From Taeniopygia guttata (Eukaryota; Chordata; Aves; Passeriformes; Estrildidae), in contig NC_133025.1 of the NCBI RefSeq assembly GCF_048771995.1, forward strand, positions 372,001-436,000: a DNA stretch of 64,000 nucleotides, written 5' to 3'. The notes under the pieces are model-generated. The model did not search any database. It saw only the letters and a program-made list of their open reading frames with translations, and had not been told where the DNA came from. The translations under genes were made by a program, and so were the position numbers. Of the stretch, positions 1 through 64,000 are shown piece after piece; position 1 is the stretch's first letter, and every line of letters begins with the position of its first letter.

Positions 1-234
1 TCCCCTGGGCTGGGGGTCGGGGTCACACCGGGCCGGGGGATGGCAAAGCCACCAGCGCGTCATCAGCTGCCACTGAGTCACCGGGGCCGTGTCCCCGCCT
101 CACCGGGGCCGTGTCCCCACCCCACCGGGGCCGTGTCCCCGCCTCACTGGGCCCGGGGGACATCCCAGGGCCCCGCGGCCCTTGGCCCCGGCTGCCCCCG
201 TGACACTGCGGATCCCGTTTTCAGGGGAGTCCCT

Positions 235-380
235 TGTCCCCGTGTGGCCGCTGTCCAAAGGTCCCTTGTCCCCAGGGGTGTCCCTTGTCCCCGGGGTGTC
301 CTTTGTCCCCAGGGGTGTCCCTTGTCCCAGAGGTGTCCCTTGTCCCAGGGGTGTCCCTTGTCCCACGGGTGTCCCATTTT
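235..380. repeat. Short minisatellite, about 15-19 bp unit
   Basis: About eight degenerate copies of a unit like GTCCCTTGTCCCAGGGGT. The copies vary in length and in the number of C and G residues. It lies 3' of LEP. Confidence 0.8.
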
Positions 381-427
381 CCCAGAGTCATCAGAGACAC
401 GAGTGAGGCTGCTGGAAAAGGGGCTTT

Positions 428-515
428 AAATTAAATAAATTAATAATAATAGTAACAGTAGCAATAATAATAATAATAATAATAGTTATAATAATAATAG
501 TAATAAACAGTCACA
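428..515. repeat. AT-rich (TAA)n block
   Basis: An imperfect AAT/ATA trinucleotide run, the only AT-rich DNA for several kilobases. On the minus strand, in leptin-transcript sense, it reads ATT-rich and contains TTATTTAAT (430-438), which fits the UUAUUUA(U/A)(U/A) AU-rich element nonamer. A role in mRNA stability is inference. Confidence 0.75.
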
Positions 516-671
516 GCAATGTAGAAAAAGGTGCCGGCAGCAGCTGGAGTCACCCCGGTGCCCGGGGCCGCTCGTGTGTCCCCGCTGAGGTCCCGGTCCT
601 GTCTGTGGGTCCTGACGAGGCCCCGCGGGGGTCCCGGGCTGTCCGTGTGGGCCCGGGGGTCCCGGGGGTCC

Positions 672-1034
672 CTAACACGCGGGGACCCCCTCGAGGCAGG
701 CGGCGACCCCGTCCAGGCAGCGGCGGAGCCGCGCCAGGGCCACCCCGGCCACGGTGTGCGGAGCCTCGGCCAGCGGGGCGGGGGGCGGCGGGCGGGGGTC
801 GCGGGGCGGGGGGCAGCCCAGCAGGGTCTCCAGCAGGGCCAGCAGGCTGCGCAGGTTCTCCAGGTCGTTGGCCACCTGGGCCAGGCGCGGGTCGGGCCCG
901 GGCAGGGCCCCCAGGAGCCGCTGGAAGAGCTGCAGCCGCTGGGCGGCCCAGCCCAGCCCCGGCGGGACCCCCCCCTCCGGGACCCCCTCCGGGACCCCCT
1001 CCAGCCCGCTGAGGCGCAGGGTCAGCGGGAACAG
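672..1034 (-). CDS. LEP: LEP second coding exon
   Basis: The acceptor CCCCCAG is just upstream of 1034. The exon is 363 nt, phase 0, coding residues 49-168 plus TGA at 674-672. It carries helices B-D, NDLENL, C122 and the terminal cysteine. DNA at 964-1002 holds tandem copies of a GGGACCCCCTCC-like 12-mer that code for GVPEGVPEGGVP, where mammals have GLDFIPG. This is a local in-frame expansion in the A-B loop. Confidence 0.92.
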   Translation of the reverse strand: MFPLTLRLSGLEGVPEGVPEGGVPPGLGWAAQRLQLFQRLLGALPGPDPRLAQVANDLENLRSLLALLETLLGCPPPRDPRPPPPAPLAEAPHTVAGVALARLRRCLDGVAACLEGVPAC

Positions 1035-1855
1035 CTGGGGGGCACAGGGGGGGTCAGCGCCGCCGGCCTCCCCGGGGACCCCACCGTGGGGCACAGAGCC
1101 CCCCCAGCATGGCTGTCCCTCCTTGGGGACCCCCAACCCTCGGGGTGCTCCTAGACCCCATCCCTGGGGGTGCAGACCCCTCCAGACCCCATCCCTGGGG
1201 GTGCAGACCCCCAAACCCCTCCAGAGCCCATCCCTGGGGGCGCAGACCCCTCCAGACCCCATCCCTGGGGGCACAGACCCCTCCAGAGCCCATCCCTGGG
1301 GGTGCAGACCCCCAAACCCCGCCAGAGCCCATCCCTGGGGGCACAGACCCCCAGAGCCCATCCCTGGGGGCGCAGACCCCCCAGAGCCCATCCCTGGGGG
1401 CGCAGACCCCCCAGAGCCCATCCCTGGGGGTGCAGACCCCCAAACCCCGCCAGACCAAATCCCTGGGGGTGCAGACCCCCAGACCCCATCCCTGGGGGCC
1501 CCCAAATCTGGGCATGGGATCCCCCCCATGGAAGACGCCCCCGGGGACCCCACCCCACTTTGGAGAACAGGATCCCCCCGTACTGAGGAGCAGCCCCCGA
1601 GTCTGGGGAACGTCCCCCCGGTCTGGGGGTCCCCCCGGTCCCTCCGGGGGTGTCCCGGCTGTGTCCCAGCCCCCCTCCCCGGTGTCCCCGCGGTCCCCGG
1701 GCCGGGGTCACCTGGAGCTGCTGCAGGCGCGTGCTGAGGGTCCGGGTCAGGGCCCGCGCGTCCGCTCGGAGCCCCTCGAGCCGCACGGGGCGACCCCCGC
1801 CCGCCGCCGCCCCCAGGCACAGCAGCCCCCACAGCGACACGCCGGGACACCGCAT
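672..1855 (-). CDS. LEP: Leptin, complete coding region (join of 1712-1855 and 672-1034, minus)
   Basis: Leptin is a secreted four-helix cytokine that signals through the leptin receptor. Two minus-strand exons join in phase 0 to give 168 codons (human 167). Residues 1-21 are a hydrophobic signal peptide (SLWGLLCLGAAAGGG). Helix A contains RALTRTLSTRLQQL, matching the human KTLIKTIVTRINDI pattern. The hallmark NDLENL sits at residues 104-109 inside VANDLENLRSLLALL. The disulfide pair of the family is C122 and the C-terminal C168. The exon 1 end (LQ, then GT) falls at the same place as in mammalian LEP. Synteny with SND1, LRRC4 and MIR129-1 supports orthology. Odd points: extreme GC content, a short tandem expansion after residue 60, and two extra C-terminal cysteines (154, 161). 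Family, splice and synteny evidence agree. Confidence 0.93.
1155..1500. repeat. Minisatellite in the LEP intron
   Basis: About 12 copies of a 22-36 bp unit built on CCATCCCTGGGGGTGCAGAC, some with an inserted CCCAAACCCC. It fills about half of the 677-nt intron 1035-1711. Because it lacks stops, it generates long spurious open frames on both strands. Confidence 0.9.
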
Positions 1856-1865
1856 CCCGCCGCCT
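1712..1865 (-). CDS. LEP: LEP first coding exon (ATG at 1855)
   Basis: The acceptor CCCTCCCAG ends at 1866, then 10 nt of 5'UTR, then ATG at 1855-1853. Residues 1-48 are coded: signal peptide plus helix A. The donor CAG|GTGACC has GT at 1711-1710. An ATG a few bases inside the second transcribed exon also matches the mammalian gene. The upstream in-frame ATG at 1903 lies in the presumed intron and is not used in this model. Confidence 0.9.
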
Positions 1866-2124
1866 CTGGGAGGGGACACGCGTGTCACCGCTACCCCCGG
1901 CACGCTGCGGGATGGCCGGTGTCACCAGGGACGGGGCAGGGGACGTGCGGGAAGCGGCGCCCGCGGCACACGGGCTCCGGAGCCCTCGTCACCGTGTCGC
2001 GGTGCCACCGTGTCCCCGCCGGGAGCCCTTTGGCACCCGCCACCCGCGACACGGCCGTGACCACGGGGTGGGCCTTGGGGTCCCAGCGTTGTGTCACCTC
2101 CCTGGGGACCCCCTGCCCCCGGTG

Positions 2125-2360
2125 GTGAGGGAGGGACACTGGGGTCACCTTGTCACCCACAGCTTGGGATAGGGGGACGTGGGTGACACAGGAACGGGGG
2201 GACACGCAGGACAGAACACGGAGGACACGGGTGACACAAATGGGACACGCAGGTGGAGGGGACACGGAGGACACAGTGACACAGGAACGGGGGGACATGG
2301 AGCGGGGGGGACACAGGGATGCGGGAACACCGGGGTGTGGCGGTGGCACCGGGGAAAGCG
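2125..2360. repeat. Degenerate minisatellite in the LEP 5' intron
   Basis: Repeats of GGGACACGGAGGACAC and variants between the non-coding exon and first coding exon of LEP. Divergent and of low internal order. Confidence 0.6.
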
Positions 2361-2889
2361 AGGGGACAGGGTGACAGTGCCACTCACCGGAGCCTCGCAC
2401 GCACTCGCTGCGCCTGGAACGAGACGGGGCCGCTGATGGAGGGACACGGCGACCCCCCAGTGCCACCACCCCACCGGCCGGGCCGGAGAGGGCCCGTGGT
2501 CCCTTGGGTCAGCCCCGGTGTCCCCGCGGGGCCGAGGGACACGGCCGGTGGCGCTGCCACCACCTCGGGGACAGCAGGGGCCGGGGGCACAAGGACAGGG
2601 ACAAGGAGGTGCCCAGACCCCGCGGGGGCTTCGGGGGCCCGGGACAGCGTCCCCACAGCTCTTCTGGGGGTGGGGGACACTGGGGTCCCCCCGCGGCTGC
2701 ACCCGCAGTGACCCCGCGGTGAGGGGACCGGGGGATGTCCCGGGGAGGGGGTCCCGGGGAGGGGGTTGGGGATGTCCCTGAGCAGGGTGTCCCTCTGGGG
2801 GGGCTGGGGTGTCCCTCTGGGGGTTGGGGGTCCCGGTCCGAGGGGTCTGGGGGGGGTCCCGGTCCGGGGGTCTGGAGGGTCGGGCTCAC

Positions 2890-2920
2890 CTGGTGGTCCC
2901 GCGGGTCCCGTCGGTGGCGG
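2890..2920 (-). other. LEP: Probable LEP non-coding first exon
   Basis: On the minus strand a strong donor CCACCAG|GTGAGCC (GT at 2889-2888) lies about 55 nt downstream of a TATAAA. A short first exon ending here would splice to the acceptor ending at 1866, giving a leptin-like arrangement of a short untranslated exon 1 and an ATG at the start of exon 2. The start near 2920 is only estimated from TATA spacing. A weaker alternative donor (CCG|GTGAGTGG) occurs near 2390. Confidence 0.5.
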
Positions 2921-2945
2921 CGGTGGCTCCATCGCGCCGCTCCCG

Positions 2946-2951
2946 TTTATA
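2946..2951 (-). promoter_or_regulatory. TATA box, probable LEP promoter
   Basis: TATAAA on the minus strand in GC-box-rich DNA, 25-30 bp upstream of the expected start of the non-coding exon. Mammalian LEP promoters are also TATA-containing and GC-rich. Function is inferred from position. Confidence 0.55.
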
Positions 2952-4529
2952 GCGCGGGGCCGCTCCCGCCCCGCCGCCCCCCCGCGTGTCCGGGCCGCGT
3001 CCGGCCGGGGGGGCCCGGGGGGGCCGGGATGTCCCGGGGGGAGCCGGGGGAGCCGGGATGCCCCGGGCCGGGGGGGGGCCGGGATGTCCCGGGCCGGGCC
3101 GGGGGGGCCGGGATGTCCCGGAGGGGACCGGGGGACTGGGATGTCCCGGGCCGGGCCGGGGGTCCCGGAGCGGGAGGAGCGCGGGGGGTCCCGGGGCGAG
3201 CTGGGGACACCGGGACGGCCGCGGGGGGGTCCCGGGGACACGCGAGCACTGGGGGGGCCCGGGGGGGTCCCGGCTCCCCACTCCCCCCGCGGTCCCGACC
3301 CCCCGCGCATACGTGCCCAGGTGAGCGCAGCCCCGCGCGTGGCGGTGACACGTCCCCCGCGCGCCGTGACCGCGCACACGCGCCCGTGTCCCCCCGTGCC
3401 CCCCCCGTGTCCCCGTGCCCCCCCTCTGTATCCCCCTTTGTCCCCCCGTGTCCGCGCCCACGCTCCCGTGTCCCCCCGCCGTGTCCCTCATGTCCCCCCA
3501 CGCGTGTCCTGCCAGTCTCCCCCGCGTCCCTCATGTCCCCTCCTCGTCCCCCCGCGTCCCCCCGTCCCCGCGTGGCACTCACACACCCGGCGCAGGATGG
3601 GGACAGAACAGGGACAGCAGCGATGTCCCCGGGGTGTCCCCGGGAGCCCCCAGACCCGTGTCCCCCCCACCCGGGACACCGCCGGGGTGACACGGGGGGA
3701 GGGGGCTCTCTCGGGGGCACGGGCGTCCCCCACACTGTCACTGGGGACAAAAGCGGTTCCTGTCCCCGCCACCCGTCCCTGTCACCCCCCGGCCCGGGGT
3801 GTCCCCAAACTGCGTCCCCGTGGGGTCCCCGGCGGGGCTGTCCCCGCGCTGGTGACGCCGGAGCTGGTGCCACCACGGTGGTGACACTCGGCCAACACTG
3901 CGGTGGCCCTTCCGGGAAGGCGGGCGGTGACACGGGTGACACCAGTGCCCGGCAGCCGCTGGGGACACGCGGAGCGCCCCGCGGCCAGCACGGTGACCTG
4001 GCTGACGTCACGCGTGTCCCCTCCCTCCCAGCGGGCACCCCGCGTGTCCCGGGCCCCGTCCTCTCTGCCAGCACCCCTCGTGTCCCCAGATCTTGTCCCA
4101 GAGCCCTGTCCCCACTGTCACTCGTGTCCCCATCCCTGTCCCCGTCCCCACCGCCGAGCGCCAGCGGGGCTGGCACGGCCACCGGGAGCCCTTCGGCCCC
4201 TCCCGCGGCACTGGGCAGCGATGGGCACCCAAACTGGGAGCACTGGGGACCTGTTGTGCCCCCCCGGCACCCCCAGTGTCACCTCTCCCCAACGCCGGGG
4301 TGTCCCCAGTGTCACCCCCCGGAGGTCCCCGAGCGTGCCAGGAGCAGTGGTGGCCTCGTGGCCCCATTTCTGCTGTCCCCCCTGTCCCCGCTGCCCCCAC
4401 CCTGTCCCCGCTGTCCCCCGGCTGTCCCCCCTGTCCCCACTGTCCCCTGGCTGTCCCCGCTGTCCCCTGGTGTCCCCAAAGCCCCCCACTCACCTGGGGT
4501 CCCCGCGGCCCCGCTGGCTCGCCGCCCCG
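2952..4529. other. GC-rich intergenic DNA between LEP and MIR129-1
   Basis: C-rich low-complexity sequence with recurring GTGTCCCC, CCCGGGAC and GGGGGGCCGGGATGTCCC motifs. No exon or RNA gene is recognised. The many long open frames are stop-poor composition effects. The part next to LEP (2952-3300) may form the distal promoter or CpG island. Confidence 0.6.
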
Positions 4530-4602
4530 CGGATGCTTTTTGGGGTAAGGGCTTCCTGGCTGGGGAGGGACAGCAAGCCCAGACCGCAAAAAGACCCGAG
4601 AG
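4530..4602 (-). ncRNA. MIR129-1: microRNA miR-129-1 precursor
   Basis: On the minus strand, 4593-4573 reads as miR-129-5p (begins CTTTTTGCGGTCTGGGC, 21 nt) without mismatch to the vertebrate sequence as I know it. 4554-4533 reads as the 3p arm, AAGCCCTTACCCCAAAAAG followed by CAT. The arms pair (CTTTTTG with CAAAAAG; GGGCTT with AAGCCC) around an 18-nt loop. The loop resembles the mir-129-1 loop (TGT.CCTC…CAGGAAG) more than mir-129-2. The location between LEP and SND1 in the same orientation as both also matches human MIR129-1. miR-129 is enriched in the nervous system. Confidence 0.95.
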
Positions 4603-4879
4603 GGACAGGGACGGTGGCCCCGCGGTGGCCCCGCGGTGACAGGGAGCGGGTGACAAGGAGGGACGATGACGGGGACACGCGGAGCCCCCGGGGACGGGGC
4701 TGTGGTGGGACACGGCCCCCGTGCCCCGAGGTCCCCACCAGCCCCAGGCTGTCCCCTGCGCTGGGGGACAGGGGACACTGCCACCCCTGTGTGCCACCCC
4801 AGTGTGCCGCTCCCCACGTGCCACATGTCACCTGCCATGTGCCACCCGTCACGTGCGCACTGCTGTGGCACTGCTGCCC

Positions 4880-5480
4880 CTGAGATGTGGCACAGAGGGA
4901 CAGGGACGTGGCACAGAGGGACACGGACGTGGCACAGTGACATGGATGTGGCACAGAGTGGCATGGATGTGGCACAGAGTGACAGGGACATGGCACAGAG
5001 TGGCATGGATGTGGCACAGAGGGACAGGGACGTGGCACAGAGTGACAGGGACATGGCACAGAGTGGCATGGATATGGCACAGAGTGGCATGGATGTGGCA
5101 CAGTGACATGGATGTGGCACAGAGTGGCAGGGACATGGGCACAGAGTGACGTGGATGTGGCACAGAGTGACATGGATGTGGCACAGAGTGACATGCACAT
5201 GGCACAGAGTGACATGGATGTGGCACAGTGACATGGATGTGGCACAGTGACATGCACATGGCACAGAGTGACGTGGATGTGGCACAGACCCATGGGGACA
5301 CGGCGCAGAGCGATGGTGACATTGCACAGAGGGAGGTGACACGGCACAGAGCAACACTGATGTGACACAGAGCGATGGGGACACAGAACAGACACTGGGA
5401 TGTGGCACAGAGTGACATTAATGTGGCACAGGGTGACATTAGGGACGTGGCACAGAGCGATGGTGGCACAGGACAGAGCA
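4880..5480. repeat. Minisatellite, about 21-23 bp unit, upstream of MIR129-1
   Basis: About 25 copies built on GACATGGATGTGGCACAGAG with variants (ACGTGGCACAGAGGGACAGG). Begins about 280 bp from the miRNA hairpin, within any primary transcript that starts further right. Confidence 0.92.
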
Positions 5481-5579
5481 GTGTCACCAACTCCTACCAG
5501 CACATCCTGGGTGTCCCCAGGCTCCTGTCCCTCAGCCACCAGAGCACCCGGGGGTGGCAGGAGGCCACCAGAGGAGCCA

Positions 5580-5715
5580 ATGCTCGGTGTCACCAACAGG
5601 GCCGGTGCTCGGTGTCACCAGAGGAGCCGGTGGTTGGTGTCACCTCAGGGGTGCTCGGTGTCACCTCGGGGTGCTCGGTGTCACCTCAAGGGTGCTCGGT
5701 GTCACCGCAGCTGCC
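5580..5715. repeat. Small array, GGTGCTCGGTGTCACC unit
   Basis: Roughly seven degenerate copies of about 18 bp, several carrying CTCAAGG or AGAGGAGCC inserts. Confidence 0.75.
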
Positions 5716-6184
5716 GGGTCTGTCTGTCCCCAGCACTGCAGGGACGTGGCCGTGGCCGATCCCCGGTGGCATTGGCTGGGTGGCAGTGCCCGCAGTCCGG
5801 GGTGTCCGCGCCGTGTCCCGGGGCCGGTGACAGAAGCTCGAAGCTCCATGGCCGGGCAGTGGCTCGGTGGCCCCACGGCCGCTCCGTGGTTCTGCGGATG
5901 GTCACTGTCCCCGTGGCCAGTCCGTGGCGATGTCCCCAGCTCGGGGTCCTGGTGGCAGGGGTGTCCCTGAGGGCCTTTGTGGGATCCCAGGGCAGCTCCA
6001 GGGCTGGTGCCACCTGAGGTGCCACCCCAGGGACAGCGGGAAGCAGCTCCGAGGCCACCACCGGGCAGGTGGCACCTCACCGACGTCACCTGGGCCCGGG
6101 CCGAGGTGCCACCATCACCTGCCAGCAGTGAACGTGTCCCTGCTCCAGCCCACGTCATCCCCACCCCGTGATCCTGCTCCACCC

Positions 6185-6495
6185 GTGTCCCTGCTCCCCT
6201 CCCGTGTCCCCGGCCCCGTCCCTTGTCCCTGTCCCCACCCCATGTCCACATGTCCATGTCCCTGTCCCCATCCCACATCTCCATCTCCATCTCTGTCCCC
6301 ATCCATGTCCCTGTCCCCATCACAGTGGGTCCCTGTCCCCATCGCACATCCCCAGCTCATCCCTGTCCCCATCCCTGTCCCCGTCCCTGTCCCCATCCCT
6401 ATCCCTGTCCCCACCACAGGTCCCCATCCCTGTCCCTGTCCCTGTCCCCGTCCCTGTCCCCATCCCTGTCCCTTGTCCCTGTCCCTGTCCCCCCC
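6185..6495. repeat. Pyrimidine-rich array, CCCTGTCCCCAT units
   Basis: Short units (6, 12 and 18 bp) of CCCTGTCCCCATCC, TCCATGTCC and similar. Nearly all C and T on the plus strand. Confidence 0.85.
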
Positions 6496-6499
6496 GCAG

Positions 6500-7690
6500 C
6501 CCCGACACGCCGGTGACAGGGACGGTGACACTTTGGTGGCTGCCACCCCATCGCTGTCACCCCCCGGACCAGCTGGGGGGACACGGCCAAGGCCACCGCT
6601 CCCCTGTCACCCCCAATGCTGGGGGGACATCCCTGTCACCCCCCGCTCTCCAGGGAGCCCTGTCTGGGGGGATGAAGGGACAGAGGGGACATCCCTTGGT
6701 GGCTGTGCCAGCGGGGACCTGGGGGTGCTTCCCCCTCACGCGGGGGTCCCCCGCAGCTTGGGAGGGGTTCAAAGGGGACAGGGGGGGACACAGAGGGTCC
6801 TTGAGCGGCACCCGCGGGTGACCGCGAGGGGACAGTGACGGTGGCAGTGGCCGTGAGTGGCACAGACCTTTCCAGATCTCTGGGCGGTTTTGGGGTCCTC
6901 TGCCGCCCCCCGGGGGGCGCGGTGTGACCCCCCCGTGGCAGCCGGAGCCGAGGGACCCCCGGTGCCCCCCGGGACAGAGGGGACATGGGGGGGGCAGGGA
7001 GGGGCCGCGGGGATGTCACGGGGGGGCCCCGGTGGGGGTCGGGGGGCTGTGGGTGCAGGGGGGACACCCCGGGGTCAGCCCACGGGGGGTCTGGGGGTGA
7101 CACTCGGGGGTCCTGGGCCGTGGGAGAGGGGACACGGCCGGGGGGGGCGGGGCTTTGGGGGGGGGCAGGGGGTTCTTGTGGGAGCAGGGGGGTTCGGGGT
7201 CTGGGGGGGTCTGGGGGTTCTGGGGGCGTTCCGGAGGTCCCGGGGCTCTGCGAGGGGTCCCGGGGGGCTGCAGAGCGGGGCCGGCAGCTCCCGGGGCGCT
7301 GGGACGGGGCTCGGGGGTCCCGGGGGGCTCTGGCGGGGCCCCCCCGTGCCGTGCTCGGGGCCGGCAGGGCGGGGGTCCCGGGATGCGGGGGGATCCCCGA
7401 GTTGTGGGGGGATCCCCGAGTTGTGGGGGGGGTTCCCCGGGTTGGGGGGGGATCCCCGGGTGGGGGGGGGCTCCCCTCGGGCAGGGTGGGGCGGGGGGAC
7501 AGGGGGATCCCGACCGCCCCGCGCCCCTCGGTCCTACCTGAGCCGCGGCCGCGCTGCGCTGGGGGCGGGGCGCGGGGGGTCCCGGGGGGTCCGGGGGGTC
7601 CCGGGGGGTCCCGGGGGGGTCCCGGGGGGTCCCGGGGGGGGTCCCGGGGGGGTCCCGGGCTCGGGGGGGCCCCGCGGCGGCCGCGCGCGC
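6500..7690. other. CpG-rich intergenic region, no gene recognised
   Basis: G-rich DNA with many GGGGTCCCGGGG and GGGGGATCCCCGAGTTG motifs and high CpG density, ending in a tract of GGTCCCGGGG repeats (7575-7660). It looks like a CpG island leading into the CRE/MEF2 cluster at 7716-7768. No coding exon is supported. Confidence 0.55.
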
Positions 7691-7715
7691 CCCGGCGGCG
7701 GCGCTTGACCCGCAT

Positions 7716-7768
7716 TGACGTCACTGCGTCACCAGGGTTCCCCTGGAAACACGCGGGGCTAAAAATAG
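7716..7768. promoter_or_regulatory. CRE and MEF2 site cluster
   Basis: The palindromic cAMP response element TGACGTCA (7716-7723) is followed by a CRE/AP-1-like TGCGTCA (7725-7731) and a perfect MEF2 consensus CTAAAAATAG (7759-7768), all in 53 bp at the edge of a CpG-rich domain. It lies about 3.1 kb upstream of MIR129-1 on that gene's strand. It could be a promoter or activity-regulated enhancer of the primary miR-129 transcript; this is inference. Confidence 0.5.
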
Positions 7769-7899
7769 CCCGGGGGGGGGGGGGCGGGGGGGGCGGGGCG
7801 GGGGCGGGACCCCCCCACACACACCCCCCACCCCACACCCCACCCGCGTCCGCCGCCGCTCGGGGACACGCGACAGACCCAGAGCGGCCACCCCGCACC

Positions 7900-8420
7900 G
7901 GGAGGGACACCGCGCGGGACACCGGGACAGCGACACCGGGACAGCGACACGGGGGGATGGACACGGGGAGACACGGGGGGATGGACACCGGGACACCCCG
8001 CAGGGGACACGGGCGGGCACGGGGACAACGACACGGGGACAGCGACACGGGGGGCACGACGCGGGTAAACACGGGGGGATGGACACAGGGACAGCGACAA
8101 GAGGGGGCACCACTACCGGGGAAGGCGACAATCGGGGCACAAAGGGACACCGGGACATGGGGACACCGGGAGGCAGGGCAAGGGGACAGTGCGGACACCG
8201 GGACATGGGGACATGTGGGTGGTGGGACACCGCACGTCAGGATATGGGGACACTGGGACACCGGGACACAAGGACGTGGGGATACTGGACACCGGGAAGT
8301 GGGGACACTGGGACATGCAGACACGGGGACACCGGGACATTATGGGGACACTGGGACACGGGGACATGGGGGTAACTGGGCCACCGGGAAGTGGGGACAG
8401 TGGGACAGCCGGACACGGGG
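7900..8420. repeat. Minisatellite, GGACACCGGGACA units
   Basis: A 500-bp array of GGGACACCGGGACATGG and GGGACAGCGACACGGGG units (about 8-18 bp) with TGGACACGGGGGGA variants. Confidence 0.85.
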
Positions 8421-8499
8421 ACACCGGGAGCCTGGGAGAGGGGACAGGTACAGGGAGAGGGGACAGGGACGGGTGGGGCGGGACGGGACAGCTGCAATG

Positions 8500-8850
8500 G
8501 GGCCGTACTGGTGTGGGGCTGTACTGGGACTGGTTTGTACTGGGACTGGTTTATACTGGGACTGGTTTATACTGGGACTGGTTACACCGTCCGTTCCACT
8601 GGGACGGAATTGTACTGGGATGGGTTATACTGGGATGGGCCATACTGGGATGGCCTGTGCCCGCACTGGTCCGTACTGGGATGGGCTGACCCGCATTGGT
8701 CTGTTACTGGGATGGGCTGTACTGGGATGGGCTGACCCGCACTGGTCCGTACTGGCCCGCACTGGTCCATACTGGTCTGTATTGGTCCATACTGGCCCGT
8801 ACTGGTCCATACTGGTCTGTACTGGTCCATACTGGTCCGCACTGGCCGCG
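8500..8850. repeat. 10-bp array, ACTGGTCCGT sense (left arm of inverted pair)
   Basis: Units of 10 bp (ACTGGTCCGT, ACTGGTCCAT, ACTGGCCCGT) from about 8740, grading leftward into ACTGGGATGGGCTGT and ACTGGGACTGGTTT forms. This is the reverse complement of the array at 8938-9650. Confidence 0.93.
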
Positions 8851-8879
8851 CTGTTCCGTGTTTGTCGTTCCGGCCGCTC

Positions 8880-8895
8880 CCACCAGGTGGCGCCA
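8880..8895 (+). promoter_or_regulatory. CTCF-type motif between inverted arrays
   Basis: CCACCAGGTGGCGCCA satisfies every position of the vertebrate CTCF core CCASYAGRKGGCRSYV. It sits in the short unique spacer (about 8850-8937) separating two oppositely oriented 10-bp arrays. A match to the motif does not prove occupancy. Confidence 0.6.
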
Positions 8896-8937
8896 TTTCC
8901 CTTCTGGTTCGGCTGACGGAGCCCGCCCGGAACGGAG

Positions 8938-9650
8938 CGGTACGGACCAGTATGGACCAGTACGGAGCGGTACGGACCAGTACGGACCAGTACGGACCAG
9001 TACGGACCAGTATGGAGCGGTACGGACCAGTATGGACCAGTATGGAGCGGTACGGACCAGTACGGACCAGTGCGGACCAGTATGGAGCGGTACGGACCAG
9101 TACGGACCAGTACGGACCAGTATGGAGCGGTACGGACCGGTACGGACCAGTACAGAACAGTACGGACCAGTACGGACCAGTATGGAGCGGTACGGACCAG
9201 TATGGAGCGGTACGGACCAGTACGGACCAGTACGGACCAGTATGGAGCAGTACGGACCAGTATGGAGCGGTACGGACCAGTACGGACCAGTACGGACCAG
9301 TACGGACCAGTATGGAGCGGTACGGACCAGTACGGACCAGTGCAGACCAATATGGGCCAGTATGGTCCCGGAACGGACCAGTGCGGACCAGTATGACCAT
9401 TATAGGTGCAGTATGGACCAGTATGTGCCCAGTACAGGCCCAGTACGGACCAGTAAGGGCTCAGGTCAGACCAGTCTGGGCCCAGTATGGGCCCAGTACA
9501 GACCAGTGCGGACCAGAACGGCTCCAGTATGGGCTCAGTACGGACCAGTATGAGCCGGTACGGACCAGTGAGGACCAGCGCAGACCAGTATGGATCAGTG
9601 TGGGCTCAGCACAGACCAGTATGAGCCCGGTACAGCCCAGTACGGGCCAG
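8938..9650. repeat. 10-bp array, ACGGACCAGT sense (right arm of inverted pair)
   Basis: About 60-70 copies of ACGGACCAGT / ATGGACCAGT with regularly interspersed AC/ATGGAGCGGT variants, giving a higher-order pattern. Less ordered after about 9340. Reverse complement of the left array. Confidence 0.95.
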
Positions 9651-9774
9651 TACCGCCCAGAAGCCTTCTGCACTACCCACAGCAGCCCTGCTCCCGCAGA
9701 CCCCCAGAGCTCCAGAGGGACCCCCGGAGATCTCTGAACCCCTTCCCAGACGGAGTCAGGAACGCCCAGGGCTC

Positions 9775-9960
9775 CCCAAATCCGCCCAGAGCCCCCCGGG
9801 CACACCCAGAGCCCTCCCGGACCCCCAAACCTGCCCAGAGCCCCCCGGGCACATCCAGAGCCCTCCCCGGACCCCCAAGCACGCCCAGAGCCCCCCGGGC
9901 ACATCCAGAGCCCCCCGGGCACACCCAGAGCCCTCCCCGGACCCCCAAACACGTCCCGAG
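9775..9960. repeat. Minisatellite, GCCCAGAGCCCCCCGGGCAC unit
   Basis: About six copies of a 25-32 bp unit combining CCCAGAGCCCCCCGGGCACA with CCTCCCCGGACCCCCAAAC. Confidence 0.8.
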
Positions 9961-10064
9961 GCCGCCCGCGCCCCACAGCCCCGGCTGGGCTGGGCAGGTG
10001 AGGGTGGCCGGGCTGGGGACAGCGACAGGGATGGGGGGCAGGGGACAGCCCCCCGCCCTCCCCC

Positions 10065-10142
10065 TCCAGTTAATTACCATTGCCCGGCGTTAATTATCGA
10101 TCCGGCCGCTCCATGTTAATTAGCTTCGGATTCAATTAGCGC
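10065..10142. promoter_or_regulatory. Homeodomain-site cluster (putative enhancer)
   Basis: Four TAATTA/CAATTA cores in about 75 bp: TTAATTA near 10070 and 10090, TTAATTAG near 10116 and CAATTAGC at 10133-10140. It also has ATTATCGAT. It is an AT-rich island in otherwise very GC-rich DNA between MIR129-1 and the SND1 3' end. This is typical of a conserved non-coding element; conservation was not tested. Confidence 0.5.
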
Positions 10143-10790
10143 TGCCCCCTCCAGCCCGTCCCAGCCCAGAATCGATTCCCGGCGCGGGGACAGCGGGGAC
10201 AGCACGGGGGGACACCCGCAGGGACCCCGCGGGGGTGGGGTCACCCTGGGGCTGGGGTCGGGGCACAGGGAGCGTGGGGGGCGCTCCTGGGGATGCCACC
10301 GCCCCTCCGGCCAGTTTGGGGGTCAGGGGTCGCACTGGGGAGGGGTCCCGGTTTGGGGTCCATGAGTGGGACCCAGAGCTGAAGGTCTGGAGCCACTGTG
10401 GGAACGAAATCTGGGGGGCGGTTGGGGGTCCAGGGTCAGGGGCTGTTTGGGGTCCCAGGGTGGGGGTTCCACAATGGGGACCCAGGTTTGGGGTCCAAGG
10501 GAGGGACCTGCAGGTGGGACCCAGGGTGGAGCCCCAGGATGAGGTCTGGATTTGGGGGCCCCACTCGGCTCTGGGGGGATTTGGCTGCTGTTCTTGGGGC
10601 TGTCCCCATCCCCCTGCACGCCCCCCATCCAACCCCCCCCCCAGAGCCAGGACAGGGCCGGGGGTCCCGGGGCTGCACCCCCAGAGAGAACCCCCCGATC
10701 AGGGCCGGGGGTCCCGGCCTTGCTCCGAGGGCATGGGGGGAGCTGACCCGGGGGTGGGGGGCTGACCCCAGCACAGAGGGAACCCCAAAA
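10143..10790. other. Intergenic DNA 3' of SND1
   Basis: G-rich sequence with recurring GGGGTCC and GGGACCC motifs and no recognised gene. It contains only short, irregular repeats. Confidence 0.6.
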
Positions 10791-10997
10791 ACCAGGACGC
10801 TTCACTACGTTTATTGGGCCTCTGCAGCTTTAAATACAGGCCAGGATTTGGGGGACCGGGGGGAGGGGGGGCCAAGGCAGGGGCGGGGGGCTGAGGGTGC
10901 CCCTCCCCCCAGAGCCGCCCCCCCGGCTGCCCCCCGGGGCTGGGACGGGCTGGGGGGGCCCGGGAGGTTTGGGGGTCCCCCCGGCCCCCCCGGCCCC
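10790..10997 (-). other. SND1: SND1 3'UTR
   Basis: About 200 nt from the stop codon to just past the polyadenylation signal. C- and G-rich near the stop, then AT-richer (CTGTATTTAAAGCTGCAG) before AATAAA. The exact cleavage site is estimated. Confidence 0.8.
10810..10815 (-). terminator. SND1 polyadenylation signal AATAAA
   Basis: AATAAA on the minus strand (CCCAATAAACG), 183 nt after the SND1 stop. It is the only canonical signal in this stretch. Confidence 0.85.
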
Positions 10998-11063
10998 TCA
11001 GCGGCTGTAGCCGAACTCGTCCGCGTCGTCTGCGCGGAAGTCGCCGTAACGCCACAGGTTCAG
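10998..11063 (-). CDS. SND1: SND1 terminal exon 24 (residues 890-910 and stop)
   Basis: [20 protein letters not shown] then R and TGA at 11000-10998. The acidic C-terminus is essentially unchanged from mammals. Confidence 0.96.
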
Positions 11064-14000
11064 CTGGGGGGGGGACACGGCGTCACGGGGGCGCCCCGAA
11101 ACCCGGGGGGCGGGCACGGGGCTCACCGCCCCCGCCCCGGGGCTGCCCCCCCGGTTTGGGGTCCCCCCACTCACCCGGGCGCTCTTGGCCGCCTCCTGCG
11201 CGTTCAGGTACTCGGTGATCTGGGGGGACAGGCTGGGGTCACCCCGCGGCCCCTCCCCAAGCTGGGGGGCTCGGGGGGTGTCCCCAGGGCTGGGGTGGGA
11301 CCCCCCCGTCCTTCTGTGGCTCCCACTGCCCACAGGGGGATGGGGGCGGGGTGACCCCCCAGCCCAGCCCCGAGGGGTGACCCGGGGGTCTGGGGGGGCT
11401 GGGCAGCACCAGGGGGTGGGGGGACCCCCAACCCCCTAATGGGGCAGGATTGATCAGCGCCAGCGGTGGTGGGGGGGCACAGGGATCCCCAGAACCCAAC
11501 CTCATCCCCAGCACCCCCAGCACCCCCCAGAACCCAACCCACAGCCCCCCAACAGTTTCCTCTGCCCCTCAAGCACCCGCCTCAGGCCTCCCAAAAACCC
11601 ACCCGACATCCCAGCACCCACCAAGAGCTCCAACCCCTCCAAACCCCCCTGAGCACCCCCCAGCACCCCCAGAACAACCCCTCAACACCCCCAGAACAAC
11701 CCCCCAGCACCCCCAGAACAACCCCCCAAGCCCTTCCCCGCCCCTCCAAGGCCGCCCCTGCCCCCAGCACCCACCACTTTCTGGAACTGCCTCTCCTTGC
11801 GGGGCTCCACCATCACCAGCCCCTCCTTGACCAGCCCCAGCCCCACGTCGCTCTTGGAGTCGGCGAACTGCAGCGTGACGTGGGGACAGCCGGGGCCCAG
11901 GTGCTCCACGTTCAGCAGGCACTGCGTGTTCTGGATGTCCCTCACCACGCTGTCCACGGCGTCCGCCCGCGCCTCCTCCTGCGCCCCGCGCCCGTCAGAC
12001 ACCCGCGGGGACACCCCGGGGGGACACCCCAGGCCCGCGGGGACACCCCGGGCCAGCAGGGACACCCCGAGCCAGCAGAGACATCCAGGGATCCCCCCGA
12101 CCCCAGGGAGCCCCAAACAGGGATCCCCCCAGACCCGAGGGAGCCCCAAACCCTCAGAGATCCCCCGTGGCCTTCAGGGACACCCCAGAGCCCCAAGGAT
12201 CCCCCCCGACCCGGGACCCCCCAGGTGTTTTGGGGACACCCACAGCCCACTGTGGGCTTGGGGCAGCCCTGGGATTGGGGTGTGGGGCGCTGGGGACGGT
12301 GTCATTGGGGGCTGGGGTTACCCTGGTTCAGGACTGGGGTCAGGGCTGGGGTTGGTGCTCGGGGTCAGGAGACACATTGGGGTCCCAGGGTCAATGTTCC
12401 CAACTGGGACCAAGTTTGGGGTTGGGCTCCACAGGTGGGACCGGGGGCTCAGGGCGTGGGTCTGGGGGCCACGCGTGGGACACGGGGTGGAGGTTCGAGG
12501 TCAGGAGCCACCAAGGGGGCTGGGGCCGAGGCGTGGGGCACAGCGGGACCCCCGTACTCACGTCCTGCGGCACCTGGATGAAGGCGAAGGTGTACTCGGT
12601 GGCCTGGGGCGGCAGCACCCGCGGCGAGAACGCCGGGGGCAGCGGGGCCAGGCGGCTGGGGGGCAGCGTCTCCTTCTGCGGGACACCATGGGGACACCAT
12701 GGGGACACCACGGGGAAACCATGGGGACATCATGGGGGACACCATGGGGACACCATAGGGGACACCACAGGGACAGCACGGGGTCACCATGGGGACACCA
12801 CGGGGGACAGCACGGGGACACCATGGGGACACCATGGGGACACCACAGGATGGATGGATGGATGGATGGATGGATGGATGGATGATGGATGGATGGATGG
12901 ATGATGGATGGATGGATGGATGGATGGATGATGGATGGATGGATGGATGGACGGATGGATGGATGATGGATGGATGGATGGATGATGGATGGATGGATGG
13001 ATGGATGATGGATGGATGGATGGATGGATGGATGGATGGATGGATGGATGGATGGATGATGGATGGATGGATGATGGATGGATGGATGATGGATGGATGG
13101 ATGGATGGATGATGGATGGATGATGGATGATGGATGGATGATGGATGGATGGATGATGGATGGATGGATGATGGATGATGGATGGATGATGGATGGATGG
13201 ATGGATGATGGAGGGATGGATGATGGATGGATGGATGGATGATGGATGGATGATGGATGGATGGATGGATGGATGATGGAGGGATGGATGATGGATGGAT
13301 GGATGGATGATGGATGGATGATGGATGGATGGATGATGGATGGATGATGGAGGGATGATGGATGATGGATGATGGATGGATGGATGGATGGATGGATGGA
13401 TGGATGGATGGATGGATGGATGATGGAGGGATGATGGATGATGGATGATGGATGGATGGATGGATGGATGGATGGATGCATGGATGGACGGATCCATGAA
13501 TGCATCCATGGATGTGGGGCTGTTTTCCCCCCCAGATTCCCCAGTGCCACTCACGTTGCCGTAGTCAATGTAGAAAATGTGCACTTTCCCACCCGACTCC
13601 ACCTTCTCCACCCGGGCACGGTACCTGCAGAGTGGGAGGGATTTTGGGGACTTGGTCCTCACCGCGCACCCCACTGCTGCCCTGGCCCAGCCCGTGGGGT
13701 CACCCCATCCCCTCCTCACCATTCCCCGTCGACAAACTTGGCGATGCAGAAGTCGCCACGGCGCGGGACGAAGGAGCCCTCCACAGGCGGGTGGGCGCCC
13801 ACCTCGGCACGCATGTTCTCCATCAGCTTCTCCAGCTGGGCGCCTGCGGGGGCCCGATCCAGGATAGACCCCCAATCCTGTCCCAAACCAACCCCAACCC
13901 CGCTCCTCAGTGTGGCCCCAAATCCCAACAATGACTTCAACAGTAGATCCCAAACCTGCACCTCCACCCTAGACCCTGCCCCAAGACCTTAACCTTTGGA

Positions 14001-17000
14001 CCCCAAACCTGGATCCCAGTCATGGACCCCTACCCTGGTCCCAGAAATAGCCCTGGGGGGTGGAGGGGTGACCTTGGACATGGATTTGGGCCTTACCCAC
14101 CAAGCCCAGATCCTCATGCCACAGATTCAACTTGCCCCACCGCGCCTGGCCTGGGGAGCGCCCCGGGTGCTGGGGGTGCCCAGGTGTCCCCCCGTACCCG
14201 TCTCTACGTCCTGCACATAGAAGTGGAGGTCGTCGGTGATCTCGGTGACGAACACGGGTTTGTAGTTGGCCGTGCGCTCCTTCTCCTCCAGCACCTGCAC
14301 CACCTCCTCCACCGGCGTCTCCTCGTAGTGGGACCACACCTGGGGGGACACGGGGTGGGGACCCCGGACACGCTCCAGGTGACAGCAATGGTAGGATGGG
14401 GGGCTGGACCCGGCAGTGGGAACATACCCAGGCCCCAGCTTGGTGGGTCATGTGCCTTGGGTGGGACATCCCCCAGGTGGGATATCCCTGGGATGGGACA
14501 TTGCTAGGGTGGGACATCCCCCAGGTGGAATATCCCTGGGATGGGACATCCCCCAGGTGGGATATCCCTGGGATGGGACATTGCTAGGATGGGACATCCA
14601 TTGGCTGGGATATCCCTAGGCTGGGACATCTCCTGGCATGGGACCTTCATCTCTTGGGGTGGGGACATCTATCTCCAGGAGTGGGGACATTCCTCAGAGT
14701 GGAACATCCCTTAGGATGGGGACATCCATGGTGGCGGGGCCACCTCTTATGTGGGCAGCCAGCGGGGGTGAACGTTAATTGGGGTTGCAAGATTCCCTGC
14801 AGTGGGGCCATAAGCTCTTGGGGTGGGGACATCCCTTTGCACAGGGACATCTCTTGGGATGGGGACATCCCTCGGCATGGTGCCACCCCTCAGAGTGGGA
14901 ATGTCTCTCAGAGTGGAGACACCTTCTGGAGTGAGGCCACCTCTTGACGCGAGGACATCTTTAGTGGGCACATCTCTCAGGGCGGGGACATCCGGTGTGG
15001 TGGGGCCATCTCCAATGTCTCTGGGGTGGTGACACTGCTGGGGCACCTGACCCCTGACCCCCCTCACCTTCTCCTTCCTCTGCTTGGCCGCGTCCTGGGC
15101 CGCCAGCAGGGCCTTGCAGTAGGGGCTGCGCTCGGCCGTGAAGTGGACGCGGGACAGCGCCTGCTCCACCAGCGCCACCGACAGGTTCACGCCCTCGATG
15201 TGCAGCCACCCGATGAAATTCCCAGCCTTGTCCATGCTCTCCACCTCCACCTCAACCTGTGGGACCCGGGAATCCCATGAGCTGTGGGCCCCTGTCCCCA
15301 CCCCGGCCTGCCCCAAGTGCCATCTCCCAGTGCTCCGAGCTCACCCGGGTGGTGCCCCCCCAGCCTGGACCCCGGGACCCCCGAGGTGCCACCCCTAAGT
15401 GTCCCCTTGTGGTGGGGGACAAGGGACATGCGTGACCCTCCCACGGGGTGCATGAAGCCACCAGGTCCTGCCACATCCTGTATCCCATTCCACCCTGGGA
15501 ATCCCATCCTGGGAATGACACCCCACCCCAGGACAGGTTGGACCTGTGGCCAGTGTGGCCCTGCGGACAGCACGTGGCACAGGACAGGGCTGGGTGTGTG
15601 GCCAAGGGGACAGCGAGGAGGTTTGAGCTCAGGGCTGACAGATGGGCCACACCACCATGGTTCAAACCCCGGCCGTGGCCTTTGTCACCGTCAAGGGGGT
15701 TTGGCTTTGCCAGTGCTGCCACACGGAGCCTGTGCCACCCCTGAGCTCACCCATCCCACAACTGCTCCCGCTGCTTCCCAAAGCCTGGAGGTGTCCCAGT
15801 GTCCTTGCACTACGCTGGCCGTGGCACCATACTGGACATGGCACCGCACTGGACACGGCACCGCACCGGACATGGCACCGCACCGGACATGGCACCGCAC
15901 CGGCCATGGCACCGCAATGGACATGGCACCGCACTGGACACGGCACCGCACCGGACATGGCACCGCACTGGACACGGCACCGCGGTGGACACGGCACCGC
16001 ACTGGACACGGCACCACACTGGACATGGCACTGCAGTGGACACAGCACCGCACTGGACACAGCACCGCACTAGACACAGCACCACACTGGACATGGCACC
16101 ACACTGGACATGGCACCGCACTGGACACGGCACCACACTGGACACGGCACCGCAGTGGACACAGCACCGCACTGGACATGGCACCGCACTGGACACGGCA
16201 CCGCACCGGACATGGCACCGCACCGGACATGGCACCACACCGGCCATGGCACTGCACTTGCCAAGGCCAGTGTGCAGCAAGGACGTGGCCCCAGGCCACC
16301 CGCTGCCCCCGGGGATGCCAGTGCCAGGCTGGTCCCTGGGGGCAGCACCTCGTGCACGGCTGTGGCACCTCCCCAGTGCCGCAGGGTGACACTCTGGGTG
16401 ACAAGGGTGTCCCTGTCCCCCGTGTCACCACTGGGTCACTGGCCAGGGGACACGCAGGACACTGATGGACTCAGGGATGAGATGAGGCCACTGCAGTGAG
16501 CACAGAACATGTGGGACCCACCCGTGGGGCACAGGAGGCCACCAGGTCCTGCAGCTTCTGGTGGGGACATTACTGGAACAGCTGAACCCCCCTGGGGACG
16601 TGCCAGCGTCATGGGGACAGCGACCCTCGTGAGGAAGGACAGGAGGGTCCTGGGGTGCTCTGGAGCACTGCCGGACAGGGTGCCCCAGAGGAGCCACCAG
16701 CCCCACAGAGGTGCCCACCACCCACTGCTGGCACTCAGGTGACAGCTCCAAATGCCACCAGTGCCACCGAGAGCAGGGAAGGCCACGGGGTGCTCATGGG
16801 GGCTGCGGGTGGTGTCATGGCCCCCCCAGTCCCAGGGGGAGGGAGGGGGGACAAGGCACTGCTGGGGGTGCAGAGCTCAGCCTGGGTCCCAAAGAGCAGC
16901 ACCACACCAGGTCCCTGTCCCCTGTGCCCTGTCCCCTGTGCCCAGCCCTGGCACTCACCCCGGCAGGGCTGCTGCTCCCCACCGGTGTCACGGCTTGTGA

Positions 17001-20000
17001 CACACCGGGGCTCAGGGGGGCTCGGACCCGGGGGGACGGAGCCGGGGTCCCCCCGGTCCTCGTCACCTCAAAGCCGCCGAGCCCCGAGCGCTGCCGCCCC
17101 CGGCCCTTCGTCCCTCCCTCCCTCCCTCTGTCCGTCCATCTGTCCGTCTGTCCGTCCGCCTCCCCGGCCCCGAGGAGGGGTCGCTCAGGGAGCGGCCCCC
17201 CCATCCACGAGCCCCGAGCGGGGCTGCGGGGAGGGGGAGGAGGAGGAGGAGGCGGCGGGAGGGAGGGAGGAGGAAGAGGAGGAGGAAGCGGCGCATCCCG
17301 CATCCCCCTCCCCGCGCACGAAACCGCTCCGGGGCCGCCGCACCGGCCGAAGCGGGGCCGGCGGGGGCCCCTCCGGAGAGCGGCGGGTGGGTGGGTGGGT
17401 GGGGGTGCGGGGGGCGCGGGGGGGGCTGTGCGGAGCCGGGATGCGTCAGCAGGAGCAGCGGGAGCGGCGGCAGCAGCAATCCATCCGCGCTCGCACTGAA
17501 GGACAAAAGGATGAGCCAGCCGCCTGCGCGGCTGCTTCCCGCACCGCCCGCACCGCCCCGCACCGCACCGCCCGCACCGCCCGCACCGCCCCGCGCGGCC
17601 CCCGCCACCGGAGGATGCCCGCCGGCACCGCGACCGCCACCGCTGTCACCGCCGCTGTCACCGCCACCATCGCCCCGCGCCGCCGCTGAACGCGACACCC
17701 ACGCGGGGACGCGGGAACGACACGCGGGAGGGGACGGGACGGGACCCCCCCGCCCCGCCACCAGCGCAGCCGCCGCCGCTACCGGGAGGTGCCCCCGCCG
17801 GCATCTCCCCCCCCCCACGCCGACGCCCTTTCCTCCCCCCCGCTCCCTCCCCGAACCGCGTTTTTCCCTCTCCCGGGGGGGGCTCCCCGCGATTTATTTA
17901 TTTATTTCGGCCTATTTTTAATCTTTATTTTCCTGTTTTATTTTTAGGTTTCGTCCGGGTTGTTTGGGGTGTTTTTTTTTTTTTTTAATATTTTGAATTT
18001 TATTTTTAGCTTTTCATCTGATTTTAGCTTCATTTTAACTTTTATCCTCATTTCCGTTCTTATCTTGATTTGATTCTATTTTACATTTTTATTCCGTTTT
18101 TACCTCCTTTTCCAATTCCCTTTCCTGGCCAAATTTTTTTTTTTTTTTTCCCCATTCCCATTTCCCTCCCCGTTTTTCCTTTTTTTTTTTTTTTCCACTT
18201 TTTCTCTCCTCCTCTCCCTCCCCTTTTCCCAATTCTTCCTTTTCTCCCCGCTTCTTTTTTTTTATTATTTCCTTTTTCCCCACTTTCCCCGCGTTCCCCC
18301 CCTCCTTTCCCCGCGGCCTGGGGGGGGGGCGGCCATGCCGGCCCCGCCGAGCCCCCCGGGCCGGCCCCACGGGCGGAGGTGCGAGGCCGCGGGCTTGGCC
18401 GCGGTCGGGGGCTGCCGGGCCCCCGCTTAGCCGGGCCGCCCCCCCCCCCCCATCCTGCACCGCAGCCTCCAGGAGCCATTTTGTCTTTTTTTTTTTTTTT
18501 TTTTTTTTTTTTGGGAGCCGGCCCCCCCTTCCCCCCCCACCCTCCTCGGTCCCGGGCCCCCCGCGCTCGCCTCCAGCCCCCCCGGACCCCCCGATCCCCC
18601 TTCCCCAGGTAGGTACTGGCGAGCGGGGCCGGGCGTGGGGGGGGGTTCCTTCTCCTCCTCTCCCCCCACCCTCCCCCCCCCACCAGCACCTACCGCTGAT
18701 TTTTTCCCCCCTAAATTTTAATTTTTCCCTCCTCAACCCCCGTTCTCCTCGGAGCCCCCCCGACCCCAGCACCCCGACCCCCCCCCCCTCCGGCCAGCCG
18801 GGCCCCCCAGCTCGTGGGAGCCGGGAGAGGGGGGGGCCCGAGCCCGTTCTCCTGTTCTCGCCGCCATCCCCAGACGATGGTGAATGATGAACGTGCCACA
18901 CCATGAAGCTCTTGTGGCAGGTAACTGTGCACCACCTCCGCCGCCACCGCCGCCACCGCACCTGGCCGGGGCTCCTGGCCGCCTCCCTGACCCTCCACGC
19001 GTGGCTCCTGGCCACGGCCGCCGCCTCGCCGGGCCCCCAGAGCTGCCCCTCCGTGTGCTCCTGCAGTAACCAGTTCAGCAAGGTGGTGTGCACCCGCCGC
19101 GGCCTGGCCGAGGTGCCCCCCGGCATCCCCTCCAACACCCGCTATCTCAACCTCATGGAGAACAACATCCAGATGATCCAGGCGGACACGTTCCGCCACC
19201 TGCACCACCTGGAGGTGCTGCAGCTGGGCAGGAACGCCATCCGGCAGATCGAGGTGGGCGCCTTCAACGGCCTGGCCAGCCTCAACACCCTGGAGCTCTT
19301 CGACAACTGGCTGACGGTGATCCCCAGCGGGGCCTTCGAGTACCTGTCCAAGCTGCGGGAGCTGTGGCTGCGCAACAACCCCATCGAGAGCATCCCCAGC
19401 TACGCCTTCAACCGCGTGCCCTCCCTCATGCGCCTCGACCTGGGCGAGCTCAAGAAGCTCGAGTACATCTCCGAGGGCGCCTTCGAGGGCTTGTACAACC
19501 TCAAGTACCTCAACCTGGGGATGTGCAACATTAAGGACATGCCCAACCTGACGCCCTTGGTGGGCCTGGAGGAGCTGGAGATGTCGGGCAACAATTTCCC
19601 CGAGATCAAACCCGGCTCCTTCCACGGGCTCAAATCCCTCAAAAAGCTCTGGATTATGAACTCGCAGATCAACCTGATCGAGCGCAACGCCTTCGACGAC
19701 CTGACGGCGCTGGTGGAGCTCAACCTGGCCCACAACAACCTGTCGTCCCTGCCCCACGACCTGTTCGCCCCGCTGCGCTACCTGGTGGAGCTGCACCTGC
19801 ACCACAACCCCTGGGACTGCGACTGCGACATCCTCTGGCTGTCGTGGTGGCTGCGGGAGTACATCCCCACCAACTCCACCTGCTGCGGCCGCTGCCACGC
19901 CCCGCTGCACATGCGGGGCCGCTTCCTGGTGGAGGTGGACCAGACCTCCTTCCAGTGCTCGGCGCCCTTCATCATGGACGCGCCCGCGGACCTCAACATC

Positions 20001-23000
20001 TCGGAGGGGCGCGTGGCCGAGCTGCGCTGCCGGACGCCCTCCATGTCCTCGGTGCGGTGGCTGCTGCCCAACGGGACGGTGCTGAGCCACGCCTCGAGCC
20101 ACCCGCGCCTGTCCGTGCTCAACGACGGCACCCTCAACTTCTCGCACGTGCTGCTGACCGACACCGGCCTCTACACCTGCATGGTGACCAACGTGGCCGG
20201 CAACTCCAACGCCTCGGCCTTCCTCAACGTCAGCACGGCCGAGCTCAACACCTCCAACTACAGCTTCTTCACCACCGTCACGGTGGAGACCACCGAGATC
20301 TCCCCTGAGGACGTGTCCCCCAAGTTCACCAAGCCCGTGCCCACCACCTCCACGGGCTACCAGCCGGCCTACACCACCACCACCACCGTGCTGGTGCAGA
20401 CCACGCGCCCGCCCAAGCAGGTGGCCGTGCCCACGGCCGACGCCGGCGACAAGCTGCAGACCAGCCTGGACGAGGTGATGAAGACCACCAAGATCATCAT
20501 CGGCTGCTTCGTGGCCGTGACGCTGCTGGCCGCCGCCATGCTCATCGTCTTCTACAAGCTCCGCAAGCGCCACCAGCAGCGCAGCACCGTCACCGCCGCC
20601 CGCACCGTGGAGATCATCCAGGTGGACGAGGACATCGCGCCGGCCGCCGCGGCCACGCCCGCGGCCACCCCGGCCGGCGGGGCTGGGGAGGGGGCCGTGG
20701 TGCTGCCCAACATCCACGAGCACCTCAACTACAACACCTACAAGGCCGGACACGGCGCCCACTGGACAGAGAACGCGCTGGGCAACTCCCTGCACCCCCC
20801 CGGGACCACCCTGGCCGACCCCTATTTAATCCAGACCCACCCCAAGGAGAAAGTTCAGGAAACCCAGATATGACTCTTTTTTGGGGGCTTTTTCCTGATT
20901 TTTTTTGGGTCGTTGTCCCCCCCCCCTTTCAAGCCCGGCCCCAAATTATTATAAACGCAATAGATGCACAAAAGCAGAACTCCAAAAAGAAGGAAACCCA
21001 GGAGAATTCCTCAATACTAAGGAAAACCAGGAGAATTCCTCAATAATAGACACAACTTTTGTACAGGGGGGGGGAGAGACTCTTTTTCGTGTACATGCTT
21101 CTATAGCCAACCTTGGGGCCGAGAAGAGCAGCAGATTCTATTAAAATTTAACGAAACCCACCCGAAACTCCTACAAAAAACCACTATTTTCTAACTCGCA
21201 GGTTCTATTTAAACACAAAAAGAAACAAACCAGGAGAAACAGAGGAGGAAAAAAAAAACAATCGGTAATAAGAGGAAAAATCCCCGTGCTTGGGGACGAG
21301 CGGCGGTGCCGTGGCGCGGGGGGACGCGGGGGACGCCGGAGCGGTGGCAGAAGCTGTCGGGGTGGGGTTTGGGGGGCTCGGGGTGTTTTTGGGGGTTACT
21401 TGAGGGAGGGGGTGAGGTCGGCCCCCCCACCCCGAGGCGCTGCCCTTGGCCGTGCGCCGGCGGCTCCGGCGTCACCGGAGCGGGATCTCGGCCCCGCGCC
21501 AAGACCTTCCCAATGCAATAAAGGAATGGATTTTGGGGGATGGGGGGCTCGGGGGGGCGGGGGGCACAGCCTGGGGGCTGGGGATGGACGTCTGCAATGT
21601 ATTCAAGCAAAAAATTCCTGAAAAACCCACGGGAAGGGGAAAAACCCCGCAAGCGCCCGGGGGGTGGTTTGGGGGGATTTGGGGAGGGGGGGAGAGCGGG
21701 TGCCCCCCGCTTTGCTCTGCACCCCCTTTCCCACGGTGTTTGTCACCCCCCTGGGCCTCCCACACCCCCCGGCACAGGGCTACGGCTCCTGGGGGGCTGG
21801 GGGGGCCCCCACGGGAGACCTGACCAATGATTGTAACCACCTTCACTAAAAACGGCATTTTTTGTCCTTTTATTTGAGTGGGGGGGGCGTGGGGAACCAC
21901 CCCCCCGTCCCCGGGAGGGGGTGACAATGGGGACACCCCCCCCAAGGGCTGCTCACGGATCGGGGGGGGGATGGGAGAAATTAAGGGCTTGGGGAGGGGG
22001 GAAGGCAACAATGGGGGGGCCACCAGCATCGGAGGTGGTGCCGGGGGGGTCCCGGCGGGGACCCCAAGTGCCTCGTGGGGGTCCCGAGGGGATGAGGGGG
22101 TCGGGGGGGTCGGGCAGCAGCGAGAGGAGGGGCCCCCCCGGTTGCTCGGGCGCTGGAATTACTTTAATTTCTCGTTTTAGCTTTAAAATGTTCTCGGAAA
22201 GGGGGGCACAGCTGAGCTAAAATTTCGGGTTTGGGGGTGTCCGGGGGGGGTGGAAGGCGGGAAGGAGATGCAGAAGTTCCCTCTCGGGCTGTAAACGCCG
22301 GAAGGATCCGACTGTACCGCGAATCCAACAAAAAAAAAAACAAGTGTATTTTTGTATTTTAATAAATATTGTTCCAAATTTGTAACGCCGAGTGCCCGAG
22401 GGGTTAAACGGGGGCGCTCGGGGGGGGGGGCGCGGGGGGGCCCCCCCTCCCTGCCAGCCTGAAAGGGGTTTTTTGTCCTCTCAGCAGGAAAAGCTTTGGA
22501 AAAACCGCGGAGGAGCGGGAAAGGAGATGGAGGGAGAGGATGGAGCAGGGGAGGGGTGAGGGGAACTGGAGGTGACACGGGGGTGACAACAAGAGCTGGG
22601 GGGACAAGAATTAGGGGTGACATTGGGGTGACAACAAGAGCTGGGGGGGACAAGAATTACGGGGTGACATTGGGGTGACAACAAGAACTGGGAGGACAAG
22701 AATTAGGGGTAACATTGGGGCAATGAGAATTGGGGGGGACAAGAATTATGGGGTGACATTGGGGTGACAACAAGAACTGGGGGGACAAGAATTAGGGGTG
22801 ACATTGGGGCGATGAGAATTGGGGACAAGAATTATGGGGTGACATTGGGGTGATAAGAACTGGGAGAGGGATAAGAATTAGGGGTGACATTGGGGCGATG
22901 AGAATTTTGGGGGACGAGAATTATGGGGTGACATTGGTGTGATGAGAATTGGGGGGGACAAGAATTAGGGGTGACATTGGGGCGATGAGAATTGCGGGGA

Positions 23001-26000
23001 ACAAGGAGGGTGCCATGGGGGGACAATCACAGGGTGACACTGGGGGGGATGATGAGGATTGGGGGGTGACAGCAGTGGGTAGCACTGGCAGGGGGGGACA
23101 GCAGGACCCCGGGGTGGGGCTGGGGGGGTTGGGGGTCACCCCCCAGGCTGGGGGCTCGTGGATGGAATTGGGACTGGAGGGAGGAAGGGGGGATTGGGAT
23201 CAACCAGCGGCACTGCCCTGCATGGCAGGGACAGGGGGACAGCGGGACCCCCCCTCTGAGGGGACAGCAGGGTCACGGAGCCTCAGGGGACAGCGGGACC
23301 CCCCATTCTGTGCAACGGGGACACCTCAGCTGTGTGGGGACACGGGGTGCGCAGGGTGCTGCTGGTGGGGACAAGGGACACAGGGACAGGGACACAGAGT
23401 GTCCTGTCCTGGTGGAGACACAGGACCCTCAATGGCACCAGTGTCCCCAAGGTGCCACCTCCACCCCAGTGCCACCACCACAACTTGGGGGGGCTGAGCC
23501 TCTCCCCCAGTCACCACGGAGCTGTCAGGGTTCAGCGTTGGGATTTGGTGTTTTTTTAGGATTTTTGCTATTTTTGGCGGATCCAGGTCAGTTTTTCCCA
23601 AAATCACATTCCTGCTTTTTTTTTTTTTTCCCTTTATTCCTGAATTTTCCCATCCGGGCCAATATGAAAATGCCAACACGTCCTGTTCATCCTGGGGGAT
23701 GAACCCCCCCTTCCTCCCCGTGCTGGGGACAGACAGGAGTGATCCCAAAAATCCTGGGAATGCTCCAGGGGGCTGGAGGGATTTATGGATTTTATTGGCA
23801 TTGATTTTAGCCCACAGTTAGGGCAGCTGAGTTCATCACCATTATCCCATCCTCATCCTCATCCTCATCCTCGTCCCCATCCCATCCCCAAACCCCTCTG
23901 GTTCTGGACCCCCCCAGCTCCCACTTCCAGGAATTCCATCCCATCCATCTTGTTCAGGACAATCCCCCCAGGACCCCCAACTCGCAGAGCACCCCCCGGT
24001 CTTTATCTGGAATGATTCCTTGGGAGCAGGGTGGGAATCAGGCCCTGGGATGTGGGGAAAGGGAAACACTGACAAATGAAATCCAGGGATTTGTAGGGAA
24101 TGACAGGGAAGTCCCCACGGCAGCGGAATTTGGAGTTCTGCTGGTGCCTCCCCCAGCATTGGTGGCTCCAGGGGGAGTGGGGTGAGGTGGGATGGGATGG
24201 GATGGGATGGGATGGGATGGGATGGGATGGGATGGGATGGGATGGGATGGGATGGGATGGGATGGGATGGGATGGGATGGGATGGGATGGGATGGGATGG
24301 GATGGGGTGGGATGGGGTGGGATGTGGGAGGATGCAATGGGACACCACAGATGCTCCAAGCACAGGGCTGGGATTGGCCCTGGACTTGGGATTGGTGCTG
24401 GAATCGGTCCTGGGATTGGGATCAGGGTTGGGATGGACCCTGGAATCAGGGTTGGGATTGGTGCTGGGATTGGAGTTGGGATCAATACTGGGATCAGGCT
24501 GGGATTAGGATTAGGATCAGGCTAGGATCGGGATTGGGATCAGCGCTTTGATCAGGCTGGGATTTGGACTGGGATCAGTGCTGGGATCGGACTGGGGTCA
24601 GTGCTGGGATCAGACTGGGATCAGTGCTGGGATCAGGGCAGGACTGACCCACTGGGAATTCACAGCTCCAGCGGACAAGAAGCCCTGGAATACGTGGGGG
24701 GGCCGGGGCAGTTTCCCGGCGTTCCCGGAGGAGCAGCAGCTCCTGCCGGATCGGCGCGGCCGCGGAGGAGCCGAGGGGCGCCCGGGGGTCCCCTGGGCCC
24801 TTCCCGGGAGCTCCGGGAGCCACGGTCCCGCCCCAGCACCCCAGCACCCCCTGCTCCCCACGCTCTGGGGCCGGTTCGTCAGCGGCGGCTCCGGGCCCGT
24901 GAGTCAGCAGCAGCCGGAGCCGCCGGATAAAAATATCCCACGGCTGTGGGGGTGGGCAGGGATCGGCTGCCGGCGGGAACGCGGCCCCGTGGGAACCGTG
25001 GGGACCCGTGCCGGGACCCGGAGCTGGGAATTGGCCCGGGCAGCATCCCGGCTTCCCATGGTGGCATTCCTGCCCTGCATCCCCAGTTCCTGCCCTGCAT
25101 CCCCAGTTCCTGCCCTGCACCCCCAGCTCCACGTGGCCTCCCCACCGCCACGCTCCTGGGCAGCAGCCCATCTTCCCACGGCCTCCCCACGACATTCCCG
25201 GGAAGCGTCCCGGCTTCCACGTGTCCTCCCTGCCGCAGCATTCCTGGGAAGCAGCTCCGGCCCCATCTGGCCTCCCTGCCACGGCGTTCCTGGGCAGGTG
25301 CAGCGCGGAGCCTCCGGAATGTGCCGAGGCAGCGGAGCGAAGCCCTTGGGATGCGGGTCAGCAATTCCCGGCAGCACGAGATGCTGAGCAGGGAGGGGGA
25401 CGACTGCAGTGTCCCCGTGTCCCTGGACTCCCGTGTCCCTGTTTCTCCATGTTCCTGTGTCCCTGCGCCCCTGCATCCCCGTGTCCTCGTGTCCCTGTTT
25501 CTCCGTGTTCCTGCATCCCTGCACCCCTGTGTCCTCCTGTCCCTGTGTCTCCATACCCTCAGGTCCCTGCATGCCCGTGTCCCTGCATTCCTGCGTCCCT
25601 GCATTCCTGCGTCCCTGCATTCCTGCGTCCCTGCATTCCCACATGCTCCCATGTCCCCGTGCCCCAGCACTCCACATCCTTACATCCCCGTGTCCCTGCA
25701 CCCCCGTGTCTCACAGCCCTGTGCCCCTGCATTCCCACAGCTGGCATCACTGGCCTGCAGCTGCTGCCACATCTGGACCCACACCCACACCTGGACCCAC
25801 ACCCGCATCTGGACCCACACCTGCATCTGGGTCGACAGCCACAACTGCACCTGTGTCCACATCTGCACCCGTGGCAACATCTGGATCCAGGGCCACAGCT
25901 GTCACTGTGCCCACCCCTGGATCTGCAGCCTCATCTGCATCCACAAACCACATCTGCATCCCTGCCTGCATCTGGATCCATGCCCAAAACTGCAGCTGTG

Positions 26001-29000
26001 CCCACATCTGCATCAACCGTGTCTGCAGCCACAGCCACATCTGGATCCACGAATCCCACCTGGATCCATGAATCCCATCTGGATCCATGAATGCCGTCTC
26101 TATCCATGCCCACATCTGCACCGGTGCCAACATCTGAATGGGAGCACCTGCCCCTCAATTTTGGCTCAGCAGGACCGTGACAGCCGGGGGGGGGTGGGGG
26201 GGGGAGAGATCCGGTATCCACCTTGGAATTGTGAATCACGGAAAAATTACCCAAAATGGGCCCCGAGCTCCGGAGCTGCAATCAGGGAAATCACAGGAGT
26301 TCCAGGGAATTTTAATACCCGGAGATGTTAACGGGAACAGGCTCAAACTGGGGGGATCCATCCAGAATCCAATCCCACGTCCAACCAGAATCCAACTCCA
26401 CGTCCATCCAGAATCCAACCCCACGTCCATCCTGCACCCGCCCAGGGCACTCTCAGCATCCCCAGGGATCTCCTGGGATCTCCTGGGATCTCTCAGTGTC
26501 ACCTGGGATCTGCTGGTGACGCCTCGGATCTCTCCACACCCCACAGGACACTCCTGGTATCCCCTGGAGCGCTCGGTACCCCCAGATCTCCGGGTACAGA
26601 TCCCTCACAGCTGCCGGATCCCCCCGGATCCCCCCGGATCCCCCCGATCGGCGCCGGCTGCGGCCGTACCTCCCTCTGCAGCACCAGCTCCTTGGTGAAG
26701 AGCGTGGCCTCCTCGCTGAAGGGCTCTCCCTCCTGCGCCAGCCCCGGCACGTTCCGGGCACCCCGCGGGCACTCGATCCCTGCGGGAAGAGCGGGCAGGG
26801 TCAGGGAACGGCACACCAGGAATGGCACACCGGGAACGGCACACCGGGAATGGCACACCGGGAATGGCACACTGGGATTGGCACACCGGGAATGGCACAC
26901 CGGGAATGGCACCCCGGGAATGGCACACCGGGATTGGCACACCGGGATTGGCACACCGGGAATGGCACAGCGGGATTGGCACACCGGGAACGGCACACCA
27001 GGAATGGCACACCGGGAATGGCACCCCGGGAATGGCACACCAGGAATTGGTGCACCGGGAATGGCACACTGGGAATGGCACACTGGGGATGGCACCCCAG
27101 GAAGGGCTGGGAGGGAAGGGGACACTGGAAGCGAGGGGGATGAGGGGGGCTCCGGGAGGGTCCAGGGGTGGCATGGTGGTGGGACAGGCTGGGATGGGGA
27201 CACAGGGACAAGCTGGGATGAGGATACAGGGACAAGCAGGGATGGGGACAAACAGAGATGGGGACACAGGGACAGGCTGGGATGGGGACAAACAGGGATG
27301 GGGACACAGGGACAGGCTGGGATGGGAGCACAGAATCATATCCAGGCCCCCATCCAGAGCCCTCCATCACAGCCACTCCTCTGTTTGTCCCTTTCTCCTG
27401 CTGCCCCCGGCATCCCCCTGCCCTGGATCAGAGCAGAGGGAAGTCCTGCATTATTAATGATCATTTACATAATTTGCATAATGAATGAAATGCCGGGAAT
27501 CATAGCTCCAAGCTGGAGCCACGAGTGAGGAGGTACCGCATCCCCGAGGCCACGTCAGTGTCACCAGCACCCAGGGACACAAGGACACAGATCCTGCCCG
27601 GAGCAGCTGGGAGCGCCCAGAGCCCATCCTGACGGACAACGACCCTGTGCCACCAGGCCCATCCCATCCCATCCCATCCCATCCCATCCCATCCCATCCC
27701 ATCCCATCCCATCCCATCCCATCCCATCCCAGTCCCCATTCCCAGGCCGTGCTGCCTCCAAGGGAAGCCATTTCCAGGGAGTCCAGCAGGAGCTTCCCAG
27801 CCTTGCCCCTGCCCTTCGTGCCACCAACGCCCTCTGTCCCCAAAAATGGGGACGGAAAGGGGGATTTCTGCAAAAGGGGAATTCTGGGAAACACAGCAGA
27901 ATGTGAGATGGGGAGCAGGAAATCCTGGGATCTTTGTTATGAGCTGGAGCCATCAAGAACCCCCAAAATCCGGGATCACCCTGGGATTCTCCTTCCAGCA
28001 CCGAGTGGGCTCTGGCACGGCTCTGATCCCGACCCTGGATCTGATCCTGACCCAGCACTGATCCCAAATTTCTCTAGCAAGGAGCACCCCCAGTGCCGCA
28101 CTGGGAACGGGAATGAGGGGCTGGAGCTGCCCTTCCTCCTCCATGGAAAGGGCCAGGAGGGAATTTTTTCCCTTAAAATAACACGGGAAGAGCTGAGGAA
28201 GCACCGGAACCCTCAAACTCCGCCAGCTCCCGGATGCTCCGGGCTGGGATCCCGCTCCAGATCCTCTGCGGCCTCTGATGCTTCCCAAGCCCACCTGAGG
28301 GAAGGTTCTGGAAAAGGGAAAGCTCTGAGGGCTGGGCTGGGTGCACTCAACGCCCAGGAATGCTGGCGGGAGCGGGGAGGGGACGCTTGGCACCCGGAAA
28401 AGTTCTCCAGCACTGTAAAAATAGCAGCTAATCCCGAATCGGCGGCTGTGCCGCGCTTCCCGGGAAGCCGTGACGGATTAATGAGGGATGCGGCTGGAAG
28501 TGCTGCAGCCACCGCGCTCCCCTGGGCTTCCCAGAGAATTCCAGCACAATCCTGCCCAGCCGGGCCGGGGCTGGGATGGAGGAGCGGCTGTGGGGCTGCT
28601 CCCATCCCAGGATCGGCCCTGGAGGGATGGGGGCGAGAATTCCGCAGCATCCCGGAGCATCCTGCGGCATGCTGAGCATCCCAAGGTATCCCTCAGCATC
28701 CCAGGGACATTCCAGAGCATTCCTGGTACCCCACAGCAGCCCTGGGATATCCTGGAGCATTCCTGGTAGCCCACAGCAGCCCTGGGATATCCTGGAGCAT
28801 TCCTGGTACCCCACAGCAGCCCCGGGATATCCTGGAGCATCCCAAGGTATGCCTCAGCATCCCAGGGACATTCCAGAGCATTCCTGGTACCCCACAGCAG
28901 CCCTTGGATATCCTGGAGCATTCCTGGTACCCCACAGCATCCCAGCGATATCCTGGAGCATTCCTGGTACCCCACAGCAGCCCTGGGATATCCTGGAGCA

Positions 29001-32000
29001 TTCCTGGTACCCCACAGCAGCCCTGGGATGTCCTGGAGCATCCCAAGGCATCCCACAGAACCCCAGAGTATCCCACAGCATCCCTGCGGGATCCTGCACC
29101 AGGATTCCAGGAGGAATTCCTCCCCGGCCCTCAGAGGGAGCAGACAGAACAGATCTTTCAGGGAGAATCCCTTGCAGCAAGGACCCTTCCAGCCTGGATT
29201 CCCGGGATTTGAGCAGCTTTGCCCCCTCGCTGTGCCGGAGCCGCAGCCGGCACCAGGATCTGGGATGGCTCCGGGCCGGGATCGATCTCCTGCAGGATTT
29301 ATGGATTTTGGGAGCAGGGGAGGTGAGCCGGAGCGAGGGGACACCCGGGAACTGAGGGAGTGGGACGGGAATGCCGAGGATCCGCTCGGGATCCCGGCGG
29401 GAGCACCGCTGGGACAGCTCCACCTTGGGAATGCTCACACGGAAAATCTCCAGATTCCCATCCCCGCCTCCCAGTCCTGCAGCTCCCAGGGAAGATTTTG
29501 GACCCCTTGGAGCCACTTGGCCACTCCAACCTCCCCGGAGGTGCCCCCTCATCCTTCGGGAATTCTCCCGCTCCCAGCCCCCGCTCCGGGAAGGCGTCAG
29601 GCTCCAGAGTTTTGCCGGGAGAGAGGAATTTGGGATTAAACCGGCGCCTGTATTTGCACATATTTATAGTGCTCTGACGGATCTATTTTAGCTGGAAAGC
29701 CGGGATGAGCTCCCTTGGGAGCATCCCTGGAGTCACATTTTAAGGGACTTGGCATCTCTTTCTGGTGCTCATTTGCATTTGATATCCATAAAAAAGGCAG
29801 GCGTTGATAAAAGGCGGATATTTATCCTATTCCTGGCTTGGCAGAGGAGGGTTGGGAATGGCACCGGGGAGAAATCCAACAAAAAACAGGGGAAATAAAA
29901 GCCGGAAGGTCCCGCCAGGATCATGGGATTCTATGGGATGGGATGGTCTTGGGGATCCATCCCTTCTAGAACAGAGCAGGGTGGAGCAGGAATCCCAGTG
30001 GAGCAGGAATTCCCGTGGAGCAGGAATCCCAGTGGAGCAGGAATTCCCGTGGAGCAGGGACCTCCAAAGAGGAGAACCATGGAGCAGGGATGCCCATGGA
30101 GCAGGGACTCCCCTGTGGAGCAGGGATTGCAGCACCAGGAGACTCCCCAGCATCGCTGGGAGCAGGGACAGAGCCCCCACTTCCCAAAGACCCATCCCGG
30201 TGCTGGTGTCCATGGGGGACAGCGCCAGGACACATTCCCAACTCTGGGAACAAAGGGATGGGCAAAGAATTCCCCCAACTCCATCCCTGCTCCCCCTAGG
30301 ATAAACATTCCCTGCGTGGGAGCCACTCCCACCTTTCCTTGTGTTTGATCCTGGAATTGGATCCTTGAAATGCCACTGGAATTCTTCCCCATCCTCATCC
30401 CATTCCCATCTTCATCCCCACTCTCATTCTGATCCTCATCCTATCCCCATCCCCATCCCCATCCCCATCCCCATCCCCATCCCCATCCCCATCCTGCTCC
30501 TCATTCCCAGTCCATCCTATCCCCATCCCCATATCGGCTATTCCCTCCCTTCTCCCCACTTTGTGCTTCCCCACCTGCTCCCGAGTTTTGGGTGGGATCA
30601 TCCTTCCCAATCCCAGCCTGGCCTGAGGCAGCTCCAGCGTTAATTGCGACCCTTCATCCCGGGGTGCCCCAGCCCAGGGAACGTGCCGGTGCCAATCCCG
30701 GAACCCCGCGGTGCCAATCCTGGATCCCAAGGTGCCAACCCCAGGAACCCCACGGCAATGATCTCACAATCCCGCTGGGCTGATCCCAGGATCCCACGGT
30801 GCCAATCCTGGGAACCCCACAGGGCTGATCCTGGGATCCTGTGGTGCCAATCCCATGATCCCGCAGTGCCAATCCCGGAACCCCGTGGTGCTCATCCCGG
30901 GATCCCAAGGTCCCAGTCCCAGAATCCCATGGCACCAATCCTGGGAACCCCGCGGTGCTGATCCTGGAATCCCATGTTGCCAATCCCACAATCCTGCAGT
31001 GTCAATCCTGGAACTCCATGATGCTCATCCTGGGATCCCAAGGTGCCAATCCCGGAACCCTGCAGTGCCAAACTCAGAAACCCACACTGCCGATCCCAGA
31101 ACCCCACGGTGCCGATCCCAGGATCCTGTGGTGCCAATCCTGGGGACCCTGTGGTGGCGATCCCGGAACCCCACACTGCCAATCCCAGAACCCCACACTG
31201 CTGATCCCAAAACCCCACACTGCCGATCCCAAAACCCCACACTGCCGACCCCAAAACCCCACACTGCGGATCCCAGGACCCCACACTGCCGGCCCCGGCC
31301 CCAGCAGCGCTCCCGGCTGACCTGCGAGCAGGAAGGTGATCAGGCAGGTTTCCTTGGGCAGGAAGAGCTTCAGGCGGGAGCCGCTGAACACGTACTCCAC
31401 CACGGCCTCGGAGCGGCCGGCGCGCTGCAGGAACGGCAGGAACTGCTTCGCCTTCTGCGTGTCCTGCGGGAAAACGGCACCTCAGGGACCCGGGAACCCC
31501 GACCCGCCCAGGGAGGGGCCGGGAGTGGGGACAGCTCCTTGTGCCCTGTGCCAGCTGGACCGCTCCCTGTGCCCTGTGCCAGCTGGAACGGCACGTCTGG
31601 GCACGGAGCTGAGCAATTCCAGCTTGGGATGGGCCGGGCACCCCAAACACAGCCCAGTCCATCCCGAAATCCCAAATGTATCCCAAAACACATCTCAAAG
31701 TACATCCAAACATCCCAAATACATCCCAAAACACATCCCAAATACATCCCATAACACATCCCAAATACATCCCAAAACACATCTCAAAGTACATCCAAAA
31801 ATCCCAAATACATCCCAAAACACATCCCAAATACATCCCATAACACATCCCAAATACATCCCAAAAGACATCTCGAAATACATCCGAAATTCCAAAACAC
31901 ATCCCAAAACACATCTCAAAAAACATCCAAAAATCCCAAATACATCCCATAACACATCCCAAATACATCCCAAAACACATCCCAAATACACCCCAAAGCA

Positions 32001-35000
32001 CATCCCAAATACATCCCAAAACACATCTCGAAATACATCCAAAAATCCCAAATACATCCCAAAACACATCCCAAATACATCCCAAAACACATCCCAAATA
32101 CATCCCAAAACACATCCCAAATATATCCCAAAATCCCAAAAATACCCCAAAACACATCCCAAATCCATCCCAAAACACATCTCGGAATACATCCAAAAAT
32201 CCCAAATACATCCCAAAACACATCCCAAATATATCCCAAAATGCATCCCAAATCCATCCCAAAATCCCAAAAATACCCCAAAACACATCCCAAATACATC
32301 TCAAAACACATCTCAAAATACATCAAAAAATCCCAAATCCATCCCAAAATCCCAAAAATATCCCAAAGCACATCTCAAATGCATCTCAAAATGCATCAAA
32401 AAATCCCAAACAGATCCCAGAATAAATCCTAAATATATCCCAAAAGAGATCCCAAATACATCCAAAATTCATCCCTAAACCCGTTCCCAAATCCATCCGA
32501 TACACCCCAAAGCCCTATCCCAAAATCCTATCCCCTCCCCAGGGCAGCTGCCTGGACCAGCAGGGCGGATCCGGCCCCATTTCCCCATTTCCCCCATCCC
32601 TAATGGAGCATCCCGTCACTCCCTTTTCCCGGGATCTCCCCCTCTCCATCCCAGCATCGAAGGGCTCCACAGAAACCCTCAAAAAAATGAATGAATTGAG
32701 GAAAATGCAAGGAGCTCTGCTGGGAGACACGGGGATCCCCAAAAATCCCTCAGGAGAGCCGGGAATCCCGGATTCCCACCACCATTCCAGTGTTGGCTCC
32801 CACCACCTGGTTCCCAGGCTAGGAGGCAACTCCCGGTTTATTTATCCAAGGGAAAAAGGGGAAAACCACCCCCAGCAGCTCCCAAAACCACGGCACGGTG
32901 TGGGTTTTGTCCCGTTTGGTCCCCCGCGGAATTCCCGCGTGATCCTTACTCCGGAGATGTCGGCGACCCTGTGGATGGGCACCTCCTTCTTGCTGTGCAG
33001 CCCCTTCCCGTTCTTGATGGCCCTGGAGAGCAGAGGGAGCGCCGGGAATCGGGAATCAGCTCCTGCCGCAGCTGGAGCTGCCCCGGGCCCCGGGACCATC
33101 CCAGCACGGAACGAGCATTGGGATGGGGAATGCCGCACGCGGAGGGCACCGAACCCACGGAGAACCCGCGATGCTGGAGCTGCTGCCACATCCCTGGATC
33201 CTTCTCCTGGCACAGGGATGCAGGGCTGGGACGTTCCCCTGGGATGCTCCCTCAGGATGAGGCCCCTGAGCTCCCCCTGGACATCCCCTCCTGCCCCGGG
33301 GCCTGGCTGGGGGTTGGGAAAGGCCGGAGTGTGCCAGGATTGTGGCAGAGCCCCTGGTCTGGGATGTGATCCCAGGCTCTCGGGAGGGCTGGGAATGCTG
33401 AATGGATCCCCCAGACTGCTCCGGGCCCTGCACCACAACCTCGTCCTCAATCTCCCATTCCCACTGCTCCTGGCAGCACAACCGCTCTGCCTGCCGCTGG
33501 CACGATCCCGGAGTTGGGATGTGCCAAAGCTCCCAGTGGCACGGATGAGATTGGTGGGAACATCCAGCACTTCCACCTGCGCACATCCAGGCTGAATCCC
33601 AACCTGGAGCAGCTCTGGGGTTCTCCTCCCAGAACATCCAACACCTCCTCCGGGGCACGTTCAGGCTGAATCCCAACCCCGGAGCAGCTCTGGCTCCAGG
33701 AGCCACATCCCAGCCCCACATCTGGCTCCAGGTGCCACATCCCAGCCTTTTATCCCACTCCAGGTGCCACATCCCAGCTCCGCATCTGGCTCCAGGTGCC
33801 ACATCCCAGCCTTGTATCCCACTCCAGGTGCCACATCCCAGCCTTGTATCCCACTCCAGGTGCCACATCCCAGCTCCACATCTGGCTCCAGGTGCCACAT
33901 CCCAGCCTTGTATCCATCTCCAGGTGCCACATCCCAGCTCCACATCCATCTCCAGGTGCCACATCCCAGCCCCACATCCATCTCCAGGTGCCAGATCCCA
34001 GCCCCACATGCCAGTATCCCAGTGCCCCCTCCAGCTCCGAGCTGCTGACGTGCTGCCAGGCTTCCCAAAAGGCACATTCCAGGCGCTGGGAAGGAGCCTC
34101 TGAGCAATCTGCCGGCCGCCCACCGCCCGGGCACGGCGGGGTGGGAGCGGGAGCAGCTTTCTCCGGCTCGATCCGCCTTTTCCCGCGGCAGCCAGTCCTG
34201 CCCGGGAAGGCGCCGCAGCCCCCTCCAAGCTGCTCTCCCGGCTCTCGGCACCGTGCCGGGATCTGCTGCCAAGGAGGAGCCGAGATCCGCCATCCCTGCG
34301 GGCTCAGCCGCCTCCGGAGGCAGCGGGGCCGGGCAGGGAAGGGCGTCCATCGCCACTCCAGGGACATGGGGACACCCGGGGGCTGCCCGTGGACATGGGG
34401 GGCACTGGGATACGGGATCCCCACAGAATCCTCTCCATGGGGAGCTGGGCTGTGCACCTGGATCTCCTGTACACGGCTGGGGACAGACGGACGGCGCAGC
34501 CGGGACGGGACAGAGGGACGCAGGAGGGGACGCAGGGTGTGACAGGGGGACAGGGACAGCACAGGGGACCCCGCACAGCCCCCCCAGTCCCGCGCTCACC
34601 GGGCCTCGGCCGCCAGCAGCTCATCGTAGTGCGCCGAGCGCTGGTCGTCGTCCTGCCGGTAGCGCAGCACCGTGGCCAGGCCCTTGCTGACCAGCGCCTC
34701 CGCAATGTTGCTGCGGGAGCGGGACCGGATCGGGGCGGGAACGGGGGCAGGGAGACCCCAATCCCACCCCAATCCCACCCCAATCCTACCCCATCCCATC
34801 CTATCCCATCCCATCCCACCCCATCCCACCCCACCCCACCCCACCCCATCCCACCCCATCCCATCCCATCCCATCCCATCCCATCCCATCCCATCCCATC
34901 CCATCCCATCCCATCCCATCCCATCCCATCCCATCCCATCCCATCCCATCCCATCCCATCCCATCCCAATCCCATCCCATCCCAAGGGAAGGCCTTGCAG

Positions 35001-38000
35001 TGACACATCCCAGCTCTCTCTCCCAATCCCGGGACCCGAACGGGTGACAGTGGGAGACCCAAACTGGACTCATGCCACAGGGAGAAGCCTCCCAGGAGCA
35101 CCCCAAAAACCTCATCCCAAAAAACCTGACCCCAAAGCTCCCCTCCCGCCCCACCCCAAACCCAGCAGGCTCAGCATTCCCGGCCCAAGGGAGCCTCCTC
35201 CTTGATTTCCCAGCCCCATCACTTATTCCAGGAGCAGGGGTGGGCACTGGTTTGGGAGGGGGGGCACCACCCCCAGGCTCCCCCCCAGACCCGAGGGGTG
35301 ATGGCCCCAGCCCACAGGAATCTCCTTGATTCCACCATCCCACTTTTTTCTGGGAAATAATTGGGGCAGCAGTTTGGGGGGGCTTGGAGAGGGAGACCCC
35401 CCCACCCCCATTTCCACGGGAAGTGGCTGGGAGCAGTGTCTCCCAGTGAACTGGGATTTCTGGGATCAGCACGGGGGGCCTGTGCAAGGCGGGGATGAAT
35501 CCATCACATTCCACTGCCTTAAGCAAATCCATGAATTCTCCTTCGCCAGCACTTCCCTAATTCTCCTCCAGTCACTGCCCCCCCCCCCCCCACTAATTCT
35601 CTCTGTATCCCAAAAAAAGCGCATCTCTCCAGAGGATGGAGGGACTGATCCCCTCCCCATTCCCGGGTGTGCCCCTTCCCGAGTGGGGGGAAGGGCAAAC
35701 CCATCACCGGGAGCCGAAATTAGGTCTCGGAGCAGGGGGAGGGAATCAAAAAATTGGGGATTGGCGAGCGAGGGAATCGCTGCAGCTGGAGCAGCTGCGG
35801 CAGCCTGGGAATGCTGAGCGCCGGGAATGGCACCCCGGGAATGCTCGGGAAGGAGCCGGAGCTGGGGGAGCCCGGGGAAGGGCCAGGGCGGCTCCCAGCG
35901 CTCCCTGAGATTCCCCATCCCCGTTAAATCCCGCTCCTCATCCCGAACACATCCCACACCCCATCCCGGACATCCTGCTCCCCTTCCCAGCTGCATCCTG
36001 GAAAAAAGCATCCCCCGTGTCCCCTCCCTGGGCCACTGGAACGCCCAGATGCTCTGGAGCACTCCCAGCCATGAAATCTGGATGCTTCCCAGTGACAGAA
36101 CACTCCACTGGGCTGGAAATCCCAGGAAAAGCCCAAATTCTTTTGGGGTTCAGAGGTTTGAAGGCTCAGAATTCCCATGGGGACTGATCCTGGCACCCGG
36201 GGAAGGAGGGAGAGGGAGACAGGGATAACAGCTCAAAGAAGGAATTCCAGCCCACAAATTCCAGACCCTGCTCCAGCCTGGCTCCCTGGGAGGCACACCC
36301 CATTCCCACCCCCCAGCAAAGCTCTGGAACTGAGCTGGAGCTGTGGCCTGGAGGGAAGGAGCATCCCCCAGTTAATCCCAGATCCCAGATTAAAGGCTGG
36401 GAATACAACAGGAAAAATCTCCTTAGGCTGGAAAATGCCAATTTGGGAACTTCAAGCCAAAAATGTCAATTTTCCATCTCCTCCTGCATTTCCTTTCCCA
36501 AAGGAAGTTTTGGGGTGGTTTCATCCCACTAGAGCCGGTGCCCAGCAGGGATCGGGATCGGGATCAGGGGTGCCAAACCCATCCCACCCCTCAAACCCCA
36601 AATCATCCCAAACCGCAGCACTCAGCCCCGCCGCCCCCAGGGAAGGGACCCCCACTCCTGCTGGGAATTGCACTGGGATTACGGCACAGGGTGCTCCTGA
36701 AATGTGGTGTCAGGGATTTCTAGGAGCTTTTCTTCCTGAGGATGATGCAGGATGCTTTGGGATGCCACGGAATGGTGCAGGATGCTGTGGAGGACTGTGG
36801 GATGCTCTGGAATTTTAGGGGATGCTCTGGGATGCTGGGGAATGCACTTAGGGCTAGGGATCAGGCCCCAAACCTGGAGGAGGTGGAAGGGAGAAGCGGG
36901 AGGGAGGGATCCCGGGATCCAGGGAGTCACACAAGCAGGGATAGACAGGGATGCATGCAGGGATGCAGGCAGGGATCCAGAAGAGATGCAGGAGATCCAG
37001 GCAGGGATCCAGACAGGGAAACGGGCAGGATGCGGGCAGGGACAGGAGCTGGGAGATGAGCAGGGATGCAGGCAGGGATTGTGCAGGGATCCAGGCAGGG
37101 ATCCAGGCTGGGGGATGAGCAGGGATGCAGCAGGAGAAGCTGGGCTTGTGCTCCAGCCCCCCGGCTCCCAGTGCCCGGAGCTGGGACTGGGGCTGCAGCT
37201 CCTGCTCTGGCTCCCGCCCGGCGCTGCCGTGCCCAGAATTCCAAGCAGGCTCAGCCCAGCCCAGATGCCAGGCGGACACTCCAGGAAGACAAGCCAGGCT
37301 TTATTCCCTGCTCCATCCCAGCCTGGCAAAGGCCTCGGGACACAGACCCTGCTCTGTTCCACCCCCAGCATCCCGGGATGCAGCGCCGGGAATGGCACAG
37401 GCACTGTGGAGCATCCCAGGAATGGCACAGGCACTGTGGAACATCCCGGGAATGGCACAGGCACTGTGGAACATCCCGGGAATGGCACAGGCACTGTGGA
37501 ACATCCCGGGATGCAGCACTGGGAATGGCACAGGCACTGTGGAACATCCCGGGAATGGCACAGGCACTGTGGAACATCCCGGGAATGGCACAGGCTCTAT
37601 GGAACATCCCGGGAATGGCACAGGCACTGTGGAACATCCTGGAATGGCACAGGCTCTGTGGAACATCCCAGGAATGGCACAGGCACTGAGGAACATCCCG
37701 GGATGCAGCACCGGGAATGTCACAGGTGCTGTGGAACATCCTGGAATGGCACAGGGACTGTGGAACATCCCGGGAATGCAGGGGCAGCTCTCCCAGCCCT
37801 GGGATTAGGGAGCAGGAGAAGGCAGCTCTCCCAGATTTTGCAGGGAAGGGAAGGAAGGGAAGGAAGGGAAGGAAGGGAGGTACAGCTCTTGCAGCCCCTG
37901 GATCAGGGAGGGAAAGGCAGCGCTGCAGCGCTTTGGGTGCTTTCCAAAATAGCTGCTACCGGGAAAAAAAACTGGGAAAGCAACCAAGGGCCTATGACAA

Positions 38001-41000
38001 ATCCTCCCTACGCAGCTCCCGGAGCCGCTGCCAGCCAGAGGCTCGGCCTATCCACAGGGATGTGCCAGAGGCACCGGCACCTCATGCTCCGAGGGGAAAA
38101 ACCACAAATTCTGGCTGACGGGAAGCTGCTCTGGAACACTCCCCGCTCCTTCTGAACCTTCTCGTGGAGAAGGGAAATCAGGGAGGGGTCCCTTGGGAAG
38201 GACAAACATCCCGGGATACACAGCAGGGATTACTGCTCCAACGCCACCCCTGGGGCAGCCAGACTGGGGGAGCCTGATCCCGATATCCCCCAAAACTGAT
38301 GCAGCTGCAGGGGGGCCGGTGTGGGGGTCCAAACAGCACATCCCAATGAATCCCACAGAATCCCAGCGCTGGGATGTCGGGAACGGGGCTGACCCCAGGC
38401 CACGTGGGCAGCGAGCCGCCCCCCAACCCACAGAGCCCCGGCAAGGTGCGAGTTCCAGGGGGAGCCCCAGTCCCCAGTCCCGGGTGACTCACATTCCGCC
38501 GATGGAGACGGTGGCACAGGTGCGCTCCGAGAAGGCCGGGACGGTGTCGGTGGCGCTGCTGGCGGGGCGGATGTAATCCACGGAAACGTTCACCTGGAAT
38601 AGGGAATGGCTCAGTGACCCATCCCATCCCCATCCCATTCCCAGAGATTCCCAGGTGTCCCCAGAGATCCGTGGGGATCCCGAGGTGCGGCGGCACCGGC
38701 ATTCCCGGTTTATGGACGCGACATTCCCGGCAGGACAGGGGCACGGGAGCGGCGCTGCCTGCCCCGGCGGGGCTGTGCCACTGTGCCAGGCTGCTCCAGC
38801 CCCAGTGTCCAGCCTGGCCTTGGGCATTCCAGGGATCCAGGGGCAGCCCCAGCTGCTCTGGCAATCCCAGCCCAACCAGGAATTCCTCATTCCCAATCTC
38901 CCATCCATCCCTCTGGCAGTGGGGAGCCATTCCCTGTGTCCTGTCCCTGCAGGCCTTGTCCCCAGTCCCTCTGAGCTCTCCTGGAGCCCCTTCAGTCCCT
39001 GGAAGGTCTCTCTGGACCCTTCCCTCCTCCAGGCATCCCTCCCCAGCAGTTCCCAGCGTCACATCCCACAGCTGCAGGTGCCATTTCCATGAAAATTCCA
39101 CTCAGTCCCACGTCTCTGCTTCCCCAGGGAAGCTCCATCCTCGATGCTTTCCTGGTATCAGGAAATAGCTGGAATACCCCGAGGCTCTGGGGTGACACAG
39201 GGGTGACATGGGGGCGATGTGGGGATCTCTGGGGACATCCCAGTGCTGCGGCCTCAGGGCTGGACTTGGCCCCTCTGGACTTTTCCCACTCCCGTTCCCG
39301 TTCCTGCTCCCGTTCCGCATGGCCGGAGCCGCGCTGAGCCAAAGGCAGCCAGGCAGGCGAGGCAGGAGCATCCCTGAGCCCCTGCAAAGCCTCAGCTCAT
39401 CCCGAAAATCACTCATTAAACCAACATCAACATGCAAAAAGGGTCGGAGCTCTGGCAGGGCGCCGGAGCCGCGGCTGTTCCGTGCGGAGAGGGGCTCCGG
39501 CAGGGAAGAGCCAATTAAGGGGAGCGGTTACAGCGATTCCCCGCAGCAAAGCTCCCGTCGGAACCACTGGAGGGGAAAAAGAGACGCCGATTACTCCGAG
39601 AGGCAGGTTGGGAATTCAGCTGCTCCAGGGCTTCCGAGATGTCTGGCTCAGGAGCGGCCGGCGTGGGAAACACCTGGCTCGGGATGCGGCACCGGGAACG
39701 GGAACGGCGGCGGCGGAGCAGCCGGGAGGGACAGGGGATCCCGGGGCTCGGGGATGGATCTGGGAGGAGTCAGGAGAGACTGGGATGGGATGGGATGGGA
39801 TGGGATGGGATGGGATGGGATGGGATGGGATGGGATGGGATGGGATCCATCGGATGGGGTGGGATGGGATCCATGGGATGGGATCCATGGGATGGGATCC
39901 ACGGGATGGGGTCGCCCCTCAACAGGAAAGCCCTGCATTGTGTCCCGCTGTATCCCACTGCATGGGATGTGCCCAGGGGCAGGAGTGCTCCGCAGAGGGA
40001 TCTGGACAGGTCGGATCTGTGGGATGCGGTTCCACAAGGCCAAGCGGAGCCCTGGCCCAGGGTGTGGCTGCCACTGGATTCCCAGAAGTGCTCAGGGCCA
40101 GGCTGGACACGGCTTGGAGCCATTGGGAGAGGGGCAGGTGTCCCTGCCATGGCAGGGCTGGAACCATTCCACGATTCCATGAAGTGCCATGTCCCCCCTT
40201 GGATCACACCAACCAACACGGAACACTCCAGACACGGAAAGCTGGGAAAGGCCCTGGGGTGCCGCTCAGCTGGAGGGACCCGGAGCTGCCGGGACAACGC
40301 CCGGGATCATCTGAGGCCAGGCCGGGCTCCGTGGGACACCAGACATGGCAGTGGCACCCCCACCACAGCTCCGGCACCGCGGAGCATTCCCGGGATCCAA
40401 GGGCGGCGTGCCCGTGGCGGGGCTGGGAAGGGCTGGGCTCGCAGGGACCCCCCGGCACCCCGGGGCTCTGCTCCCCCGGAGCAGCCGGGGCCGCGCCTGG
40501 GCGGCTTTCCAAGGTCAGCTGCAGTCAGGGTGGATTAAATCACTCCGGCAGCTCCGCTCCCGGGAGCGCATCCAGCCCGGAACGGCGGCACCGCACGGGC
40601 TCTGAGCGGCCACCGCCGCCAATGTCACCCACGGGGACCCGGCACCCACGGGGACCCGGCACCCATGGGGACCCGGCACCCCATGGGGACCCTGCACCCC
40701 ATAGAGACCCTGCACCCACGGGGACCCTGCACCCACAGGGACCCTGCACCCCATAGAGACCCTGCACCCCATAGAGACCCTGCACCCACGGGGAGCCTGC
40801 ACCCACAGGGACCCTGCATCCCACAGAGACCCTGCACCCACGGGGACCCGGCACCCACGGGGACCCTGCACCCACGGGGACCTGGCACCCACGGGGACCC
40901 TGCACCCCATAGAGACCCTGCACCCCATAGAGACCTGGCACCCACGGGGACCCGGCACCCACAGGGACCCTGCACCTCATAGAGACCCTGCACCCACGGG

Positions 41001-44000
41001 GACCCTGCACCCACGGGACCCGGCACCCACGGGGACCCGGCACCCACGGGGACCCGGCACCCCATGGGGACCCTGCACCCCATAGACACCCTGCACCCAC
41101 GGGGACCCGGCACTCATGGGGACCCTGCACCCCACAGAGACCCTGCACCCCATAGAGACCCTGCACCCCATAGACACCCTGCACCCACGGGGACCCTGCG
41201 CCCCATAGAGACCCTGCACCCACGGGGACCTGGCACCCCATAGAGACCCTGCACCCTATAGAGACTCTGCACCCCATAGACACCCTGCACCCACGGGGAC
41301 CCTGCACCCCATGGAGACCCGGCACCCACGGGGACCCGGCACCCACGGGGACCCTGCACCTCATAGAGACCCTGCACCCCATGGAGACCTGGCACCCACA
41401 GGGACCTGGCACCCACAGGGACCCTGCACCCCATAGAGACCCTGTACCCCATGGAGACCCTGCACCCACGGGGACCTGGCACCCACAGGGACCCTGCACC
41501 CACGGGGACCCGGCACCCACGGGGACCCTTCATCCACGGGGACCCGGCACCCCAGCACTCAGTGCCTGGGCTCACCAGCACAGAGTTGGGGGTGCCAGGA
41601 CACGGGGGGAACAGGATGGGGTCCCCAGGACGCGGCCCCTGGCCTCATCCCCAGCACCAGGGTCCCTGTGGGCTTGTTCCCAGCACACTGTTCCCAGGAT
41701 GGGGCTCCTGCCTCAGTGTCCCCACCACCAGGGTCCCAATGAAGCTGTCCCCAGGGTGTGGCCCCTGCCACCCTGTCCCAGCTGGTCCTGTTCCAGCTCC
41801 TGCCCCAGTCAGGGCTGGGGGGACACAATGGGACATTCCAGGCACACCCCCCAGGACCCCAGGCAGGAGGGACATGTCCCCATCCCGGGGGAAAAGCGGG
41901 GGCAGGGGGGGCTCATCCCGCCGGGAAGGGTCAGGAGCAGCCCCACCTTTGGGATGGGGAGGGCGGGGTGGGCTCGGGGCCGTGCCGGTGCCATTCCCCG
42001 CTATTCCCTCATCCCACGGGGGGCTCCGAGGGGCCGCGGGGACACGGGGGGGGCCGGGGGGCGACAGATGGGGGGTGGGTGGCAGCCCAGACCTGCCGGG
42101 ATAAAAATACCCCGCCCGCCCGCGGATCTCCCGGCCCGGCGGCGTCACCCGCTCCCGGGAATATTTTTACTTCCCTGGCAGCTCGTGCCGGGTGGAAGGG
42201 CCGGGGGGGCTGGGAAGGGGCTGCCGGGGGGCTCGGTGCCCCCCGAGTCCCTCCCGTGCCGGAGGAGGCTCCCGGAGGCCGGCGGGGCCGGGGGTGGGAG
42301 CAGGGACGTGCGGGATGCTCCCGGCGGGACGGGGGCTGCGGGAGGCGCGGCAGATCCAGGGAAGCGTTTTCCCTCCGGAGCAGCGATTTCCCTCCGGGGG
42401 CCGGCTCATCCCAGCCCCGCCACGCATCCTGCTGCGGGATTTCCTGGGAATGGCGAGCGGGAGCCGGCTCCGCTTCCCCGAACCCCTCCGCCTCTCCATC
42501 CTCCCATCACGCCTCTCGGAAAAGGCCGGGATGTGGAAAAGGGACGGTCCGCAGCAGCTCCCGGGAGCCTCCAGCGCCTCCGGCATCGCCGGGAGCGGAT
42601 CCAGCAGGATCCGAGGTCCCTCCTCCCTCCCGCTGCCGGAGGGGCCACGGAGACCCCCGGGGCAGGATTGACCTTGGAGCGGGATAACCACGGACGTGCC
42701 GGGCCGGGAAGCGGCGGGGGGAGGGCGATGGATGCAGGGGAAGGAGAAGCCCCTGAATTTGGGATCGCTGCACCGGGAGCAACCCCGTTCGCCCCTGCCC
42801 CCTCCCCGTGCCGGTCCAGCCCAGCCCACTGCAGCAGCCGCGGATTCCGAGCGCAATCCGGGCAGGAAAACTGCGCCCCGCGACAGCTCCGGCTCCGAGC
42901 AGCCAAATCCTCCCCGGCAGCCAAATCTGCCCAATTCCACACGTGGAAGCGGCGGGTGACGCGGCCGTCCCCGTGACGCTCCGGAGCATTCCCGGGAGCG
43001 CATTCCCGGATCCCGGATCCCGGATCCCGGCTCAGGCACGGCGCAGCTTCCCGAGGGACGCGACCCACCGTCCCCAGCCCCGGCTGCATCAGGAACTGGG
43101 ATCTTCCCAAACTCCCCCGGCACCGCTGCTGTGCCCAGCTCTCCCAGAGCTTCGCAGGAAAAACTGCCCGACATTCCAAAAATCCTCCAGTCTACCAAAG
43201 CCTTCCCTCTCCCCGGGACCGGGAGGGGGTTCCCAGGGAGGTTTTCCCTGGTCAAACCCATCCCTGTTTTATCCCAGCTCCGGTTCCCAGCGCTGCTGGC
43301 ACTGGGACTGCTGCTGTTGTAACCCCAAAAGGAGAATCCCTGGAAGGGACCAGAGAGCCGAATGCCCTGGAAAACCATCGGGAAACAACTCAGGGCTCTG
43401 GAGATGGGCAGCACTCCCGGCTGGAATCAGCCTTCACGAGAGGGATGGATGGGGAGGGAGGCTGGGAATGATGGGACACAGGGATGGGACACTGGGATGG
43501 GACAGGATGGGACACAGGGATGGGATACAGGGATGGGACAGGATGGGACACTGGGATGGGACAGGATGGGACACAGGGATGGGACACAGGGATGGGACAC
43601 AGATGGGACACAGGGATGGGACACGGGGATGGGACACAGATGGGACACTGGGACGGGACAGGATGGGACACTGGGATGGGACACAGGGATGGGACACGGG
43701 GATGGGACACAGATAGGACCCTGGGATGGGACACAGATGGGACACAGGGATGGGAGAGGATGGGACACAGATGGGACACAGATGGGACACTGGGATGGGA
43801 CACAGATGGGACACAGGACTGGACACGGGGCTGAGGCACAGGGATGGGATCCTGGGACACCCTAGGGAGCCCCTCCTTTCTTTCTTTCCCCCGAGCAGCT
43901 GGCAAGGACAGGGCAGCACCGCTTCCATGCACAGGGAATATTCATCCCGGAGCTCTCCCTTGCCGGCTCCCTCCATCCGAGCGATTAATCCCAGAGTTAA

Positions 44001-46017
44001 TTAGGGAAGAGCCACGATCCATCTCCCACGCCCGGCGCAATTATCCGGAGCCGCTCCGCGGCGCAGCGCGATCGATGGGCGGAGGAGCCGGCCCTTCCCG
44101 ACACGCTCCATGGATTTATTCCACAAATCCAGAGTGGCCTGGGCAGCCGGGCGCTGGCTCCGGTTCATCCCACGCCGCTGGGCGAATTCCAGTGGCTGGG
44201 AATTTGGGAAGGACACGGGGCAGGGAGAGGCTCCGGCACAAGAGCCAAAATCCCCAAATCCAGCCCTCATGTGCCATGAAAATCCCAGCCTGGAAAACTC
44301 CTGCTGCTCAGGAATGAGAGGGCAAGAGGGAAAATACATTGCCTTCCATCTCTCCCCAGGGAGCAGGGAATTCACAGGTGGATTCCCAGACCCCAGCTCC
44401 TCTCCCAACAGGAAAGGGAAGAGATGGAGCCATGGCATCCACGACAGGGATGGAGCCTTCCTCATCCCCCCTCGATGCTCTCTCCAGAGGGAATTATTTG
44501 GGAAAGCAATGTCAGGGCTGACCCAGTGCTCCAGCAGGATGGGATGGGATGGGATGGGATGGGATGGGATGGGATGGGATGGGATGGGATGGGATGGGAT
44601 GGGATGGGATGGGATGGGATGGGATGGGATGGAATCTGGAATGGTAGTTTTGGGATAAAACCCAGGGTGGGTTTCAGGCTCTCCAGTCAAGAACTGGGGT
44701 TGGCTCTGGAACACCTGGAGCTGGAAATCCCTCAGGAATGTTGGGATGGATGGAACAGGCAGCAGGAGCTCCAGGAGAGCTCTGGGAGGTCTAAATTCCA
44801 TCCCTCGAGGCTCCTGCCCGCAGCACTGGAGCGGGATGCATTGGAAGAGAACACCCCCAGTAAAACCAGTGACTGCCGGTGAATCCCAACCCCCTGGAGC
44901 TGGGAATGGCCATGAGGAGCCGGGATGGTGCTGGGATCTCACAGGATCCCATCTGCCAGGGTGGGGCATCTGAGGGACCTGCCCCAAGCACGGTCCCTGC
45001 CCTGGGAGGGACATTCCAGGGGCCAGTGCCACGCCCCAGGGGTGGGAGCTGTGCCCATTGGGATGGGCTGGGATGGGCTGGGATGTGTCCATGAGGAGTC
45101 TCCCAGGGCACAGGGACAGGATCCGTAAGGACAGGCACGGAGTGATGGATGGAGCTGCTGAGGCAGGCCAGGAAGCAGGGCAGGCTGAGCTCCCCCAATT
45201 CCAGAGCTCCTCGGAATCCCACAGCCCCTCAGAACAGCCAGGCACCAGGGCAGGCTGAGCTCCCTTAATCCCAGAACACCCGGAATCCCGGGGATCCCCA
45301 AGGTCACCCTCCAAAGGCACCCAGTGCCAGAGCCAATTCCAACTCCTGGCAGAAAACTGGCACCAGTAACCCTGGAATGGCTCAAACTGGGACCACTCTG
45401 AGGTGCCAGAATCCCATTCCAGACCCGGTGTTCCCATCACAAACCCCAACAACACTCCCACATTATTTTCTGACTCCAGGAAGCATCAGATTTCCCATTA
45501 AAAAAATCTCCCAAGCTGTTCTTTTCCCCTTTCCCTGTTTCTCGGACTACCCAGGCAGGCTCCGAGCTGGAAAGATCCAATTAGGCACCGAAGCAGCCCC
45601 GACGCGCAGCGACGGCCGCGCCATGAAGGGAATTGATTTTATTTGACTGTTTTATGAGCATTGGAAAATTGCATCTGGAGCTTTCACTCCGCTGGTTAAC
45701 ACGTTCCTCATTCCCGGAATTGCTCTGAACCAGCCTGGGAAAATACTCCAGGGAAACAAAGGGAGAAGCGAGGCGGAATTCCTGGGAAATGGGGAGTGCA
45801 ACGCCTGGAGGGGCACTCCAGGCTTGGAGGCACCCCGGAATTTCCCACCAGACTCATCCCCTCCTTCATTCCCGCATCCTCAGCCCTGTTCCATCCCTCG
45901 TCCCCTCATCCCAGCCTCTCTCCGTACCTTCTTCCCGATGAGCTTCTTGCGCAGGAATTCCCGGGCTTCGAACATGTAGGGAATGTCGTAGAGGGGCCTC
46001 AGCTTCCTGTTCTTGTC
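10998..46017 (-). CDS. SND1: SND1 (Tudor-SN/p100), C-terminal 526 codons in 14 exons; 5' part outside window
   Basis: SND1 is an RNA-binding, nuclease-fold protein of RNA-induced silencing, splicing and transcription complexes and stress granules. Fourteen minus-strand exons (45928-46017, 38493-38593, 34600-34710, 32950-33022, 31322-31463, 26670-26779, 15068-15256, 14198-14339, 13720-13843, 13555-13624, 12562-12675, 11775-11978, 11175-11219, 10998-11063) join in phase to 1,581 nt. With a 910-residue total this is residues 385-910: the end of the third SN-like domain, the fourth SN domain, the Tudor domain and the split fifth SN domain. Under that numbering the Tudor cage residues F740, Y746, Y763, Y766 and N768 fall exactly in place. 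All junctions are GT-AG. Counting back from a 24-exon gene as in human, these are exons 11-24. LRRC4 lies antisense in the intron between exons 16 and 17, as in mammals. Confidence 0.96.
11175..11219 (-). CDS. SND1: SND1 exon 23 (residues 875-889)
   Basis: [15 protein letters not shown], 15 codons, phase 0. Acceptor CCCCCCAG and donor CGG|GTGAGT. Too short to be called by frame length alone. Confidence 0.95.
11775..11978 (-). CDS. SND1: SND1 exon 22 (residues 807-874)
   Basis: [40 protein letters not shown], then [20 protein letters not shown] and KERQFQKV. 68 codons, phase 0. C-terminal part of the split fifth SN domain. Confidence 0.96.
12562..12675 (-). CDS. SND1: SND1 exon 21 (residues 769-806)
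   Basis: [20 protein letters not shown] then [18 protein letters not shown], 38 codons, phase 0. End of Tudor and re-entry into the fifth SN domain. The acceptor CCCGCAG is flanked directly by a minisatellite. Confidence 0.95.
12680..12846. repeat. Minisatellite, GGGGACACCATGGGGACAC units
   Basis: About 11 copies of 12-17 bp units (GGGGACACCAT, GGGGACACCACG) running up to within about 5 bp of the SND1 exon 21 acceptor. Confidence 0.9.
12847..13495. repeat. (GGAT)n microsatellite with GGATGAT interruptions
   Basis: About 650 bp of tandem GGAT tetramers broken by ATGATGGAT and GGAGGGATGGAT variants in a semi-regular higher-order pattern. It occupies most of SND1 intron 20. No stops in several frames, hence long spurious Ile/His/Pro/Ser and Met/Asp/Gly/Trp frames. 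Confidence 0.97.
13555..13624 (-). CDS. SND1: SND1 exon 20 (residues 745-768)
   Basis: [20 protein letters not shown] then YGN. Core of the Tudor domain, with cage residues Y746, Y763, Y766 and N768 (numbering assumes 910 aa). These bind symmetric dimethylarginine in the family. Its donor opens an intron made mostly of tandem repeats. Confidence 0.96.
13720..13843 (-). CDS. SND1: SND1 exon 19 (residues 704-745)
   Basis: [40 protein letters not shown] and two bases of Trp745. Opens the Tudor domain and holds the aromatic-cage residue F740. Acceptor CCCGCAG, donor TG|GTGAGG. Confidence 0.96.
14198..14339 (-). CDS. SND1: SND1 exon 18 (residues 657-704)
   Basis: [20 protein letters not shown] then [20 protein letters not shown] and YVQDVET plus one base of Gly704. 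First part of the split SN/Tudor unit. Acceptor CCCCCCAG, donor G|GTACGG. Confidence 0.96.
14460..14640. repeat. Minisatellite, GGGACATCCCCCAGGTGG units
   Basis: About seven copies of a roughly 27-bp unit joining GGGACATCCCCCAGGTGG and GATATCCCTGGGAT, in the SND1 intron between exons 17 and 18. Degenerate GGGACATC motifs continue to about 15010. Confidence 0.85.
15068..15256 (-). CDS. SND1: SND1 exon 17 (residues 594-656)
   Basis: [20 protein letters not shown] then [20 protein letters not shown] and the basic tail AAKQRKEK. 63 codons, phase 0. End of the fourth SN domain; first exon after the LRRC4-bearing intron. Confidence 0.96.
15826..16258. repeat. 17-bp minisatellite, ACTGGACATGGCACCGC
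   Basis: About 25 head-to-tail copies, alternating ACTGGACATGGCACCGC and ACTGGACACGGCACCGC with ACCGGACATGGC variants. In the SND1 intron that hosts LRRC4, about 2.6 kb upstream of the LRRC4 ATG. Confidence 0.95.
16950..17930. promoter_or_regulatory. CpG-rich region, probable LRRC4 promoter domain
   Basis: Dense CpG and GC boxes, GAGGAG purine tract (17228-17290), GGTGGGTGGGTGGGTGGGGG (17383-17402, quadruplex-forming type) and CCGCACCGCCCGCACCG runs (17535-17600). It lies 1-2 kb upstream of LRRC4. No TATA is recognised. Transcription start sites cannot be placed from sequence alone. Confidence 0.5.
17965..18515. repeat. T-rich region with several long poly(T) runs
   Basis: Runs of 13 or more T near 17972, 18136, 18181 and 18486; the last is about 27 T. 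The rest is TTCC/CTTTT pyrimidine-rich DNA embedded in CpG-rich flanks, all within 1 kb upstream of LRRC4. Confidence 0.85.
18609..18873 (+). other. LRRC4: Possible 5'UTR intron of LRRC4
   Basis: A strong donor CCCCAG|GTAGGTAC (GT at 18609) and an acceptor CCATCCCCAG ending at 18873 lie in the right order, 30 nt upstream of the start codon. Splicing here would be 265 nt. This rests only on consensus splice sites. Confidence 0.35.
18877..18906 (+). promoter_or_regulatory. Upstream ORF overlapping the LRRC4 start (ATGA)
   Basis: A 9-codon frame from ATG at 18877 ends in TGA at 18904-18906, which overlaps the LRRC4 ATG (18903-18905) as ATGA. Two more ATGs at 18884 and 18887 open a third frame that runs into the coding sequence. 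The arrangement suggests translational control by reinitiation or leaky scanning. Confidence 0.55.
18903..20873 (+). CDS. LRRC4: LRRC4 / netrin-G ligand 2, complete single-exon CDS
   Basis: A postsynaptic type I membrane adhesion protein that binds netrin-G2 and PSD-95-type scaffolds. 656 aa (human 653), start [11 protein letters not shown] as in mammals. Signal peptide to about residue 42; LRRNT cysteines C48-C63 ([16 protein letters not shown]); nine leucine-rich repeats about 76-298; [16 protein letters not shown]...C352; Ig-like C2 domain with C376 and C426; Thr-rich stalk about 450-505; transmembrane helix 530-551; cytoplasmic tail ending ETQI (653-656), a class I PDZ ligand. Multiple N-glycosylation sequons (NIS, NGT, NFS, NAS, NVS, NTS, NYS). 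The ectodomain follows human LRRC4, not LRRC4B or LRRC4C. Odd: a basic stretch [11 protein letters not shown] (11-21) in the signal-peptide region and an Ala/Pro-rich insert 579-597. It is antisense within an SND1 intron, the ancestral arrangement. Confidence 0.98.
21517..21522 (+). terminator. LRRC4 candidate proximal polyadenylation signal
   Basis: AATAAA in CAATGCAATAAAGGAATGG, 644 nt after the stop codon. An upstream ATTAAA variant is at 21140-21145. Confidence 0.55.
22361..22366 (+). terminator. LRRC4 candidate distal polyadenylation signal
   Basis: AATAAA within an AT-rich segment followed by TGTTCCAAATTTGTAAC. It is the last AT-rich block before GC-rich intron sequence resumes. Confidence 0.6.
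22565..23010. repeat. Minisatellite, about 40-45 bp unit
   Basis: About ten copies combining GGTGACATTGGGGTGACAAC, AAGAACTGGGGGGACAAG and AATTAGG/ATTATGG. Lies immediately beyond the LRRC4 3'UTR. Confidence 0.9.
24187..24325 (+). repeat. (GGGAT)n pentamer array
   Basis: About 25 near-perfect GGGAT units, ending in GGGGT variants. Similar arrays occur at 27658, 34790, 39782 and 44538. Confidence 0.97.
24365..24640. repeat. Degenerate array, GGGATTGG / GGGATCAG units
   Basis: Units such as CTGGGATTGGTGCTGGAATC and GGGATCAGTGCTGGGATCAG, about 12-30 bp, following the pentamer array. Confidence 0.8.
25410..25740. repeat. Minisatellite, GTGTCCCTGCATTCCTGC units
   Basis: About 18-bp units alternating GTGTCCCTG, TTCCTGC and CCCTGCATTCCTGCGTC, in the LRRC4-hosting SND1 intron. 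Confidence 0.85.
25755..26130. repeat. Minisatellite, ATCTGGACCCACACC units
   Basis: Units of 15-18 bp (CATCTGGACCCACACCTG, CATCTGGATCCATG) gradually diverging to the right. Confidence 0.8.
26670..26779 (-). CDS. SND1: SND1 exon 16 (residues 557-593)
   Basis: Completes Gly557 then [20 protein letters not shown] and [16 protein letters not shown]. Donor GAG|GTACGG opens the 11.4-kb intron that contains LRRC4 on the other strand. Confidence 0.96.
26805..27105. repeat. 15-bp minisatellite, GGAATGGCACACCGG
   Basis: About 20 copies of GGAATGGCACACCGG / GGATTGGCACACCGG. It starts about 30 bp upstream of the SND1 exon 16 acceptor, in intron 15. Confidence 0.95.
27440..27512. promoter_or_regulatory. 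AT-rich island with octamer/homeodomain-like sites
   Basis: Contains ATTATTAATGATCATTTACA and ATAATTTGCATAATGAATG. It includes TTTGCAT (octamer-like) and TAAT cores. Isolated from the GC-rich surroundings in SND1 intron 15, about 6.6 kb from LRRC4. A putative conserved non-coding element. Confidence 0.45.
27656..27731 (-). repeat. (CCCAT)n pentamer array
   Basis: About 15 CCCAT units on the plus strand (GGGAT on the minus strand), opposite in orientation to the array at 24187. Confidence 0.97.
28670..29090. repeat. Minisatellite, about 42-60 bp unit
   Basis: Seven to nine copies combining CTGGAGCATTCCTGGTACCC, CACAGCAGCCCTGGGATATC and, in some, GCATCCCAGGGACATTCCAG. In SND1 intron 15. Confidence 0.92.
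29635..29845. promoter_or_regulatory. AT-rich unique island (putative conserved element)
   Basis: About 200 bp of non-repetitive, AT-rich DNA with CTATTTTAGCTGG, CTCATTTGCATTTGATATCC, GTTGATAAAAGG and TTTATCC. Contains MEF2-like, octamer-like and GATA-like words. Stands out from the flanking G/C minisatellite-rich intron. Confidence 0.45.
29985..30125. repeat. Short array, GTGGAGCAGGAATCCCA units
   Basis: About seven units of 17-18 bp, GTGGAGCAGGAATCCCA / GTGGAGCAGGAATTCCC, degenerating to ATGGAGCAGGGA. Confidence 0.85.
30395..30495. repeat. (CCCCAT)n hexamer array
   Basis: About ten CCATCC/CCCCAT units at 30443-30493, preceded by CATCCT/CATTCC variants. Confidence 0.9.
30690..31290. repeat. 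Minisatellite, about 21-25 bp unit
   Basis: About 25 copies built on GTGCCAATCCCGGAACCCCG and CTGCCGATCCCAGAACCCCA. Ends about 30 bp from the donor side of SND1 exon 15. Confidence 0.9.
31322..31463 (-). CDS. SND1: SND1 exon 15 (residues 510-557)
   Basis: [20 protein letters not shown], then [20 protein letters not shown] and LITFLLA, plus one base of Gly557. Core beta-barrel of the fourth SN domain. Acceptor TTCCCGCAG, donor G|GTCAGC. Confidence 0.96.
31670..32490. repeat. Minisatellite, ACATCCCAAAACACATCCCA units
   Basis: An 800-bp array of 12-15 bp units (AATACATCCCAA, AACACATCCCAA, AACACATCTCAA). A-rich on the plus strand. In SND1 intron 14. Confidence 0.95.
32950..33022 (-). CDS. SND1: SND1 exon 14 (residues 485-509)
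   Basis: Codes [20 protein letters not shown] then DISG. 73 nt; one base completes Arg485. Acceptor CTCTCCAG, donor GGA|GTAAGG. Start of the fourth SN domain linker. Confidence 0.95.
33680..34015. repeat. Minisatellite, about 31-34 bp unit
   Basis: About ten copies joining CTCCAGGTGCCACATCCCAG with CTCCACATCTGG or CCTTGTATCCCA. In SND1 intron 13. Confidence 0.93.
34600..34710 (-). CDS. SND1: SND1 exon 13 (residues 448-485)
   Basis: Completes Ile448, then [20 protein letters not shown] and [16 protein letters not shown], ending in two bases of Arg485. A (CCCAT)n array begins about 40 bp upstream of its acceptor. Confidence 0.95.
34757..34985 (-). repeat. (CCCAT)n array with CCCAC variants next to SND1 exon 13
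   Basis: About 45 pentamers on the plus strand, CCCAT with CCCAC and CCCAAT interruptions. The near edge is about 45 bp upstream of the exon 13 acceptor. Confidence 0.97.
36935..37135. repeat. Degenerate array, GGGATCCAGGCA / GGGATGCAGGCA
   Basis: About 15 units of 11-15 bp in SND1 intron 12. A GGATGCT-type array (36740-36845) lies just before it. Confidence 0.8.
37380..37785. repeat. 30-bp minisatellite
   Basis: About 13 copies of a 30-bp unit combining GGAATGGCACAGGCACTGTG and GAACATCCCG, some with an inserted GGATGCAGCACC. Confidence 0.95.
38493..38593 (-). CDS. SND1: SND1 exon 12 (residues 415-448)
   Basis: [20 protein letters not shown] followed by [13 protein letters not shown], then two bases (AT) of Ile448. 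Acceptor TATTCCAG, donor AT|GTGAGT. Confidence 0.95.
38760..39035 (-). mobile_element. CR1 LINE fragment (minus orientation)
   Basis: Recognisable CR1 3' region text: CCAGCCTGGCCTTGGGCATT CCAGGGATCCAGGGGCAGCC, then ...CTGGCAGTGGGGAGCCATTC and CTCCTGGAGCCCCTTCAG. Truncated and divergent; the extreme 3' tail is missing. Confidence 0.65.
39782..39905 (+). repeat. (GGGAT)n array with GGATCCAT tail
   Basis: About 13 GGGAT units (39782-39846), followed by GGGATCCATGGGAT variants. Confidence 0.96.
40050..40185 (+). mobile_element. CR1 LINE 3' fragment (plus orientation)
   Basis: GCCAGGCTGGACACGGCTTG, then GGTGTCCCTGCCATGGCAGG and GAACCATTCCACGATTCCATG. This is the CR1 sense strand ending in its ATTCYATG-type tail. 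About 130 bp. Confidence 0.75.
40630..41560. repeat. Minisatellite, about 20-22 bp unit
   Basis: About 43 copies of GCACCCACGGGGACCCT and GCACCCCATAGAGACCCT in mixed order, 930 bp. In SND1 intron 11. Confidence 0.96.
42085..43025. other. CpG-rich intronic segment, no gene recognised
   Basis: Non-repetitive GC- and CpG-rich DNA within SND1 intron 11, rich in CCGGGA and GGAGCCGG words. It could be a CpG island, but no exon or conserved domain is recognised in any frame. A TATA-like GGGATAAAAATACC occurs at about 42098-42111. Confidence 0.35.
43460..43850. repeat. Minisatellite, GGGATGGGACACAGAT units
   Basis: About 30 units of 10-16 bp, GGGATGGGACACAGG, GGGACAGGATGGGACAC and GGGACACTGGGAT. 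Confidence 0.95.
44538..44632 (+). repeat. (GGGAT)n pentamer array
   Basis: About 19 almost perfect units in SND1 intron 11. Confidence 0.97.
45600..45735. promoter_or_regulatory. AT-rich unique island near SND1 exon 11
   Basis: Contains GGAATTGATTTTATTTGACT, TTTTATGAGCATTGG, AATTGCATC and TGGTTAACACG. Non-repetitive and about 200 bp downstream of exon 11 in transcript sense. A putative conserved non-coding element. Confidence 0.4.
45928..46017 (-). CDS. SND1: SND1 exon 11 (residues 385-414)
   Basis: [20 protein letters not shown] followed by [10 protein letters not shown], 30 codons, phase 0 at both ends. Acceptor CCGGGCAG and donor AAG|GTACGG. Part of the third SN-like domain. The upstream exon (human ...RLEGENTQ) is not found in the remaining 18 kb, so it lies beyond the window. 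Confidence 0.95.
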
Positions 46018-46313
46018 CTGCCCGGAGAGGGGACTCAGGTCAGGGCATTCCCAAATCTGCCCCATTGCCCCCACCCAATTCCACATCCCAGTTCTGAACC
46101 CCAAGGGGACCTTGGGATGATCCCGAGGAGGAGGCGCCAGGTCCGGCATCCCTGAGCGGCAGCTCCGGGAGGGAACGGGACAACGGGAATTTGGGGTGGG
46201 GGTGACCAGGGTGACCCCCGGGGTGTCCGGCCCCTGTCCAAGGGCATCTCCTGGAGTCACGTCCCTGCAAGGGCTGAGCAAAAGGGGGAGACTCCCAACA
46301 GAAACGGGGATTT

Positions 46314-46850
46314 GACCCAACGCAACCCAACGTGACCCAACACGACCCAACACGACCCAACACGACCCAGTGCGACCCAATGTGACCCAAAGTGACCCAA
46401 CGTGACCCAAAGCCACCCAAAGTGACCCAACGTGACCCAAAGCCACCCAAAGTGACTCAACGTGACCCAAAGCGACCCAGTGTGACCCAGAGTGACCCAG
46501 TGTGACCCAACATGACCTAAAGCCCCCCAATGTGACCCAACGTGACCCAAAATGACCCAGTGTGACCCAACGTGACCCAAAGCCACCCAGTGCGTCCTGA
46601 TGTGACCCAGTGTGACCCAGTGCGACCCAATGTGACCCAAAGTGACCCAACGTGACCCAACGTGACCCAATGTGACCCAACGTGACCCAAAGCCACCCAA
46701 AGTGACCCAACCCAGTGTAACTCAACGTGACCCAACATGAAGTGAAGCCATGTGACCCAACACGACCCAGTGCGACCCAACATGACCCAAAGTGACCCAA
46801 CACAACCTAATCTAACTCAACGTTACCCAACCCAGCCCAGCCCAAGCCAG
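46314..46850. repeat. 10-bp array, CGTGACCCAA
   Basis: About 50 copies of CGTGACCCAA / TGTGACCCAA / AGTGACCCAA / AGCCACCCAA. On the minus strand it reads TTGGGTCACG. About 300 bp upstream of the exon 11 acceptor. Confidence 0.96.
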
Positions 46851-47149
46851 CCCAGCCCCGGTGGAGGATGGCCCTGGGCAGTCGCTCCGCTCGCCGCCAC
46901 GGTGCCGTGGGCATGGCCCCCCCACACCTCCCTGGGCTGGAGAGGAAATCATGGAAAAGAGGGAGATCGGGCCGAAGCAGCTGGAAATGGAGCGGAGTCA
47001 GACGGAGAGGGAGCGGGCGGGCACAGGCGGCGGCACTCGGATCCTCCCTAATGAACGAGGCTTTGGCAGAGTTTATTGTCCTTGACGCCGCTCATTCCCA
47101 GGCTGCTCCTTGGAGACGTCGCCTCCTCTGCCTGTGCCACACAGCCCTG

Positions 47150-48015
47150 CCGGCACCGGGGATGGGAACGGGATGGATCCAGCAAGGGGATCCCCGGGAA
47201 CCCACAGCCGGCGCCGGGGATGGGAACGGGATGGATCCAGCAAGGGGATCCCCAGGAACCCACAGCCAGTGCCGGGAATGGGAACGGGATGGATCCAGCA
47301 AGGGGATCCCCCCTAGAACCCACAGCCGGCACCGGGGATGGGAACGGGATGGATCCAGCAAGGGGATCCCCGGGAACCCACAGCCGGCACCGGGGATGGG
47401 AACGGGATGGATCCAGCAAGGGGATCCCCGGGAACCCACAGCCGGCGCCGGGGATGGGAACGGGATGGATCCAGCAAAGGGATCCCCGGGAACCCACAGC
47501 CAGTGCCGGGAATGGGAACAGGATGGATCCAGCAAGGGGATCCCCGGGAACCCACAGCTGGCACCGGGGATGGCAACGGGATGGATCCAGCAAGGGGATC
47601 CCCGGGAACCCACAGCCGGCACCGGGGATGGGAATGGGATGGATCCAGTAGGGAGATCCCCGGGAACCCACAGCCGGCACTGGGGATGGGAACGGGATGG
47701 ATCCAGCAAGGGGATCCCCGGGAACCCACAGCCGGCACCGGGGATGGGAACGGGATGGATCCAGCAAGGGGATCCCTGGGAACCCACAGCCAGTGCTGGG
47801 AATGGGAACGGGATGGATCCAGCAAGGGGATCCCCAGGAACCCACAGCCGGCACCGGGGATGGGAACAGGATGGATCCAGCAAGGGGATCCCTGGGAACC
47901 CACAGCCAGTGCTGGGGATGGGAACGGGATGGATCCAGCAAGGGGATCCCCAGGAACCCACAGCCAGTGCTGGGGATGGGAACGGGATGGATCCAGCAAG
48001 GGGATCCCCGGGAAC
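47150..48015. repeat. 58-bp minisatellite, about 15 copies
   Basis: The unit contains GGGAACCCACAGCCGGCACC, GGGGATGGGAACGGGATGG and ATCCAGCAAGGGGATCC. Highly uniform, so recently expanded. Confidence 0.97.
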
Positions 48016-48359
48016 TTTGGCACCTCCTGCCCCCCCAGCAGGTCCCAAAGCAGATCCCAGAGCAGATCCCAGGCACAGCACCAGCCCCTGGAGCCGCAGG
48101 AGCTCGGAACAAGCACGGAGGAGCGACTGTGGCACCACCAGCCTCTCCCTCTGCCCCTTCCCAGGGAGCAGAGCTCCCCTTCCCAAACTTCCAGCCCCTG
48201 CCCATGGGCTCCTGGAGCATTCCCAGTCCCCAGATCCTCGGGGTGACTCCGGACCCTTCCGGTGGTGGGATCTGACAGATCCAGGCCCCGAGATGCTCCC
48301 ACCCTCGCCAAGGTCACGGCGGAGGAGCTCCGGCACCGAGCGTGGCTGCACACGGCAAA

Positions 48360-48455
48360 GCCCTGTGCAAACACTAATTAATCCTCACTAACGAACTCCA
48401 AATTTATGGCTTAGTTAAGTGTCTGTCTGGCACAGGCTGTTAAATCCCTAATCCC
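48360..48455. promoter_or_regulatory. AT-rich island with TAATTAAT and TTAGTTAAG
   Basis: Contains CACTAATTAATCCTCACTAA, AAATTTATGGCTTAGTTAAG and GCTGTTAAATCCC. Unique sequence; homeodomain-type cores. A putative conserved element. Confidence 0.4.
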
Positions 48456-48614
48456 ATCCCGCCGGAGCGCGGGAAGCGGGACGGCAAAGCCCTGGGTGGC
48501 CTCGGCACCTCCCGGCAGCGCCGGCAGCTCCGGGGCCAGCAGGGAATTCCTGACGGAGCCACGGAGGCGGGAACTGAGCCCTCCCCAAAGCTCCATGGGG
48601 TCTGCAGCCACTGG

Positions 48615-48870
48615 GACCACCTCAAGAAAGGACCATCCCAAAAAGGAACCATCCCAAAAAGGGACCATCCCAAAAAGGAACCATCCCAAAAAGGGACCAT
48701 CCCAAAAAGAGACCATCCCAAAAAGGAACCATCCCAAAAAGGAACCATCCCAAAAAGGGACCATCCCAAAAAGGAACCATCCCAAAAAGGAACCATCCCA
48801 AAAAGGGACCGTCCCAAAAAGGGACCATCCCAAAAAGGGACCACCTCAAAAAGGAACCATCCCGAAAACG
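48615..48870. repeat. 17-bp array, AAAAAGGAACCATCCCA
   Basis: About 15 copies of AAAAAGGAACCATCCCA / AAAAAGGGACCATCCCA. Confidence 0.96.
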
Positions 48871-49029
48871 GACAGGCAGCACAGACTCCACAGCACCGGT
48901 GACATTCCTAAGCCATACTGGGATCCATGGTGCCATCCTGCCAGTCCTGGATGTGCCATGGAGCTGGGACCTGAGCCCTCCTCAAAGCTCCTGCGGAGCA
49001 GCTGACAGGTCTGCAGCCATGTGGGACCA

Positions 49030-49440
49030 CCCCAAGAAGGGGTCACCCAAAAAAGGGACAATCCCAAAAAAGGAGTCACCACAAGAAGGAGTCACCCCAA
49101 AAAGGGACCATCCCAAAAAAGGAGTCACCCCAAGAAGGGACCATCCCAAAAAAAGGAGTCACCCCAAGAAGGGGCCACCATAAAAACGAACTATCCCAAA
49201 AAAAGGAGTCACCCCAAAAAGGGACCATCCCAAAAAAGGAGTCACCCCCAAAAGGAGTCACCCCAGGAAGGGTTCACCCCAAAAAGGGACTATCCCAAAA
49301 AAGGAGTCACCCCAAAAAGGGACCATCACAAAAAAAGGAGTCACCCCCAAAAGGAGTCACCCCAGGAAGGGTTCACCCCAAAAAAAGGAGCCACCCCCAA
49401 AAGGAGTCACCCCAGGAAGGGGTCACCCCAAAAAGGGGGT
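49030..49440. repeat. Array, AAAAAGGAGTCACCCCA units
   Basis: About 22 copies of 16-19 bp, related to the 48.6-kb array (AAAAAGGGACCATCCCA units are mixed in). The two were probably one array. Confidence 0.95.
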
Positions 49441-49914
49441 CACCAGCTCAGGCTGCCGGTGCTGTGCCGGGACCCACGGCTGCACCATTCCAGCCCCGGC
49501 TGCGCTGGCGCTGACCGAGCCCTCCCCTCCTGCTGCTGCTGCTGCTGCAGGACGCCAATTCCCTTTGGGAATCCTCCCCAGGCGCTGGCGGTGCCAGGAG
49601 CCGGATAATGGGAACGTTTAAGTGCCCGGCCCAAACCGCCCCGACCCGCCCCGTCAGCCCCCATTAGAGCTGCTCTGTTGTCCCACAGCCGTGACACTCC
49701 CGGCGCTGGGAAGCGGCAGCTGACGGCTCTGGGAAGCCGTTCAAGACCTCGGATGCTCAGCAGAGGCTTTGCAAATAAACACAAATAATCAATGGAACAG
49801 CGGGAAGTTAACGGAATTCCACAGATGGCAAGCTCCGGCAATTTCCGACACGGAGAAGGATTTTGTTGGGTTTAACCCGTTTTCCGAGGCAGGAGTTGGA
49901 TCCCAGCGATGAAT

Positions 49915-50096
49915 CCCCTGGTGGGTTGTGGCTGCCGCATCCCTGGAATGTTCACATCCAGGCTGGACAGGGCCTGGAACAGCCGGGGATAGTGGAAGTG
50001 TCCCTGCTCGTGCTGGGACTGGATGGGCTTGAAGGTCCCTTCCAAGCCAACCCAACTCATCCCAATCCATTCTGGGGTCCCACGATCCCATGAAAT
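49915..50096 (+). mobile_element. CR1 LINE 3' fragment (plus orientation)
   Basis: GTTGTGGCTGCCGCATCCCT, CATCCAGGCTGGACAGGGCC, TGGATGGGCTTGAAGGTCCC and TTCCAAGCCAACCCAACTCA, with CACGATCCCATGAAAT at the end. A good match to avian CR1 3' ends, about 180 bp. Confidence 0.8.
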
Positions 50097-50134
50097 GCCA
50101 GTCCCGGCTCTCCTTGGCTGCTGGAGAGAGTCAT

Positions 50135-50220
50135 CAGCCACTGAGAAGTTAATTAAGCCCAGGGATCTGAGGCTCACTTAATTAAAGGTGAGCAGCGAGG
50201 ACGCCGCTCCATTAGCGACG
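50135..50220. promoter_or_regulatory. Paired TTAATTAA-type sites
   Basis: AGTTAATTAAGCCC at about 50148 and CTTAATTAAAGG at about 50177, with CCATTAGCG following. Three homeodomain-like cores in about 70 bp, directly after a CR1 fragment. Confidence 0.4.
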
Positions 50221-51224
50221 GAGTTGGAGCTGCATCTTCAGGGAGCTGCGGGAGGAGCGGGGCACCCGCTCCCTTCCCGCCCGGAACGCGGAGATTTCAA
50301 TCCCAGATTCGATGGGAATGCTCTGCTTTATCCAACGCTGGGGAAGCTGGGCAAGAATGAGACTCTTTGGTTCCAGTGAGGGACAGAGCAGCTCCAGAGG
50401 GGGATGAGAGACCCCCGAATTCCCTCCTCCCAAAACAACTTCCCACATCCTGGAACACTCGACAGGGTGACAGAATTCCAGCTCTCCTCTCCAATTAACA
50501 GCGTTACTCCCGGCAGGGCCTAATTAAGGTCTGCTTCCAGGGAAGCAGCGGCCTGTATCCACTGCCAGAATTCCAGGGGAGGACTGACCATGGGCTGCTG
50601 ACATTCCCAGCTCCCAGGGTCCCGCTCCAGCCCCAGCCCCTTCCCAAGGGCACAGGGTGGGGGTGATGATGAATGCAGTCACAGCTCCAAGACCCAGGAT
50701 GGCAAATCCAGCCCCACATTCCAGGACTGCCCAGGGACTCAGGGTGGGGGGAACCTTCTCCATCGCCCTTGAGGGAGAAGGATTCCACCTGGAGCAGGGC
50801 AGGATCCTGGGAACCCATGGAGCTGCAGCTCCTGCTCCCAGGAAGCCAAAGCAGGGAAGGGGCGATGGCTCATCAGCGGTGTCACGCCACGCTTCACCCT
50901 CGGCTGAACCCGCCTGGGATGTGCCGGGTGGGAAATCCATCCTGGAGATCCAGCCCAGAGGCCGTGACAAGGAACAGACAAGGAACAGACAGGGAACATG
51001 GAACACGCATCCCGCTGATCTGGGGTGCTCCGAGCAGGGGGAATGGCCCAATCCCCCTGGGATGAGCCAGAGCTCCCAGCTCCCCATGCAAAGATTTTGG
51101 GGTTTTTCACCACAATTCCGGGTGCCAACACTCAAGGGGGGTCCCCAGTGGAGCCGAGGGGACCCAGAGCCCAGTGCCACTGTGGGATGGCAGGTGGGGA
51201 GAGCTCCCCCATCCCTGCCAGCGC

Positions 51225-51285
51225 AATTAGGGAAGCTCATTATTTGTGAAGTAATTAGCAGAGCTAATCAACTCCGAGCGCCAGG
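51225..51285. promoter_or_regulatory. AT-rich island with repeated AATTAG cores
   Basis: GCGCAATTAGGGAAGCTCATT, GTGAAGTAATTAGCAGAGC and TAATCAACTCC. Three TAAT/AATTA cores in about 60 bp. Confidence 0.4.
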
Positions 51286-51784
51286 GCGGAATGAGCGGGA
51301 GGAGAGCGGGAGCTGCCAGCTGGAAACGCCAGTGCTGGGAGGGGACCTCGGGACTCTGCAGCCCCCAGGGCGGGACCCTGGGCCGGGGGCGCTGCTCCCA
51401 CCGGAGCAGGAGTCCCCAGGGAGCTCAGGGAAGGGGTGATGGCTCATCAGCGCTGTCACGGCACGCTTCACCCTCGGCTGAACCCGCCTGGGGTGGGAAA
51501 TCCATCCCGGAGATCCATCCCGGGGCCGGCAGGAGCGGCCGGAGCGCTCGGGAGCGACCGTCCCACAGCGCAGACGGGGGAAGTGCCGCTCCCGCAGCTC
51601 CTGCCCGGCACCCCGGGAGCCTGGCCGGGCTGGGAACGGCACCGGGAGCAGCAACAGCCCCGAGGATCGCGGGGATTTGGGGCACACGGGGACAGGGACG
51701 GGCAGCTCCCGGTGACATCGCGGTGACATTGGCGGGCAGCCCCAGGCAGGTGCTTGCTCAAGGAGCAAGGGCTCAAGCCTTGGC

Positions 51785-51850
51785 TTCCCCAGCCCCTCCT
51801 GCCCCTCCAGCCCCTCCAGCCCCTCCAGCCCCTCCAGCCCCTCCTGCTCC
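51785..51850. repeat. (CCCCTCCAG)n array
   Basis: Seven nine-base units of CCCCTCCTG / CCCCTCCAG. Small and pyrimidine-rich. Confidence 0.9.
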
Positions 51851-52299
51851 ACTGCGCCCCACTTCCAAACACAACCAGAGCTGCACAAAGTCCTCCCCCA
51901 GCAGCTCCATGACATCAACATTCCAGCTGGGAGACCCCAAAGGGGGGTACAGCACCCCAAAGGGGGATACAGCACCCCAAATGGGGGGGACAGGACCCCA
52001 AGTGTGGGGTACAGGACCCTGTGGTCAGGACAAAGTTGGAGTCAGAACACTGACTCCGAGAGCCCGGAGCGGGACAGCCCCGGCCCTGCTCCCTGCTCGC
52101 TCCAGGACACGCTGTGCATGACCATCCTCATCATCCTGGGCAGGGATGAAGGCCCAGGGAGCCTCGGCTCCGCCGGGAGCTGGAGCAGGAACGCCGCAGG
52201 ACAAATGGGAACGGCGGGGAACGATGGAAGCGACGGCACGGAAATAACCGGGGCTGCTTCAGCACAACGCTGAACTATAAATAATAAAGTTATAAATTA

Positions 52300-52398
52300 T
52301 AGAATCTGGGAATCAGGGAGTGAGCTGGGTGGGAAGGGACCTCACAGCCCCTTCAGTGCCACCCCTGATGTGGGCAGGGACACCTCCCACTGTCCCAG
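52300..52398 (-). mobile_element. CR1 LINE 3' fragment (minus orientation)
   Basis: AGAATCTGGGAATCAGG, GGTGGGAAGGGACCTCACAG and GGGCAGGGACACCTCCCACT: the CR1 3' end read from its tail. Head-to-head with the next fragment. Confidence 0.7.
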
Positions 52399-52755
52399 CC
52401 TGGAGAGGAGAAGGATCCAGGGAGAGCTCAGAGCCCCTGGCGGGGCCTGGAGGGGCTCCAGGAGAGCTGCAGAGGGACTGGGGACAAGGGACAGAGGGAC
52501 AGGACACAGGGAATGGCTCCCACTGCCAGAGGGCAGCGATGGATGGGAGATTGGGAATGAGGAATTCCTGGCTGGGCTGGGATTGCCAGAGCAGCTGGGG
52601 CTGCCCCTGGATCCCTGGCAGTGCCCAAGGCCAGGCTGGACACTGGGGCTGGAGCAGCCTGGGGCAGTGGGAGGTGTCCCTGCCATGGCAGGGTGGCACT
52701 GGAGGGGCTTTGGGGTCCCTGACCACCCAAACCATTCAGTGATTTTATTATTCCA
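52399..52755 (+). mobile_element. CR1 LINE fragment (plus orientation)
   Basis: GGAGAGGAGAAGGATCCAGG, GGGAATGGCTCCCACTGCCA, CCAAGGCCAGGCTGGACACT and GGTGTCCCTGCCATGGCAGG, ending ACCATTCAGTGATTTTATT. About 350 bp; the most complete CR1 copy in the window. Confidence 0.75.
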
Positions 52756-53389
52756 GCATTTCTGGCTGAGAAAGAACGGGGGAATCCCTTAATTTGGGCT
52801 GGGGCGCTGACAGAAGCTTCCCGAGGGGCTTTAACCCTCCTGGCACCTCTGTGCCAGCCCCAAACCCCTCTGTGGGGCAGCAGGGTGGGCAGGGCCCTCT
52901 CCAGGGAATTAATGGGGGGATCATCCAGGCACGGCGCTGCTGCTCCCGGGGGATTCATCACCCGCAGCGCTTGGCTCGCTGCCCCCGCTCCGGGGCTGAT
53001 GAGGAAATGGAGGCATCCCAAAATATCCGCTCCTTCCACTGATCATTTGTGGTTTTCCCTTCATCATTTCCCCGCTGCAGCGCTGGAACTCGGCATTCAG
53101 CGAGTCCGACCTCCCCAGCCCCGGGAGCTGCGGAAGAGGCTGAGATCCCTGGGAGGCTCCCAGGGAGGCTGAGATCCCTGGAAAAGCTGTGCCAGCAGCA
53201 CCCAGCTCCAGGCACCCAGACTCTCCCGGATAAACTGGAATTCCCAACCACTGGAATTCATCCATCCTCAGCCGGCGCCTCCCTCAGGAACCAACTGCCC
53301 GGGAAAAGGTGGAAATCGCAGAGCTTGGATTTATGCTGAATACCCTTTGGCTGCTGGAATGCAGATCCTCACCAGCAGGCAGCTGGAAC

Positions 53390-53690
53390 TGGGGCACGGC
53401 AACGCAGGCATCCCAAACTGGGCCCTTGGAACTGGGGGAGGCACCCTGGAAACCCCAAACTGGGCACCTGGAACTGGGCACTGCATCCCAGACTGGGTAC
53501 CTGGAACTGGGGGATGCATTCCAGACTGGGTACTGGAATTGGGGGATGCATTCCAGGCATCCCAAACTGGGTACCTGAATTGGGGGGTGCATTTCAAGCA
53601 TCCCAAACTGGGTACTGGAATTGGGGGATGCATTCCAGGCATCCCAGACTGGGTACCTGAACTGGGGGATGCATCCCAACCCCTGCCATG
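53390..53690. repeat. Minisatellite, about 40-bp unit
   Basis: Seven or so copies combining CATCCCAAACTGGGTACCTG, GAACTGGGGGATGCATTCCA and GG, with shortened variants. Confidence 0.92.
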
Positions 53691-54539
53691 GTGGGAGATG
53701 CTGGTTTCAGGTTACCCTCAGCCCGGAATCCGGCTGGAGCAGCCTCGGGATGTGGCATTGCAGGCAGTGGGGTTGTGGCTCTGAGGGCCACGTGGATTTG
53801 GGAATCCAGCAGCGTTTTGGCCGCTCCGCTCCCGCAGAGAGGGCAAACGGGGTCAGCGTTCCCGGAACAGGGATGATCCCAGCCCAGGGCCCGGCTGCGG
53901 GACACTGTGACAGCGGGAGATGCCTCTGCTTCCTAAAACCGTCACCAAGGGGACGGAACGGGGACAGGGACAGGACAGGGGCGGCAGCTGCGGCCAGGCA
54001 CGGCCATTTCAGGGCTCGGGAAGAGCCGCCGCGCCGTCCCGCTGCTCTCCCGGATTGCACCGCAGCCCCTGAGGGATGCGGAGCGGGGCTGTCCCCTCGA
54101 GCCCTCCCTGCCCTGGATTTGGGTGGGTGGGAGGGGAGGGGACCCCCTCCCGGCCCCGTTTGTCCCCGCTGCCGGCGGGTTCCGTTCTCAGGTTCCGTTC
54201 TGGTGGATCCTCCGGCACAGCCCCGAGGCCCCGGGCAGGTCAGGGCAGAACGGGGATGCTGCAGTGTGGGAGCAGCTCCGAGCCCGCTCAGAGCCCCGCT
54301 CTGAGCCCACCCGCGCGTGACCGAGGGAAGCAGGAAAAGCAGCTGCAGGAAAGTAGGACAGCGAGGGAAGAGCCCGGGAGGATGGAGCTGCCGCCCCTCG
54401 GCGGGGCCTGGGGTAGGGGACATCCGCGCTGTCACTGTCAGTGCCGCTGTCACCGTCACTGTCACCCCTGCTCTGCTCACAGGACACTCTGAGGGCCCCT
54501 CGCCGACCCCAGGGGCTGCGCTGTGCCGGCGGGTCCGGG

Positions 54540-54665
54540 AAAAGGCAGGATGGATCCGTCAGCCACGGCACAGGCAGGATGGATCCGTCAGCCACGGCAC
54601 AGGCAGGATGGATCCATTACCCATGGCACAGGCAGGATGGATCCACTATCCCTGGCACAGACAGG
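54540..54665. repeat. Short array, GGCACAGGCAGGATGGATCC
   Basis: Four to five copies of a roughly 31-bp unit, GGCACAGGCAGGATGGATCC plus GTCAGCCACG or ATTACCCAT. Confidence 0.92.
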
Positions 54666-56407
54666 ATCCATGGTCCAGCCCCAGTCCCTGGCACAGCCCA
54701 GGTCACCTCCAGCACACCCACGGTGACCGCGGGGCCGTGCCAGGCCACACCAGCCCTGTGCCAGGAGGGGCCCAGCCCTTCCTCACCACCAAGCCCTGCA
54801 GATCCAGGGCAGATCCTCCACGGAAAGCCCTTCCCAAGGGTCCTCACGGCTTTGCTATTTGCACTGGGAATTTTGGGAGGTTCTGAGGTGCTCCCAGTGT
54901 CCCCAGGGATGGCCAGTGCCACCGGAGTCCAGGAACTGGAGCTGGGGGAAGGGACTGGGGGGCTGCAGGTGCCAGTGAGGGATGTTCCCAATCCATCCCC
55001 CGGCCATCCCATCCATCCCTCACGTCTCCGAACGTCTGGCACTAAATGCAGCCGGCGCTAATGGAGGGGGAATATTCATGATTCCCAATTCTGGGAGCGG
55101 CGCCGGCAGAGGTGCAGCAATGGGGGTGTTCCCACTGCTCCCACTGCTCCCACAGCTCCAACCCCCGGGCGCTGCCGGGGCTGGGGAGGCTCCCAGCTCC
55201 ACTCCTGACCACAGAGGGAGGGGTGCCCTGGGATAAACACGGAGCCCTGGCCCGGCCGGGACCCCTGTGACCACCCCGAGCCGGGAATTGGGGGGTGGGA
55301 TGTGAGCCTGGGCCAGGTCCTGGGGCCGGAGCTTCCCTGTGCCGCCAGGTGCGGATGGAGCTGCTCCCGTCCCTCCCTGCCCCGCTGGCGATGGCACCGT
55401 GCGGCCCAGCTCCGCTCCCGGTGTCCCCTCGTGACCGGGCAGGCTCCGGGGCGATGCCGGAGCCGTGCCTGCTTCCCACCCGGAGCAGCCGCCCCCGAGC
55501 TGGGAGATGGGAAGGGAGCCAGGGCAGAGGCTCATCCCACACTAAAATCAGGGATCGATTCCCGCGGCACAAGGGCCGGAGCATTAATTGCAGAGCTCAG
55601 CTGTGTGCCAGGACCGAGGCGCTGCTCCAGTTCAGTGCAATTTTCCATGCGCTGAGGAATTCCAGCAGCTCCCGAGGAGCTCAGAAGGTCAAAGCTCCGC
55701 TCTCCCGGCAGCGTTTTCACGCTCATCCAGCCGAGCGACAATCGGCCGGGGCTGGGCACGGACCAAACCTCTGGAGCGGCTCCCGGAGCGCGCGAGGCTG
55801 GAGCAGCATCCCCGGGAATGCGAGCTGGCAGGTGCCTGGATCTCCCTCCAAGCATCGGTGTCACACCAGCAGGCAGGAATTACACCAGAGGAATTGCAGC
55901 ACTTAGCGGGAAGCGGCTGGGGAAGGATCTCGCACAGCCCTCTCTCGGGGGACGACTCCTGCCAGGCGGCAGATCCCGGTCTCGGCGCGGCAGATGGGCT
56001 GAGCGGGGCCTGCTCGGAGCAGCGCGGCCCCGGGGCCTCCCGGAGCTGCTGCCTCATGGAAAAGCTGCTCCGTAATTGCTGGCAAGCTCCTGCCCAGCTT
56101 CCCGGCCGGCTGCTCCAGCACCAGCCCGGCGCTCCGGGCTGCAGGCTGCTCCCGTTTCGCTGCCGAGCTGCTGCTCTCTGAGCCATCAGCAATTTCCTGG
56201 GATGCCAGCGGCTGTAATCCATACAGGAACCCAACCGTGCCAGCTCGCAAATGAGTCCAGCCCGGAGCAGGCCTTGTACCTGGCGCTGCCAGCTCCCCTG
56301 GGAGCGTTTGGGCATCTGCTCGTGCCAGGCAGGCACAGCAGAGCCCTTCCCTGGATCCCTACCAGCTGGAATTTAACGCCCTGCGCTGCCGGGGTGCACT
56401 CCAGAGG

Positions 56408-57095
56408 CACGGGTTAAACACCAAAGGGCCGCTTTTCCAGGACGAAATTACTCTGGGAGCAGTCCAGAGGCACGGGTTAAACACCAAAGGGCTGCTTTTC
56501 CAGGCAGGAATGACTCTGGGAGCGGCAGGAGGCTCGGGTTAAACACCAAAGGGCCGCTTTTCCAGGCAGGAATGACTCTGGGAGCAGTCCAGAGGCACGG
56601 GTTAAACACCAAAGGGCTGATTTTCCAGGCAGGAATGACTCTGGGAGCAGTCCAGAGGCACGGGTTAAACACCAAAGGGCTGATTTTCCAGGCAGGAATG
56701 ACTCTGGGAGCAGTCCAGAGGCACGGGTTAAACACCAAAGGGCCGCTTTTCCAGGCAGGGATGACTCTGGGAGCAGTCCAGAGGCACGGGTTAAACACCA
56801 AAGGGCTGCTTTTCCAGGCAGGGATGACTCTGGGAGCAGTCCAGAGGCACGGGTTAAACACCAAAGGGCTGCTTTTCCAGGCAGGAATGACTGGGAGCAG
56901 TCCAGAGGCACGGGTTAAACACCAAAGGGCCGCTTTTCCAGGCAGGAATGACTGGGAGCAGTCCAGAGGCACGGGTTAAACACCAAAGGGCCGCTTTTCC
57001 AGGCAGGAATGACTCTGGGAGCAGTCCAGAGGCACGGGTTAAACACCGGAGGGCTGCTTTTCCAGGCAGGGATGACTTTGGGAGCGGCAGGAGGC
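56408..57095. repeat. 63-bp minisatellite, about 11 copies
   Basis: The unit combines GACTCTGGGAGCAGTCCAGA, GGCACGGGTTAAACACCAAA and GGGCTGCTTTTCCAGGCAGG plus AAT. Some copies have GAC rather than GACTCT (60 bp). The length is a multiple of three, so it yields long repetitive frames, which I regard as non-coding. Confidence 0.97.
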
Positions 57096-57229
57096 TCGGC
57101 AGCCGCAGATGCAAGCGAATCAGTTTTCCCAATCAGTTTTCCCGGCGCAGCACTTGCTGCCCGGAGGGCACACTCCAGGTTCCCAGAACATGCTGACTGC
57201 ACTCGTCTTCTCCCTGGAAGCGACTGCAG

Positions 57230-57490
57230 CTCCCATTAAATATTGATCCGGGAACTCCGGTGCCCCCGCACCTCCTCTCCTCGGCTCTGCCAATATTTAG
57301 AATCCATTAAAGTCGCGTGCGGAGCACTCGGAGCCGCCGCGGAAATCAGTTCGGTTACACAACCCGTGGCTGAGCCGCCGCGATCCCTGTAGCTGTAATT
57401 TAGCGGGAGCGGGCCCGGATGAGTTCATGGCTTTGTTCCTCGTTAATCTTTCATGCTCGCTGAGTGCGGAGCAATTTGTGTAGTACAAAC
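57230..57490. promoter_or_regulatory. Unique island with several TAAT / AATATT cores
   Basis: About 260 bp of non-repetitive DNA with CCATTAAATATTGATCC, CCAATATTTAGAATCCATTA, GCTGTAATTTAGCGGG, CTCGTTAATCTTTCATGC and GCAATTTGTGTAG. The largest candidate conserved non-coding element in the big intron. Confidence 0.45.
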
Positions 57491-57664
57491 CGCGACCTGC
57501 TCCGCGCGCATCCCGCCCGGCGCTCCCGGCGGCCGCGGCCTCGAAGCCAACCCTGCATCCCCGGGAACATCCCTGGGCTCCCCGCATTGTCCTCGTGGCA
57601 CCCACGGGGACAAGGACAGCAAGGCGGGACACGGCGGGGCTCAGCCCAGCTGGGGATCCCCGGC

Positions 57665-57840
57665 TCCCCCAGAAGGATCACGGAATGCTGTGGGTGGGAA
57701 GGGGTCTCAGGGACCCTCCAGTGCCACCCTGCCATGGCAGGGACACCTCCCACTGTCCCAGGTGCTCCAGCCCCGGTGTCCAGCCTGGCCTTGGGCATTC
57801 CAGGGATCCAGGGGCTGCCACAGCACCGCAGCCGCAGGGA
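57665..57840 (-). mobile_element. CR1 LINE 3' fragment (minus orientation)
   Basis: GATCACGGAATGCTGTGGGT, GGGACCCTCCAGTGCCACCC, CTGCCATGGCAGGGACACCT and CCAGCCTGGCCTTGGGCATT. A clear CR1 3' end of about 170 bp. Confidence 0.8.
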
Positions 57841-59834
57841 TTTGTGCTGGTGGCTCCATCCCTGCATAGAGTTTGGCAAAGCCCACCCAGCCATTCCCGC
57901 CTGGAACACGCTCCCAGTGCCGGCCCCTCCTGCCAGCCCTCGCCTGGCAGGGCTGTGGCATCGCCCGCGCTCCCGAGGTGCCAGCGCAGCCTCTGCAGGG
58001 CCCGAGGAGCGCTCCCGGCTCCCGGCAAGGCGCTGCCAAGCCGAGCAGCCGCCCTCTTCCCAAAATCCAGCTGGCTGCTCCCTGGAAAAGCTCCCGGCGG
58101 ACACCTGCAGACCATCTGTCGAGCGGCACCCACCGAGTGGGACCGCTCTCCACGGGTATCCAGGGTGGCTCCGAGCCGGGAGCAGCAGCTCTTTTCCAGG
58201 GATGGAGCAGCTGGGATTGCTAAAAACGGGTAGGATGGGATCTTTCCAGCTCCGTTCCCAGTTCTCCTGCAGGGCTATAAATCCAACTGGAACAGCCTCA
58301 AAAGCCGAGCTCCAGGGGCCGGGCCAGGCTGCCCTTGGGCCAAGGTCACTCCCTGCCCTTACTGCCTCCGGCAGGGCTGGCAGAGCTCCCGGCAGGTCGC
58401 TGGTGCAGAGCTCTTCCAATCCCACAGAAATATCCCAGGAAGCAGCCAGGCACCGGGAGAGGAGCAGAGAAGCACCAGCTTTGATGGGTATGGGGTAAAA
58501 CACGCCCTGAAATCTGCTGGAATGTGTCAGGATGAGCAGCCACATCCACCACCCCTCCCCAAGGGAACACGGAGCAGCCACGACATTCCTGGCACACAAA
58601 AATCCCGAATCCCGGACTCAAACCCTGGGACCTCCAAGAGCAACTGGAACCCTGAAGCACCACAGCCCTGGAGTCACTGGGATCTGCAGGACGAAACCAC
58701 GGGAATCCCACCTGGCACCACCCCGGGGCACCCAGGAACGTCCCACATTCCAGCCGGGATGCCAATCCCTGGCTGAGAGGTCCTGCAGGAGTGGGGCCTG
58801 GATCATCCAGCAGCTCCCTGCCTTTGGAACCACAGCAGAAAGCCAAGGAACCTGCATGCAGCTCCTCTGAGAACTGGAGCCCAAATCCGTTCTCCCTCTT
58901 TCTGAAGCCATTTCAGCTTTCCTGTGCCTCCAGCTTTTCCCTGCCGGGGTGGTGGCAGCTCTGGGAGGCTCCGGTCGCTCCAGAGGCCAGAGCAGGCAGA
59001 GCACCAGGATCCCTCACCCCAAATCCAGAGGGGCCCGGGATCCCTGCCCAGCACTGCTGTGGGGCAGAGGGACAGGAATGAGCTGCCAGCCAGGGGAAAT
59101 ATGGAAAACCAGAGAGCCTCAGCTTTGCATCCCTGGAAAAGAAGTCTGGAAGTGTCCCAGGGCCGTCCCGACAATCCCTGGAGAAATCCCACACCTGCAG
59201 TGCCAGCCTGATCCCGGCTGTGCAGGTGGGATGAGGGAGTCCTGGAGCAGCTGGGAAAGGAGCTGGGAAATCTCTGCTCCCGATCCCACTTCCAGGGCTC
59301 CCAAAAGCTCCCAAAGCCCGGAGCCCCGGCAGCCTCCACGTCCCTGCCCCGGCCGGGAGCACTGCCCCAGTTCCAGCTTCCAGCTCCCAGCCCACCCCCA
59401 GCAGGCTGCTCGTTCCCTGCTCCTCCCGTTGAATCAGGATCCATGTGTTCGACTCCCCCTCCTCCAGAGAATTCCCAATTAAGAGATCAATTTAGATAAA
59501 TTGGGGATTGGAGCAGATTTGTGCTGCAACTGCCGCAATCCAGAAAATTCCACCGGAGCGGCTGATGGGGCCTGGAATGTGACTGTCCAAGGGCACGAGT
59601 TGGTGACTGGGAAAGGGAATGGAAACATCCCAAACTCGGGGAACAGCGGTGGCACCGACACCCAGGTGTCACCAAGCCATGAGGCAGAGTCACCACGGCT
59701 GGACCCAGCAGCTCTGAGCCCTCCTCGCTCTTCCTGGGAATTGGCTCTTCCTCCACCCCACAGAACTGCCAGGCACGGCTCAGCTCCGCCTCTGGATGGA
59801 CCCGAGGCCAGCAAACTGCTCCAGGGAGCAGGAT

Positions 59835-60115
59835 GGAGCCATCTCCATCTCCATCTCCATCTCCATCTCCATCTCCATCTCCATCTCCATCTCCATCTCC
59901 TGCTCCATCTCCATCTCCATCTCCATCTCCATCTCCACCTCCATCTCCATCTCCTGCTCCATCTCCATCTCCATCTCCATCTCCTGCTCCATCTCCATCT
60001 CCATCTCCATCTCCATCTCCATCTCCTGCTCCATCTCCATCTCCTGCTCCATCTCCATCTCCATCTCCTGCTCCATCTCCATCTCCATCTCCATCATCTC
60101 CATCTCCATCGGCAG
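59835..60115. repeat. (CATCTC)n hexamer array with CTGCTC interruptions
   Basis: About 46 hexamers, CATCTC, with CTGCTC at intervals that give a higher-order pattern. Codes repetitive Ser-Pro, His-Leu or Met-Glu-Met frames by chance. Confidence 0.97.
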
Positions 60116-60299
60116 GATGGATCCCAAACCCCAGCATCCTCAGCTCGGGGGCTGGGTGCTGGGTGCCGGCAGCACCTTGGGAACAGCTTCCCTGCATCCA
60201 CAGGCACCTGGAGCATCCCAAAGACTGGAGCATCCCATATTCGCAGCCCCAGATGGGGGCTGCATCCCAGGGAGAGGTTCCAGCTTTCCCAGGGAGATT

Positions 60300-60625
60300 C
60301 TGCCATCCCAGTAAGAGTTTCCAGCCATCCCAGTAAGAGTTTCCAGCCCTTCCAGTGAGTTTCCAGCCATCCCAGTGAGTTTCCAGTCCTTCAAGTGAGG
60401 TTTTCCAGCCCTTCCAGTGAGTTTTGAGCCATCCCAGTAAGAGTTTCCAGCCATCCCAGTGAGTTTCCAGCCCTTCTAATGAGGTTTTCCAGCCCTTCCA
60501 GTGAGTTTTGAGCCATCCCAGTAAGAGTTTCCAGCCATTCCAGTAAGAGTCTAGCCTTTCCAGTAAGAGTTTCCAGCCATTCCAGTGAGTTTCCAGCCAT
60601 CCCAGTGAGTTTCCAACTATCCTGA
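60300..60625. repeat. Minisatellite, TTTCCAGCCATCCCAGTGAG units
   Basis: About 15 copies of 19-22 bp: GTTTCCAGCCATCCCAGTAAGA and GTTTTCCAGCCCTTCCAGTG variants. Confidence 0.94.
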
Positions 60626-61054
60626 TGAAGATTTCAACCACCCAGGTGAGGTTTTCCAGCTGTTCCCACACCCCCTGGGATCCGTCTCCATCCCGATCCG
60701 CGTCGCTCCCGGACAGAGCCGAGCGCTGGGCACGTTCCGGCCGTCGCTCCCGGGATTCATCCAGCACTGGGAGATGAAAGGCTGGAGATGAAAGGCTGCA
60801 GGATCCCATCACACTCCGTTTTCCGTCTGTCACTTCCCATCTCCTCCATCCCGAGCCGTGGGAGCAGCAATTAGCGCCCGGCAGGTCGGGATGGGATTCC
60901 CGACGGAGCTGTGATATCCCGGTGCTCCTGCTCCGGCAGGGATGAGGGGGTGGGAAGAGCCCACAGAGGGGCACTGAGGGGAAAAGCCTTCTCCTGGAAT
61001 CAGCCCTAAGTGTATTTTACGCATTTTATATTTTATATTAGACAAAGGCATGCA

Positions 61055-61350
61055 TGTTCCTAGAATTTCTATGGATCCCGGGATCCCTGAGGCTGGGAAA
61101 GCCCTCCAAGGTCACTGAGTCCAAGCTGTGCCTGTTTCCCTCCTTGTCCCCAGCCCAGAGCCCTGAGTGCCACATCCAGGAATTCCTTGGACACCTCCAG
61201 CCATGGGGACTCCAAATTTCCCCTGCCAAGGCCTGACCCCCTTTCCATGGGGAAATTCCTGCTGCTGTCCCCCCTGAGGCTGCCCTGGCCCAGCCCGAGG
61301 CCGTTCCCTCTCCTCCTGTCCCTGTTCCCGTCCCTAGGCCTGACCCCTCC
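61055..61350 (-). mobile_element. CR1-like LINE fragment (minus orientation)
   Basis: GGATCCCTGAGGCTGGGAAA, CCTCCAAGGTCACTGAGTCC, CCAGGAATTCCTTGGACACC and GGCCGTTCCCTCTCCTCCTG resemble a diverged CR1 3' region. Confidence 0.6.
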
Positions 61351-61614
61351 ACTGGTGGATTTTCAATAAACGCTCAGAAGTTATAAATATTCCCATGGAT
61401 TTTCTGTAAATCCTGACACATCCCACAGACGTGCCCACGGAGAGATGTCCATGCTGACATTCGATCCATAAACAGATGTGTGCACACTCCCTGAGCCCTG
61501 GATCCACCTCTGGAATAGCAGCCGGGATGGGGGTCCCCACCCTGAGCCCCAGCGAGGGTGGGTTTGGTCCCTTGCGGAATTCTTGGATGTTTTTTCCATA
61601 ATTTTAACTGCTGG

Positions 61615-61685
61615 TATGGAAGGGAGGAGCAAACCCATCATTAATTGCACTGCCAGGTAATTAATGATAGTGCCAGGGACAGAAA
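61615..61685. promoter_or_regulatory. AT-rich island with paired TTAATTG / TAATTAAT
   Basis: CATCATTAATTGCACTGCCA and GGTAATTAATGATAGTGCCA form two oppositely oriented ATTAAT cores about 25 bp apart, as an imperfect inverted pair. Confidence 0.4.
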
Positions 61686-62091
61686 CATGACAGAACTACG
61701 GAAGGATGAAACCCAGGGAGAAATAATTGGGATTTAACGGGAGCATCCCAGGCCAGAGGGACCTTGGGGAGACCCCAGTGGAGAGCAACTGGGACCAGTA
61801 CAGGAAACAAAACCTCCCAGTCTGGGTGCCCAAGGCAGGGCTGGCACAGACCCGGAGCCAGGACCAGCCCGAGGAGGAGGAGGAGGAGGAGGAGGAAGCA
61901 GAGGGAAGCAGTTCTTCCTCTGAGGACTGGGAATTCCACCCTTCCCAGGGGGCTCTGGCAGCAGAACCCGGCCCCCAACAAACCCTGGATGTGCCCTAAG
62001 GGCGCAGCTGATTCCAAATGCTGATCCCAATCCATGGGAACAGCCAGGGACAGACACAGAGCAGCCACAGGGCTGCGATCCCGGGACCTCG

Positions 62092-62675
62092 GGGTGCTGG
62101 GATGTGACCCTGGAGAGCTGGGATGTGGCACTGACACACTGGGATGTGACACTGGAGTGCTGGGATGTGACCCTGGGGCGCTGGGATGTGACACTGGCGC
62201 ACTGGGATGTGACCCTGGCGCACTGGGATGTGACCCTGGGGTGCTGGGATGTGACACTGGAGCACTGGGATGTGACATTGGAGCACTGGGATGTGACACT
62301 GAAGCGCTGGGATGTGACCCTGGAGTGCTGGGATGTGACACTGGAGCACTGGGATGTGGCACTGGCGCACTGGGATGTGGCACTGGCGCACTGGGATGTG
62401 GCACTGGCACACTGGGATGTGACACTGGCACACTGGGATGTGACCCTGGCACACAGGGATGTGACATTGGAGCACTGGGATGTGACACTGGCGCACTGGG
62501 ATGTGGCACTGGCGCACTGGGATGTGGCACTGGCGCACTAGGATGTGACACTGGAGCGCTGGGATGTGACCCAGGGGAGTTGTGATGTGGCACTGGCACA
62601 CTGGGATGTGACACTGGCGCACTGGGATGTGGCACTGGCGCACTGGGATGTGACCCTGGGACGCAGAGATGCACA
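62092..62675. repeat. 21-bp minisatellite, about 27 copies
   Basis: Unit CTGGGATGTGACACTGGCGC plus A, with GACCCTGGAGTG and GGCACTGG variants. The multiple-of-three length yields repetitive frames on both strands; non-coding. Confidence 0.97.
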
Positions 62676-62839
62676 GGGACACCCCGGGTTCGGGGGCACG
62701 GAGCCCTCGCTGAGGGGGCCCCGGGAGCTCCGGAATTCAGGAGAAGCCGAGCACGGCGCGTTCCCAGCGGATCCATCCGGCAGCGGGCGGCCGCTGCCTT
62801 TCCGCAGTCTCCTTGGAGACTGCGCCGCTCCGGAGGGGA

Positions 62840-62890
62840 TCCCGCTGCTCCCGCTGCTCCCGCTGCTCCCGCTGCTCCCGAGCCCCCGGC
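62840..62890. repeat. (CTGCTCCCG)n array
   Basis: Five nine-base CTGCTCCCG units in otherwise unique GC-rich DNA. Confidence 0.9.
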
Positions 62891-63179
62891 AGCTCCCAGC
62901 CCCGCCGGCTGATGCCAGAGGAGCAGCGGGAAGAGGCCGATCTGGGAATGTGTCCATAACTCCGTGTGGCCAGGACACGGCGGCGTGCAGGGAGGCAGGA
63001 ATCTCCCAATTCCCGTTCCCACAGCAACGCGGGGTCACCTCGGGAGCTGCGCCCTCGGCACGGCCAGGCCAGCTCCAGGATGGAAAACAGCCTGGAAAAG
63101 GTGGGTTTGGAGCAATCCTGGCTCGGCCCCCATCGTGTGCACGGGCAGGAGCCTTCCCAGGAGCCCTCCCGGCATCTCC

Positions 63180-63240
63180 AGAGGTGCTGGAGGAGGAGGA
63201 AGAGGAGAAGAAGGAGGAGGAGGAGGAGGAGGAGGATGTG
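63180..63240. repeat. (GGA)n / (GAG)n purine tract
   Basis: Polypurine run, GGAGGAGGAAGAGGAGAAGA and following GGAGGAGG. A similar tract is at 61870-61905. Confidence 0.9.
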
Positions 63241-63594
63241 CCAGGAACAAGGCAGGCGCTCTGAGGGTCTCGGGGGCTCCGTGATCCCACAGCTCCGAGC
63301 GCATCAGCCACGGAGGGAACGGAGGAACAGAGGAACAGCAGCAGCAGCAGCACGGGGATAAACCCCTGCCCTGAGGAGCCCCTGATGGACCGGGATCACC
63401 GGGAGACGGCGGGAAGTGCCCGGCTCCTGCACCACAGCGTGTCCCAGAAAGGGACACAGGGATCAGAGCCACAGCCTGGCTCCCGAACAGCTCCAGGGCT
63501 TGCAGTGGGATGGAGACTCAGTGAAGAGGAATCATTCCCTCATCCTGCTTTCTGGAACAGCTCCAAAGCTGCAAGGAGGGTCAAGGAGACAGCA

Positions 63595-63885
63595 GGACCC
63601 ATTCCTCATCCTGGCTCCTGGAGCAGCTCCGGAGCTCTGGGCAGAGTCAGGGACACTCTGTGTGTGACACAGGGACCGATCCCCCATCCCAGCTCCTGGA
63701 GCAGCCCTGGAGCTGTGAGGGGATGAAGGAGACTCTGTGACACAGGGACCGATCCCCATCCCAGCTCCTGGAGCAGCCCCGGAGCTGTGAGGGGATGAAG
63801 GACACTCCGTGTGTGACACAGGGACCGATCCCCCATCCCAGCTCCTGGAGCAGTCCCGGAGCTGCGGGCAGGGCCAAGGGCGCTC
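63595..63885. repeat. Minisatellite, about 75-85 bp unit
   Basis: Three to four copies combining GTGACACAGGGACCGATCCC, CATCCCAGCTCCTGGAGCAG and CCCCGGAGCTGTGAGGGGAT. Confidence 0.92.
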
Positions 63886-64000
63886 AGCGTGTGCCGCACG
63901 GACCGGAGCCACATCCCGTGTCCCAGCCCAGTCCCGGAGCGGAGCGGGGCCAAGGGCGCTCCGTGCCCGATCCCAGCTGATCCCGATCCCAGCTGATCCC

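Follow-up and report, generated by a model that had tools for sequence, protein, structure and literature searches.

A complete, undamaged leptin gene at its usual chromosomal position in a 64,000-nucleotide stretch of DNA

The window (the whole stretch of DNA that was analysed, 64,000 nucleotides) contains an undamaged, complete leptin (LEP) gene at its usual chromosomal position. We put at roughly 95% the probability that this locus is the orthologue of vertebrate leptin, undamaged, the sole copy in the window and very probably neoavian. The coding span (672–1855, minus strand) encodes 168 residues and closes with a TAG stop, with neither internal stops nor frameshifts, and is divided as follows:

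1712–1865, minus strand: LEP exon 2 (acceptor CCCTCCCAG/AGGCGG, donor CAG/GTGACC)
1035–1711, minus strand: LEP coding intron (677 bp, GT-AG, phase 0, after codon 48)
672–1034, minus strand: LEP exon 3 coding sequence (363 nt including TAG; 120 codons and the stop)

The ATG sits at 1855, ten bases inside the exon start at 1865, and the coding part of exon 2 (1855–1712, 144 nt) supplies 48 codons that specify a putative signal peptide and helix A; exon 3 covers the AB loop and helices B, C, and D. The intron is bordered by CAG/GTGACC at the donor and CCCCAG/CTG at the acceptor, and its position and phase are those of mammalian leptin, as in the human gene. The intact two-exon, 168-codon frame of the original prediction is thereby borne out (GT-AG borders, phase 0, no internal stop).

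The DNA is also as GC-rich as had been claimed: exon 2 is 79% GC and exon 3 80%, with 86, 57, and 97% GC at codon positions 1, 2, and 3 (GC3 = 97%). In exon 3, the spread of GC among the three codon phases reaches 0.43, above all 267 comparison windows (maximum 0.397; windows of equal length, plus strand, from the first 18 kb, with starts at 301–1899 excluded), and three-base periodicity of this sort marks coding DNA. The corresponding value for exon 2 (0.312) is unremarkable, being reached by 14 of the 267 windows of its length, because that exon is too short.

Comparison of the joined 168-residue protein with Pfam identifies the Leptin family (PF02024; 63.2 bits against a cut-off of 25, E 3e-17), with protein residues 28–168 aligning to positions 4–145 of the 145-position profile; exon 3 alone gives E 2.5e-13, and exon 2 alone retrieves no Pfam family. 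A sequence search of the PDB with the joined protein returns 12 matches at E ≤ 1, 11 of them leptin chains (E 1.8e-09 to 8.1e-05) and the twelfth an unrelated chain (E 0.61). Against mouse leptin, 48 of 137 aligned residues are identical (35%), and the alignment scores 135 where 500 composition shuffles average 10.6 and peak at 34 (z 25.6); the NDLENL(R) motif of helix C, which had been singled out from the sequence, coincides with that of mouse leptin. The original prediction had set a best match to some other family as the test of its naming, and both the profile and the PDB searches give leptin as the top family, not another. The low identity to mouse, together with a composition rich in L, A, P, G, and R, might point to a different class-I helical cytokine that merely resembles leptin, a reading that we regard as close to refuted: no other Pfam family appears at E ≤ 1, no other cytokine is found among the 12 PDB matches at that threshold, and the gene occupies the LEP position adjoining mir-129 and SND1.

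None of the eight alternative-frame ORFs overlapping LEP matches the Pfam Leptin profile. One of the eight gives sub-cut-off matches to ODV-E18 (E 0.09) and Baculo_11_kDa (E 0.62), which are taken as chance products of its low-complexity start. The frame at 1151–1921, which likewise retrieves no Pfam family, is leptin's own exon-2 frame extended into the intron and is not an alternative-frame control. No second leptin copy is found in the window by tblastn, which recovers the two exons and, as next best, a match of E 0.18.

Residues 1–21 show a hydrophobic core by eye and correspond by length to the mammalian signal peptide. The mature part of the protein carries four cysteines (122, 154, 161, and 168), whereas mature mouse leptin has two, with which C122 and C168 align; their putative disulfide we take to be equivalent to human C96–C146. 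The cysteine pair that had been reported is therefore present and correctly placed, but as an account of the mature protein it was incomplete. Residues C154, C161, and C168 recur at seven-residue intervals along helix D (i, i+7, i+14), an arrangement that would bring all three onto one helix face, with C154 and C161 too distant to bond to each other within an intact helix; for that reason, they might instead bond between molecules. It is improbable that such intermolecular disulfides yield a covalent dimer or a leptin that is retained locally, though this, if true, would be in keeping with the autocrine or paracrine action suggested in birds. The two extra cysteines are the one feature deserving a comparative look. 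A limited search of article text turned up no description of an avian leptin with four cysteines in its mature part, and we do not read this as evidence of novelty. An AlphaFold model of exon 3 alone, computed with no alignment, is weak (pLDDT 56.2, pTM 0.36) and shows three helices (fragment residues 26–42, 49–72, and 95–115) that follow one another as B, C, and D should.

Repetitive DNA occurs in both exon 3 and the intron. A tandem repeat at 1148–1499 fills about half of the coding intron, and G-quadruplex-type motifs lie on the coding strand, 12 (non-overlapping) within the intron and one within each coding exon; repeats and motifs of this type are a published feature of the gene (PMC6792250). 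Within exon 3, 12-bp tandem units at 971–1002 end in a run of eight G, and assembly errors are possible there. These units, the repeat-bearing intron, and the description of leptin-gene DNA as sequencing-refractory (PMC6792250) together lend some weight to the idea of a real gene in which certain residues, mainly in the GC repeats of the AB and CD loops, have been distorted by assembly or base-calling. We consider such distortion unlikely, as the frame that aligns with leptin is the same before and after these repeats, which means that a net error, if present, could only be a multiple of three.

The undamaged leptin orthologue lies among its usual neighbors:

4530–4599, minus strand: mir-129 precursor (MIR129-1; Rfam RF00486, 81.6 bits, gathering threshold 48.6)
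12787–13968, minus strand: open frame with an SND1 exon (2o4x_B residues 42–65, E 5.7e-06)
14130–14447, minus strand: open frame with an SND1 exon (3bdl residues 329–387)
14750–15340, minus strand: open frame with an SND1 exon (3bdl residues 275–341)
18903–20870, plus strand: LRRC4 (intact single ORF of 656 codons; phmmer match 3zyi_A LRRC4, E 8.5e-273)
32845–33660, minus strand: open frame with an upstream SND1 exon (3bdl residues 164–192)
34599–35069, minus strand: open frame with an upstream SND1 exon (3bdl residues 130–167)
45883–46806, minus strand: open frame with an upstream SND1 exon (3bdl residues 58–98)

At the gathering threshold, the window gives a hit to a single Rfam family, mir-129; the precursor contains the mature miR-129-5p sequence, and LEP lies within ~1.6 kb of it. 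The next best phmmer matches of the LRRC4 frame are LRRC4B and LRRC4C. All six minus-strand frames searched for SND1 (chosen by eye among 60 open frames) match it, and the stretch aligned to 2o4x_B residues 42–65 we take to belong to the Tudor domain. The residue order of SND1 runs with falling coordinates and is colinear on either side of LRRC4, which places LRRC4 within an SND1 intron on the opposite strand. The human locus has the same SND1/LRRC4 order and orientation and is less compact than the one described here. All three neighbors that the original prediction had listed (MIR129-1, SND1, and LRRC4) are accordingly confirmed, and in falcon SND1, LRRC4, and mir-129 are reported as syntenic with leptin (PMC3963946). 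RBM28 is the published tail-to-tail 3′ neighbor of leptin (PMC5550943); it did not turn up here, and its position would fall beyond the first base of the window.

Several simple repeats were recorded along the same DNA. A 646-bp GGAT tetranucleotide array (12848–13493) ends ~60 bp from the match to an SND1 exon; long minisatellites occupy 40626–41552 (70-bp unit × 13.3, 83% match), 47149–48015 (58-bp unit × 14.9, 91% match), and 56392–57085 (63-bp unit × 11.1, 94% match); and the minus strand at 59783–60139 holds a 119-codon simple-repeat ORF made mostly of Met-Glu dipeptide repeats.

That this leptin belongs to a bird, as had been asserted alongside its name, we infer from a GC content, intron size, and splice type like those of published neoavian leptins; the name itself stands on the searches above. 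Avian LEP is reported at 74 ± 2% GC and that of non-avian vertebrates at 52 ± 3% (PMC5550943). In one survey, most neoavian leptin introns are described as 400–700 bp and GT-AG, with direct repeats, and with exceptions in the cormorant (atypical splice site) and the budgerigar (900-bp intron), while ostrich, tinamou, kiwi, muscovy duck, and red junglefowl have introns of 800–1500 bp with GC-AG borders (PMC6792250). The exons at 79–80% GC, the 677-bp GT-AG intron, and the tandem repeats at 1148–1499 all follow the neoavian pattern; by analogy with these published genes, the intron fits the neoavian group, within a two-group split that is not itself clean. A leptin gene from a non-avian sauropsid is very unlikely, given exon GC so far above the 52 ± 3% reported for non-avian leptins (PMC5550943), the repetitive 677-bp intron, and the short distance (~1.6 kb) to mir-129.

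Upstream and downstream of the coding exons, we could propose the remaining parts of a transcription unit:

2946–2951, minus strand: TATA box (TATAAA, found by sequence), candidate LEP core promoter
2890–2921, minus strand: putative noncoding exon 1 (donor CCAG/GTGAGC; start set from TATA spacing)
2388–2413, minus strand: putative 26-nt noncoding exon 1b (TTCCAG/exon/GTGAGT)
430–671, minus strand: probable LEP 3′ UTR (TTTAAA variant at 430)

The TATAAA at 2951–2946 is the only one on either strand between positions 1 and 6000 of the window, and it stands in surroundings of 82% GC (2700–3200). Spacing of ~30 nt from the TATA box would set the start site near 2921, and the predicted 68-nt leader that begins there contains no ATG. 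Mammalian leptin is TATA-driven and has a short noncoding exon 1. The two noncoding exons proposed here are predictions, chosen by eye from splice signals; they fit the transcript structure of the rock dove, in which an RNA-seq read is reported to place two exons without coding sequence ahead of the first coding one (PMC4094774). At the 3′ end, a scan of the LEP strand over the 671 bases to the window start for 13 forms of poly(A) signal found TTTAAA (430) only, and no AATAAA. The segment 430–507 is an AT-rich, TAA-type microsatellite, carrying on the plus strand two copies of AATAAA (434 and 502) and one ATTAAA (430); these plus-strand motifs could provide the poly(A) signal for a tail-to-tail RBM28.

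A second long frame overlaps the gene. The +2 frame is open across the entire LEP coding sequence and, read from an ATG at 2932 through the predicted exons, extends to 235 residues (2932–550, minus strand). We rejected it as a product: shuffling codon order keeps the frame open in 63.7% of 1000 trials, as its openness is expected at this GC, and the ATG at 2932 lies ~20 nt past the TATA box, upstream of the expected start site. The piece of this frame at 550–1053 (minus strand) has no Pfam match.

Taken with published work on other birds, the locus suggests how leptin could operate here. The TATA promoter near 2946 would give rise to a transcript of two short noncoding and two coding exons, and its product would be a secreted four-helix class-I cytokine closed by a putative C122–C168 disulfide. 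By analogy with established leptin biology, this product would be a LEPR ligand that signals through JAK2-STAT3; activation of JAK-STAT has been reported for falcon leptin (PMC3963946), and binding to chicken LEPR for chicken leptin (PMC10700341). The product may act chiefly as a local (autocrine or paracrine) factor of brain and pituitary rather than as a fat-store signal, if the sites of expression follow those of published birds: zebra finch leptin expression is reported in brain and pituitary (PMC9206435), and bird leptin generally is described as expressed mainly there, where autocrine or paracrine action has been suggested (PMC5385356, PMC9206435). The absence of leptin from bird fat is itself disputed, because leptin mRNA has been reported in chicken fat tissue using an engineered reverse transcriptase (PMC6792250).

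The same literature bears on whether a gene intact on paper might be non-functional in its lineage, as a young pseudogene or a silenced gene. Bird leptin is described as hardly expressed in fat, its adipostat role lost (PMC11919490, PMC5385356), and in the gene at hand the AB and CD loops are proline-/glycine-rich and diverged, with no canonical poly(A) signal seen. We nevertheless judge inactivation highly improbable: 168 codons persist without stop or frameshift, the splice sites are canonical, helix C with NDLENLR, both conserved cysteines, and a TATA box are in place, and the period-3 signal of exon 3 exceeds that of every one of the 267 comparison windows. Avian leptins are reported to differ widely from bird to bird (about 45% similarity, PMC9206435), and falcon leptin is reported as active (PMC3963946).

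The undamaged leptin orthologue is a complete new example of a known gene and represents nothing new in kind. Published work already covers leptin in birds, together with its GC richness, its synteny, the many repeats of its intron, and its brain-biased expression (PMC4094774, PMC3963946, PMC6792250, PMC5550943, PMC9206435), and the value first attached to an undamaged copy was overstated, as avian leptins with complete coding sequences have been in print since 2014 (PMC4094774). A single stretch that holds the full locus (candidate promoter, both candidate noncoding exons, intron, and the neighbors of one side) is useful because avian LEP assemblies were long fragmentary. A 2025 abstract states that birds lost leptin, where its own text has leptin losing its regulatory function (PMC11919490); the locus supports the published view of a bird gene retained with a changed role and settles no open question alone.

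Compared with known systems, the gene stands closest to neoavian leptins (zebra finch, ground tit, falcons, rock dove, budgerigar, eagles, and flycatcher), sharing their two coding exons and very high GC; as reported for rock dove, exon 2 encodes 48 amino acids (PMC4094774), and the product, at 168 residues, compares with 166 in falcon and 161 in ground tit (PMC4094774, PMC6792250, PMC3963946). With red junglefowl, muscovy duck, ostrich, tinamou, and kiwi, it has in common a GC-rich LEP, chicken LEP being placed in the same synteny block (PMC5550943), and it departs from these five in its intron (677 bp, GT-AG, against 800–1500 bp, GC-AG; PMC6792250). Relative to mammalian leptin (mouse 8avc, human 1ax8), it retains the sequence family, NDLENLR, and the terminal disulfide cysteines, and differs from the mouse protein in its 35% identity, its four mature cysteines against two, and its proline-rich CD loop.
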